Assembly: GCF_964355755.1 (NCBI RefSeq)
Contig: NC_092679.1
Span: forward strand, 16,606,932-16,670,931
Direction of reading: 5' to 3'
DNA: 64,000 bases
Origin: Antedon mediterranea
Taxonomy: Eukaryota > Echinodermata > Crinoidea > Comatulida > Antedonidae
The notes beneath the pieces were generated by a model. The model worked only from the letters and a program-made list of their open reading frames with translations, was not told where the DNA came from and ran no database searches. Shown here piece after piece: positions 1 to 64,000 of the stretch. Both the position numbers and the translations under genes were made by a program. Each line of letters begins with the position of its first letter. Position 1 is the stretch's first letter.

Positions 1-3000
1 ACCAGCGAGGGCAGTGTGCATCATACCCACCATCAGTTGTTACAAATAACTTACCAGGTATGACATCATAATGAGAGTGTGTCAAGAAAAAAATAGATGT
101 TTTTATTTCTGTGCCGCCCTCTATCTGTGTAAACTATTGTTTTTGCCACATAAGCTTAGAGGTGACTGAACGACAAATTGACTTTCAAGCAATTCATTTT
201 TTTACAATTGAAATATATCCCATGATGCCTACTACATCCTTGTTTGTCAAATATTCTGCCGTACTTGTATTACATTAGGGATTACTAACCTCCGGATGGT
301 ATTCGCAAATTGCGGATATATCATGATTTTAACTTCCATTTGTCAGATGGTCAAAGGTTAATCTAGAACATTGACATTCTTTGTTAATGCTGTAGAAATG
401 TTCTGCTTTGACCTTGCTGCTGTTTATATGAAGTCTGATATACATTGTAGTTTAATGTTTATTCTTGATAACTGTTCTAGATCCTGATAAATATCTGAAA
501 ATATCAATGATGATTAATATCAGGTCTGAGAATTAACACTTGTCTGGCTGAGTGTTAGCCCAGCTGATAAATCTTTAATTAGGCGGCTTCTGTCTAGGAC
601 TGTGACAAATCGTTAATTATTAGACCGGTCTTCTACCAGGATTTGAAACAGCTAGGGATTTATTTGAAAAATAATTTAGGCATTATGATAATAAAATCTT
701 TTTTTTTCAATTTTACCATTTATGGAATATTTGGTAATGATCTAGTCACATGAAGTTAAGCATACACTTTACATGCATAATATATCTTAAAACAAATTTA
801 AACACAGTGTTTAATATAAGGGACAGTACACTATGTAGCATAACTTTCAACTATTAAATAGATATTCTACCATAACTTGATGATGAAATTATGCTTCTTA
901 CGCGTTTCAAACCTGTGACAGGGCTTTTATACAATACAACACTTAATTTTTAGATTTCTATACATGGGTTTATAAGGTTTGCTTAATAATGGGGATATAA
1001 AATTGTGACAATACTGCTACATCTAAATCTGTCCAAAATATGTGCTGAAATTTATATCCTACAGTAAATACATGAAAAAATAGTGATAATATGATGTGGT
1101 GGAGATACATGTCATTGTATAAATTGCTTTTCCAAAATGATCTAGTAATTTGGTAAATGGTTGTGATTGTGTTTGGTAGTACATCAGCCGTACCCACATT
1201 TGACCATTCCAGGGTTGGATGTTGAATCATTTAGATTGGGGTCATGGCCTAAAACTTATGCAGACAGGGTCTTACAGTAGAGCTTGTGGGTTAAGTAAAC
1301 AATCTTTTACTCACTAATGTAGACCGTAACCTTTACACATAATACGATTTGGTTGTTTAAACAAACTATTGGATTCATTCAAATTGATTTTTAGTTTGAC
1401 ATGTAGGATAAATATAGATTGTATTTATTTGTTCTTTTATAGTGTGTTCGCATTCAGTAGTTTTGTATTACTTTATTGTCCCCCAAAAACATGAAAATGA
1501 AAATTAATAAAATCAGATTTTGTATTGGCCATTTTGTAAGTTTAATAAAGTTAATATCTTCTGCAGAAAAAAAAATGGAATAAAATAATATTTTCACAAA
1601 AAATTGTTAACTTCCACAAAAAAAACAAAAAACTGTTTTTTATGTTTATCCAAAGAAAGCGGTCTTTAATTGGCGGCATCTTTGATGGAAGAAAACCTAC
1701 ATTTACAAATAAACTTGTATTTTTCAGTACCTGATAACTCGACGGTAACAGCAATGTTACAACGTGAAAAAGAGCTGAGAAGATGCAACCTTACGCAGCG
1801 AGCATTTGCTCTTGCGCATACTGATAGTGCAGCCGTTTCACGTGAGATTCGGACAAGGGTAGTCCGTGAATTTGGCCTGCCCGACGAGTCGGTTGAAATA
1901 TTTCAAAGTATACCAGAACACTATGGCGAGGATTGTGGACGTGACGACGAAGAAGAAATGTTCGGACGAGTGTGGGATGTTCAACATGGCTCACAAGATG
2001 GCGCTGTTACTCCTACACCAGATCCACCTGAGGTACAGTGTATATTCATTTACGTATATTTAAAATACTCTAATACCATAAATGATAATTATATTAGGTA
2101 GAATGTACGATTGTTCCAGTTATATTTATGTTTATAGAACCCCTATTAAAAGGAAACACCTTTTTGACCCTAAATATTTGTATTGTTAAAACATATATTG
2201 CCCCTTGTTAGTTTTATATAGTTTATTTCTAGAATTTGAAAATGCAATGTATGTTTTTGTGGTTTCTTTTTTTTTCATTGTTATGGATTAGTCTGGTAAA
2301 AATATGCTTTTCTACTTAATGTAAAGTTCTCTAAAGATATACCATACCTGGGGATAAAGGAAAAATGTTTTAACAAAAGCACATTGTGCAATACATATGT
2401 ACCACTTAGCTGTACAGCACATTATTGGAAATAACCTTTGCAACTTGTAATGTTGTTGACAGGAACTAAATGTATGATTGACAGCAAATAGGATGTTGTG
2501 GCTTTAAAATTATTTTATTATGTCATGGAGAGAATTAGTTGTCCTTGGCTCACAATTCACTCTAGCAAACTAGTAATTTTTGCCAGTAGATTGTTTTTTA
2601 ATTGGTATGGATAAGTGTATATAATTATAAAAAAATAAATTAATTTCTATAGCCCTAGAATATTTGTTCCAAATAAAGCGCAATATTTTGACAAAATAAT
2701 TTCTCTTTTTAATTATCATTTTATTTATTCATTGTAGTGGAGCTGTAGCTTGGTGGTTAACATTCTTTCTGACCTAGTGTCAGGGTTATAACTCACGACT
2801 CTTTCAATTCCACTCCCTAAGCCTCAAATGAGACTTTATTTATAAGCACGATAAATTATAAAATAGTTTATGCATCCTGTAATTGGCAAGTTACTCGATG
2901 CTGGATGTGTATGAAATAAAAAAAAATGTTGTTAACTAAAGATGGTTGTCTCTATTGACTCTGTTTAGGTTGCCGCTGCTGCACAAGTTGTACCCATGCT

Positions 3001-3187
3001 CAGCGACATCATGCCAGACATTGCAATTCCATCAAGTCCTGACATCACAATAGCTACAGCTCCATCAGTCAATCAAATGTTATTGCAGGAACCAGAACTT
3101 GGAGATGGCCACTTTTCACGTAGGAAAAAATCAAGTAATAAGCCAGGCCATAGCAGACGTGATACTAATGCATGTACAGACGTGTAA
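1..3187 (+). CDS. 3' end of unrecognised gene (last three exons, partial)
   Basis: Three phase-compatible exons: 1-57 (cut by the window edge, donor CAG|gtatga), 1728-2032 (acceptor tttttcag, donor GAG|gtacag) and 2969-3187 (acceptor ctgtttag, TAA stop at 3185-3187). The joined reading is open over about 193 residues. It begins with a Pro/Ser/Asn stretch. A charged, probably helical segment follows, containing TMLQREKELRRC-like and SREIRTRVVREFGLP sequence, then an acidic patch (GRDDEEEMF) and a Ser/Pro-rich tail with a basic RRKKSS cluster. The last residues, CTDV, fit a class I PDZ ligand (T-x-V at the C terminus), which would suit a membrane or junction protein tail. No transmembrane segment is visible here because the upstream part is missing. 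I do not recognise the family. The middle exon is the best supported; the 57-nt exon rests on one donor and phase. Confidence 0.68.
58..1727 (+). other. intron of the first gene
   Basis: Intron between the 57-nt exon and the exon at 1728. It is AT-rich and I see no convincing coding. It holds the left part of a TTGTCCCCC-type inverted-repeat element near 1473-1640. The remainder shows only low-complexity sequence. Confidence 0.5.
1473..1640. repeat. fragment of TTGTCCCCC-type TIR element
   Basis: The sequence ATTGTCCCCCAAAAACATGA followed by an AT-rich body with the word GTTAAT matches other copies at 10549, 21397, 45030 and 57816. The right inverted terminus is not recognisable here, so this is a truncated copy. 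Confidence 0.5.
2739..2928 (+). mobile_element. tRNA-derived SINE, GTAGCTTGGTGGTTAA type
   Basis: The head GAGCTGTAGCTTGGTGGTTA resembles a pol III A box. The body (CACGACTCTTTCAATTCCAC, CCTGTAATTGGCAAGTTACT) matches a second copy at 49532-49742, and the element ends in an A-rich tail. The B box is degenerate compared with the 49.5 kb copy, which keeps GGTTCAATCC. It lies in the last intron of the first gene. Confidence 0.7.
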
Positions 3188-3237
3188 CATGTTGTGTTTA
3201 CATATAACTTTCATTTGTAGTGTAAAAGTTAATTATT

Positions 3238-3345
3238 AGATTATACAGATGCACAGTTTGGTGGTTAAACATACTTGCCTTCCATTATCAGGGTTTTAGG
3301 TTCAAATATAAAACTCTCACCCCACTGCAATGCTTTGTAAAACAA
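3238..3345 (+). mobile_element. degenerate tRNA-derived SINE fragment
   Basis: CAGTTTGGTGGTTAAACATA followed by CTTGCCTTCC and AGGTTCAAAT resembles the A-box and B-box half of the SINE copies at 2739 and 49532. The body is not preserved. Confidence 0.45.
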
Positions 3346-3530
3346 AGGTATGCAATTAGTGGGTTTGTCAGCTACTAAAACGAGGCCTAGAAAAAGGTTT
3401 TGCATAACAATAGCAATTCTTTTTTTTTTCTTTTATATTTTTTTATTTTCCAAAAACAATAAAACCTTAAAAAAACCAATAAAAAATCCTGATTGTTTAA
3501 AATACATACCTTTCAATATTATTTTAATTA

Positions 3531-3972
3531 CTGTAGAACCTCTGTTGGGACACTCCTATTAAGGGACTCCCCTAATAAGCAACACCCCTACTAAGGGACC
3601 CCTTTACAAAGGGACACCTCTATTGAGGGACCCCTCTATTGAGGGACCCCTCTATTGAAGGACCCCTAATAAAGGGACCCCTATTAAGGGACTCTCCTAT
3701 TAAGGGACTCCCCTAATAAGCAACACCCCTACTAAGGGACCCCTTTACCAAGGGACACCTCTATTGAAGGACCCCTAATAAAGGGACTCCTATTAAGGGA
3801 CTCCCCTATTAAGCAACACCCCTATTAAGGAACATCCCTATTAAGCAACATCCTTCATAAATAACCCCCTATTAAGGGATTCCCTATTAATTATTCTATT
3901 AAGGGACACTTCTATTAAGAAACACTTCTATTAAGAAACACCGCTTTTAAAAGACACCCGTATTAATAGGGG
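3531..3972. repeat. degenerate 17-18 bp tandem array (CTATTAAGGGACACCCC type)
   Basis: It begins with the dispersed-repeat start CTGTAGAACC and continues as roughly 24 imperfect units of the form CCTATTAAGGGACNCCC. The same start precedes related sequence at 6835, 18047, 38873 and 58886, so the array appears to be an internally expanded copy of a dispersed repeat. Confidence 0.75.
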
Positions 3973-5359
3973 TGCATATTTTAGAATTAAAAAAAATGTA
4001 CTTTTTGAAAGTAGCTTAAATAACGGTTTTATATTTTTCTTTACTACTTTTAGATATATTATGTGTGTGTGTTATAAATATATTACATATATCTATTTTT
4101 GTATCCCTTTCTCTCATAAAAGAATGTAAAAATGCTGCTGTATTGTGAATGTGTACCTTTGTGTAATTATTATATTATAGAAGGAAAATATACAAAAATC
4201 TTATTATTTAAAAGGCAGACTCTAGACTGCTGCTGGAAAATGTTTTGAATATTTTTTTTAATGGATATTGTAAGTTGTGGTTGGAGAAAAAATATGTTTA
4301 TAATAAATTAATTACAGAAAAGAGATATTTTTGGTCTGAACCATGATATCAGATTTCTAGGGAAATTTGAGAATGTTATTTTATGTATAGGAAGGACTTA
4401 CCATGTCTAGCACAATCTTCCTATTTCTTGTTGTTTGTTTTGATAAAGTAGACCACTGTACATTGCATTTTGATATGCTAACATTTAAAACAATTTTCAG
4501 GCATGTAATAAAATTCAGCATTTTTAATACAAGAAATAAAAATATTAAATATTTTAAGAACATTAATATAAATCTGTATACGTAAAGTAAAATATTGTTG
4601 ATGTAGATATGATTTTTAACGACTATGTTATAGAAAAGAAAAGTATATTTACATAGATTCTAGCTACTTTATTGTATATCATAAATTAATTAATTATTAT
4701 GAAAAATATTATGAAATAATAATTGAAATTTAGTTGCTTGTAATTGGTGCATTTTTTGGTAGTTAATTTTGAATCGTTTTAATATTAAATTATTTATAGT
4801 ATTTGTGCATGGGTATAGAATAAATGTTATATATTCATATTTACATAATCACCTTAATTTGCATAGAATATGGTACATATAGTGGAACCCATCTTTTTTG
4901 GACACACCTGACACATTGTGGAGTCCTCGTAGGTGTCCCCTTAATATGGGTTCTACTCTGTCTATTTTTCTATTTTAATATTTTTAATTTTAAACATGTA
5001 TATCATGTACAGTATATAATTTAATTAAATATTATTATATTGATTGATTTATTGAAACAATTTTAATCTATTTAATCTCAGTAAATCATTTTATTATTAT
5101 GTGACGTCATATTATGCTAAATAATCATGATTTTAAAATATTTCTCTGTGAAATTTTAATATTTGGTTTAATAATCCTAATTGATAATAAAACCAATTTA
5201 TTTCTATATTAGTTGATATACATCATCTTGATAGACTGAAAATATTCAGTTTTGTCTTAGCCGATATTTTCCTTTCATATTTACTCTGTAAAGTGTTTTT
5301 ATTCTGTAGCGATAGCATTTGTACAGTGCAAACTTTTTCTCCTTATGTTTAATAAACAA

Positions 5360-5914
5360 TTAAAGATGTATTGTCCCTTGAAACACAAAAAAATGAAGGT
5401 CAAAATATTCTAAATTTAAAGTGGCCATATCAATGTAATATTAAAGTTATTCACTTTAAGTCGAAAATTTGAGCCAAAAACAACAAATTTACGTAATTAA
5501 CAGGTAAATTAGTTTGATTACATTTCATCTGGAAAATCGTCATGAGCGAAAGTAAACAAAGATTTCAAACCATGAGTACGCATTATGCATATGCTAAATT
5601 AGGATTGTTTACAACTCGTCACGGTTAAGAGGGTATTTTCACACAGATCATGAGGAAGTTTTATTATTATGCATACAGAGTAGCCAAACAAGCGCGTTTC
5701 ATTATGGGATATGTTTTGATTGAAAACTTTGACTGGAAGTCAAAGTTATTTTTTAAACAAAAAAACGTCTGTATTTCAGTTAATTTTTTTTTTTTCCGAA
5801 AAATTTTTGGTGATAGTTAATAACTATTATGATACTTCAAAATGACCCACCTTTTTTCGAAATCTATTATTTTTTATTTTTTTGGAATTAGTCAAAGGGA
5901 CAATACATCTTTAA
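5360..5914. mobile_element. TIR element, TTAAAGATGTATTGTCCCTT family, complete copy
   Basis: The left terminus TTAAAGATGTATTGTCCCTT and the right terminus AAGGGACAATACATCTTTAA are inverted repeats about 555 bp apart. The interior is closely similar to 29387-29919 (for example GTTATTCACTTTAAGTCGAA in both) and carries no transposase frame. This is a non-autonomous DNA transposon whose superfamily cannot be assigned from the ends alone. Confidence 0.82.
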
Positions 5915-6335
5915 GTTTGGGAATTTCTTGGTGTTAAAAAGGAAACCCACTATAGAAACCACATTGCAGAAATGTGATTGTGGTAAAATACTTTCTACAC
6001 CAGAGTTACGGGTTCAAGTCCCATTAGGATGTATAGACCAGTGGTATTGTCCACCAATTATACTTAAGTGAGATATTCCTTACATACTATATATACAAAC
6101 ATTTCATAAATCAACAAAATATTATTAATAATGTATTTACAAGAAAAAAATACTTGTCACGTAAAACCCATGGGCAAAACAAAATCACATACATAGTTTT
6201 TCACCCAAGTCAATAAATAAGGATTTTCCTAAAGTTGTGTTCACATTACAGTAGAATTTTTTGCTTGCCGTCTGTGTGAATAAGTGTGAACATGGCCACA
6301 GGTTTTTTGAAGAATAATTTAGCTTGCTCTGAGTC

Positions 6336-6452
6336 TAAAGCTCTGTCTACATTATCAAACTAGTTTGACAAAAAAGTGTGTTATGACATGTCCATATATG
6401 GGCACATCACATTTCATTGTCACATAAAGTTTTATAGTGTAGACAAGGCTTA
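6336..6452. mobile_element. palindromic MITE, family M copy 1
   Basis: Reference description of family M. The ends read TAAAGCTCTGTCTACACTAT and, inverted, ATAGTGTAGACAGAGCTTTA. Inside them lie TCAAACTAGTTTGACA, a block like GATGTGCCCAAATATGGTAG and its inverted partner CCATATATGGGCACATCACA. The whole element is close to one long palindrome of about 100-165 bp without coding capacity. This copy has ends TAAAGCTCTGTCTACATTAT and TTATAGTGTAGACAAGGCTT. Confidence 0.85.
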
Positions 6453-6834
6453 AGACCCCCATTCATGTTTGTATTGATCTAAAAGTAATATTTTAAGTAT
6501 AATCAGTATGATGTCAAATGAAAGGATTGGTACATTTCAACTTGACTATGTGCCCATACACTGTATATTGTATAATAAAATATACTGTAGGATTTATAAC
6601 ATTACTACAAATTATCTTCAATACACACATTTATGAATTTTATACAATTTTCTGTATTACACATTTCTGATTTTATATAGTATATAATATATCTTTTAAT
6701 GCTACTGACATTTCTCTTTATATGCAGATGACGAGTGTATGTTATTTTCTGCTATTTTCTCCTCTGTCATTGTTTTTATTTATTTAAGATTATATTGTAC
6801 AGAATATACATGTTGTAATAGTCAAAAAACTTTG

Positions 6835-7030
6835 CAGTAGAACCCCTTCTTTGAGACACTCCTATTAAGGGAACACTTTCCTGTGAAATGAACAAGGGGA
6901 AATATATTATGTTATAACACTATAACCTATTCAGGGGACACTCCTATTAAGGGGACACGTTCTTGTGAAATGAACATGGGGAAATTTAAGTTTTAAGAGA
7001 ACACTTTGTTGAGTCCTGAAGGTGGTTTTA
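6835..7030. repeat. dispersed CAGTAGAACCCC repeat
   Basis: It begins with CAGTAGAACCCCTTCTTTGA and contains two approximate internal repeats of CACTCCTATTAAGGG followed by GAAATGAACA and GGGGAAAT. This is the unexpanded form of the element that carries the arrays at 3531 and 58886. Confidence 0.6.
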
Positions 7031-8099
7031 CTGTTTACTGGTCCGACTCAAATTATAAAGTTCTCGGAATGTATTTTAGATGGTATGAAAGAATTGTAAA
7101 GGTTTCTAAGAAGATTTCCTATTTTCAGGAAGTGAGGTTTTGTTTAATCTACAGTATTACTGCTTCCACACCTATCAACCACTAGAAATTTCTAGATATG
7201 TGGAGACGAGTATGTCTGTAGGTATACATATTTGATTGTTTGGCCTTTAGATCACTGGTGCAAATCCTTGAATAAGGGAATTCCCCCAAACATGTTTTTT
7301 TAAAGATCTACCTCTCCCAATCCAAATATTTTCGGCAGCCACAGCCCCATACATGAACAAAATTATTTATGTCCTTTTAAACTTTGTTTGGCTCCTCGCG
7401 AATTCATTGGTGGGTTTCCCCTGCCCCTAGTTTTCAAAAAGTAATCTGTGTCGATGCATTGGAGAACTCTTATGAACTAAATAATAATACAATGTTGTTT
7501 TAATCTAGTATGTTGAAAATGTAGTATAATAAATTGAATTAGTTGAATTTTAATGATTTAAATTATAGATTCAGTCTTAATGGATTGAATTTAAGTGTAA
7601 TAGATTGCTTTTATGAAAGCTCATTCAGTCAAAAAAGATTGAAACCGTGTGTATTATTAAATCTATAGTTTACTTTTCTCTAGTATGTTGTGTACAGCAC
7701 TTTATAATATTTTAGTGCCATAGTTTTGCTACGGTGTTTATTGCTATCCCCCCGATTACCTTAGTTTTCAGTGCTATAGTATGCTATTCTATATCAATTG
7801 TATTTATACATCTGTCTCATTATATATTCATAAATGGTGTATTTGCCAAAGAATGTGAATAATATGTAATACACAGTGCCTAGTAACATAGTTTGTTTTT
7901 TTTTAATGAGTAAAACAAGCATGATTTGTATTCATTTGTAAGTCAGATGCCAGAGTTGTTAACCAACAGCCGTTTGAATTACCATACATTTAGATTGAAA
8001 ATATCATCATCATCACTTTAATATTCATAATCACAATTAACATACAGATGTAGCCTTGGTTATGGTTAAATAGTACCCATTTGACTCAAAAGATATATA

Positions 8100-8578
8100 T
8101 TGCAATACATTGATTTGAATAATTTAATAAAATTGAAATTTCCACTACAGTATAGAAGGGTAGGTAATTATGGAAAAAATCGTTTGACATAACATTTTTG
8201 GTTAAATTACGTCATCGACTGCCTCGTTTTCGGGATCGACTGACTTTTTTTAATCACAACACGCATCAGAGAGCAGCCATATTATACTTCTACGCCACCA
8301 GTAAACGTTAACAATAGAAATCGAACTTTAGGCAACCGATTACATCTGTTTTTATGCTGTGATTGATTGGAACTTTTTCTTCTACATTCCTTAGCAGTGT
8401 TCTAAGACTGTAGGTACATATAGTGTTATTATTGTTACTTGTGAAGTGTTTATAAGAAGATAATTCGCCCCTGTGTTCAAGGCGCACCACGTTTGTTCTC
8501 GTCACTTCTTGAAAACTCAGACAGGCGGCGAACCTTCGCCTTCGCCCGCCAAGTAATTTTTGAGATAGATCAGGAAGA
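8100..8578 (+). promoter_or_regulatory. putative HIF promoter and 5' UTR
   Basis: This segment is richer in CpG than its surroundings and precedes the HIF initiator ATG at 8579. It contains CACGT at 8488-8492, which is the reverse complement of the hypoxia-response core ACGTG, so autoregulation is conceivable. No TATA box is clear. A run of short palindromic words (GATCGACTG and similar) occurs near 8215-8245. The transcription start cannot be fixed from sequence alone. Confidence 0.4.
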
Positions 8579-11500
8579 ATGGCTAGCACTAACACACTAT
8601 GTAATGAACTATCCCGGAATATAAATACAATGCAACCTCCTGCAAAACCAAAGAGACGGTAAGCACATTGTTTTACTAGAATACATTAGGCTAGTAATAA
8701 TTTGTACACAACTATAAATTTGGTTAATAAATATGATATTAAAATTATTATTAATTAAATAAATAATACTAATAGGGTAGGCTAGCTAGGCCTAGGCCTA
8801 TGTCGATATAAATGATGATGTGTAATAAATATTGATTGTCATAAATGAACATGTTGGTCTTTTTAGTTAGTATAGCGCTAGATACTGTAAAGTAAGTTGA
8901 GTAAACTGAAGATGATTTTTATTCTACTAGCTACTACTATCTAGCCTAAAAGGGCTACAACAGGTATTTATACAATTATTAATATCATTGTATAAATATT
9001 AATTATGTAAATGGGTGTTGAACTGGCAAGATTATGGAAGGTGATGAGCTGAAAGCATGAGATAGTCAAATGGGAAAAATAAAAATTCACATGTGTAGAG
9101 AGTAAAAATCTCAATACTAAATAGGGATAACGATGTAAAATTAAAAGTTAATATTTTTCTTGAAACAAATTATACATTGCCTGTTAGTATTTTGTATCAA
9201 TATTATAATAAAGAAAGAATTATGAAAATATGACTTGTAGTTTTCGAAATATAGGGTTTAAAACATCGCCGAAAATGATCGTTTTTAGCCACGAACGATG
9301 TAAACAAATCGCGCTCTCAGGCGACAATTGTATGAACTCGTCATTTTTCGTAAAAATAATTATATAAAATCACTGGTTTTAAGTAACAGATCTTCTATAT
9401 CAACATTGTAAAATTCAATAAAATATGATATTACTTGTTTATTATATAAAAAAGAGTGTTTATTTAACCTCATTCAAAGAATTTCAATGCATTATTTTCC
9501 CGTGTAATTGGACAGGCCTGAGAGGTGCTTCATTTGTCCAATGTGTGTCATACTGTACCTTACCATAATGCAACCCCTGCATCAAATAAGTGACTTACTA
9601 CAGTAGAGGTGACCATGATGCAACGATTTTGATAAGCATGCATTTTGACAATTTTGTTTCGTGATAAAGTATGGTGGATGGTAAAGGGACATTGACACAC
9701 CATTGTTAATTGATGTGATGTACTGTACCTTTATTTTTATTTTTTTTTACTCCTCCATCAGTAATTATTTGTAAATGATGCATCCATGACGCACCTCTCC
9801 CTGCAATCGTATACTGTAGTTGGTCAAACAATTAACAAGTTTATTAGTTAGATTCACCTGGCTATGCTTACAGTACAATATTGCTCTGTGATATGAACAC
9901 ATATTTAATCCATTTTGAACCAATTTTATCCTAATTTAGAAATTCAGAAAAACGGAAAGAAAAATCTAGAAATGCAGCCCGGTGTCGACGAGGTAAAGAA
10001 ACAGAAATATATTACGAGCTTGCTCGCCAACTTCCCCTGCCGTCAAACGTTTGCCAACACCTCGACAAAGCTGGAATCATGAGACTATGTATCAGTTATA
10101 TAAGAACAAGACAGCTTATTCCAGATACCATTGGGGGTAAGTACAATGTAATGTCTACAACACTATCAAATTAGTTTGACAAAAAAAGTGTCATGTGCCC
10201 AAATATGGTAGTGATAATACATAATCATGTCTACAGTATATGGGCACATCATATCTTTTTGTCAGAGTTTTAACAACAAGTAGAAATTCTGTTAATTCTA
10301 TAGATTACTACAGTAAGTTATTTAATGGATTCAAAATGTTATTGCCCTACTTTGGTTTTTTTTGCTTTTATTTTAATATTCTGTTTTTGTTTTTCTCATG
10401 GTTACACTACTTTAAATGTCTATCCTTGTATGGTGAATTTGTTTTGCTGTTGTTCGTTTTGATTTTAAACAAAATACTGTTTGTAGGACAAATTTATTTT
10501 TGTAATATGACCATTATAAGAAAACTCTACATAGGCAAATACTGTATTAAAAAGATGTATTGTCTCCCAACAGATTACTTTAAAAAAAGACATTAAATAG
10601 GCCATTTGCAGTTTTAATATTAGTTAATCACTTTTGTAGAAAGCTGAAAATTAGCGTTTTTACTAAAAAAGATAAAAATAAAATAAATGGTAAATTCAAC
10701 CAAAAAATCAATTGAATTCCAGTCTATTTACAGTTTTTCAGGTAAATAATTTTGTTTTTGATCCAATTTTAGATGTAAGTGAACTTCAAAATGCTGTACA
10801 GTATATACAGTAGAACAAAAACAATTTCAACAAAGGTTTTCAGGGGAACAGTATATCTTTAAGTTTGGCAATCTCTCATACTCATATAAACTAGTGTGAT
10901 GACATACAGTACATCAATTATCCTAAGGGTTTGGGCAATTTTTCATAGTGAATTATTATTCTTTCTTTGAATTGGATTGTTATAAAAAAACTGAAGGATA
11001 TGAGATAATGTACAGTGAGCATATTTGCCAATTGCATCTTACTGTATGACACAATTACAACCTACCTGTATGGTTGAAGGAAAATATCTGCCAGTGGTAT
11101 ACTGATACTAATAGTCATTAATACTATTGAGAGTCAATAGATTAGGGCACGGACTTTGCAAAATGACCACCATATCCGACATTCAAAAATATTATTTACA
11201 GTAGTACTGGATATAAAAATATTATTTACTGTACCTACAGTACGGTAGACTAAAAGCTCTGTCTACACTATCAAACTTTATGTAACAACAAATTTCATGA
11301 AATGATGACGTCATATCCTTACCATATTTAAGTACCGTATATCACTACCTTATTTGGGCCGAGGAATATCACACTCTTTGTCACTTTTCTGAAAAATCCT
11401 AAAATCAATGTTTTGATGCAATATTCTTATTTATCAAGTATCATCAGTATACAGTAATTTTACTATAAACTGCATGTCAAATGTATTTCCAAAAAAGGAA

Positions 11501-14500
11501 TTTTTATTTCTTTCTATTCTTGTGAATGCTCTATTCTACAGTAATAATAATTTTATTTGACTTATCTGCAGAGCTTTGAAGTAATTGTGTAAAACACTGC
11601 CAAAATATCTTTAACTTTCATTTTAAATTTTTTTTTGGGTTGCAACAACAGTCATGTCAGTCATTTTCTCAAAGATAAGAAATCTACCATAAAAAAAAAA
11701 ATATCATCATTATTATAGACCTCCCAGTTCCAAAGCATGTGTGCATTTTTGTCAAAACGTTGTGAATGGGTGGAAAGAACTTTATAGACAGTTAAAAAGT
11801 AGGTAGTTGACCTATGACCCAATACTCTCTATCTTTACTTGATGAATCATACTGTACCATACAGTATATTGAATATTATATATTATAAATAAAGCAAGTC
11901 AGATATTGGTTAGAATTTGCTTAATGGCACTGGTATGGCATAAAACTGTAAATTTGCAATTTTATACATTTTCTCCTTTACTATCATTTGAGCAAATAAC
12001 CAATTTTAAATAACTTTTTGAACAAATTATCCCCAATTTATTAAAAGAAACAATTACAAATTTCCGATTCAATTACAATCCATTTAACCGTTATTTTCGG
12101 ACTACCTTTTTACTGGTTATTGACGTCTGTCCTGTTTTTGCTGCCAAGTAATTAAGTGTGTAAATTTATTCGCAGTCCTTTTTTTTGCAGCAGAAACCAG
12201 TCCCTTGATAAATTATATGTCAACGTCCTTAGTGGAGGAGGTAATAAAATATACTCAATATTTTAATGATGTATTGCAAATATGTTTATCTAAATATTAG
12301 AAATGTGTATGAGAAACAAGGAGAATGATTCAAAGGCTGTGCTAGACACATTAATGGATGATTTATATATCAAGTCACTGGATGGCTTTCTTTATGTCCT
12401 GTCACAAGAAGGTGATATTGTTTACCTGTCTGAAAATGTGTGCCAGTATCTTGGGTTGACGCAGGTAATATATATTTTTATTAACTTAAACCATTTATTA
12501 AATTTAAATTAAATTAAATATCATTTATTATTGTGTCAAAAAATGTTCTGGGTCGATTATAGCTTGGTATGCCATCATGGTAACTAATTTCAGCGAAATC
12601 GGCAAGTTGATCTCTGTGGGTTGCCATCATTTTTCTTGCATTTTGTATCGGGTAGCCCAACTCATTTCATGGTATTGAAACCCTCGTAAATTTTAAACAA
12701 TGTACCTGATCAAAATATTCTTAACAACATTATTCTAACGGTATGGTAATTTAGAATTGTAAATCAATAGCTCTATTTTCTACTTCCAATTATTTCCCCT
12801 TGTCATTGCAACTATGGGTACGGTAGTACTTTTAAGTTTCTTTTTTTTAGAGTATATCATTAATTTGCAGAAGTTTCCTAATATTTAGTTATGGAATTTT
12901 TCCACGTAAAAACAAAGCCAAGCGAATATTACTAGATCTGCGAAACCCTGGTTTGACAAATAAATTGAGTTGATTGGCTATTAAAGAAACTGGTCAAATC
13001 GCTAACTCATTTTAACGTTGTTGTTCCTAGTGGGAACCAAGCTTTAAAGTTAGCTCCCGTGAATTGTATACAGTAGTTGGCTTATGTGAACCAGGCCTTA
13101 ATACAAATTTAGTTGTATGTGTGGTGAACTTTACCAGACTATATTACACTACAGTATATTTTCAACATTAAAGGATGACAATGTACAGTAACCCATTCTG
13201 GATTACAGTATATAGTCTGCTAGTGTGAACCAGTCCTTAATAATAATTTAGTTGTACAGTATGTCTGGTGAACTTTACAATACCAGACTATATTATACTA
13301 TATGTCTTAACACTTTGACTGCCAGATGTTTTTCCAGTTAGAAACTGCCACCGCCAGCGTTTTTAGCCCAATTCGATGTTTTTATTAAAGCTGATTGAAA
13401 CTATGTATGTGATCTAATTTACATGTAATTTAGACTAAAATAATCATAAAGATTTTAGCTTTACAATGGTACCAAGAACGATTTTCAAATCGCAATATGT
13501 CATTCGTAATAGTAAAATGAAAGTAACCCACTTTTTGAGTTTTTCATAGTTTCGCGGAAGAAAGTCGAGATATTCGCGATTTTGTGCAAGACATTACAAT
13601 ATGAAAATATCGCCCGGTGAGATCAACAAACAACAAAAAAGTTACTTACACGGCACCGATAGGCCTATAAAAACAAGTTATCACTCTTGAAAAATGTATT
13701 ACATTTATAAATCATAAATCTTACATCAATGTTTCGCCAAAATCCACATAGTAAAGACACCAGGCCTGTTTAACTAGGCCTAAAGTTGGTCCGGAACCGT
13801 TTTACGACTAGGCCTAGTCCTACTAGCCTAGCTAGTAAACTGATGATAATATTCATACCATTTATAAACAAGTTTGTTGCGTGAAAAGTGAAAAACCAAA
13901 ACAATTAGGGTATACGTACAATAATAATATATAAATAAATATATATTGAAAATGACTCCATTATTTTTTATTCAGATAACAAACAAACATGCCAATCCAC
14001 AAAAACCTTTGTAATGCTTCGGCGGCATAGCTAGCGCGCGACCGATACACAATGCGCCAAACCATTGCTGTACGCGCTACTGTGATGCTCGGTGTATGTT
14101 ATTTCGACAGGTACCATTTTGACAATCGTTCGTAACCAGATTAGTTACTTTCAAAAAGTAAAATATTAACGGTCAAGAGCGAATATAGTGTCCATATTTA
14201 TAGTATATACCAATAATTAACCTATCTACCGGATTTCGTAAAAAAACGCGAAACACAAAGATCTTCGTGTTTGGCAGTCAAGCGTTGTGTTTCCAGATTT
14301 GTTTGGTAGTCAAGCGTTGTGTTTCCAGATTTGTTTGGCAGTCAAAGTGTTATGGACTGACAATGTAACCCGTTATGGATTATAGTCTACTTGCTAGTGT
14401 GAACCAGGCCTTAATAATAATAGTTGTACAGTATGTCTGGTGAACTTTACAATACCAGACTATATTATACTAAATATGTCCTAACATTAATGGACTGACA

Positions 14501-17500
14501 ATGTAACTTATCTTTAATGTATGGCCTTTCTGTGAACTGTTATCTGTAACTAGGGCATTATCCAAGTATCTTGCTTTCCAATCATACAACTTAAAATCTT
14601 GGCACTATAATAATGACTCACCGCATGAGATTCTTATAAAAAAAAACCACTGCAAGTAGAACTAGTGATGTCTTAATCCACTAACAAGTGAATAGACATT
14701 GTGCGGGCATGTTCTAGAAAAATAATTATTCCACGCTTATTACAAATCACAAAATATCCTTGTTGTTATTATAATATAACAATAACTTATGGTAATCAAT
14801 TATTTTATGTTCCATATTAATTGTCAATACAACAATTGGTTTAAACAAATTTGTTGCTGGTTCAAATTCCCATTGGATTATTTGTTTGATTTATTACATT
14901 GATATGATAACAATGATAACAATATTAATGTTACAGTATATAAAGGTATTCAGTTCAAAATGAAAAACAGAAAGTGTGAAAGGAGATCAAGTTGAGTAGT
15001 ACCTGTAGCTTGGTGGTTATTACATGTTTGCCTTCCAAATCCTAAAGCCCGGCGCACACTAGAGCTTTCGGCTGAGCCAACTGGCACGAGTAACACTTGG
15101 CTCACTAAAAATTTGCCGCAAACTATGTTCGCGTTCTATCGGACGCACACTAAACGCCTTCAGTACGCGATTTTCTGATTGGATAATTACTTTAACTACG
15201 CTATACAGCACGCGCTGAAATATCATAATAAATCAGAACATGTCATGCGCAGTGGAATTTTTTAGTGAGCAGGAAGCTCACGTTCGGCGCACACTTGAGG
15301 AAAATGGCACGCGTGGCAATAAATATTAAACACGATAGATATTTTCCTCAGCGGCATGCGTGGCCGATTCCTCACGAAATCCCCGGCGCACACTGTGAGG
15401 CAAGTGCTACTCGTGGCAGTTGGCTCAGCCGGAAGCTCTAGTGTGCGCCGGGCTTTAGGTCCACAAGGTTCAATCCTGATCTACCTGTACAGTGCTAGGA
15501 TTATAAAGCTCTGTCTACACTATCAAACTTTATTGGCCAAAAAAATTAGATGTGCCAAAATATGGTATGACATCATCATGTCCATATATGGGCACAAAGA
15601 TTTGATAGTGTAGACAAGGCTTACAGTACGGTAACTCACAAGTCTAACGCCCGTATTCTTAAACCGGACTTTAGTCGTAGTTCGAAGTTCGACTTGGAAA
15701 AGTCGTAGTTCGAGCTATTACTTCAAATTCGATTCAAAAACGAAGTAGTCGAAGTTTGCAGTTCGACTTAATGAAGTCGAGCTTTTAGTCGAGTTGCACA
15801 CGTCTGGGTAACAAAGGCTATACATTGGCCAATGACAAGAGAGTATTTGAGGAGCAGACGAAATTTTGCGCATTGATATCACTTTCCATTTCTTACAACA
15901 CTTTTTACGCATCAGGACTATATACATAAAAAATAATTTTAATCGTTAATTATTAGAACAATATCAGTATTAATGTAACAGTGAAGTATATTTGATTAAC
16001 AACAAATAAAATCTTAAAAATACATTTAGGAACCATGGCGGTACGATAACTTTTATATTTTCTAGGCCCCCAACAAAGTATGATCGCCACGAACCACGCA
16101 CTTCATAGCGTGACAAGAAAGCGCTAGGCCCCCTAAACATTCCATCGCGTGGTGAATTGCCGCATCTCCCATTGTCGCTATGGCGTGACGTAGCTCAAGT
16201 CGGAATTGCGCGAAGAAAATAATGTAATTTGTATACAGTTGTAAATAAAGATGATTTTCATTATTATAATTTATACCAATGTATATTTAATTAAGCTAAT
16301 ATAAATATAGATATTTCATTCTTCAATATCTGGCCAATATAACAACTCAATGACTGTTACGTTTTTTATAAACATCGTTTAAAAACCATTTAGTCGACCA
16401 TTTAGTCTACCCCCTCCAGGACTAAAAAAATCAATCAAAATCCGTCTCGATTTAGTCGAGGTTGGCCTGATTTAGTCGGTGATTTAGTTGAAGTTCGGTT
16501 TATGAATTAAAATGACGTCATTTTTTTAGTTTTAGCTCGAACTACGACTAAAGTCCGGTTTAAGAATACGGGCGTAAGCCTCAAATGACATTTTTTAGAT
16601 GATTATAGAACATTACTATAGTTAATAGTTTAACTGGTCCATATCTACTACAAGCTTTGCTTTCTTGGTACTACTGTAGTTATCTATCTTTACCATGGAT
16701 TTTATAAAATTAGAAATAAAGATACACAAACTACAGAGTCAAGATTATTGAATGATTGTCTGTTTCAAGATTATCCAGTCAGGCTGAGGTTCTATAATAA
16801 AACAGACCTTGTTATTTTCAGATAATGTGTCCGGTTTATTTCAAATTTGAATGATTTATATCTTTACATGAAATAAACAAAATTTGAGTTATAACTTGAA
16901 AATTAAAATGGTTTTGCACATACCAAAGATAAACAACAGACTACCATTATACTATACAAATGATGAATGAATGACTTTTAAACAGAAAATATTCTCTCTT
17001 AATTCTATAATATAATATAAAACATTCATACTTGTTTTATAACGGTGCCAACACACGACGTACGGTTCTGTACCTAACTACAGTACTGTTCTAAAATTAA
17101 ATCAATTCTATTTTGATTTGAATGTTGAATGATAGGATCATAGAAATATGGCGCTCGGAATTTCATCATGGAGTACTTTAGACCTGTTCGAGCAAGGCAT
17201 ACTCTAAAGGCCTGTCTACACTATCAAACTAGGTGCAATGTGCCTAAATATGGTAGTGATATATTCCCAAATATGGTAGTGAAACACCCTTATGTCCATA
17301 TATGGGCATATCACATTTTTTTTGTCACATAAAGTTTGATAGTGTAGACAATGTATAATGTAATAATATGGATCTACAGTAAATACAGACAGGTGATACA
17401 AAATCAACCAATCAAATAATGCAAGGAGGATGCACTTGGGTGTGTGCTATCTAGATGAGACATTTGTTGATTTCTATCAAAGAAAACTTTAGTATTTGAA

Positions 17501-20500
17501 TAGACTCAATATTCAATGTGTGCGGATCATGATCTGTAGCTACAAATAGATTAGGGTGGATGTTGAATTGAGTGATGTGTGTAGGTGGAAAGATACTAAA
17601 CATAAAAACCTCACAGAGGTGGGTAGACATAGGACTAGACTATGAGGTATTTAATAAAAAGGTGAAGATTACAATACGATTTATATTGAGTAGAAGAAGA
17701 ATTTCACACTTGATCGTCATAAGCCAAATATAATTTGGATATCTCAGATTCCTACCATATTGTCCATTAGCAGGTTTTTTACAGTATCTAGGCCAGTTTA
17801 TATCTTGTATTCACACTAGGATAAAAAAACTTGGCAAATTAAGCTTTGGCTGTATATCTTGGAAAGGTGTCATCGTTCTTGACACAGTTCTAAATCCTGA
17901 ATATTACTATTGTTCACATGTTTCCTTATAGTCTTCGTTGTTGGTATTAGGAAAGATATGGGTTGAGGAGGTAGTTGTTAGGAATTTGTGGGAAGTGAAA
18001 TGCCCTATGTACTGTCATGTACAGTCATAAAAAGCACATAATTTTACAGTAAAGTCCCTATTAAGAGAACATCTTTGGACCAGTGTGTCCCATAGGGATG
18101 TTCACTAAATAAAAAAAGCATATATTTATACAGTAAAGCTCCCTATTAAGTGTACACATTCGGACCAGTGTGTGTCCTTAATAGGGCTACCCACTGAATA
18201 GGGGTTGACCATATAGTTTTAAAATATATATATTGGTACAGGAAAAGTTCTTCCCATTATAAATAGGGTGTCTCCTGAATAATTAGTGGGTGACAATAGC
18301 TTTCGTAAGGGAAAGATTTCCTTGTCCCAAAGGAGAGATTCTACTGTAGTTGATTATTAAAGAAGCATATGTAAATTTAACTTTTTTTTCTCTAAGCTAA
18401 CAACCAGCCATCTCTGGATATGAGGAAACCGGGTCTGGTACATGATAAAGCTATAACTGTATATTTCAAACTTAATAAATGTTGTGTATTTCAATTTGAT
18501 CAGGTTGAATTGATGGGCCAAAGTATTTATGAGTACACACATCCATGTGATCATGATGAGATTCGTGAACAATTAGCCGATAAGCAAGGATCAACATCGG
18601 CTTCAAGAGATCATCACAGCTTCCTCCTTCGTCTGAAATGCACTCTGACCGACAAAGGCAAAACAGTTAATCTGAAGTCGGCAGTCTACAAAGTAAGTGT
18701 ATGAAGTGATCGCTTAACAGTGGCGGAACCAGGAATTTGAAATAAAGGGAAAGGGTGTGAGTTGGGTATTGGCCTAAACATGGTAAAAATAAAGTGCTGA
18801 ACAGAGCCTACTCTGTCTTATCTTTTTCTTTGTAAATTTCAAAAGTTTTGCTGGGCCTCCTTGGACCCACTTACGGTTATTACAAATATACAGTGTGCCC
18901 TTCGAATAAGTGCCAATTCCAACATTGATTTACTATTAGGTGCTATATAAAACGGCCATTACTTGAAAATCAAAACTATTGAAGTACAGGATAATATGAT
19001 GCTTTTACTTATTTAGGCTCTCCAGTGCACTGCTCACAAAGAGTGGATTGAGACCATCAATTTGTCAACATCTGCAAAAACGTTATATCTTGTTGTCGTG
19101 GCATGTCCTATTCCACACCCATCCAACATTGAACATCCGCTGGACAGTAAAACATTTGTTTCCAGACACAACCTTGACATGACATTCACAGATTGTGATG
19201 AAAGGTAAGTTTTGACTAAAGAGGTATTAACAAATTTTTTTTCTTCAGGAATATGGTAGAAAAAAAGGATCCTCTTTTGTTAACAGCACTTTGATCCAAC
19301 CTAATATCCATGCCTATGGGCTTCTTTGCTCAGGCACCAGAGATCTGGAACCAACTTCCTCGTTCCATCCATTACAATCCATCCCCTTTTCAATTCAAAT
19401 CTCTCCTGAAAACTCACCTATTTCAATAGTTATTCTTTTCATGTTATGCTGTGAGATTCGGTAAAGAGCGCTTTATAAATGTTTGATATTATTAGAAGAA
19501 GAGGAGTAATTTTACAAACTGTTAGTAACCTGTATTCTGTCCTCATTGTACAGCCGTCTCATGGTCTGTTAATTTTCTGTCTTTTTGTCTACCATCTTGA
19601 AATGAAACTATGCTAGGGTGAACTTGTTGCTGTTTCTGTCGTCTGAACATGGCTAGCCGATTCTCGGTACTGTATCTATTTCCGAAGTATCATAGAATTA
19701 TTTGGCAATACAACATCACATGTGTTTCACATGTGATGCTGTATTACCAAATATTCCTGTGTGTGATATCTCGGAAATAGATTTATGTGGAGATAGAGCA
19801 CTGGGAATCTGGTGACACGGCTTTAAACTGAAATAGTTTCATACGTCTTGAGATTTGATAATGAACACGTTGCTATGGGCATCTTTTTTTGTATTCTGTT
19901 TATTTTATGTGTCCAATATTCAACAGCGATTAAGAATTGGCAGTTCAATGGAATAAAAGAAACTCTGGTTGTGACGTACTCAACCTTGGTTCAGTCATGC
20001 CATGAGCTGTTCATGTGACTCATAAGCATTCTGTTAAATGTTAGTCCCTAGTGAAAAAACTTTACTGCAGTGACAGGTGATGAATTGGCCTACTTCAGCT
20101 AAATCTATAGCAGTTTGTTAGACTTTGACATAATAACTCTGCTTGATCAGTGAAAAATTTAAGGCCCTATAATTAATGTGTATCAGGCATGTAGGATTGA
20201 TTTAAAGACCTATTGAACACCCTTATGTGTTCAACAAATTGTCCCCATGAGAGATGTAATTATGTGTGATATATACTGCATTGTCTAACAGTTACAGTAT
20301 ATGAAATTTCAATGTGGACAATGTTTGACTTCTTTCTGCAGAATGTATGTAGTGGCATATTTAGAGAACAATTAATGTAAATTTACACTCTCGCGAAAAG
20401 TTGGGAGGGCCCTTGGCCTATAGCCACGGAACAATAATTAAAGATGTTCAGCTTTTAATAACGTATCTTTACGCCACAAAAGCCTGATCACAATGTATTT

Positions 20501-23500
20501 CTTGGACTTTCAAATGTGTAGACTGTTTTCTATAGTCTACTCGACCAATATTGAAAACTGAAAAACAGAAACTCTTCCAAATACAGAGGTCCAAAAGGTG
20601 TTTTGTACCAATAAAAATGCATTCGGAATGCCAGACTTTGCAGAAAACCAGACATATTAGACAAACCCAAGAGTTTTTTGTATTGGCAGAGTTGTATATA
20701 AAATACTTATTTTCATAATCATGCTATATGGTGTAAACATCAATTAGTATTTATCTTTTCATCAGGCGCCTCTTAACTTTTATGGCTTTTAATTTGATTG
20801 ATTTTCTGTATTTAAAAGATGCCTTGTTGTTTTGCGTTTTTGTCCATCTCTTATTGTGTTATTGTATTTGCTGAAATAAATAGTATTATTGTTAATTTCA
20901 GAATTGAGGAGCTGTTAGGATACAATGTATCACAAGTGGAAGGTCATTCCTTTTACAAATTCATCCATGCAGGTGATAACCAAGTTGTAGAGAAGAATTT
21001 AAAGAATTGTAAGTACGCCATTCTTCAAAGTCTTCTTCACTATTGTATGGCCGATCACAGCAGAACTCGTAAAACTGCTTTCTATTGTATTGTTTTTTAA
21101 TATTATTTATATTTTTGTTTTGAGGAGCCTATTCACTACAAGCTATGCTTTTATTTATGCTCCTCCACTTTATATAAGTTATTAGTAAAGTGAAATAAAT
21201 GAAATGAAATGGTGCTGTTGACCTCCCCATTTACATACATGGTACCCCTTGGTCTAAAGGAAGTTCAGATGAGAAAGTTTATAAAAGAAAAATTCTGAAG
21301 AAAACTTTATTATTATTATCAATATGAAGCATTCAAATATAATTAGTTTATTTCAATGTAAATACTCATTGTGTTACATTACTTATTAATTTACATTAAA
21401 GATTTAATGTCTCCCAGAAAAAATAATTTGTTGAATATGCCATTTAAATGTCACATAATAGTTATCCACTTTAAACAAAAAATTTATTTATGTGAAAAAA
21501 CTGTAATTTGAAGCAAAAAATAGTCAAACTGGCTGCCAGCCAATGGGCTTTTTTGTTGAATTTACCATTTATTTTGTCATTTTATATGAGAAAACATTAT
21601 TTTTTTAATGTTTTTTTTGACAGAAGTGATTAACTTTATTAAAACTACAAAATAACCTATTCAAAGTCTGATTTAATTAATCTTCATTTTCATTTTTTTG
21701 GGGGACAATGCATCTTTAAAAAATCTTTACCTCTGAGTTTTTTTTTTCACAAAGCCATAAGTAAAAAATAAATGACATCATTGAGGACTGTTTCATAAAA
21801 TTGAAAGTTTTTGAATGAGAAGTGTGTGAATAAGACGATTTGGAAACTATGCAGTCCGATTTCGTTTCCGTCTAATGTTTTTGATACTTTCAAACAGACA
21901 TGGGGTAATTCTATCACCTCATCATTTAAATTTGAAGGTGATGAATGAATTATTTTGGAACGCTAGTATGTAACCATCTGCCGCTACTATTAAACCTGTT
22001 TTATTTATTGCTATTAATTGTTACCTGGATTTTTTCGTGATAACAAAGAGAATTAACCCCCCTAAAGCATATTATATTAAACATACCAAAGTGCGGATCA
22101 AGACCTCCTTTATAAACATTTTCACTAACACCTGCGGTTTTGTTTACAGTATATGCCAAAGGACAATCTGTGATTGGTCGATATCGGTTTCTGGCTAAAG
22201 TTGGTGGCTATGCATGGATGAGCACAGAAGCAACAATCATATACCATAACAAGTCGTGCAAACCGCAGTGCATTGTGTGTATCCATTATATGATAAGGTA
22301 TAAAATTTTTTAAAACCTCGGGGGTTCAATAACTGTGTGAAAATGATGAGAATTTGTCATTGTTCAACATCCTTTTGTACACATCATAAAGTATTACAAT
22401 GCAAATCCTTTAAAAGCAATGCTTACAATAAGCTGATTAGAAAACTTGTTTTTCCATTTTTGGTATGATATAAAACTTGACCTATATGAAATTGGTGAAA
22501 CGTCAGCAGTTGTATAGAAATAAAATGGTTGACAGTGTAAAAGGCAGGACAATGCAAGTCTAAAGCCTTGTCTACACTATCAAACTTTATGTGACAAAAA
22601 GTGTGATGTGCTCAAATATGATAGTGATATGCCCAAACGTTGTAGTGATATGACATCATCGTGTCCATATGGGCGCATCACATTTTTTGTCACATACAGT
22701 TTGATAGTGTAGACAGTGCTTAAGTGTAAAAAGGCATTATCAGTTTTTCTTTTTTTTTTATCATTTAACAAATAATCTTAACAAATGATAACCATACAAA
22801 TTAATATTTTTTCAGTGATGTAGAAAAAGAGGAGGAGATTGTGTCATTACAACAAGAAGTTGAAAATTCAAAGACAAAACCAACAGCAAGCAAACAAACT
22901 AATGAAAGTCCCTTTTTGTACTGGAGTCCACACCAGAACAAGACGAGTACGTACTAATATTATTAGCATGTGTCATATCTTCTTTCATAATTGTTTGTAG
23001 AGTTTGCAGATGGGCTGGCAATTTCTTTCTTTTCCCTTATTTACCCCAAAAGGAGTTGGATAGCCGAGTGGTTAGGACACTTGACTGTCATACAGATAGA
23101 CTCGGGTTCTATTCCCGACAACTCCCAGTCCACTCAACTGTATATGAGTACCTGGTTGAAAATACTAGGGAGAAAAAAGGCGGCGTGGAAAGGAACTGGC
23201 CACCGTACCACATAATGCCGAGGCTTAGTACAATGAGCTCCTAACAGCTTATTCCCCTACGTTAAATGAATACGGGACTCACCTTTACCCTTTTTTACCC
23301 CAAAATAAGTCAAAAACATTGTAAACATAAATTAAAATATAATACAGTCAACTCTCCCAATACCGGACTCTCCCAAAACCGGAATTCACGAAAAACCGGA
23401 CTTTTTTGGAGGGCCCAATTTGTCCCTATTCTAAATGTACTGTAATTTAATCCGGACAAATTATGAAGTACAAAACACGAAAATTAGCGTCTGAAAACCG

Positions 23501-26500
23501 GACTGACAGTTAAAAAACTCCAAATATTTACGAAAACAACGTAACATCGTCGTCGCTGACTCGGATTCAATACATTCACAATGTACAAAAGCTTTTAACC
23601 ATACCCTCACCATGCATGAAGTGCGCGACGTTTCGCGGTACGATCAAATAATGTTGCCATGGAGCACTACACTGTGATTGACAGGTCAGTTCATTGTTAA
23701 CCCACGAGGCGGCAATTGTTGCGTATCGAACTGCGGTGGGCTTTTTCACATCGAAGCGCTACGTCTTAATGTCTATTGTTTTTAACAGGGAGTTGTTAAC
23801 AACTCCCTGTTTTTTAGCATATGAATTGTTTTTTAATAAAGTTCAATTTACATTCCACTTTGTGTCTTTGTTTTGTTTAAATTATTGTTAAATTCACAAT
23901 TGCAATAGGACTTTAAAAAGGAATGTTTCACTAAAAATGTGCATCATTATAAATTTGGAAATCATTATGGCAAAACGTAAACAGAATGAACTTGACTTAA
24001 CTAGTGTTAATAAACTTTGAAATGTTACCAATTAATTATTGTGTCATTATTGCTTGGCTCGTTTACCTAATCAATTTTCATCATTGCTATCAAATTACGT
24101 CAAAATAAAGGAGCTTAAAAAACATGTGGTCTAGGTGTGGGCGTTTTTATTTGATTATGACACCTCTGCACATGCGCATCACTCAAAGCCCTTCACCCAT
24201 GCTGCTGCTGCTGCTAGCTAGCTCACGAAAAACAATAAACAGACCGAAATTATGTTCACCGTACGTACGTAGGCCTTTTTGCCGTTAAAAACACATTGAG
24301 AAACAATAATTTACTATTGTAACATGTTTTATTGGTACAGTAAATAATGTAACTTTTAAAAAAGGTAAATTGAATTAGGCCCTAGCTTAATATTAATAAA
24401 GTAGGCCTAGGCCTATCAGTTTATTTAAGTAAAACTAGATTGACACAATCATAGCCTAGGCCTTCCCTACGCTAGGAGACAGTACCGGGCAGCATTCGGA
24501 CCGATGATTCAAAGCATTTTCAGTGACAACGTGATGACTTTAAAAATATGTTTTCAGGAAACCGGACTTTCGAAAAACCGGAAAATATATGCCTGCCCAA
24601 GGGTGTCCGGTATTGGGAGAGTTGACTGTATATCAATGGAAGGGCTAAAAAATAGTCAAAACTAAGTTCAGCCCCTAAACACTGAGGACTAAATAGTTAA
24701 TAAATAAATAATTAAGCGCAACCTTTCTAAACTCAATATACTTTTCTTTTCTTTCAGAACCATAGACTAACATAATACTTGAGATAAGATAGTTAAGAAA
24801 TGACTTAAGTTAAAAAGCGAGGCTTTATTATGAAACCTCTCTTTTTATCTCATGAAATAGATTTTGTCGTAGATTTCAGAAAAAAAATACATAAAAATAA
24901 TTATTATCTTGGGTTATATTCAAAATCATTGACTTAAAGCATGCAATGTTAAGATTATTCTAAGCAATTTGATAAATCAGAACCCAGGTGTGTATAACCC
25001 ATCTTAATATAATACTGTCTGAGTGGCTGAACTATTGCTTGTCAAGTTTGCATTTAAGTTATTAATAGAAAACAACTTTGTTTAACATGAGGAATCTGGA
25101 TTTGCGGTTAACAGATTAGAATTTAGTACGAGTGACCACTCCTAGTGTTGCATTCAAACTAAAAAAGAAACCAATGTGAATCGAATGTTATTGTAAAAAA
25201 AACATTCTTGTGTCTGAACAGGTGCTATGAGGTTTCATGCATGCTTTTTACTTACCCTTGATGCTGTGTGGTTTTCTGTGTGTTTACACTCATTAAAACG
25301 ACATGTTTTATGTATGGCTTTTTCACCTGTACCACACTGTATGTAAAATGTAAGTCCTAGTGTATATAAAAAAAATGTTGATAACAATTTTTGTTTTCTT
25401 ACTACAGTTGAGTTGGATCCTAATGAACTAGATTCACTGGCGCCCACACCTGGGGAAGAATTTGTGCCACTTTTCAGTTCAGCGATGAAAGGTTTGTGAT
25501 TTTTTTAAAATTTCAACTTCCCACTAAGATGTAAATTAGTGAGAGATGGTGGTAAAACCTCTAAAACAGTCAAGTCACATTTGTATTATTATTTATTTAT
25601 ACTGAAGGGGCTGTGTGTGACAGTGGCTTTGTGAGTGAACTAGTACACCAGGGTAAACACTACTCGTCTCAAAAGATGTACTAGGTTTTTAAAGTGTACG
25701 TGAGCTAGATGTGTATACTGTTTAGTCCTTATCCGAGAAGAATCGTTCTACCACCAGAACCATGGAGCGAGTGAGCCTTGAACCATGGAGCGAGTGAGCC
25801 TTGAACCATGGAGCGAGTGAGCCTTGAACCATGGAGCGAGTGAGCCTTGAACCATGGAGCGAGTGAGCCTTGAACCATGGAGCGAGTGAGCCTTGAACCA
25901 TGGAGCGAGTGAGCCTCGAACCATGGAGCGAGTGAGCCTCGAACCCTTGTTGATGTTATGGCTATACAGTTACAGTTCCATTCAGCCACTTACTCGCTTC
26001 TTAATGGAATATTAAGATTATTGATACAGATGGTATGCTGTATTTTGGAGTTTTCCTTTGGTCATTAAGCAAATATTGTTGTATGTGGAGATACAGCACT
26101 GAGAATCTGGTAATTATCACCGTAGCTAACATAACATAATAATACAATCATTACTTAACTTTCGTTTATAGATGGTGAGACGTGTTTAAGCAGAGAAGGA
26201 TCTGTAAACTACTCCGATATGATGGATGGTCTTGGTGATAACTTTATGGACTTCAATCCATTTGCTCCTATGGATTTTGAGAGTGAAGACAAACAGATGT
26301 CACCACAGGTAACATAATATTCTTCACATAACTACAGTGACAATGACAATACCAAGTGAAGTGATTAAGCTCTGTCTACACTATCAAACTAGTTTGACAT
26401 AAAAAGTGTTTTATGCCCAAATATGGTAGTGATATGGCCAAATATGATTATGATATGCCCAAATATAGTAGTGATATGACATCATCATGTCCATATATGG

Positions 26501-29500
26501 GTACAGAGCTTTAATTACAAAGGTTTCTTATATTACATTTTATGTTTTCCTTGTATAACAGGAAGTAAACATTGACCAGGACCAAACTGATATCCTTCCT
26601 AAGAAAGACCAGATTGTGTCAACAGAACAATACATATCAATTGAGGTGAGCCACCGGATTTATTTAAGCTAATTAATCATTATTGCAGTATTCTATGTAT
26701 CGCAACCACAAACGTTTTTTTTTCATGCACTTCCTGGAAGGAGACATACATTTTCCTTTATAGATAATTTTTCTGTTTTAGCTAAATTGAGATTTAACAG
26801 AGCGGTCTAGCGCATTTTAACCCAAAAAACCCTTATATACCCATGCCATTTCTAATAATAATAAATGAACATTTCTATAGCCCCGATATCCTCCACTCAA
26901 GCGGCACCCATGGTTCATATAATGTTACATACTGAAAACTATTAGGGGTAAAATTACATAGATTGTACCTCTTGAAGTACTACTGAGTTATAACACGGTA
27001 TCGACTCAGATGTATAAGATAGTTTTAACTGTTCACTCAAGCACTTAACCTGGTCGTATGGTAGCTATAGCATTGCATAAAAAGAGTTAAATTAAGTATG
27101 TGTAAACACAGCTGTAAGTGACATGGTAGCTATAGCGTTGCATAAAAAGTGTTAAATTTAGTATGTGTAAACACAGCTATAGTGACATGGCAGCTTAAGC
27201 GTTGCATAAAAAGAGTTAAATTTAGTATGTGGAAACACAGCTATAAGTGACATGGCAGCTTAAGCGTTGCATAAAAAGAGTTAAATTTAGTATGTGGAAA
27301 CACAGCTATAAGTTAAGTTGGGTGAAAGTGGATGAGGTAAACTGTAACCGGAGGGTGTTTTTTATTTTACCCAGCCAAAGAGTCCAAATACCATACAAAA
27401 ATACAATACATACTCCAAGCAGACACTTGGCTCAATAGTAATGCTTACTCTTGCCAAGAGGAATTGGCAGGCATATACCTAGACCTAGGGATTGTCATTA
27501 GAAAATTGAAACCCTGTATCTGATTTGTAATAGGATTCAAACATGGATGAGCTTGGCATGAATGCGCCTCTAATTCTAGATGAAGAATGTCAGTTTACCA
27601 CCGACATGTTGACAGACTTGGATGGAGTATGTTGGAACAGTTGGAAGGAGGTTAATCCATTTTCTCTTCCTATGACGTAAGTCTCCCATTCCCACAATTT
27701 ATTTATTTTTTAATTTTTTTCCAAACACAAAATAATACCCAGCCAAAGAGCCCAAATACGGACTTGGATGAAGTATGTTGGAACATTTGTAAGCCTGTTA
27801 TCTGTTTTCTCTTCGTACAGTATGACGTAATATAAGTCTGCCATTTCTCCCACCCCTATAATTGCAAACAAAATAATTCAATGACATTATCACCACTAGT
27901 AGTGTAGTTGTAACTCGGTGGATAACATGCATACATGTGTAACTGTGCTATAATCCTTGCTTGAGTATAATTTATGCTAAGCTTAGACACATGATTTGAA
28001 ATGCAATCCAAGTATAATTCAACCCCCTAATTTACTCCATATTCATACCCAGGCCTCATTGTCATGTGCAGTAGCTTATCCACCACCAAAATTCTGAGAC
28101 ACAGTCAACAGTTCTTCTTCCCCATCTCTTCTCTGTAACTACCTGCCTAATTTATATCAGTACCTTCATTTAACAAGTAACCCATCTTTTTCTGTTACAA
28201 AATAAAGATTTATTATTAACCTGCCTTTTTAGTTTACATTAATTTAACATAATTTCTTCCACCTTTTTGTACCTTTAGGGCATTCATGTTTTAGATATAC
28301 AGTTATTTATCAAGTGAAAATTATTTGTTATTTTATTGCAGGGGGTCTGTTGAAGACACTGTTTGTGAGAGAGCTAATATCATGCCTGATACGCCATATA
28401 TTGACCGTTTGAATACTTCTTTGAGTAAAATGACTGGTTTAAGTCGGAGCATGCCAAACATGTCGGTTGGTCCTGCAAGTACAAAGAACGATGACTTTTC
28501 AAGACCAATTCCAACTCCTGATATTGCCACCAACCAGATGTTCTCACCAGATAACTGTCTTGGGATCCAACAGAACATAAGTGATCAAAGAAATATTCCT
28601 CCAGATATATTGCAGGAACTACCAGGATACAATGGAATACAGGCATCACAAACAGCACCCAGACAAATGACTATGCAAGAATTGCAGATACTATCGCCAA
28701 CACCACAGATGGAATCACAAATCTCACCCCAGCCATTGTTGATGTTATCACAGATATCACCATCACATACGTTATCACAGGTCTCCTCACAATCACCACA
28801 GATGCCATCAAAAATATTTCAGACCACACCACCACACATGTTGCTGAAAACATCAAAGCCACAATCATCTTTGACATCACCACAAATGTCACCGGTCTTA
28901 AGACAACTGCCATCAGAAGGCTCACCACTAATTTCTCAGATCTCAACAGGGCAGGTTTCACCAGTGCCGATCATGTCACCAATTATCTCGCAACAAGGGT
29001 CTCCAATCATCTCACAACAAGGGTCACAGATCGTTCCTCCGTCGGTACTCTCTACATCAACATCCGGAATGATGCTGTCGTTTCCTTATTTTCTGTTGAA
29101 CTATCAATCGGAAAAAAGACCTTGCCCGGATCGGAAAGCAAGCGCGAACCTACCACAATCAGACTTAAGAATACTGAAGCGCAAAATTAGCATTGATGCT
29201 AACCCAATACAAGCTAAATTGTTCGCAAAAGCAGCTAAAAATAAAGAGACATTGGTGAAAAAAGAACGGGAACCAAATAAAAGGAATTGTCCTATTGGTG
29301 AGTATTGTGTTTTGTATTCAAATTGTATTATAATGGTTACCCTATGTTTGAGAAGAAGTCGGTTAAAAATTAATTAATTAATTAAGTTTGTCCCTTGAAA
29401 CACAAAAAATGGAAAAAAAAATATTCTAAATTTAAATTGGCCATATCAAAGTAATATTAAAGTTATTCACTTTAAGTCGAAAATTCGAGCCAAAAACAAC

Positions 29501-31336
29501 AATTTTACGTAATTAACAGGTAAATTAATTAGATTACATTTCATCTGGGAAATCGTCGCAAGCGAAAGTAAATAAAGATTGCAAACCATGAGTATGCATT
29601 ATGCATGATGCTAATTAGGATTGTTTACAACTTGTCACGGTTGAGAAGGTGTTTTCACACAGATCGCAAGGAAGTTTTACATACAGAGTAGCCAAATAAG
29701 TGCGTTGCATTATGAGATATGTTTTGATTGAAAACTTTGACTGGAAGTCAAAGTTATTTTTTGAACAAAAAAACTGTATTTTGGTTAAATTATTTTTTTT
29801 TTCCACTAATTTTTTGTGAAAGTTAATAACTATTATGATACTTCAAAATGACCCACTTTTTTTCAAAATTAAAAAAAAAATTTTTTTTGGAATTAGTCAA
29901 AGGGACAATACATCTTTAAATAATAATAATGATAATAATAATAATATTCGTTCTTATAAAGCGCTTATTGCAGAATGCTTCTAAGCTTTATTTTTTTTTC
30001 ACATATGTAAAGCATAGTAAAGTTGTGTCTTGATTTATTCCGGTTACCCATTTTATATACTTGGGTGGAGAGAGGCAAATGTAAGTAAAGTATCTTAAAG
30101 GATACAAGCAATGCAGCGAGAGTTGGATTCACAATCAGTAATGCAACGTCCAACACACTGTGCCAAACACACTTACAAATAATAATAAATGTTTCTGTTT
30201 ATTTTTTTAGATAAACAAACTGTGAGTACAGTAGACTTGAACGCATGGGCAGATATTCGTAACCAATCAGAGTACAGCACAGTCGGTAGCAATCTTACTC
30301 ATTCAAAGCTGTTACAACAAGTAGCCATGAAAGCGGTATGTGAGGAAAATGTTACTCTCTTTTTTTTTTCACTTTTTAAGCTAATTTTGTATTAACATGA
30401 CATAAATAAGTTTGTAGTCTCTGCTAAAACAAGGCCATCGCAATCTCAAGTTAGTGTTTACCAACCACCCGACCAACCAACCGGTTGTGAGGAAAATGTT
30501 ACTCTCTTTTTTTTCTTCACTTTTTAAGCTAATTTTGTATTAACATGACTTAAATAAATTTGTAGTCTCTGCTAAAACAAGGCCATCGCAATCTCAAGTT
30601 AGTGTTTACCGACCGCCCGACCAACCAACCGACATAGTGAGCTGTAGAGTCACGTTGCATGTGACTGAAAACACTAATACTGCTCCAAAATCTAAAATAA
30701 ATAAATAAAAGGGCTCCAAAAATTACTCATGCATGCAAATTTAATACATTTAATAAATAATAACCAAATAAAAAAAAAGGCCAGCATTAGATTTGATTGA
30801 ATTTCTGAATTTTTGGGCTCTGCCACAACAATTGGTTTAGGTTGATTTTGTTCATGAAATAATATCAACTCGGGTGTCAATACCAATATGGTGTGCATTC
30901 TGGTGTGAGTTTTGGTAGGCGATGTGAAGGGTATTGAGCGCTGTCTACACTATCAAACTTTATGTGATAAAAAAAATGTGATGTGAGCATTGGGCACATC
31001 ACAGACTAGTTTGGTAGTGTAGACAGAGCTTTAGAGATGTGCTAAAATACTATCAGTGTTTTCATTATGATTTATTTATTTTGACAGTAATAAACAATTT
31101 ATTTTTTACTTCTGATATGATAGAATGAATCATCAAAGAACACTCCACGTTCACCACCTCCATCATTGTTCAGCACAATGTCGATTGCGAGCCTCATCAG
31201 CTCGTCTTCTCAGCTTGACTCCATACCGCTGATCAACCAATACGATGCCGAGGTAAACGCACCTATCACCTCCTCCTGTCTGCTCCAAGGGGATGAACTT
31301 CTCAAAGCTCTTGACCAATCAAAAGGGGACAATTAA
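8579..31336 (+). CDS. HIF1A: hypoxia-inducible factor alpha (bHLH-PAS), 15 coding exons
   Basis: Oxygen-labile transcription factor that pairs with ARNT. Coding exons: 8579-8658, 9940-10136, 12301-12464, 18504-18692, 19017-19204, 20902-21008, 22150-22297, 22816-22946, 25408-25491, 26172-26308, 26562-26645, 27534-27676, 28342-29297, 30211-30335, 31124-31336. Sum 2946 nt, 981 aa. The bHLH (about 28-85) has [14 protein letters not shown] and [14 protein letters not shown] starts near residue 105 ([14 protein letters not shown]). PAS-B/PAC spans about 245-358 ([14 protein letters not shown]). The N-ODD has LDSLAP (Pro414), a canonical prolyl-hydroxylase site. Two further candidates are FNPFAP (Pro462) and LGMNAP (Pro515). 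Exon 13 encodes a Gln/Ser/Pro-rich linker (about 551-830) and a basic RILKRK stretch, probably nuclear localisation. The C-TAD keeps YDAEVNAP (Asn956, the FIH asparagine) and [13 protein letters not shown]. Exon count and domain order match vertebrate HIF1A/EPAS1. A pre-duplication single HIF-alpha is the likely identity. Confidence 0.97.
10152..10272. mobile_element. MITE family M, copy 2 (decayed)
   Basis: In HIF intron 2. The left end is damaged (GTCTACAACACTATCAAATT) and the right end lacks the terminal GTAGACAGAG. The inner blocks GTGCCCAAATATGGTAGTGA and ATATGGGCACATCATAT are kept. Confidence 0.65.
10549..10862. mobile_element. TIR element, TTGTCCCCC-type, diverged copy
   Basis: The left end AAAAGATGTATTGTCTCCC and the right end GGGGAACAGTATATCTTTAA are imperfect inverted repeats. 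The interior has TTAATCACTTTTGTAGAAAG, as in the copies at 45030 and 57816. It lies in HIF intron 2. Confidence 0.6.
11251..11390. mobile_element. MITE family M, copy 3
   Basis: In HIF intron 2. The left end AAAGCTCTGTCTACACTATC is intact. The interior holds two ACCATATTTA/TATTTGGGCC-type blocks. The right end stops at TTGTCACTTT and has lost the terminal repeat. Confidence 0.65.
13088..14510. repeat. about 150-bp tandem repeat, three units, middle unit interrupted
   Basis: Units share TGTGAACCAGGCCTTAATA, GTCTGGTGAACTTTACAATA, CCAGACTATATTATACTA and GGACTGACAATGTAACC. Starts are near 13088, 13223 and 14394. The second unit is split by the TIR element at 13309-14350, so the array predates that insertion. 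Confidence 0.7.
13309..14350. mobile_element. 1-kb non-autonomous TIR element (AACACTTTGACTGCCA ends)
   Basis: Termini AACACTTTGACTGCCA and TGGCAGTCAAAGTGTT are perfect inverted repeats. TTA precedes the left end and TTAT spans the right. The TTAA-like context and CTTTG-bearing ends recall piggyBac-type elements, but the duplication is not clean. The right part has internal 32-bp direct repeats of GGCAGTCAAGCGTTGTGTTT (14274-14345). No transposase frame is visible. The interior is relatively CpG-rich (13980-14060). Confidence 0.7.
15045..15455. mobile_element. 411-bp TIR element inserted in SINE
   Basis: Termini AAGCCCGGCGCACACTAGAG and CTCTAGTGTGCGCCGGGCTT are perfect inverted repeats. Inside them GGCTCAGCCGGAAGC has inverted partners. 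TA at 15043-15044 and 15456-15457 flanks it as a probable 2-bp target duplication. The interior repeats GGCGCACACT, GCACGCGTGGC and similar words, and has no coding. Confidence 0.82.
15505..15623. mobile_element. MITE family M, copy 4 (inserted in SINE)
   Basis: Left end AAAGCTCTGTCTACACTATC, right end GATAGTGTAGACAAGGCTTA. It sits between the second and third pieces of the interrupted SINE in HIF intron 3. Confidence 0.85.
15648..16574. mobile_element. 927-bp TIR element with TAA target duplication
   Basis: Left terminus CGCCCGTATTCTTAAACCGG and right terminus CCGGTTTAAGAATACGGGCG form inverted repeats of nearly 40 bp (continuing as ACTTTAGTCGTAGTTCGA). TAA flanks both sides (15645-15647 and 16575-16577), and the intact SINE has TAA at this site. 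A 3-bp TWA duplication is known from PIF/Harbinger elements, so that superfamily is the best inference. No transposase frame is visible. Confidence 0.82.
17205..17355. mobile_element. MITE family M, copy 5
   Basis: Left end AAAGGCCTGTCTACACTATC, right end TTTGATAGTGTAGACAATGT. Interior blocks AATATGGTAGTGA occur twice in tandem. It lies in HIF intron 3. Confidence 0.8.
18047..18350. repeat. dispersed CAGTAAAGTCCCTATTAAG repeat
   Basis: Two approximate repeats of CAGTAAAG(C)TCCCTATTAAG and GGACCAGTGTGT are followed by GTCTCCTGAATA and a closing AGAGATTCTACTGTAG. It is related to the sequence at 38873-39075. It ends about 150 bp before HIF exon 4. Confidence 0.6.
19655..19825. mobile_element. 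palindromic MITE, GCCGATTCTCGG family
   Basis: Left AGCCGATTCTCGGTACTGTA and right AGCACTGGGAATCTGGTGAC are imperfect inverted ends. The centre is the palindrome CATCACATGTG...CACATGTGATG flanked by TATTTGGCAATACAA and TGTATTACCAAATA. A second copy is at 56566-56756 and an end fragment at 26090-26115. It lies in HIF intron 5. Confidence 0.7.
21397..21720. mobile_element. TIR element, TTGTCCCCC-type copy
   Basis: Left TTAAAGATTTAATGTCTCCC and right GGGGGACAATGCATCTTTAA are inverted repeats in HIF intron 6. The interior is AT-rich with AATATGCCATTTAAATGTCA and a partially inverted counterpart. Confidence 0.7.
22561..22722. mobile_element. MITE family M, copy 6
   Basis: Left end TAAAGCCTTGTCTACACTAT, right end TTTGATAGTGTAGACAGTGC. 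The interior keeps both the ATGTGCTCAAATATGATAGT block and the inverted CCATATGGGCGCATCACA block. It lies in HIF intron 7, about 90 bp before exon 8. Confidence 0.85.
23054..23276 (+). mobile_element. tRNA-derived SINE, GGATAGCCGAGTGGTTAGG type
   Basis: The head has a good A box (TAGCCGAGTGGTTAGG) and B box (GGGTTCTATTCCC) at tRNA-like spacing, then a body with ACTCCCAGTCCACTCA, GGCGGCGTGGAAAGGAACTG and CCGAGGCTTAGTACAATGAG. A second copy is at 58251-58450. The tRNA cloverleaf is not closed by a matching acceptor stem, so this is a SINE and not a tRNA gene. It lies in HIF intron 8. Confidence 0.82.
23345..24628. mobile_element. 1.28-kb TIR element, Tigger/pogo-like ends
   Basis: Termini CAGTCAACTCTCCCAATACC and GGTATTGGGAGAGTTGACTG are perfect inverted repeats, flanked by TA on both sides (23343-23344, 24629-24630). 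Secondary inverted words (AAACCGGACTTTC, GAAAAACCGGA) occur just inside both ends. CAG-ended TIRs with TA duplications are typical of Tc1/mariner-pogo (Tigger) elements. No DDE transposase frame is seen, so it is non-autonomous. It lies in HIF intron 8. Confidence 0.82.
25759..25942. repeat. 23-bp tandem repeat, eight copies
   Basis: Eight head-to-tail copies of ACCATGGAGCGAGTGAGCC followed by TTGA (the last two CTCGA variants) occur in HIF intron 9. Because 23 is not a multiple of 3, three units give a 69-nt, 23-aa period and an uninterrupted but spurious reading frame on the minus strand. Confidence 0.92.
26365..26513. mobile_element. MITE family M, copy 7
   Basis: Left end TAAGCTCTGTCTACACTATC is intact. 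The interior has three tandem AATATGGTAGTGATATG-like blocks. The right end is shortened to CATATATGGGTACAGAGCTT, having lost the AGTTTGATAGTG arm. It lies in HIF intron 10, about 50 bp before exon 11. Confidence 0.8.
27056..27313. repeat. 65-bp tandem repeat, four copies
   Basis: Units contain GTTGCATAAAAAGAGTTAAA, TTTAGTATGTG and AAACACAGCTATAAGTGACA. The word GCATAAAAAG starts at 27075, 27140, 27204 and 27269. It lies in HIF intron 11. Confidence 0.88.
29387..29919. mobile_element. TIR element, TTGTCCCTT family, left end truncated
   Basis: Nearly colinear with 5360-5914 (TTGTCCCTTGAAACACAAAA, GTTATTCACTTTAAGTCGAA, ATGTTTTGATTGAAAACTTT). The right end AAGGGACAATACATCTTTAA is intact; the outermost left TTAAAGATGTA is missing. 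It starts about 90 bp after HIF exon 13. Confidence 0.82.
29945..30165 (-). mobile_element. tRNA-derived SINE, GGCGCAGTGTTGG type, degenerate
   Basis: Read on the minus strand it matches the copy at 42660-42935 (CCGGTTACCCATTTTATATA, GGTGGAGAGAGGCAAATGTA in plus orientation). The B-box segment has lost about 13 bases, leaving GTTGGATTCACAATCAGTAA. It lies in HIF intron 13. Confidence 0.68.
30338..30632. repeat. 146-bp tandem duplication of intron start
   Basis: Sequence from about 30338 (TGTGAGGAAAATGTTACTCT) to 30483 recurs at 30484-30630 with few differences (GGCCATCGCAATCTCAAGTT in both). The first copy begins within three bases of the HIF exon 14 donor. The second carries TGTGAGG, without the GTATGT donor. 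Confidence 0.88.
30935..31033. mobile_element. MITE family M, copy 8 (internally deleted)
   Basis: Both ends are present (GCGCTGTCTACACTATCAAA and TGGTAGTGTAGACAGAGCTT) but the centre is reduced to GTGATGTGAGCATTGGGCAC, giving a 99-bp form. It lies in HIF intron 14, about 90 bp before the last exon. Confidence 0.85.
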
Positions 31337-34300
31337 TATATCATCATTAGTACATGTTCGATCAAGCTACTTAAATTGTTGCGTACATTTATGCGTATCT
31401 AGCAGCTTTATGCACCAAGCACTTTTCCAGTTATTGATAGTTGTTTACCAACGTATTCTTTTAATCAAAGTATGTCAGTGGTTTAATTAAGGGTTAATTG
31501 AATTAACACTCCTAACAATATTTGTTTAGTCTAACTTTGTATAAAGTATTAAGTCAACCATGCATTTAAGATGCTAAGTCTGAATAAAATGTTTTTACTT
31601 CATAAAGTTACGTTATAAGTGGAGAAGTTGTGGAAATAATTGAGTAGGTTATAGATACTAAATAAGTGTAATGATAATTGCTATATTCATAATCAAAAGT
31701 TTAGTATTTCATTATGTGATGCAAAGTTAAGTTTGCTTTTTGCTTGAATTTTCAAGAACATTCTTTTTTCATGAATAATCTTGCTTACTAACACAGTTCA
31801 TGTATGAGAAATCACTGAATGATGTACTGTATATACAGGTAACACAGCACTCACTAAATCTCACTAAAAACAAAACAAGCATTTAGGTAATTAAGTAAGT
31901 GTAGTAAGTCTCTGTATTCGTAAGCTATATTTTATGAAAAATCTTGTATAACGGAGAAACTAATGAATATAAATAATAACATGGCGTTTTATAGCTCCGT
32001 GGTAATATTACATACTTTAAAATAATAATTAGTTATTAACTAGATTTATTGGTGTTTGACTTTGTGCACATTTTTTATTGTGTGATACAGTATTTCACTG
32101 TTTGCTTATTCGACAATCAAATAATGTTTATGATTTTATTTCATATAATTAAAAGTGTAAATATGATTGCTATATTCATAAGTGTTTATTATTTTTATGT
32201 GATAGAAAAAATTAAGGAGTTGATTTGCTTGAGGCAGGATTTTTTAAGAATATGCTCGCCTCCAAAACAGATTTTTAGAAATTGCAATGTCTCTGTGAGA
32301 TTTAGTTAGTATATTTTTAGTATCTTCTGTATATGACGTTTTAGTATAACATTTGCATATGATGGTGGTGGGGTGCTGGCCTTCCAAAACCATTGACTTT
32401 GGTTCAAATCATGTATATCATTTGAAAGTTTTATTAAAGTAAAACAGGAAAAAAAAATATATACTATTTTAGAGTGACACTTATCTGAAATAAGAGGGAG
32501 GTAATAAATAGTTAATAAATGCTTTTAGTTTATGAAAAAGAAAATCTATATTTTTCAAATATGTTATACATAAATTGATATATTTACAATATAGAACTAA
32601 TACATTTTAATTTGTAGCTGATTTGTGTTTATCACAATCTATTTCAAGCCCATAGCCAGGAGGGTTTGGAGGGTCAAATGCACCTTTCCAACTAGCCCTT
32701 TTTCAAAGGAGGTGTTAGAAATAATAATCCTAGCCTAGCTCATCAGTAGTAGTAGGCCCTCCACCCATGGCTGATCCAGTGGGGTAGCACTAGACGCCCA
32801 TTCTCCCCTTTTGGACAGCAACTACTACTTTTTGATATCTGATTTTAACTATTGATAGAAAGATTAAACGAGTACTTACCTTAAGTATGAAGTTTAGTCT
32901 CCATTTCATGAAGTAATGGTAGTTGGTAGAGATTCTAACTGGTATCCCTTGATAATATTAAGCACAATCTGATCAGAAGTGTATTTATTCCACTCTGAAT
33001 CATAGTTTCTTATCTGTCCCCCAATAAACTGATTGGGATTTAAGTATATACTTACCTCGTTAGTTATTTCTTTTCTTGTGTTGACAAAGGAGCTTTGGAC
33101 TTTGTGAACGGTTTCTTGTGGCTTGTCCGCTCCTGAGAGGTTGTCGTAAAAAAAAACCCTAGAGTATCCAATGCCTCTAGCTCCTTCATAAGGGTTAAAC
33201 CGCCAAGTGCCTCTACCTCTGTTAACGACTCTTCCGCTGAATTGAGATTTTCTCTTTTATGTCATTGACTCTTTTTGCCAAATCATCTCCAAATAGCAAT
33301 GTGGAGACCGGTATGGATGACTTACACAGCGCCTGCTTGTATTTTTCATCTAATTCAGGTTTTAAATTCTCACGTCTGATTAGACTTAGTTCAAAGTTGG
33401 TGTATGCCATCAATGCTATTATAGCTTCCTTTGTTGAGGAAGGTTCATTTTCTTGTTGGTTCACCATGGCCGAACTAGCCCCACCATGCTTCTCTTTACG
33501 TTGTATTTTCAAGTCCGATGACTTTGATGCAGCTGAAATATTATCCCATATTATAGGGTTAACCTTTGGTACTACCAAGTTTTCTAGGATGGCTGGTGGT
33601 GGTTATTTATCAATTGTATCATTAATTTGTTCATCTTCCAATTTCTCAGAAATCAGTAAACTAACAGTTTGAGCCAATTCTTTGTTAATATTTGACCCTG
33701 TGGGTCTGGTCGCCTTAAATCTTTTTGATATCTGATTTTAAATATTGATATCATGTTATTGTTATGTTATATGTTATTTCCGTCATTAAAAAAATCTTGG
33801 ATCTGCCTCTGTCTGTCACCCCTCTTACAACAATCCTGGCTACAATCTTGGTACCATCATAGAGATAGCATGTTATAATGAACTAATATCTATTACTACC
33901 TGTGTATGTGAGATGTTATAGTGAACCTATATCTAGTACTATGGTGTCTCTTAGATATGAAGTTATGTGATAGTCACACAATTGCAAATCATATCATTAT
34001 TGCTTATTATATTTCATATTTGAAATTTTCTATGTGTATCCAGCTTCAATGCAGTAATGCATAATTTGTTAAGAATTTGGTGTAGGTCTATTACTAGAGA
34101 GCTAACTTTGGTTATATTGTTTCACTTAAGTGAAAATAGTAAGGTAAAAATAACTAATAAATAGTTAAAAAATATATATGTTTAAGTTGATTCACAATCC
34201 TACAAATATTGTTTTTGTTGTTGTAAGGTACTGTAAGTATTCTGTTCTATTTAATAGGTTATGTTTTCAAATCATATTCATATTTGATAACACAGAGGCG

Positions 34301-34840
34301 CATGAACAATTTTTATGCTGGAGTGTTAAAGTGACAATATTGTGAAAGTTTTAAGGATAACAAATTAAAAACTATGATATTGACCTTCCATTTTGGAAGA
34401 TCTTTACCCTTCTGACTACCAACTTTCCTTGTTTGTTATGTACATAACGTAAAATATGATTAATTTGAGTCTGAGAAAACATAATTTCTATTTATATTTT
34501 ATATGCAAATGACAATAATTGGAAGTAATTTTCCACTGATGAATGAATGGGTTATCTTGGGGCGGTCAAGTTTTTTTCAGAAAGAAAGTCTTTCTCTAAT
34601 CAAATCTTTCATCTAAAATTTTAAAAAGTATATTTTTTTTTTAATGTGGACATATGAAAGGGTAATATTGAGCAGATCTGTGCTGTTTCCTGTATTTAGC
34701 GAGTTCTTTAAGACGCTGCTGCTTTGTATGCATGCTTGATAATACAAAATTAAATGCTACCAACATAGTTGGCTATTTGTAGCAATATTATATGAATATA
34801 TATTCATTATATACAATAAAGTTTGCAAGGTGCATGTAAA
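31337..34840 (+). other. HIF 3' UTR and downstream region
   Basis: Follows the HIF stop codon and is strongly AT-rich. Candidate polyadenylation signals include AATAAA at 31583-31588 and at 34815-34820; the latter is followed by a T-rich stretch. A long 3' UTR with ATTTA motifs is possible. A degenerate retroelement is antisense at about 32860-33720, which argues that the major 3' end lies upstream of it, but the sequence alone does not settle this. Confidence 0.4.
32860..33720 (-). mobile_element. degenerate DIRS-like retrotransposon fragment
   Basis: On the minus strand, 33578-33222 is open for 118 codons with a motif series seen in DIRS-type upstream ORFs: RRENLKPELDEKYKQALC, PVSTLLFGDDLAKRVNDIKE. 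Further along the minus strand (about 33020-32920), after frame breaks, is GGQIRNYDSEW with TSDQIVLNIIKGYQ, the usual sequence just upstream of the DIRS reverse transcriptase. RT core, RNase H and tyrosine recombinase are absent and frames are interrupted, so this is a dead fragment. Assignment is from remembered family patterns only. Confidence 0.6.
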
Positions 34841-35250
34841 TAGTTGTTGCTAAATTTCTTTTTTTGCATTCCTTAAAAATCAATCAATATTTAATTAATT
34901 AAATACATAAACCTATATAATATTCATTAATTATACAAATTAATGAATATACAAATTAATTATGCAAATTAATGAATGTGCAATGAACATTTAATTAATT
35001 AACTTGCACACTGAGGTCATATTTCCTTTACATATTGATTTGTTATTAGCTTATATACTTCTTATTGATTAAAATAATTTGTAACAGTTATAATAATCTT
35101 TAGAATTCTATATAAAAAATGTATATTAAAAACAGTTTGTACGATGATTACTTCAATTTATAGGACGTGGTTTCAGCTTTATAGCCTGCTGCAATAAAAG
35201 AAAAATCGATATTCTTTTCATGCTATACTTTCTGAAGACATTTCACGTCT
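34841..35250. other. AT-rich intergenic sequence
   Basis: Short repeated words TTAATTAATT and AATTAATGAATAT dominate 34880-35010. No gene or recognisable element is seen. Confidence 0.5.
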
Positions 35251-35254
35251 TATC

Positions 35255-35447
35255 AAATTACGTCATGAATATTCATTAGTTACCCAACAACCATCAACAC
35301 AATGCTGTCGTCTGCTTCTGTGCTTGTGAAGAAAACAGTGACACACGATCTTGAAGTTCCGAATTCTTATGTTTATTTATTTATGTTTACGTTCTTAAAT
35401 AACCTACAACGATGCTTGGTAGGTGGTGCATGTAATATACAAACGAT
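35255..35447 (+). promoter_or_regulatory. putative RGS22 promoter with X-box-like and CRE-like sites
   Basis: GTTACCCAACAAC at 35279-35291 fits the RFX X-box pattern (GTNRCC, spacer, RGYAAC) with one mismatch, about 160 bp before the start codon. TACGTCATGA at 35259-35268 is CRE-like. RFX sites near start codons are known for ciliary genes, and RGS22 is reported mainly in testis and ciliated tissue, so the site is plausible. A small upstream ATG frame (35412-35435) precedes the chosen start. Confidence 0.4.
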
Positions 35448-38400
35448 ATGAAAGGTAAGAGATATTTGATTACTTGTTTATCATCTCAATTTCTTAAAGG
35501 GTTTTTGAGATGACTACTTGAGCCCAGCTAACTAAGTTCACCTGCTGAGAAGCCTGGTAACGAAGGATAAGCCTTTCTTCCCCCTGTGTGTAAGTGGGAT
35601 GTAAGTGTGTAGCCTGGTTCAAGCCTACGGTTTTGGTATATAGATTATTAATAGATAAGTAGGACCTACTAGGTCCTTGGTGTAGTTAGGCCTACTTCGA
35701 TTAAAAAAAAATACAATATTAAAATTTATGAGTTTAAATAAAATGCAATTTATTTATTCTGAATATTCAAGGTGGCCAGTCAAAAAAGAGTCTTAAAAAA
35801 AGTAAGAATACGATACATAAAATCCATCAAATTAATAGAATTAAAAATTTTTTTCAAGCAGTTAAATAGTGTACAGCATTTTCTTAATAATAAGCATAAA
35901 TACAATATCAATTAAAGAATCTGTATGATATCAATTTAATTATTGACGGATAATACTTTAGAAGTGAATGTTAATATTATAATTTTACTACAATAAAGGA
36001 TTTAATAGATCCGCCAAGTTGCTTGTAAAATGTAAAATCAGTCACTGAAACCACTTTGTACACACTAAATACAAAAGCATACCAATTTGTTTAAATATGC
36101 CTGTTGCATGTGAGAAATAGAAATTATACATGTCATACTTCACTTGTTATGCTTTACCTTGGAAACGTAAGATAATAGTAAAATATCGTTTAAGTGTTTT
36201 AGTATGTTTGTATAGTTTTGCACTTGTTTGTTTAAATCCTTATCAGCATGGTAGTTTGGTCCACACAACAGTAGAGTCTTACTGTTAGTATGTGTTGTAC
36301 ATTAAGTACATACTTACCGTTTAAAGTATGAAATGCTTGAAATATAACCATTTTTACAATGATTGAATATACTATTGAAGATGATCAGAAGTTTCTTGCT
36401 TGTAAGCTTTTCTTTTATTTCATAATCATATATCAATTTCTTTACTAGCATTTAGTTATTTTGTAATAGTACTGTATATGTATAATTGCTTGGTTAACAG
36501 CCAATCAGCCTTAAACTATACTGTATCTATAAGCAATTGAGGTTTAAAAGGTTTCAACCCTATTTCTATTTCACTCAAGTTTGAATGGTGATTATTTGGT
36601 ATTGGCTAGAAATGTAAATAATTTTGTATGGAACTTTGGTATGGAAGTATACAGTATATGCTACTGTATGTCTGTGTCACGTCAATACAGTGTTGGTACG
36701 GTACAGACGAGTGCAACCACTATTTTGAGCAATGTCCGACTGATTTCAATTAATTACTATTTCTATTTTTTTTTTTACAGTAATTGAAGTCAATAAAGAA
36801 AACTTTGATGCCCTGTTGGCATACGATGATGTCTTTCTGGATTACTTTAATGCTTTCCTCCAACTACCAGTTAGTACATAATATGGTTTTACTCTATAAA
36901 TACTTTTATAATTAGTTAGTTGTTAGTTTGTTCTCTAGAAAAGAGTCTTGACATTAGTATAATCCCATGCTATAATCCCACGACCTACCTTAAACTAAAT
37001 TCAGACTGTTGTAAATCTACTCCAGAGTCCAATGCAATCAGAGCAAGCTTGATTAGGTGTTAGAAAAATTGTTGTTGCACGTGACCAAGCCTCTGTTACC
37101 CTCTGGGCTGTTAGCATTGTTTTGCCAGGGGAGAGGCGGAGGCCTGGGACGGGTGAACAACATTGGTGTTGATCCTTTTTGATTAATCCAAATATGTTCT
37201 AATAATATTAATATTGTTAAAAAAACAATCAAGTGGGGTGGGGGCACCTGTGGGTAATTCTCATAAGGGAGGGGGAAGTGCCCTTTTTTGGGAAAAAAGA
37301 ACCCCCTGTGAAAATCCTGGTTACAGGCTTGATCAGAGTATAGTTTTACCTGCCCAAATTACCAGGCCCCCAGGGACCATACTCTTGTCATAGGGGTTAT
37401 TATATGTACACAATAAGGTACAGTAGACAATGCAAACAGTTTTGTTTATTTTCACAGGCATTCCCACAGCCATTGTATTACAACCGTTTGACTGGATCAT
37501 TCCAGGAGGTTGAAGATGCACCCACTGAAAGGTCACTACCAACCAATGAGCAACCACCTGCTCAGTTGGCACCTATTGACGAGGAGTTGGATAGGATTAT
37601 GGAATGGGCTATCAACGAGAGGCTACCACTTTTTATGAGGTAAATTTGCTGCTCCTTGAAGGGAAGAATGAATGAGGCAGCTAAAGCTCTACCTACACTA
37701 TCAAACTTTATGTGACAAAAAAAATGTGATGTGCCCATATATGATATCACTACCATATTAGGGCATATCGCTACCATATTTGACTAGTTTGATAGTGTAG
37801 ACAGAGCTTTTAAAATATAAAATCAGGTGTTAAGTTTGAGAACTTTTAAAAAAGATCTCAAACTTCACACCTGCATATGGCATTAAAATATGAACACAAA
37901 AAGTTAAAATACAAAGATGCAAGATAATTTGAAATTATCTCTTCTTACGTGTGTTTCACATTTTATTCAGAACAAGACTATTCCTCGAGTACAAGCTATG
38001 TAAATTACTTCTACGACCGCTTGACAACCGTAGCAGTGCCATAAGTCGACAAAGTAGTACTGGAGTACAGGGATACAGTCGTCAAACAACCAGTTATGCT
38101 ACATCCAGTTTGATACAAAGTGCTGTTCCAAGTGTGTATGACAATGAAAGCAATCTCAGCTGGCCTGATCTGGATCATACCGGTTTATTTAAGTATCTTC
38201 GACCAGGCAGTAGATGTCAAAGCTTACCTGCTACATTAGGACTTGGTGCGTTGATAATAATATATGGCATTTATAAGGCGCTCTTCCAAAAAAAAAAGAC
38301 CAGAGCGCCGCGTTAAATACTGAAATGATAAATCTTAAAATTACAATCATTAAAACTTACGATAAAAATTATTAGGCTTAAAATTGCGCAATATCTTAGG

Positions 38401-41400
38401 CAGATCTTATAGAAGGGTGTTTATAGATGCATCAATTTGGATTAAATATATCATCCATGGAAAATATATTTTTTGATTTTGATCACTTTTATTTTTTAAG
38501 GTCAGTACCATCATGGATATATGTCTTCCACGTCTGGTGCAAGAGAAGATGTCTGGCATAGCAGTAATGTAACGCCTAGCAACGAAGTAAAACCATCTCA
38601 AATTAGAAACTTTACCCAGAATATTACAGTTGGTAATGACTTTAAAGAAGGTTACGAGTCTCACAGTCCAAGTAAGTAGTTATGAGAACAATCAATCTTT
38701 ATTCTCATATAATGTATACAATAACATGTGAAAAGGAGCAAAAAAAAAAAAAAAAAAATAGCTTTCACTAATTTGGCACAAATATAAATTAGTCAATAGA
38801 TTGATTGAAAATAAAAAACTTAAAAAAATGATTAAACAAGAGATTTGAAAATGGCAACTTGAATTTAGATAATCAGTAGAATGCCTAGTAAGGGGACACC
38901 TTCAGGATCGAACAAAGTATCCCTTCAATAGGGTTGTTTCCTGAATAGGGGTTGTCCTGCCGCTGTAGTGTTAAAACATATATTTTCCCTACTTTGTTTT
39001 ATTAGAAAGTGCCATATTATTATTAGTTTTGTCTTCTGAATAAGGGTGTCCCAAAATGAGGGATTCTATTGTAATAAGTAAAGTTTTTTTGTCTGTAGGT
39101 AAAAAGAGTTCATTAAAAAGTCCAGGCTTGAAGACAAGTGTGTTGAAAAAGCATGCAACAATTCAGATACCACACAGTACAGAGGAAGAAGACACAGATG
39201 ATGATGATGATAGCTACCAGGAACCAGTACAAAAACGGTTTGTAATTCAAGGCTTTTTGTATTTGTGTATATTCTGAACAGATATTGCCTACTTAGAGAT
39301 GAAATATAAGGGAATGATCATTTTCTTGAGGGAATACATGTTTCATATATATTCATACTGAACAGATTGGTATCGGAGATATATCCTGCCAGAAACCCAG
39401 TGTGGATTTCGTGAAAACTGCAGCACAAATGATATGATTTTTCCTGTGCATCAAATACAAGAAAAGTGTATAGAGCGGAATACACACCAGATAAAATTGT
39501 TTTACACATGTATTTTATATATCGTTTTTTTAAAAAACATCACTGTCAAATATTGTGACTCGTCCATCGTCATCAAACTTGCTGTACACAGACATGCTAT
39601 GAAATTACTTTACATGCAAATAATGTGAAATAGATAAAAGAGTGAGTAGCAAATATTAGGATTAAAGGTTATTATTAACACATTTAAATAATTACTATCT
39701 TTATAGAGTAATGTCAGCACCTTTGAAAAAAGAAGATATTAACCTACTGTCCCCTAACCAGTCCACATATGGTGAGTTCATACAGGAGGTGATTGAAGAC
39801 GATGATGATCAACCTAGCTTGATTGAATACGATGATGAAGATCTGATCACCTATGAGAGAACAGAATCTGAACTGCTTCAAATAGTAGGCAAACATCATA
39901 TAACATTCCAACAACTCAAAGAAGAAATGCTGGGAGGAGTAAGTACTAACATTTCTTTTTTACATTTTTTTTATACACGTGATTGAAAATCCAAATATGG
40001 AGAAATTCTGTCTAAAACCATGTCAGTTTTGTATGATCCTTTGCCCGGATTGGTCCTTGCATTGTGGTCAAGTGAGAACCAAGATATATTGACCAAAATA
40101 AATTGAATTAAGATGTGTTTTTTCTGGCCTTGGATTAGCCCTACTGCTATAATGTAAAGCTCTGTCTACACTATCAAACTAGTTTGATAAAAAAAGTATA
40201 CAGTAGTGATATGCCCAAATATTGTAGTGATATGACATCATCATATCTATATATGGGCACATCACATTTTGTTGTCATGTAAACTTTGATAGTGTAGACA
40301 AAGCTTATTCTCCAAGCCTGTATCCACCTTTTTGCAGATGTGCCCTTTTCAAACTAGAGGCCCTAGCAGTGGAAATAATAGTAACAGGCCTAACTAGCCT
40401 AGCTCATGATGATTTTTCCTCCTTTTTGGAAAATTTCCTTTTGAAACATACTGACATGGTTCACTTGCAGTCGTTAGTAACCATTATATATATATACTGT
40501 CTAATTAAATGTAATTATATTTACAGATGTTCGGTATGGATATGTTCAAGTCTTTCCTTGTTGGTACAGCTGGAGAGAATTTACTTAATTTCTGGTTGGA
40601 CTGTGAACAATATCGTGACAATGTACAAGCATTGGGGAACACAGAAACCGTCATTACAAGATACAGACTATTTAGGTATGACTTCATATTACATTTTATA
40701 AAGACATTTCTTTTCTAATTTGAAAGTGGTACGGTGATACTGTAAACACATCATTAAATTTCGGAAAAATACCGCAAACATCACTTTATTAATAGAGAGA
40801 TTTTGATTTGTGACGAACAAGCTACAGTATGTCATGTAGGTTCATTGTGCACATGCAGAGATAATGAGATGTATGTCCTTGCACCCCACCTTGACACAGA
40901 CTTGATGGTTTCTAGTTGTTCTAGTCGTCACAAATCTAAAAGCTCCTAATGAAGAAACCTTCTTTAACATTCTTAGTAAGGAAACAGGGTTTTGATTAAT
41001 TGTTAATTAATCCTGCAGAGATATTCAAGACAAATATAAATTTAAACTGACCAAAGATGCACAGGAACAGATTCAGATTGCACAGGGTAACGAGGGATTC
41101 AGTGAATCAGTTTACACAAGGACACAGTATGATGTATTGAGAAGGTTACGAATGTACTGGCTCCCACGCTTTCTTATACACCAAGAAAGAATTGCATATT
41201 ACACGTATGTTTCTCAAATGTTATTTATGAATATTTATTTTTATTAATATTATATATTATATATATATTTTTAATATGAAACTTAATTTTTTCCTATTGC
41301 TTTTTTCAAAATAATAGTGTAAAAAAATCCATAAAATTGTTAAAAAAATATGTGGTAATATTTTAATTGTTTGTTTATTTCTTCTTTATATACTGTACCC

Positions 41401-44400
41401 CAGCACACTGCTGGGAGACTATCCCATACTCTCTACCAAGTTCTTAATACATAAACCATAGTGTGAGGAAATTATATTAAAGTACTGTATCTTGCCTAGG
41501 ATCCAAGCAGCAGGCAACAGGTCTTAAACCCATGCCTCTCACATACTCGGTGATGTAGTCACAAGAAATGGTGGTTCGGTTTTCGCAAGAAAAGGGAACA
41601 ATCTCTGTTCAAGCCTCTGGGTTGTCAAAGGCCTCTGTGAATAAGTGGTCAGGTTGAAACCTTGCAAACTGGTGTCTCTACGGCCATGATACTACTACTG
41701 CAGTCCAAGATACATACATTTACATATGGTTTTTATTTTGCATTTCTCTAAACAGACCTGAAAAATTTCAAGAATTGCATGATAAAATGCAAGAGGAGAA
41801 TTATAAGAAATATAAAGTATCATTCTTGCCCTCGATCTCTCTTGTAAACTCTCTGCCAGTCCGCCCTGGATCTTGCTATCGTCTAGCTTCAACTGTCAAA
41901 GACTGGAGTACTATTTCTAAAGCTGGGCGAACTGTGCAGGATGAGGTGCAGCCAGGCCAAGTTGAGGACTTATCACCTAGGAGCATAGTAAGACCAATGT
42001 CAGCAAGATTCAAGATTGGCCTAGAAAATGATCGAGAAGCTGGACGGCCATTCCAGAAATACCTTGAAAGGTGGGTGATAATGAATATGCCTTAAAAAAA
42101 ATTGCCTTTATTTTATTCATCATTGTAATATACTGTGCAAAAGTGTAATAATTAAATTTCTCTTCTTTTAGCAGAAATGCACAAACATTTAATAAATGAT
42201 CATTTGATTTGATTTGATTTGATTGATTATTTGCACACTACAGACTATTTCATGAAAGTTATTCATAGAATACATTTTTCAATTCCTTTTTTTAATTTTA
42301 GACAAAGTGACGTAAGATTATTAGCCAACTTACTGTTTTTGCAAGATGTCACTGACTATGGAGAAGCGGAGGAAAGATCAGCTGATAGATTACTTAGGAT
42401 GAGTCAAGCCTGGCTTATCTTCAACAAGTACATCATTGACGGCTCAGTGTGGGATTTAGGTAGGCTTAAGTCGTGAATGTTGAGTGGTGACTGATATGTC
42501 ACTCAGGGATATTAGGTCTATACATCTACTGCCCTATTTACAATAATTTTCAATCATGGGGATATAGGATGACCCACTAGATTTTGTTATAAATTTTTTA
42601 GTATAATTTGGAGGTGATATAAAAATAATAATAATAATTACCATATTTGTAGCATCCCTTTTTATGAATAATCATGCTCAAAGGCGCTTTACATTATTAC
42701 CCCGGTTATTTTTTGCATCAAAATGTATGGAAACATATTCCCATAATGCAGCTAGTAATCAACGCAAAGTTGTGTCTTGATCTAACCGGTTACCCATTTT
42801 ATATACCTGGGTGGAGAAAGGCAAATGTAAGTAAAGTGTCTTGCCTAAGGATACAAGCAATGCGGCGAGAGTTGGATTCGAACCACAGTCTCACAATCAG
42901 TAATCCAACGTCCAACACTGCGCCACACAGAGTGAATGTTAAAGGCATGTAATTGTACCGTAATATTAAGTAGTTTGTTTTATTACTTAATATTTACTAA
43001 AATACAGTATATGATTTAAAAAAAGGTAAAAACGAATTAATTTTACAATTTTTTTTAGATTTGAATTCTTCTGAACGGAATAAACTCCATCACAAACTTC
43101 TGACAGCCAGTGATTTTGTTGCGGTGAAAGCCTTTGAGAAGATTAAAGAAAAAGTGATGAAAAAATTACACCGGGAATGGCTCCGATATCTTCATCAAGA
43201 TCTCAAGACATTTTTAGAGTAATTATCACTTAAATTATTGTTATGTCCATTACACTGTTTTTTTCTTTAATAATGAAAACGTTCTTAACCTTTTCTTTTA
43301 TTTGCAATTTTGACATCTGTTTTTCTTTTTAATTTAAAGAAAATAAGAAACTTATTAAAATCTTCATTAAGCCGCCATCAGTTGTATAACTTTAATTTTT
43401 AACGTCATTTTTTTCAGATGTAGAGCAAGACAAGAAGATTTGCTAACTCAATCACGTAGTTCGAGTGATAATTCAACCAGTTCACCAGATGAGTTCACAG
43501 GAAAGACACCATTAAAACCAATAAAACCAAGGGACAGAAGAACACATAAGACAAATAGGTACGGTAGTAGTCACATTTGTTATTTAATATTCAATATCAC
43601 CAATAAAACCAGGGGACAGAAGAACACATAAGACAAATAGGTACAGTAGTAGTCACATTTGTTATTTAATATTCAATATCACCAATAAAACCAGGGGACA
43701 GAAGAACACATAAGACAAATAGGTACGGTAGTAGTCACATTTGTTATTTAATATTCAATATCACCAATAAAACCAGGGGACAGAAGAACACATAAGACAA
43801 ATAGGTACGGTAGTAGTCACATTTGTTATTTAATATTCAATATCACCAATAAAACCAGGGGACAGAAGAACACATAAGACAAATAGGTACGGTAGTAGTC
43901 ACATTTGTTATTTAATATTCAATATCACCAATAAAACCAGGGGACAGAAGAACACATAAGACAAATAGGTACGGTAGTAGTCACATTTGTTATTAAATAT
44001 TCAATATCACCAATAAAACCAGAGGACAGAAGAACACATAAGACAAATAGGTACGGTAGTAGTCACATTTGTTATTTAATATTCAATATCACCAATAAAA
44101 CCAGGGGACAGAAGAACACATAAGACAAATAGGTACGGTAGTAGTCACATTTGTTATTTAATATTCAATATCACCAATAAAACCAGGGGACAGAAGAATA
44201 CATAAGACAAATAGGTACGGTAGTAGTCACATTTGTTATTTAATATTCAATATCACCTATTGTAATTTCATAATCTTGTAATGTGAAACTATATAAAAAT
44301 ATCTTGTAGATGGAGGGTTAAGGATGAAAATTGTTGTTATAAGCTTCTCCTTCATAGTTACAGGCTTGTTTCTCAACTTAATCCTTTGTTTAACCTCTAT

Positions 44401-47400
44401 GTGATACACATGATAGACTTAAGCTCTGTCTATACTATTAAACTTTATGTGACAAAAAAATTTGATTTGTCCATATATGGATGTGATGATGTCATATCAC
44501 TACCATGGGCACACCAAACTAGTTTGATAGAGTAGACAGAGCTTTATACATTCTGTAGTTTATGTATCTTAATTGAATATATACAACAATATAGTTTAGA
44601 ATTACTTAATGCTAACAGTTTTTCATCTTGTATTTTCAATATCCATTCTAATATTTGTTCATTTCCTAAACTATACTTTTGCTTTGTATGCATTCATTAG
44701 CTTGACTGACATAGATGTCAATGAAAAATGTGAAGAGACTGACCTTGATACCAGGTGACATACCCATCATGATTTGCTTTATCAATATTATTCTTGTCTT
44801 GTTTCTATATATTCTTGGTTCTATTATATTTAGTTATGTATATTCATAACGTTAATTAACGTATGTAGTATGTCTATTTAAATTGATACTGTAGAGGCAT
44901 AAAAATAGGTGTTAGATTTATAAACATTCACAATTAGGGTCATATCCAGATTTCAGTTTTAACCTTTAAACTTTGCTTTTGGCTGAATCTTCTTGTTTAA
45001 ACATTTTAACCTACTCTACAATATTGTTGAAAATAAATTGTTCCCCAAAAACATGAAAAAGATTAAGTAAAAAATACTTTGAATAGTTTTATTAAAGTTA
45101 ATCACTCTCATAGAAAAAAAAAATGTTTTCACTTAAAAAGATGGTTAAATCCAATTAAAAACCCATTCCAGTAAATTTGAAAAATTACATTTTTTTTTTT
45201 TTTTCAATCTAATTTTTGGTCAAAGTGAATAACTATTATGTGGCATTAAATTTGCATATTCAACAAAATATAAAAAAAAACTATTATTTTTTCTGGGACA
45301 ATAAATTGTATTATTTATCAATATCTCATAATCTTATTTTAGTTTTATTTGATTTATATGTGTGTTTATTGATTTATAATACTTTAGCTATCCAAACAAA
45401 AAGTCTAAACAGAGAGGCAAAAAAGTTGAGCTGAGTCCAGAAGAAAAGAAAAAGGCCGCAGAGAGAAGGAAAAGGCAGAAAGCTGAACAAAAGAAATTAG
45501 TAAGAAAAGTGAAAGCAAGAGAGAAAAGCCAGAAAAAGAAAATAAGAAATGATGTAAAAGGAAGCGTTAAATTCAAGACACCCCAGGATGAAAAGAAGGA
45601 AAAAGAAAAGAAAGCAGAAGAAGTACAAAACACGATGGAAGAGTTATCAAAAGATGTAACATTTAAAAAGGTTTCGAGAAACAAATCGTAAGTCAAATTG
45701 GTATTTGTTATCTTAAAAATCTACAGGACTTATGGAAAGAAGTGGATTGAAATTATTATAGGAATATTGGAGAAGGGTCTAAAAAACGTAAATTGTGTAT
45801 ACAGTTTCTGCTGTGTTCTCATCTTTTGCTTTGATTACTTCCTCCCATATTATAATACTACTGTAGATACTCCGGCTTATGGCCGTTTTAGCCGTCTAAA
45901 CAATATTTTACAATGTGCCTATACTGTACCCTTTGAACATAAATCTACCCTTAGAAATTCTTCCTAAGATACCTAGGCTAGGCTTAAGTGGGATAATGAT
46001 GATGAATTTGTTGATTTTTAATCTGCCAAAAAAAGTGTGATGTTCCCAAATGTGGTAGTGATATGACATCACATTTTTTATCACATGAAGTTTGATAGTG
46101 TAGACAAAGCTTTTGAATATTCTGTATCACAAATGTGACAAAGTTAGATTCATTGGATAGACATTTTTATATTACAGATTAATGGGCTTATTCAAGTCAT
46201 ACCTGCAAGATGCTGAGAATCGTGAACGAGTCAATGAGTTTAATATGTTTATTGATACTGATGTCTATATAAGGCTTCCAGAATCTCACGGAGAAAAGAA
46301 AATAAGTCAAGGAAGAATGGTCATGTCTAGCTACTTTGATCCAGCCTCTAAACGGTATGTTTAAAGATATATATCTATATATATTCGATTGCAGACTTTA
46401 AGTATTTGTTTCTCTGTGGAGTATTTAGTTAACAATATGTTAAATTTATAGTTCTGGTCCTCAATCTTAACTGGAAACTGAAGAATTTTGGATTAAGTTT
46501 TAGTACACAACAAACAAAGCTTCTGTCAATCATTATCATTTAATAAAAATAAACAAATATTCTGTTTAGAACAGAGGTTTCCCAAGCAAATACACCATAC
46601 TGTATATTAATGTACGCCATTCATTTTAATTCTGGTGACGTGTTTGTTTAGGTTTGTTTCACTCCCACAAGATGTGACAGAGAAGCTGTCTTCAGAAGGC
46701 AATAAACCAACAGTGAAGACGCTAGAACTTGCCCAGAAATCTGTCCTACCAAAGCTTGAGAACAGTTTCCATGTATTTTGGAGTGTAAGTACAAAATTTT
46801 AAAGTGAGGTGCCACTTAACCACGTAACTGTCATGTACAAAAGTCATTCTATACATACTCATTTGTTCAGAATGGTTTTACTGCTGTGTCATCTTGAAAA
46901 CTGTTAAGCATCCTATTCAATTGCACTGATCAATCCTGACTGTTCTCCCAGAGTGGCTAGTGTACAACTCCCAAGACAGTTAACAAACCATCTGGTAGTG
47001 TAGGCTTGGTGGTCTAGAGGTTTGAACACCAGGCAAATGTTCTAGAGGTCATGGGTTCGAATCCCACCTGAGAATTACTTATTCTCAATGTACTGTACTT
47101 GGTATTAAGTACTAAATTATGTTTAGATTAGAACCAACATCTGACCAATTATTCAACTCCGTTCTGCAAAGATACTCCTCATGGAGTCGTAAATTACAAA
47201 TATCATCCAATTAACAAACCAATATACAAAATAACCATCACTCACCTACCATTTGATGATGCTGCCCATAAAAGCTACCACCTCCTACATGGATTGTTTA
47301 TTGTTATCATAAGCGCATTCACATTTCCTTTTCATTTGCAATCATTTCTCCACTCATTTCTAGGCTCATGTCAATTCACTTGAAGAGCAGGGAATTTTCA

Positions 47401-50400
47401 TTGGTGGAGACCTATCCAAGGCTGAGTTAGCCATGAGGTCTGAAAGCTCACAAAGCTTAATGGTAGCCTGGAAAAAGAAACGAAAAATGGGACGAGGCAC
47501 AGTAAGTTAATAGACCCTCTCAAATACAGTGTTCATTCTGCAGGCTATGGGAGTCATTTTACAAGCCCCCATTCGCCTGCTGTGCGGTGTCTTAATTTCA
47601 CTGTCTGCCATGCTGGCTAGGCTGATCGTACCTTTTTTAGATAAGATTTAACAGTAAAATACTGCTTGTTCAGTGTGCAATTCAGACTAATCTTGTATTG
47701 CAAAGAGCGCCACTGCCATCATGTTCCACGTCTTGTGAATGATAATAAAAGATCATACATGCCAACATCTGAAAAAAAACAAAACGGGAGGTGGTGTTGT
47801 TTTAGCTCAAAACGCCCTTTATCTATTTTCGAGAATGTAAGAAGTGCAGTGTGTGACGTCATAAGCGGTATCCCGTGGTGGCTATGTGAGGGGAATCCTT
47901 TCTGTAAAAAAAAAATTATGACTGCAGATGCTCGTACAATGGCTTAAATATGTAAATTTGCTCGTATGTAAGCCTTTTTGTTGTATTTTAATGTAGAAAA
48001 TATGTACATAAACATTCAGATGTCTTTGTAATCCAGGAGAAAAGATGCCAAAACAGGAGAACAATGTTAGGCTGGGAGACAAGTCTAAAATATGGGAGTC
48101 TCCAAGCCTAAACGGGAGTGTTGGCATGTATGAAAGATACGGACTAAATAACTTTTGTTACTCTACACATATTTAATCATCTCTTAACATATCGCCCTCA
48201 GTTGAGACTTACACGATATTTTAACAATAAGCATATACATAAATTTGCTTTTCATTTGCATATTTTGTTATCAATCATGTTTTCTTATAGCAATCTGGAC
48301 AGCATATGCCATCACCTCAAGACAAAAATGAATTCATATCATTCCTAATGCAACTCTCTCGTGGACTGCCACCTTTGAAGATGATGCACTTCCATCGATA
48401 CCTCATTGAACACGGTGAGCGAGACGGTTTTCCGCTCATGGCAAATGATCTACGGTTCTACATGGAGGCGCAACGATTCAAGGATGCGTACAACGGGGAC
48501 ACAGAGTTGATGATGTTGAAGAGGAAAGTTGAGGTTATTCAGGATTGCTTTTTTGAATCAGCTACTGGAGCAACTGGTGTCCAGGTATAAAACACCTCTA
48601 ACCTGTCTAAAAAGTAGTAGTAGTGTAGGCCTGTAACAGTAAAACAAACAAAAATTATAAATGCTTGTCTTCCTAAAGCTATATCTATACAATCAAACTT
48701 TATGTGACAAAAAAATGTGATGTGATGTCTATATATGGACATGATGATGTCATATCACTACCATATTTGGACATATCTCTACCCTATTGGTAGTTTGACA
48801 GTTTATGTGTTGTAAATTGAGTTTACAGCAACATTGCTGGTGTTTTGATCCTATAATTATCTTTATACAATCAATTACTAAAACTAGATGTAATTATTTA
48901 TGCATTTGAGTAAATTTAAAGTACAGGTATAGTGTAAATTAATAAATAAAACATATAAAAAACTTTCAGATTGATGTGAGCCAAGAATTAGCAACAAAGG
49001 TTATCAAAATGATAGATAACTTTCTAAAGGATCGTGGGAAAGATCCACATCCTGGTAACTTGTTTGAGGAATGTCAACATGCCGTCTTCAAGGAACTCTT
49101 ACCCTATTGGGCTGGATTTAATCGACGTTACACAGGATCACTTTTAGAAAACAGAGTACCAGGTAAGAATTTTATGAATGTTCATGCTAAGCTTGGTTCC
49201 TAGCGACGCAACGTAACGCAATCAAGCAACATAAGAAAATGCCCTTCTAATAATTGTGTTTGCCCCTGCCTGTGTGAAATTAAACCTGCGATGTTTGCAG
49301 CACTATTGCATCGTCGGTTCCCACTTGTGATTACGCAATACAGCACTTTGCGTCAATACGTCGCTGCATTGCGTTCTAGTGGTAAACCACACGTTGAAGT
49401 TTTCCTGCAGGTATAAAGTTTCTAGTGTCTACTATAGAATATAAAACTTTGCAACAACCTTGATAATAATCCCTACTTATTTTTCGTCTTTGGTAAAGGA
49501 GAATTTCATTGAGGTACCTTTAATTTATCTGTAGCTGTAGATTAGTGGTTAACGTGCTTGCCTTCCAATCCCTGGGTCCAGGGTTCAATCCTGACTTAGT
49601 GCCAGGGTTGTTACTTGCGACTCTTTCAACTCCACTCCCTAAGAGACTGTTTATAAGCACAATCAATTATGAAATAAAATAGTTTATCCATCCTGTAATT
49701 GGAAAGTTCTCACTGTTGGATGCGTATGATATAAAAAAAAAAACTCCTGTAGAAATGACAGATAACAGATTCCCAAAGTATTTTTTCACAATTATGGATG
49801 ATTTAAAGAAAAAGAATAATAAATTATTATAAACTATTTTCTATTTTGCTCATTTGTTAAGCAACCAAAATGGAGCGTTTAACACGAGAACGTCTGAAGA
49901 AATTCATAGAGATGGACACACCCCAGAAAGACTTCTCTCTACCAGCCATTGCAGCACCTCAAAGTCGAAGTGGAGGAACTTGTATCTCTTTCACGATTAG
50001 TGATGGCATACAGTGGAAGGTACATTATTTTAATATGAAAAAGACTCCTTTTACACTTAAAATTTAGTCCTGGGCCGCTCCAGAGTTGGGTCAAGATTTA
50101 ATTATTCTGATCCAGCGTGTTTACATTCATTTATTGTACTTTATTTTCTCAAGCCCACAGTCAGCCTATCGTAAGTGTAAAGGGGTCTAAATTATCTGTT
50201 TTAGTATGCTCCTGAGAGATGAAAAAGTATTAAGTAGTTTTATGTATTAAACAATGATATAAAATTATATATCATTTGAGCTGATATATCCTCCATACTT
50301 GGAAGATGGTCACATGGTATAGCATAGTTAGGAACAAATAATTTACACAGTATTAACATCTAAATTTACATACTGTATGCAAATTGTTAAAACAATTTAA

Positions 50401-50610
50401 ATTTTGCAGGTGTATGAATATGCAGATGGAGCCAGCTCACATGATGGAGGGGCGTCACCTGCCAATCTGAGTCATATAGCAGGTTCGATAGAATCCATCA
50501 ATACATCCGGAACCAATGAGAAGCAAGGACGTAGAAATCGTACTGGCAGTATCCTCGGAGAAGTCAGGTCAAGAATTGCTGGCTCACAAAAGGTTAATGT
50601 GTCCTCATAG
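35448..50610 (+). CDS. RGS22: regulator of G-protein signalling 22, 22 coding exons
   Basis: Multi-RGS protein expected to bind G-alpha subunits and to act in cilia or sperm. Coding exons: 35448-35454, 36781-36869, 37458-37639, 37971-38245, 38501-38671, 39099-39237, 39707-39938, 40527-40675, 41019-41204, 41756-42070, 42302-42459, 43059-43218, 43418-43558, 44701-44754, 45388-45687, 46178-46354, 46652-46784, 47364-47501, 48291-48584, 48970-49162, 49862-50019, 50410-50610. Sum 3852 nt, 1283 aa, against about 1264 in human. The N terminus (DDVFLDYFNAFLQLP) matches the RGS22 N-terminal motif. RGS-fold units lie at about 366-477 (FKSFLVGTAGENLLNFWLDC), 575-690, 853-957 and 1003-1165 (HFHRYLIEHG, ELLPYWAGF). 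Exon 15 encodes a Lys/Glu-rich segment (about 753-852), probably helical. The start exon supplies only ATG AAA G; an earlier in-frame start was not found. An 82-bp array duplicates the exon 13 donor. Confidence 0.95.
37682..37811. mobile_element. MITE family M, copy 9
   Basis: Left end TAAAGCTCTACCTACACTAT, right end TTTGATAGTGTAGACAGAGC. The two centre blocks read CCATATATGATATCACTACC and CCATATTAGGGCATATCGCT. It lies in RGS22 intron 3, about 40 bp after exon 3. Confidence 0.87.
38873..39075. repeat. dispersed repeat, minimal CCTATTAAGGGACACC type
   Basis: Starts with TCAGTAGAATGCCTAGTAAG and ends with GAGGGATTCTATTGTA, with AATAGGG and TGAATAGGGGTTGTCC inside. It is related to 18047-18350 and lies in RGS22 intron 5, ending about 25 bp before exon 6. 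Confidence 0.55.
40155..40307. mobile_element. MITE family M, copy 10
   Basis: Left end TAAAGCTCTGTCTACACTAT, right end TTTGATAGTGTAGACAAAGC; TCAAACTAGTTTGATA is palindromic at the inner left. It lies in RGS22 intron 7. Confidence 0.87.
41395..41580 (-). mobile_element. tRNA-derived SINE, GGCATGGGTTTAAGACC type
   Basis: On the minus strand it has GTATGTGAGAGGCATGGG, a B-box-like GGGTTTAAGACC and then GGATCCTAGGCAAGATAC. Head and body resemble the tRNA-like half of the composite element at 54005-54332. It lies in RGS22 intron 9. Confidence 0.55.
42660..42935 (-). mobile_element. tRNA-derived SINE, GGCGCAGTGTTGG type
   Basis: On the minus strand: A box TGGCGCAGTGTTGG, B box GGTTCGAATCC, then a body with TATCCTTAGGCAAGACACTT and AAATGGGTAACCGGTTAGAT. 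It lies in RGS22 intron 11. A degenerate copy is at 29945-30165. Confidence 0.8.
43513..44257. repeat. 82-bp tandem array duplicating the RGS22 exon 13 / intron 13 junction
   Basis: Nine junction-bearing units, each comprising the exon 13 end (AATAAAACCAGGGGACAGAA, CACATAAGACAAATAG), the donor GTACGG and about 38 nt of intron (TAGTCACATTTGTTATTTAA). Donor GT positions: 43559, 43641, 43723, 43805, 43887, 43969, 44051, 44133, 44215, an exact 82-nt period. Unit 2 has GTACAG; the rest have GTACGG. The first unit has AACCAAGGGAC where the others have AACCAGGGGAC. Only the first donor joins in phase with exon 14. As 82 is 1 mod 3, later donors would shift frame unless an upstream AG in the array is used. 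Confidence 0.95.
44420..44546. mobile_element. MITE family M, copy 11
   Basis: Left end TAAGCTCTGTCTATACTATT, right end GTTTGATAGAGTAGACAGAG. The centre is reduced to TCCATATATGGATGTGATGA and CACTACCATGGGCACA. It lies in RGS22 intron 13, downstream of the 82-bp array. Confidence 0.85.
45030..45307. mobile_element. TIR element, TTGTCCCCC-type copy, ends decayed
   Basis: Left AAATTGTTCCCCAAAAACAT and right TTCTGGGACAATAAATTG are imperfect inverted ends. The interior has TTAATCACTCTCATAGAAAA and an inverted GTGAATAACTATTATGTGGC. It ends about 80 bp before RGS22 exon 15. Confidence 0.6.
46021..46113. mobile_element. MITE family M, copy 12 (left end lost)
   Basis: Begins at ATCTGCCAAAAAAAGTGTGA, keeps CCAAATGTGGTAGTGATATG and ends with TTTGATAGTGTAGACAAAGC. 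It lies in RGS22 intron 15, about 65 bp before exon 16. Confidence 0.75.
46995..47200 (+). mobile_element. tRNA-derived SINE with intact B box
   Basis: TGTAGGCTTGGTGGTCTAGA is A-box-like and GGGTTCGAATCCC is a perfect B box at tRNA-like spacing. The following body (GTACTTGGTATTAAGTACTA, ACTCCTCATGGAGTCGTAAA) has no close partner in the window. It lies in RGS22 intron 17. Confidence 0.65.
47754..48132. mobile_element. 379-bp TIR element, CATACATGCCAACA ends
   Basis: Left CATACATGCCAACATC and right AGTGTTGGCATGTATG are inverted termini. AAACGGGAGGTG and CTAAACGGGAGT also lie just inside the ends. No transposase is visible. It lies in RGS22 intron 18. Confidence 0.75.
48673..48805. mobile_element. 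MITE family M, copy 13
   Basis: Left end TAAAGCTATATCTATACAAT is mutated and the right end is degenerate (GGTAGTTTGACAGTTTATG). The centre CTATATATGGACATGATGAT is kept. It lies in RGS22 intron 19. Confidence 0.7.
49532..49742 (+). mobile_element. tRNA-derived SINE, GTAGCTTGGTGGTTAA type, best copy
   Basis: A box TAGATTAGTGGTTAACGTG, B box GGGTTCAATCCTG, then body words CGACTCTTTCAACTCCACTC and CCATCCTGTAATTGGAAAGT and an A-run. It is the reference for the copies at 2739 and 14997. It lies in RGS22 intron 20, ending about 120 bp before exon 21. Confidence 0.82.
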
Positions 50611-50924
50611 TTTTCATATTACCGTATATGTTTAGTAGATGCCAGTATATTGTTAAATATACACAAGGCGTCTACTGCAAATTGAAACGTATGAAGACAC
50701 CACATGTGTTTTTAATGTATACACCAATTTCAAAGTTTTATTAGTATAGGTGTATTGCCATGAGTTTCTCAAAGAAAATTACTCTTCCAAGGCCAATTTG
50801 AGCTGCCGGCAAAAAAAAGTTGGAAAGGCTCATATCATGTTCTAATAATAGGTGATTCGTTCAGGCATAACATATTCACAAGATGCTCTTCAGTGGAGTT
50901 CCAACTGCAGGAGAAGGATGATTA

Positions 50925-51130
50925 GAACAGTGGTGTAATGGCTATGAGTGGTCACTGGCTAAACTTAGGGGCCTCAGAGCTTATTGGGCCCTGAGCAGTG
51001 CCCTGAAGAAAAAACAGACATTGAAATATGTCGAAAAAGGCTAAAAACATCTGAGGCCTCCAGCGTTGGAGGGCCACTTAGAGTTCCTAAACCAGGGGCC
51101 TCAAACTGTGTTACGCCACTGGATTTGAAC
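50925..51130. repeat. dispersed inverted repeat with GTGTAACGGC...CCACTGG ends
   Basis: Left GTGGTGTAATGGCTATGAGT and right CTGTGTTACGCCACTG are imperfect inverted ends. The interior is rich in GGGGCCTCAG-type words. Related sequences are at 62683-62785 and 60470-60600. Confidence 0.5.
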
Positions 51131-51561
51131 TCATGATTATCAGGCAATCAAAAGAACACTACCTACAAACTACACTAAAAAAACACCAAGCAGTATTCTC
51201 TTGAAGAATAATACTGCAAAAGAGACTAAAAAGTGTGAAATAGTCTTAATTGAAATTAGCATAAGCACTGCTTAAGGAAGAAGACACATTGTGCAAACGG
51301 CTGAATTTATTGCTGAATTAATGGATGCAGTCAAATCTAGTCTGAAGTGATGGAGAGGTGGTTAAATCTTCCGTTTTCTATACGTTATGTGTACTGTAAT
51401 TGTTTAATAATCTTCACACTTTTGGAGGTTTAAATCAAACAGAAAAGTTTTGTGCGCTAGTATTTATTATAAAGTGTCCAAGGCATAACTGCATGATGTG
51501 CATTTTCCAGGAATAAAATTCTATTTTTTTTAAAGGAGTTTATATCTTCAGGGAAACAATT

Positions 51562-51693
51562 TAAAGCTCTGTCTACACTATAAAACTTTGACAAAAAATG
51601 TGATGTGCCCATACTGTATTATGATGTCATATCACTAAAATATATTTATCACTACCATGTTTGGGCACATCACACTTTTTAGATAGAGCTTTA
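51562..51693. mobile_element. MITE family M, copy 14
   Basis: Left end TAAAGCTCTGTCTACACTAT. The right end is shortened to CACACTTTTTAGATAGAGCT. It lies in the RGS22 3' UTR. Confidence 0.8.
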
Positions 51694-52472
51694 GTCTCAT
51701 GGCTTCCATTTTGGTGGATAATTGTCACTTTTGATTTCACTTTTAAACCATGACTAAAACTTCCAATTTATGTTTATTATTGCCTCTCTGTGTGAATAAC
51801 ACTGTGCTGCTAACTAATGGTATATTGCTATTTTTATAAAGTGCAATTTATTTTTACCAAAACGTGTTAAAATTATTCTTAATCTTTTTATATTATTATT
51901 ATTCTTATATATTCTGCATGGTAAAATGCTCAATACAAATATTGCGCAATTATGCTAGATTAAATTACACAATTACAAACTTAAGTAAAGTATTAGAAGC
52001 TAAATTATGGATATTTTAATAACAATTTATGAGGCTTATTAATTCTGAATGATGTGCTAAGCTTTGTATATAAATCACAATTATTGTATGAAATGAATTT
52101 GACTAAAAATAAAGTATTTATTTATAAATGTTTGTGTGTTTTGGTATCGTACAACTAAATAAGTTATCATTTGAAACCATATTATAAATGGATGGATCTC
52201 AACCACGGAATATTACAGTACTTTTTCGTTCAGCAACTGTGGGGAATTACAACAGGGACATTTGGTATTGTACATTAATTAGTTCCTATTCATCCCATTG
52301 GGACATAAGGTTGTGGTTTCCATATACAAAATGATTAGCACCAGGGGCTGAAATGGACCAGGACCTCGGGGTAATCCTTACTCTTTCCAAAAGGTCCACT
52401 AGTTTATTGTAAGTGGACCAGCACTATAGTGCCTTGAACCTGTGCCAATATTGTGGCTATGAAATGCAGTTT

Positions 52473-52597
52473 TTAGCTCTGTCTACACTATCAAACTAGT
52501 TTGACAAAAAAAAAGTGTGATGTGTCCATATATGGCAGTGATATGCCACATCACATTTTCTTATCACATTTTCTTTTGATAGTGTGACAGAGCTTTA
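52473..52597. mobile_element. MITE family M, copy 15
   Basis: Left end TAGCTCTGTCTACACTATCA, right end TTTTGATAGTGTGACAGAGC. The centre GTGTCCATATATGGCAGTGA has its inverted arm shortened. Confidence 0.85.
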
Positions 52598-52636
52598 GGA
52601 AGACAATCATTTAGAAATTCTTTTTTTTCGCTGTAG

Positions 52637-52745
52637 GCCCACACTACTACTACTTTTTAGACAGGTTATAAGGGTTTCATACCTGGACACCAGTTGCTCC
52701 AGTAGCCGATTCAAAAAAGCAATCCTGAATAACCTGCAACTCAAT
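52637..52745 (-). pseudogene. inverted duplicate of RGS22 exon 19 end and intron 19 start
   Basis: Read on the minus strand, 52737-52632 contains GTTATTCAGGATTGCTTTTT, GAATCGGCTACTGGAGCAAC and TGGTGTCCAGGTATGAAACC, then ACAGGTTA-like and AGTAGTAGTAGTGTGGGCCT words. These match 48533-48632 with few changes, including the exon 19 donor. The adjacent family M element (copy 15) mirrors copy 13, which follows exon 19 at 48673, so exon end, intron start and element appear to have been duplicated together in inverted orientation. Only about 17 codons of exon are included, so it is a non-functional fragment. Confidence 0.82.
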
Positions 52746-52852
52746 TTATTCAATATTGTACCTATTCAATTATATATTCTTTTATTTTTTTAGATTAGAA
52801 ATGTTTGTAGAAGTCGTGATAGTAACTAAAGATTTGAAAGTTGTTTTTAATG

Positions 52853-52858
52853 TTTATT
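52853..52858 (-). terminator. polyadenylation signal of the minus-strand gene
   Basis: TTTATT on the plus strand reads AATAAA on the minus strand, 54 nt after the stop codon at 52912-52914. Confidence 0.55.
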
Positions 52859-52911
52859 TGCACATTTAATTTCATTCTAAACACAATAATTGTTATTGTA
52901 TATTATATATA

Positions 52912-55609
52912 TTAGAGTATTTGAAATAGTTCCTTATCAAAGTATTTCCAAATGAAATTCGTAACAAATGACGTTGCAGTAGCACCAGAGGTTAAATGTT
53001 GAACAGCTTCATGCTCGAGATGGGTCACATAAAGGTCAGAGGTGGTATGATATATCAATCCATTTTTAAAAGGTTGACCATTCCTAATGGAAATAGAAAA
53101 GTGTCACCAATAAAAAAAATAATGAAAAATCATAAAATAATTTGTGCAAGATAAAATACATACATGATTAAAATGTCATATTTATGTTTGTTGAACTATT
53201 AACAATTGTTCATGTGGGTATATGCGGCTAACCACAGTTTTACTCTATAGGCCAACCTACAAATTTGGGTCATTCGTTTATGCCTGAAATAGCATGGTGA
53301 ATATAGATATTTTGAGATCCATAACTCTTTATTAAAAAATGACACCGCTTACATGTTGTATACCTCCATGGATACTAACATTACAAAAAGAAATGGTTGG
53401 TACAGTACGGAGGAGTGTGCCCAATAAAGGACATGGTTGACAGATTATTCTATCATTATATACGGATTTTTTAGGAAACTTTACTCTATTCAAATCATAG
53501 CTCTCCATGGAAACACCGGCTATTGTCGGTTTATCCAGGTAAGCTATAGGCACGAAATAGACTACCTGTTGTGTGAAATTGTTAAATTGACACAAATTTC
53601 TTGGTAGCTAGTTGAAAAAGACAATGTTTGAATGCCAATTGGTTCTTCTTCTAATCTGCAATTGTAGAACAGCCTATTACCTGTTTCTGTGAAACAATTT
53701 TAAGATTTTATTAAAATTGATAATTATATATAATATGAAGGGCACTGATAAAGGGCTTATGTTTACCCGAATGCTTTATCTGACTGTTAATTGTTTTGAT
53801 TTAGCCTTTTGCTTATCCAGCCACTGATATCCACACTATTGCTATTTTTTTCAGTAATTTGCCTTTGGATTTACATATACATAATATATTATATACTGTA
53901 CCTGTATATATATATATTTATATATATTTTTGGATATGATGCGTAAAGATTTTTTCAGCAAATGTTTATTTATTGACAAAACAACTATGTATTTTATATT
54001 TTTTGTATTTTGTATTAATATTTGTCCTCAGTGAGGAAAATCGGATTAGGCCCTCCACGGACCCACGGCAGCCAGCAGTGCAGCGCCTACCAGATTAGGC
54101 AATGAGAGTAAAGCATCTTGCCTAAGGATGCAATTAGTATGGTACAGATAACCTCGAACCCATGCCTATCTCATGCTAGTCCGATATTACCATTACACCA
54201 TCACTCACCAGTATATACAGCACCCGCCACGATTTCTATACGGTCTCCCATCCAGAACGCAACCGGGCCCAACGTTGCTTAACTTCGGTGATCTGACGAG
54301 AACCGGTGTTTCAACGCAGTATGGCCCCGTATATGTCTAGAAACTACCCTACTACTATGCCAAGTGCTCAAAGTTGTGTCAGTTGGTCTTATGCAACACT
54401 AACAGTTTGTCAAGGCCTTATTTGACAGTACCTGTACACTCGTCTGTATTCTGTATTTCTATCCTCCATTTTTCAAGTGCATTGTATTCATTATCACCAG
54501 TGTTCACCACCAATTGTAAACCTGAAAATATATATATTTTTTTAAAACAATTTCCGTGTACAAAACTGACATTTAAAAACATTACAAGAGTTTTTAAATT
54601 AGCTACTTAAAAAATGATGTTACAGGATTGTGGTGGTTTAGTTGCTGGAAACTTACTTGTTCTTTTTAGAATCTGTTCTTTCTCAATTTTCGATGTTCTA
54701 ACAAATTCTTGCTCATTGCGTTCCAATTTCTTTAGACAGGTCTTGTCAAATCTAAAAAATTATTTTGCCAATTGAATATGGTTGAAGGAATTTACAATGT
54801 GACCACAAAAATAATTGTTTGCACAATGTAAATGTCAGTTCTTTATAAACGCTATATTGCATCATGCAATGTGCAAGCTTCACTAACTTTTTAGAAAATC
54901 GACCGGCTCATAAGTATTATGAAAAACCTTATTCACATGCGCCAAGAAGCTTCTGAGAAATAGTGTGATGAAAGAAAAACAAAATATAGTTACTGCAGTA
55001 TATGCAGTAAAATAATTGTGTACATGGTCGATCCTCGATTTTTACAAATTTGTTGTTAATAATGTTATATTATTGCTTTAAGACATAATACTTTATGTTA
55101 TTTTCTTACACTTACTGTGAGTCTTTACTAAGCTTGTTTCTGGCAGTGGAAGTGACACACTTTTTATTGCTGGTGATGTCATCTTCCGTCAATTTTTCTT
55201 TGGATGTTTGGCAGAATCGTTCCATGTCCTGAAGCTAGAACAATTTTATTTGTAAAAACAATGGAAAATGGGAGAATATTGATACTAGGCCTAGTATAAA
55301 CACATTTTCAAAATTCCTTCGGAAACTAATTTGCATATTTAAATTAAACACGTGCCCATTATACTGTAGGCCCAGCTAGTGGTGCCTATTGACAGTACTT
55401 TCCTGCCTCATGTGGCTTGCTCCCTGCCTGCCTCTCTCTGGTTCGGGTGTAGAGGTAGGCCTAATCTAGTATAGTATAGGCCTAGTTAGTATAATTAATA
55501 TGTCTAGGCTGCCGTTTTTTAAATGACTAATTCTCAATTTTTTACCAACCTTTTTTAAGTTACTTCCAAGAGTATGAAGTGTATTTTGTAATGTTTGTAA
55601 TTCTGCCAT
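52912..55609 (-). CDS. unrecognised 185-aa protein, six exons with a 22-nt microexon
   Basis: Exons on the minus strand: 55609-55550, 55234-55116, 54751-54657, 54521-54432, 53374-53353, 53083-52912. Sum 558 nt. All junctions are GT-AG and phase-consistent only if the 22-nt exon is included. The first about 110 residues are polar and charged (LQNTLHTLGSNLKKLQDMER, KKLERNEQEFVRTSKIEKEQ), suggesting helices or a short coiled coil. The C-terminal about 70 residues look globular (VSMEVYNMNGQPFKNGLIYH, FVTNFIWKYFDKELF). No signal peptide or membrane segment. Size, helical N terminus plus compact C terminus, and the FxxxxxWxxxDxE-like end loosely recall the kinetochore RWD protein SPC24 (197 aa in human). 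That resemblance is weak and unproven. An alternative splice from exon 4 to an acceptor at 53566 would add 11 residues and stop. Confidence 0.7.
54005..54332 (-). mobile_element. composite SINE: 5S rRNA-like head plus tRNA-like unit
   Basis: On the minus strand, 54332-54214 (119 nt) is 5S rRNA-like from end to end: GGGGCCATACTGCGTTGAAA, ACCGGTTCTCGTCAGATCAC, CGAAGTTAAGCAACGTTGGG, CCCGGTTGCGTTCTGGATGG and a closing GGGTGCTGTA. The pol III internal A box (AAGTTAAGCAACG) is intact; box C (GGATGGGAGACC) is near consensus. A tRNA-like segment follows (54207-54147: GATGGTGTAATGGTAATATC, B box GGGTTCGAGGTT), then a body with ATCCTTAGGCAAGATGCTTT shared with other SINEs here. It sits in intron 4 of the minus-strand gene in the same orientation. 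A plain 5S gene is less likely because of mismatches in the 3' half and the SINE-like tail. Confidence 0.78.
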
Positions 55610-55796
55610 ATTTACGGATTGGGCTTTTTTTTATACAATAAAAATACACGAAATTTCTCTCCTTTTTTCAATTCCCCCACACAAAACACATTTTGTTTTG
55701 TTTATATTACCGCCCTCTACCGATTGTCGATTGTCTCGAAAAAAACTACTACCACCAGCATCGCGACGCGACAAACGATGAGAGACCAAAACTAAG
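55610..55796. promoter_or_regulatory. probable bidirectional promoter
   Basis: Only 187 bp separate the start codons of the minus-strand gene (55609) and DRAP1 (55797). The centre (55710-55790) is CpG-bearing (GATTGTCGATTGTCTCG, CATCGCGACGCGACAAACGA) in otherwise AT-rich DNA, as expected for a shared TATA-less promoter. Confidence 0.55.
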
Positions 55797-58700
55797 ATGC
55801 CTAGCAAAAAGAAGAAATTTAATGCCCGATTTCCCCCAGTAAGTGTAGTTTTCAGAAGTTTATAAACTGTGCCTTATATTTATGTTGACGGTTAGTTAGT
55901 TCTCTAGACCTAACATATAATATAATAACTAAAGTGGACACCCTAAGCTAGGCCCAGCCCGAGGCCTCATCATAAATAATAAGGTGGGCCTGTCTCCCCA
56001 GCCTTGATGGATGGGTTGAGTGGCTTCCACCTGAAGTAGCCTAGACCAGGGAGTTGTTATTAGACAACTCCCTGCATAGACTAAGCCTAGCTTATGATGA
56101 ATTGATCAACATCTTATTACCAATGACAATGTTGCATTCGTATTATACAATTGATAATTAACATACAATAATGTTGCCATAAAACATTTACAATTAAAGT
56201 TATGTTATATATAGGCCTATATGAATATGATGACAGCCTAAAAAAGGAGCCCTAGATAGATACATTACTAGGCCTATAGGCTATATATAGTTAAAAGTTA
56301 AAATAGGCCTAGTAGTAGTACAGCCGAATAGTCCAAATAGGTGGGATGTATGTATTTTTTATTCTTTTTTTAGGCAAGGATAAAGAAAATAATGCAGACA
56401 GATGAAGATATAGGGAAGGTATCACAAGCAGTTCCAGTTTTAATATGTATCCTTTTCTATTAAAAATAAAATCAAATCTCTAAAATCATCCTAAAGTTGA
56501 TTGAATCAACAACAATTTTCATCAAACATCAACAGCACAATCATCAACAACAAAAATCAATCATCAGCCGATTCTTGGTATTCTATCTATTTCCGAATTA
56601 TTATACAGTAGGAAAATGTAGTAATACAACATCACATGTGTGTCACATCCATGTGTCTAGTAGTAACCTAACTAACCTTTAAACATGATACAGGCACAAC
56701 ATGAGATGCTGTATTACCAAATATTTTCAGAGGTACAGCACTGGGAATCGGGTGCAATCAGTGGGGGTCAAGGAATCAGAAATATGACTAGCCCACTGCT
56801 AAACGTTGAAGTGCTGATCTTATTTAGTTAATCAGTTGTATTGTTTACATGTTTTTCCTTAATTGTATATAACTAGCAAAAGCATTAGAAATTTTTTTAG
56901 AAGCATTAGTGAAAAAATCGCATGAGAAAACCAAAGCTAGAAATGCAAAAACTATGACTAGATCACATATGTAAGTATCCTGCCTCTACTTCCTTCTCTA
57001 TTTTGTTTCCTGGTCTTCTTCCTCCTCCATTTTTTCATTCATTTCTTGTCTTTTATTTTCCTTCTCTACCATTCTTCCTCAATTCTACACCATTCTCTAA
57101 TGGCCATATTCACCAATCACACATAAGTGAGATATCCCTTAAATATATTATCGCATAACTCAATAAATATTTAAATATTTACCTTAAAAATTGTATTCAC
57201 TTTTTTAATTTTAAGGGTAAAGAATTTCCCTTAGCCTAAGTGTCAATATTGGTGAATACGGCCACTGACTTCACTCCTCTTTCCTTCATTTCTTTTTTAT
57301 TGCCTTTCTTTATTTCTCCCTTCTTCTTCTCCTACATTTTATATCTAAACCCTCAGATTTGATTCCATGATAAAAAGTACACTACTCTTACACAGTGAAA
57401 TATTCTTTTTCAAAAAGATTGATAAATGCTTTTAATCTGTATAACACTTCGCGTTTAAAGTACATTTGTGTGTTGTATTATTATTGTGTTGAAATCTTCT
57501 GAATTTGTATCTATGTATTATCTATTTGTTTTATATTTCTAGCCAGTTTCAAATGTATTTTCATTTTTTAAAATAATACTATGGACAATAAAATAATGTC
57601 AGTATCAGTATAATTTCTTTAAATTCGTTTTTCTTTGTAGAAAACAATGCATTGAAAATGAAAGTAAATTTGATTTTCTGAAAGATCTTGTCGAAGGGGT
57701 TCCTGACATGCCGTGTGAAGAAGATGACACGAATAGCAATGAAGCACACACACAAGAACCAAAACAAAAACATGCAAGGTAGTGTCATTATTTAGATCCA
57801 TAGAACACTTGTTTTGTATTGTCCGCCAAAAACATGAAAAATGAAGATTAATAAGAAAAGACTTTCAATAGGCTACTTTGCAGTTTTTATAAAGTTAATC
57901 ACTTCTATATATATAAAAAAATAATGTTAAAAAATAATTCAATCATAAAAAGACAAAATAAACAGTTAAATCCAACCAAAAACGGATTTCCAAAAAATTT
58001 GACTATTTTAAATTATTTTAGGTAAATCATTTTTTAAAATTCAATTTTTTGACATTAAAATGGCATATTCAAAAAAAAAAAAAAAAAAAAAAACTTTTCA
58101 GGGTGACAATACTTCTTTTTTTATTATTACTGTACACTAGGTCTATTTTCCACATGTCCCTGCCTCTTGTTTACCGATACTGATGCCTAAGATTTTTGTA
58201 ATAGTGCCCTCTATAGTTTTATGTATTTAAACATTTTTATAGAGCCCTTTACAGTGGTTAGGACACTTGACTGTCATACAGATAGACCTGGGTTCAATTC
58301 CCGACAACTCCCAGTCCACTCAGCTGTAAATGAGTACCTGGTTGAAAATACTAGGGAGAAAAAGGCGGCGTGGAAAGGAACTGGCCACCCTACCACATAA
58401 TGCCGAGGCTTAGTACAATGAGCTCCTAACAGCTCATTCTCCTACGTTCAGAGAACCTTTATAGAGCCCTTTATTGTTTGACCATGCTTGCTACTGCTTG
58501 CTTTCCCCATAAAGGATTCAATTCCACTTGTTTGAACCAGTTATTCAATGCATTAAGTTTAATTAAAGATCAACAATGTATTCATATGCAATTTATATGG
58601 TTGTTTATTTTTTCTTTAGGAGAGGGCGGCCACCAAAAAAAGCACAGGCACTAGCAAATGTTGGAACAAGCAGTAAAACATATCGCCAATCATCGGAAGA

Positions 58701-60033
58701 AGTATCATTTTCTGAGGTAAGATTAAAAGAGCATGAATTGTTCTAGCTTTCACTAAAGTCCACTTCCTTTATTGCTTAGTTCATACTACCATCTATTGCT
58801 AAAAAAGTACAAATTTTTCCAATCTTGTTGTCAGTACACAAAAAAAAAACCAATTGTATCATCTTAAGATTCAATTACATTTTTCCAGTAGAACCCCTCT
58901 CTTTGACACCCCTACCAAGAGAAAACCCCTACCCAGAGGACAACCCTACCAAGAGGAAACCCCTACCCAGAGGACACCCCTACCCAGAGGACACCCCTAC
59001 CCAGAGGACACCCTACCCAGAGGACACCCTACCCAGAGGACACCCCTACCCAGAGGAAACCCCTACCCAGAGGACACCCCTACCCAGAGGACAACCCTAC
59101 CCAGAGGACAACCCTACCCAGAGGACACCACTACCCAGAGGACACCCCTACCCAGAGGACAACCCTACCCAAAGGACACCACTACCCAGAGGAAACCCTA
59201 CCCAGAGGAGACCCCTACCCAGAGGACACCCCTACCCAGAGGACAACCCTACCCAAAGGACACCACTACCCAGAGGAAACCCTACCCAGAGGACAACCCT
59301 ACCCAGAGGACACCACTACTCAGAGGACAACCCTACCCAGAGGACACCCCTACCCAGAGGACAACCCTACCCAAAGGACACCCCTACCCAGAGGCAGTGC
59401 TGCCCAGAGGACAACCCTACCCAGAGGACATCCCTATTCAGAGGATACCCCTATTAAGAAGACATTTTCTTGGAAACAAACAAGGGACGATATATGTTTT
59501 AACACTATGGCCAACCTATTAAGCAGACATTTTCCCGAATGTGCCTACATGTATTTAAATTTCTTCATATATATTTTCTAATGTTGTATTTTTACTGTAG
59601 GATGATTCTGAGGCATCAGAAGATGACACAACGGCAAGTGAAGAAAATATGAATCAAGTAAAGCATTCACGATTACAGTGAGTATACTGACGTATTCCTC
59701 TACAAATATACACGTTTGACACCAATATTCAGGTGTAATATTTTCTATATTCGTTACATTTTTTAAGCCTAGCTACTCTCTGTACAGATTTTCAAATTCT
59801 TACAATATTATGATTTTAATTTATTTCACAGGGATGCTAGAGAAGATAAAACAATACCACCACAGAGAGAAAAAGCACCGACACAATTGATGCCCCCTCA
59901 TCCTTTATTCCACACTGCCTCAAACCCCAGTGGTAACAGTAACCATGGTGACAATTCTCTTGTAATGGGTTTCTACCAACCTTCTCTTAATACGCAACAA
60001 AATGACGAAGACGAGGAAGACTATGATTGTTAG
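55797..60033 (+). CDS. DRAP1: DR1-associated protein 1 (NC2-alpha), seven exons
   Basis: Histone-fold corepressor that pairs with DR1 (NC2-beta) on TBP-bound promoters and blocks TFIIA/TFIIB entry. Exons: 55797-55838, 56374-56446, 56877-56970, 57641-57778, 58620-58716, 59601-59677, 59832-60033. Sum 723 nt, 240 aa against about 205 in human. The start MPSKKKKFNARFPPARIKKI and MQTDEDIGKVSQAVPVLISK match DRAP1 closely. The histone fold runs to about residue 85 (ALEILFLEALV-like helix 2, ARNAKTMTRSHIKQCIE). The following FDFLKDLVEGVPDMP is also conserved. RRGRPPKKA near residue 116 is AT-hook-like. An acidic stretch (DDSEASEDD) and a Pro/Asn-rich tail precede the terminal EDEEDYDC, matching the acidic end of vertebrate DRAP1. 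Intron 5 contains the 17-bp array; intron 4 holds a SINE and a TIR element. Confidence 0.97.
56566..56756. mobile_element. palindromic MITE, GCCGATTCTCGG family, second copy
   Basis: Left AGCCGATTCTTGGTATTCTA, right TACAGCACTGGGAATCGGGT. The centre AACATCACATGTGTGTCACA is interrupted by about 45 nt relative to the copy at 19655. It lies in DRAP1 intron 2. Confidence 0.65.
57816..58118. mobile_element. TIR element, TTGTCCCCC-type copy
   Basis: Left GTATTGTCCGCCAAAAACAT and right TTTCAGGGTGACAATACTTC are imperfect inverted ends around an AT-rich interior (GTTAATCACTTCTATATAT). A 25-nt A-run precedes the right end. It lies in DRAP1 intron 4. Confidence 0.65.
58251..58450 (+). mobile_element. 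tRNA-derived SINE, GGATAGCCGAGTGGTTAGG type, second copy
   Basis: Begins within the A box (AGTGGTTAGGACACTTGACT), keeps the B box GGGTTCAATTCCC and the body CCAGTCCACTCAGCTGTAAA. GAGCCCTTTA occurs just before it (58241-58250) and again after it (58464-58473), possibly marking a target duplication. It lies in DRAP1 intron 4. Confidence 0.8.
58886..59530. repeat. 17-bp tandem array, about 30 units (ACCCAGAGGACACCCCT)
   Basis: It opens with CAGTAGAACCCCTCTCTTTG and closes with CTATTAAGAAGACATTTTCT and ACACTATGGCCAACCTATTA, the same dispersed repeat seen at 6835. Between them are about 30 units of 17 nt with variants (ACAACCC, AAACCCC, ACACCAC). Because 17 is coprime with 3, each frame cycles through a 17-aa period (PYPEDNPTQRTPLPRGQ) without stops, giving spurious frames of over 200 codons. 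It lies in DRAP1 intron 5. Confidence 0.92.
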
Positions 60034-61114
60034 GTTGAAAATTGTTGGAAAAAAAATTATAAAAGGGAAAAATCCTCAACTCATAGTTGACTTTATAATG
60101 TTAAAAGCTGATCATCCATTTAAAAACTTGTTTAACTTCTGCAGAAAAAAAGAAAATAAATCGCTTTACTACATGTGTTTAAAGTTTGAAGTAGAATCTA
60201 AAGTTTTAATAAGATTTTTGGTATTATGGGTATAATACAATCCATATACCTTACTGTTTGATTTTATATACTGTACTATATATAGGCCTAAGATATATGA
60301 AATAATATTTTAGTTTGCTTTTACGAGGTTTTAGTAGGGTTTGGTTGAGTTTCAAATAGAAATTAGGGTCATATGATGGGGCTTATGATTGTTGAATTTT
60401 AAATTGGTCCTGTTTTATTTTAGTTGTGATAAAATAAACTTTCTGTATGTTGTAAGTTGTGTACAAATCCCCCAGGTTTAGCACTCCTAAGGGGCCATCC
60501 AATGCTAAACCAAATTTCATTGAGGCTGCTTGTGCTCTGGGGCCTCTTAAGCTTTGGGCCCAGGGTTTAGCCAGTGAGCGCTTATGGCAGTTACACGACT
60601 GATGTAGCACTGACTTAAAACGTGACAATAACGTTTGATCATAAGTATGAACTTATATGACCTATTGTATTATTGATATACTCCGTTAAAAATATTATAT
60701 AAACTTAATTTTGAGATGGTCTGTTGATTGCTATATTAAAGAAATTATTTTTATTTAAACTTCAATCTGTTGACTCAGTGGCTAAAAAGTTTGCATCATG
60801 AGAAGTTTTTGTTGTTCTCTAATGTTCATGTATAAATTACCAAAATAAAGAAAGCTGCCTATTATATTGAAAATAACATAAAACGGGCAAAAAACAATAA
60901 TCGGCAGAAGAATTAAATTTTGGTATCGCGGCGGTTTTGTTATTGATTGACAGAGCAATTTACGGAGATTTTGATGAGGCGTCTAAAAACAAATTCCAAC
61001 CGATAGTTGGCGCCCTTGTCCGGCAGACGATCATCGATGATCAACAACTGCTGCTGCATGCTCGCGTTTTACGCAACATCTGTGACATGTGTGCATGAAA
61101 TATCCAAAATAAAC
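60034..61114. other. DRAP1 3' UTR, intergenic spacer and FCF1 promoter
   Basis: After the DRAP1 stop the sequence is AT-rich. AATAAA at 60844-60849 is a candidate late signal; nearer candidates are weaker (AATAAATCGC near 60157). A dispersed GGGGCCTCTTAAGC repeat lies at about 60470-60600. The last 200 bp before the FCF1 ATG are more CpG-rich (GGTATCGCGGCGG, GTCCGGCAGACGATCATCG), probably its promoter. Confidence 0.45.
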
Positions 61115-63779
61115 ATGGTAAGAAAGTGTCATTTTTATACAATTAACTATATTTGGCGTATATTTAATATCCAGATAGTTATTTTTTATGTATTAACAGT
61201 TATGAACAAGTATAGGCCCAATGGCAGCTAGGCCTAAACTGAGCGAGGCTAGCTAGCTAGGCTAATATAATAGTAATGAGGCCTAATAGGCTAGTAGCCT
61301 AGGCCTAGTAGTAAGAGGTACAGTCCGTGTGGCAGTCGCTATCAGTATCACAATCACAGGACACTAGCCTAGCTAGTTAGTGTAGCAGCATACTCATAGC
61401 TAGTCTATCAGGCAGGAGAGCTAGGCCTAACTAGGTGGCTAATACTAAGTGGCATGGCTTTCCTCCTAAACTAAAAGCCTAGACTAGAGGAACAGCACTT
61501 TCTAGACCAGCTTTACTAGTTAGCTTTTTTGCCATTTTTGTTTGTGTGGATTTGATTGATTTAATTGTATTTAAAATCTTTAATGTAAAATGTTAATTCA
61601 ATGTTTATGGTCAGTGTACAGCAGTAGTTTACTTTATACTGATATTCATATAATGAATTTTCTTTTGTTTTATTGAAGGGCAAAGACAAAAGAACCAAAA
61701 AGTTTGCAACAATGAAACGAATGATTTCACTGAAGGACTCAAGAATGTGAGTGAAAATTGTGACATTAATTAAAATTAATTATGTTTTTGTATGGTTCAC
61801 TAGTTTGTTTAGTGGTACAATTTATTTTTTTTTTTCGGTGAAAATTTCATGTATACATTGTGTATTATCAAATAATAAAGAGTATTATTTTTACTGTAAC
61901 ACTGTATTTTTTTCCAATTTAGAAAAGACACAGATAAGAACAAACAAAAACCCAAACCTGTTCCAAAATGGAAAGAGGAAAAAGAGAAAAAGATTGTACC
62001 CAAAGAGGTTCCTCAATACTCGTCCGCTTTATTTTTCAAGTACAACACGCAACTTGGTCCACCATACTATGTCATTGTTGATACAAACTTTATCAATTTT
62101 GCAATAAAGAATAAAATAGATTTAGTACAAGGCATGATGGACTGTCTTTATGCAAAATGTAAGTATTTATTCAGCTCGATCAATGGAATTAACCAGTTGT
62201 ACAGTACTTTTACTTGTTAAAAAGCTTAAATACTGATTATGTACAATACAGTAAATTATGAATGTTTATGAGGTGAAATGGAAGAATATTAGTTGAAATA
62301 TTATTATTTATCTATTCATCAAATATAAAACATTCTTTACTGGTTTTTTATAACACACCTGCTTTAGATTTAAAAAAATAAGATACAGTATATATCTTCT
62401 ACCTTCCAGGTATACCATGTATTACTGACTGTGTAATGGCAGAATTAGAAAAACTTGGAAGGAAATATAATGTAGCACTTAGATCAGCTAAAGACAAAAG
62501 ATTTGATAGGCTGCCATGTTTACACTCGGGAACATACGCAGATGATTGTATTGTACAGCGAGTAACACAGGTTAGTCATTTTCACATCACACCTTGGTAA
62601 AAAGTACCCAGAGTTTTTGGTTCATTGTTGTACCGGAAGTAGGACTGTCAATCCAAAATGTATAGCAAAGTAAAACCCAGTTGTGTAACGGCGATGAGCG
62701 CTCACTGGCTAAACCCAGGGGCTCCAGTGCATGAGTAGCTTCAATGCAACTGCCTTGCTTTGGCCCTTTACACCACTGGTAAAACCCCTATTTTGCATGT
62801 AGTTATGGAAACATGAAGAATTGATGGACCCTACTTTTTGTTTTATATGACACATACAGTGTGCATTGTTTTCACCTGTTTATGTAAAGATGTGCCTACT
62901 CAAAACCCCACCATCTCTTTTAAGAGATTATTAAAATTATATTTAAAGGGAGCTTTTGATTTCCAACGACATAGAATCTACCTATATGTCATCAGTACCT
63001 AGAAAGTACCAAAACTATGCCAAGGAATTGAGCGAGGAAGCCCTCCAAAATGTTCCTGTATGAATTAACATGACGTACTACCAGTTCCTAGGTCGTAATT
63101 CAAAAGTGTTCTATTTTAATCAATTCTCCCAATACAGAGATTCCATGAAACTCTCCCATAATTTGTATAAATGTTTCTATAATTCCAGACTTTCCAGCAA
63201 TATAAAAAAATTAGTCAGGAAGCATGTTTTATTTTCATGCAATGATACTATATAGTAAATTTAATAAAAGGGAGCAGAATTTGGGATTTACATTATAATA
63301 TTTTGACAGTAAGTTGTATTATTTAACAATCCTTTTTTTCTTCTATACTCCGCAGCATAAATGTTATATAGTTGCAACTTGTGATAGAGATTTAAAAAGA
63401 AGAATTCGTAAAGTACCAGGAGTGCCTATCATGTACATGTCTCAACACAGGTATGTTGTACCTTGCATATTTATTGAAAGCTCTGTCTACACTATCAAAC
63501 TAGAAAAAAAAAAGTGTGATGTGTCCAAATATGGTAGTAATATTCTCAAAAGTGGTAGTGCTATGACATCATCATGTCCATATCTGGGCACATTTTTTTG
63601 TCACATAAAGTTAGTGTAGACAGAGCTTTAGTGAAATACTTTGTATTTAAGGGAAGTATTCCACTCAAGTGTGATTAGTAAGTATGGCCACAGGTACAGA
63701 ATATATATATATATATTTTTTTTATTACAGATTCACAATAGAACGCATGCCAGATGCGTTTGGAGCACCCAAAGTGTGA
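61115..63779 (+). CDS. FCF1: rRNA-processing protein FCF1 (PIN domain), six coding exons
   Basis: Small-subunit processome component needed for early 18S rRNA cleavages (A0-A2) in the nucleolus. Exons: 61115-61117, 61679-61746, 61923-62158, 62410-62570, 63356-63450, 63731-63779. Sum 612 nt, 203 aa against 198 in human. The first coding exon is only the ATG. The N terminus [20 protein letters not shown] is the basic FCF1 leader. A Lys-rich linker (about 25-51) is less conserved. The PIN domain runs from about 70 to 195: [10 protein letters not shown] (Asp77), [53 protein letters not shown]. The protein ends [12 protein letters not shown], close to the family C terminus. Intron 5 contains family M copy 16. 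The start is fixed by the family N terminus: ATG joins GGC to give Met-Gly. Confidence 0.97.
62683..62785. repeat. dispersed GTGTAACGGC repeat
   Basis: GTGTAACGGCGATGAGCGCT and a right end CTTTACACCACTGG are imperfect inverted ends, related to 50925-51130. It lies in FCF1 intron 4. Confidence 0.5.
63477..63630. mobile_element. MITE family M, copy 16
   Basis: Left end GAAAGCTCTGTCTACACTAT, right end AAGTTAGTGTAGACAGAGCT. The centre has CCAAATATGGTAGTAATATT and GTCCATATCTGGGCACAT. It lies in FCF1 intron 5, starting 27 bp after the exon 5 donor. Confidence 0.85.
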
Positions 63780-63951
63780 TGATGTTACAAGGATATTCTA
63801 TTACGGTAAAGCTGGTATTTCATACTTGGTTTTTTGCACAGTTTTGGAAGGGGGTTGCAATTACTATCAATTGTGATGTGTAGCTTACTTGCTGGAACCA
63901 ATTTCTCCATTCATTTGATTAAAATGAATACAATATAACTATGTTTTTAAG

Positions 63952-64000
63952 GAATTTTATCAGCGTGTTCAGAACAGTGATCAGATTAAAAACAAAGTTG
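63952..64000 (+). CDS. possible internal exon of next gene, cut by window edge
   Basis: After a T-rich acceptor (CTATGTTTTTAAG) the sequence is open in a frame reading EFYQRVQNSDQIKNKV to the end of the window, with balanced codons unlike the surrounding AT-rich DNA. No start codon or partner exon is certain. An ATG at 63779-63781 followed by a GTAAAG donor at 63806 could be a first exon. Family unknown. Confidence 0.25.

Follow-up and report, generated by a model that had tools for sequence, protein, structure and literature searches.

Host gene and exon model

The window, that is, the whole 64,000-nt stretch of Antedon mediterranea DNA analyzed here, carries on its forward strand a gene predicted to encode regulator of G protein signaling 22 (RGS22), and within this gene a tandem array repeats an exon-intron junction. 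The exon model of the gene was assembled manually on the basis of open stretches and splice sites, and its 21 in-phase exons join into 1275 codons with 0 stops. The best match of the model in the PDB is 9fqr_Ha (Regulator of G protein signaling 22; E 5.6e-20, phmmer), with which N-terminal, RGS-region and C-terminal stretches align in collinear order, and the exon at 40527-40675 matches the Pfam RGS family with an E value of 1.6e-4, slightly below the curated cut-off. Judged from this predicted protein, the array lies in an orthologue of RGS22. The parts of the gene that concern the array are as follows:

36781-50592, forward strand: RGS22 gene, modeled with 21 exons, its 5' and 3' ends lying beyond the model
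43418-43558, forward strand: array-bearing exon (exon 'l', the 12th recovered, numbered 13 in the original prediction), 141 nt, phase 2 at both ends
44701-44754, forward strand: next predicted exon (numbered 14 in the original prediction), 54 nt, phase 2-2, open, weak acceptor
45388-45687, forward strand: following exon, lysine-rich, phase 2-2

The original prediction held that the repeated segment is a real exon-intron junction of RGS22, and this stands, as the exon at 43418-43558 lies inside the open, in-phase model with its 9fqr match. The exon is bounded by the acceptor tttttttcag/A and the donor TAG/GTACGG (the slash marks the junction) and is in frame with its neighbors. The array sits at its 3' end, in a linker region outside the 9fqr alignment, so phase and splice signals, not conservation, are the support for where the exon ends. 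The introns that flank this exon measure 199 nt upstream and 1142 nt downstream; the latter, which bears the array, is the longest of the 20 RGS22 introns measured (median 479.5 nt, minimum 199 nt), and subtracting eight units from it leaves 486 nt, close to the median. The predicted exon at 44701-44754, directly downstream of the array, has an acceptor that scores -2.5 in a leave-one-out calculation and, with its phase 2-2, may be a cassette exon. The first donor of the array could join either this exon or the one at 45388 in phase.

Structure of the array

43517-44257, forward strand: tandem array in which an 82-bp unit occurs nine times head to tail, followed by ACC, found by TRF and by direct count
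43517-43598, forward strand: copy 1, the only copy whose 42 exonic nt are part of the real exon

TRF reports a period of 82, 9.0 copies, 98% matches, 0% indels and a score of 1447, and direct counting gives a length of 741 nt (9 x 82 + 3). The register is exactly 82 from end to end, with a lag-82 identity of 98.8%. The earlier description of nine 82-bp copies with an exact period at the end of an RGS22 exon was thus accurate, and only its start coordinate, 43513, needed correction, to 43517 by TRF. Each unit reads ACCAATAAAACCAGGGGACAGAAGAACACATAAGACAAATAG/GTACGGTAGTAGTCACATTTGTTATTTAATATTCAATATC, with 42 nt on the exon side, 40 nt on the intron side and AG/GT between them, and this AG/GT is present in nine of nine copies at a constant spacing of 82 nt. 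The trailing ACC of the array also opens each unit, and it is possible, from the sequence of the two ends, that it represents the microhomology at which the original duplication arose.

Judged by their alignment, the copies resemble one another far beyond chance. Five single-base variants distinguish them from the array consensus (at 43530, 43645, 43995, 44023 and 44199), and each is private to one copy; the variants fall in copies 1, 2, 6, 7 and 9, and copies 3, 4, 5 and 8 are identical. Position 43530 is an A in copy 1 (CCAAGG, Arg), and the matching base is a G in copies 2-9; this single-site difference bears on whether the edge unit is left out of homogenization, a trait of mirage minisatellites. 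The order of amplification is not recoverable, since all of the variants are private to single copies.

It is also conceivable that the real locus holds one or a few copies and that the array is an assembly artefact. A single assembly is the source of the sequence, and the copy number of nine is read from one haplotype. We nevertheless consider an artefact very unlikely: copies 1, 2, 6, 7 and 9 bear unit-private substitutions, the register is exact, the flanks of the array are clean and single-copy, and the chromosome-scale contigs suggest that long-read data underlie the assembly.

Two further candidates were rejected. A search of 354 Mb in 18 contigs, in which very common words were skipped, found the unit nowhere else in the genome, and a dispersed repeat or transposon was set aside within the reach of this search, as the unit matched one locus only. 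A coding repeat was rejected because 82 is not divisible by 3 and stops occur in all forward and reverse frames of the unit.

Donors, reading frame and stop

43559-43564, forward strand: donor 1, GTACGG, predicted working 5' splice site, score 4.19
43629-43631, forward strand: in-frame TAA, 70 nt after the end of the exon, at which any transcript extending beyond donor 1 would stop
43641-43646, forward strand: donor 2, GTACAG (+5 G to A), weakened, score 1.60 as compared to 4.19
43723-44220, forward strand: donors 3-9, GTACGG, at 43723, 43805, 43887, 43969, 44051, 44133 and 44215, score 4.19

Nine donors had been predicted at 43559 + 82n, and all of them were located; eight read TAG/GTACGG, and that of copy 2 reads TAG/GTACAG. 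The original prediction had passed over this mutated second donor, as well as the AG/GT in each unit and the published name of the phenomenon, which is given below. Donors and acceptors were scored with matrices derived from RGS22's own splice sites, and the value of 4.19 shared by donors 1 and 3-9 falls within the range of the other RGS22 donors (1.97 to 9.39). Because seven of the eight extra donors carry the same 9-mer as donor 1, the motif alone does not single out donor 1. A structure that masks the later donors was rejected: a predicted hairpin around the donor (ACAAAT...ATTTGT) appears in each of the complete copies that were folded, and the fold of the stretch is less stable than that of any shuffled version, so donor 1 is not set apart by structure.

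Each later donor would lengthen the mRNA by 82n nt. The original prediction stated that only the first donor keeps phase with the next exon; arithmetically donors 4 and 7 (+246 and +492 nt) do so too, and what holds is that a full-length protein is to be expected from donor 1 only, because all eight later donors reach the TAA at 43629. Beyond donor 1 the frame reads RYGSSHICYLIFNITNKTRGQKNT and then stops, alike for donors 2-9. Splicing of each unit as a mini-exon, in which an acceptor AAAACCAG/GGG at 43613 (score 1.31) would create 28-nt exons, is possible, but it was set aside as weak and frame-breaking.

The original prediction left two outcomes side by side, namely that the first donor always wins or that the locus produces frame-shifted isoforms, and the former is better supported, by analogy with lancelet reports and with a class of human introns. 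Where human donors are near-equal, exons that follow a short intron and precede a long one favor the upstream donor, although this is a tendency seen in humans, and the unfiltered set, in which donor strength is uncontrolled, prefers the downstream donor (PMC9225289). The introns of 199 and 1142 nt that flank the RGS22 exon match the upstream-favoring class, and a preference for donor 1 would therefore be expected. The same expectation follows from lancelet arrays of the same anatomy, which are reported as not disturbing splicing (PMC3087553, PMC3902484), and the preference for donor 1 is thus one inferred from precedent.

It is unlikely, in our estimate, that the later donors are substantially used and that RGS22 transcripts with 82n-nt extensions, all ending at the TAA at 43629, accumulate as a result. 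Similar lancelet arrays are reported without aberrant mRNA, human data prefer smaller exons, and the long downstream and short upstream introns form the class that favors the upstream donor. Such use would nonetheless be consistent with the seven extra donors whose motif and score are those of donor 1, with the many introns that still lie downstream when each extension reaches its stop, with the tendency of the intron-proximal donor to win in short introns (PMC9225289), and with the alternative splicing that repeats at human exon-intron boundaries can yield (PMC2812944). Its consequence would be either a truncated protein without the later RGS regions or a lowered RGS22 output, through unproductive splicing whose extent depends on the number of copies.

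The AG/GT found in every unit at exact 82-nt spacing could in principle serve in both directions: one unit's AATAG/GTACGG would act as the donor, a later unit's as the acceptor, and introns of 82n nt would leave scarlessly. A frame-breaking expansion would then be repaired at the RNA level, whichever donor joins the next exon. Arrays of such dual-specific splice sites are known from the polyubiquitin gene UBC (nine units) and from VCX3A; UBC units can be spliced out with the use of a weak acceptor, and 45 of the 77 human dual-specific cases have an intron length divisible by 3 (PMC10809524). The RGS22 array resembles UBC in having nine tandem units with AG/GT at constant spacing. However, UBC units are 228 nt long, coding and a multiple of 3, whereas those of RGS22 are 82 nt long and half intron, and their acceptor side is very weak: it is purine-rich and scores -5.2, a value that 70% of the AGs in the window equal or better. 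In addition, several AGs lie upstream of the site, an 82-nt intron is far below the RGS22 minimum of 199 nt, and 82 = 3 x 27 + 1, with an in-frame TAA in the extension, so that retained units would not be harmless as they are in UBC. Given this unit length and the very weak acceptor side, the array is not filed with the UBC type, and we hold splicing of this kind to be extremely improbable.

Comparison with known arrays and proposed origin

Judged by its layout, the closest named class for the RGS22 array is that of the lancelet 'mirage' minisatellites, which have been described in Adh3, troponin C, the globins BflGb6 and BflGb9, and PGBD5; they reportedly leave splicing undisturbed, and haplotypes differ in the number of copies of one of them (PMC3087553, PMC3902484). 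Like these, the RGS22 array spans an exon-intron junction (43558/43559, as 82 x 9), and its units carry splice signals, in the form of eight identical donors and one weakened donor. It differs in its host gene and host animal and in the nine near-identical 82-bp units at the donor. Other systems are more distant. Tandem duplication of AGGT-bearing segments is a recognized route to new introns (PMC3443670, PMC4974935), and the array shares with the classical intron-gain model a duplicated segment that contains AGGT, and with the potato RdRp case a duplication that crosses an exon-intron boundary and gives extra splice signals (PMC4974935). In RGS22, however, the duplicates land in an existing intron, and the predicted mRNA needs no new one. 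The variable internal tandem repeats of segmentally duplicated human genes also place a minisatellite at exon-intron boundaries, but they occur in recent primate paralogues and come with transcript evidence, whereas the RGS22 unit is found at a single locus (PMC2812944).

We consider it likely that the array is a mirage-type minisatellite of recent origin, spliced mainly at donor 1 and close to neutral. It would have been born by an 82-bp tandem duplication that took in the 3' end of the RGS22 exon together with the beginning of the intron, at a 3-bp ACC homology, and would then have been amplified to nine copies through unequal exchange or slippage. Copies 2-9 would fall within the intron, extending it from about 486 to 1142 nt, with donor 1 remaining the main splice site. 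Near-neutrality would follow from splicing mainly at donor 1, which is the sole donor that keeps the frame open, and selection would tolerate the array as long as donor 1 is used. Any leaky transcripts from later donors would stop at 43629 and would probably be destroyed by nonsense-mediated decay. Since the stop is the same for all of them and many introns lie downstream, frame-shifted isoforms are likelier to be noise than to be useful. The array is most likely harmless, the splice site of the first copy being used.

Tandem arrays are frequent in the host genome, which has ten large chromosomes and 33% G+C in the sample taken here, a profile that does not resemble a lancelet: 200 kb sampled from ten chromosomes contained 49 arrays with a period of at least 20, five of which have at least 95% identity and at least 3 copies. 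With about 3 splice sites per kb in RGS22, a random 82-bp unit in this gene would cover a splice junction in roughly a quarter of cases. A tandem array needs no special mechanism to have captured a junction, and the RGS22 array is of a kind already known, not evidence of a new mechanism. Its copy number would be expected to vary between individuals, which the lancelet precedent makes plausible.

Splice-site-duplicating minisatellites, which the literature found describes mainly in human segmental duplications and in lancelets, appear to be extended by this array to a further animal and a further gene. It also constitutes a natural test of donor choice, in which eight identical donors and one weakened donor are evenly spaced before one downstream acceptor, and in which the read-out of frame and stop marks each wrong choice.

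Other repeats in the window and genome

A second tandem duplication lies about 13 kb away in another gene (30334-30631; 148 bp, two copies, 96%). It begins at an apparent exon donor, AAAGCG/GTATGT (GT at 30336), and the duplicate donor near 30484 reads CCG/GTTGTG, indicating that the copied donor has decayed; from its sequence, it looks like an older, smaller mirage. At 25757-25945, a 23-bp unit is repeated 8.2 times with 99% matches and is likely to be a further young minisatellite. At 58905-59453 and 3547-3966 there are arrays whose units, 16-17 bp long, are of the type GGGACACCCCTATTAA / GACACCCCTACCCAGAG, and similar C-rich arrays were seen in two of the sampled loci (L011 and L018), which suggests that they are a recurrent low-complexity motif in the genome. 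Finally, a dispersed repeat that contains GTCTACACTATCAAACTTTATGTGACAAAAAA and a 21-bp core like ATATCACTACCATATTTGGGC is present in several introns (37700-37810, 40158-40310, 46040-46115 and 48680-48800), and this core recurs in tandem at 26412 and in sampled loci.
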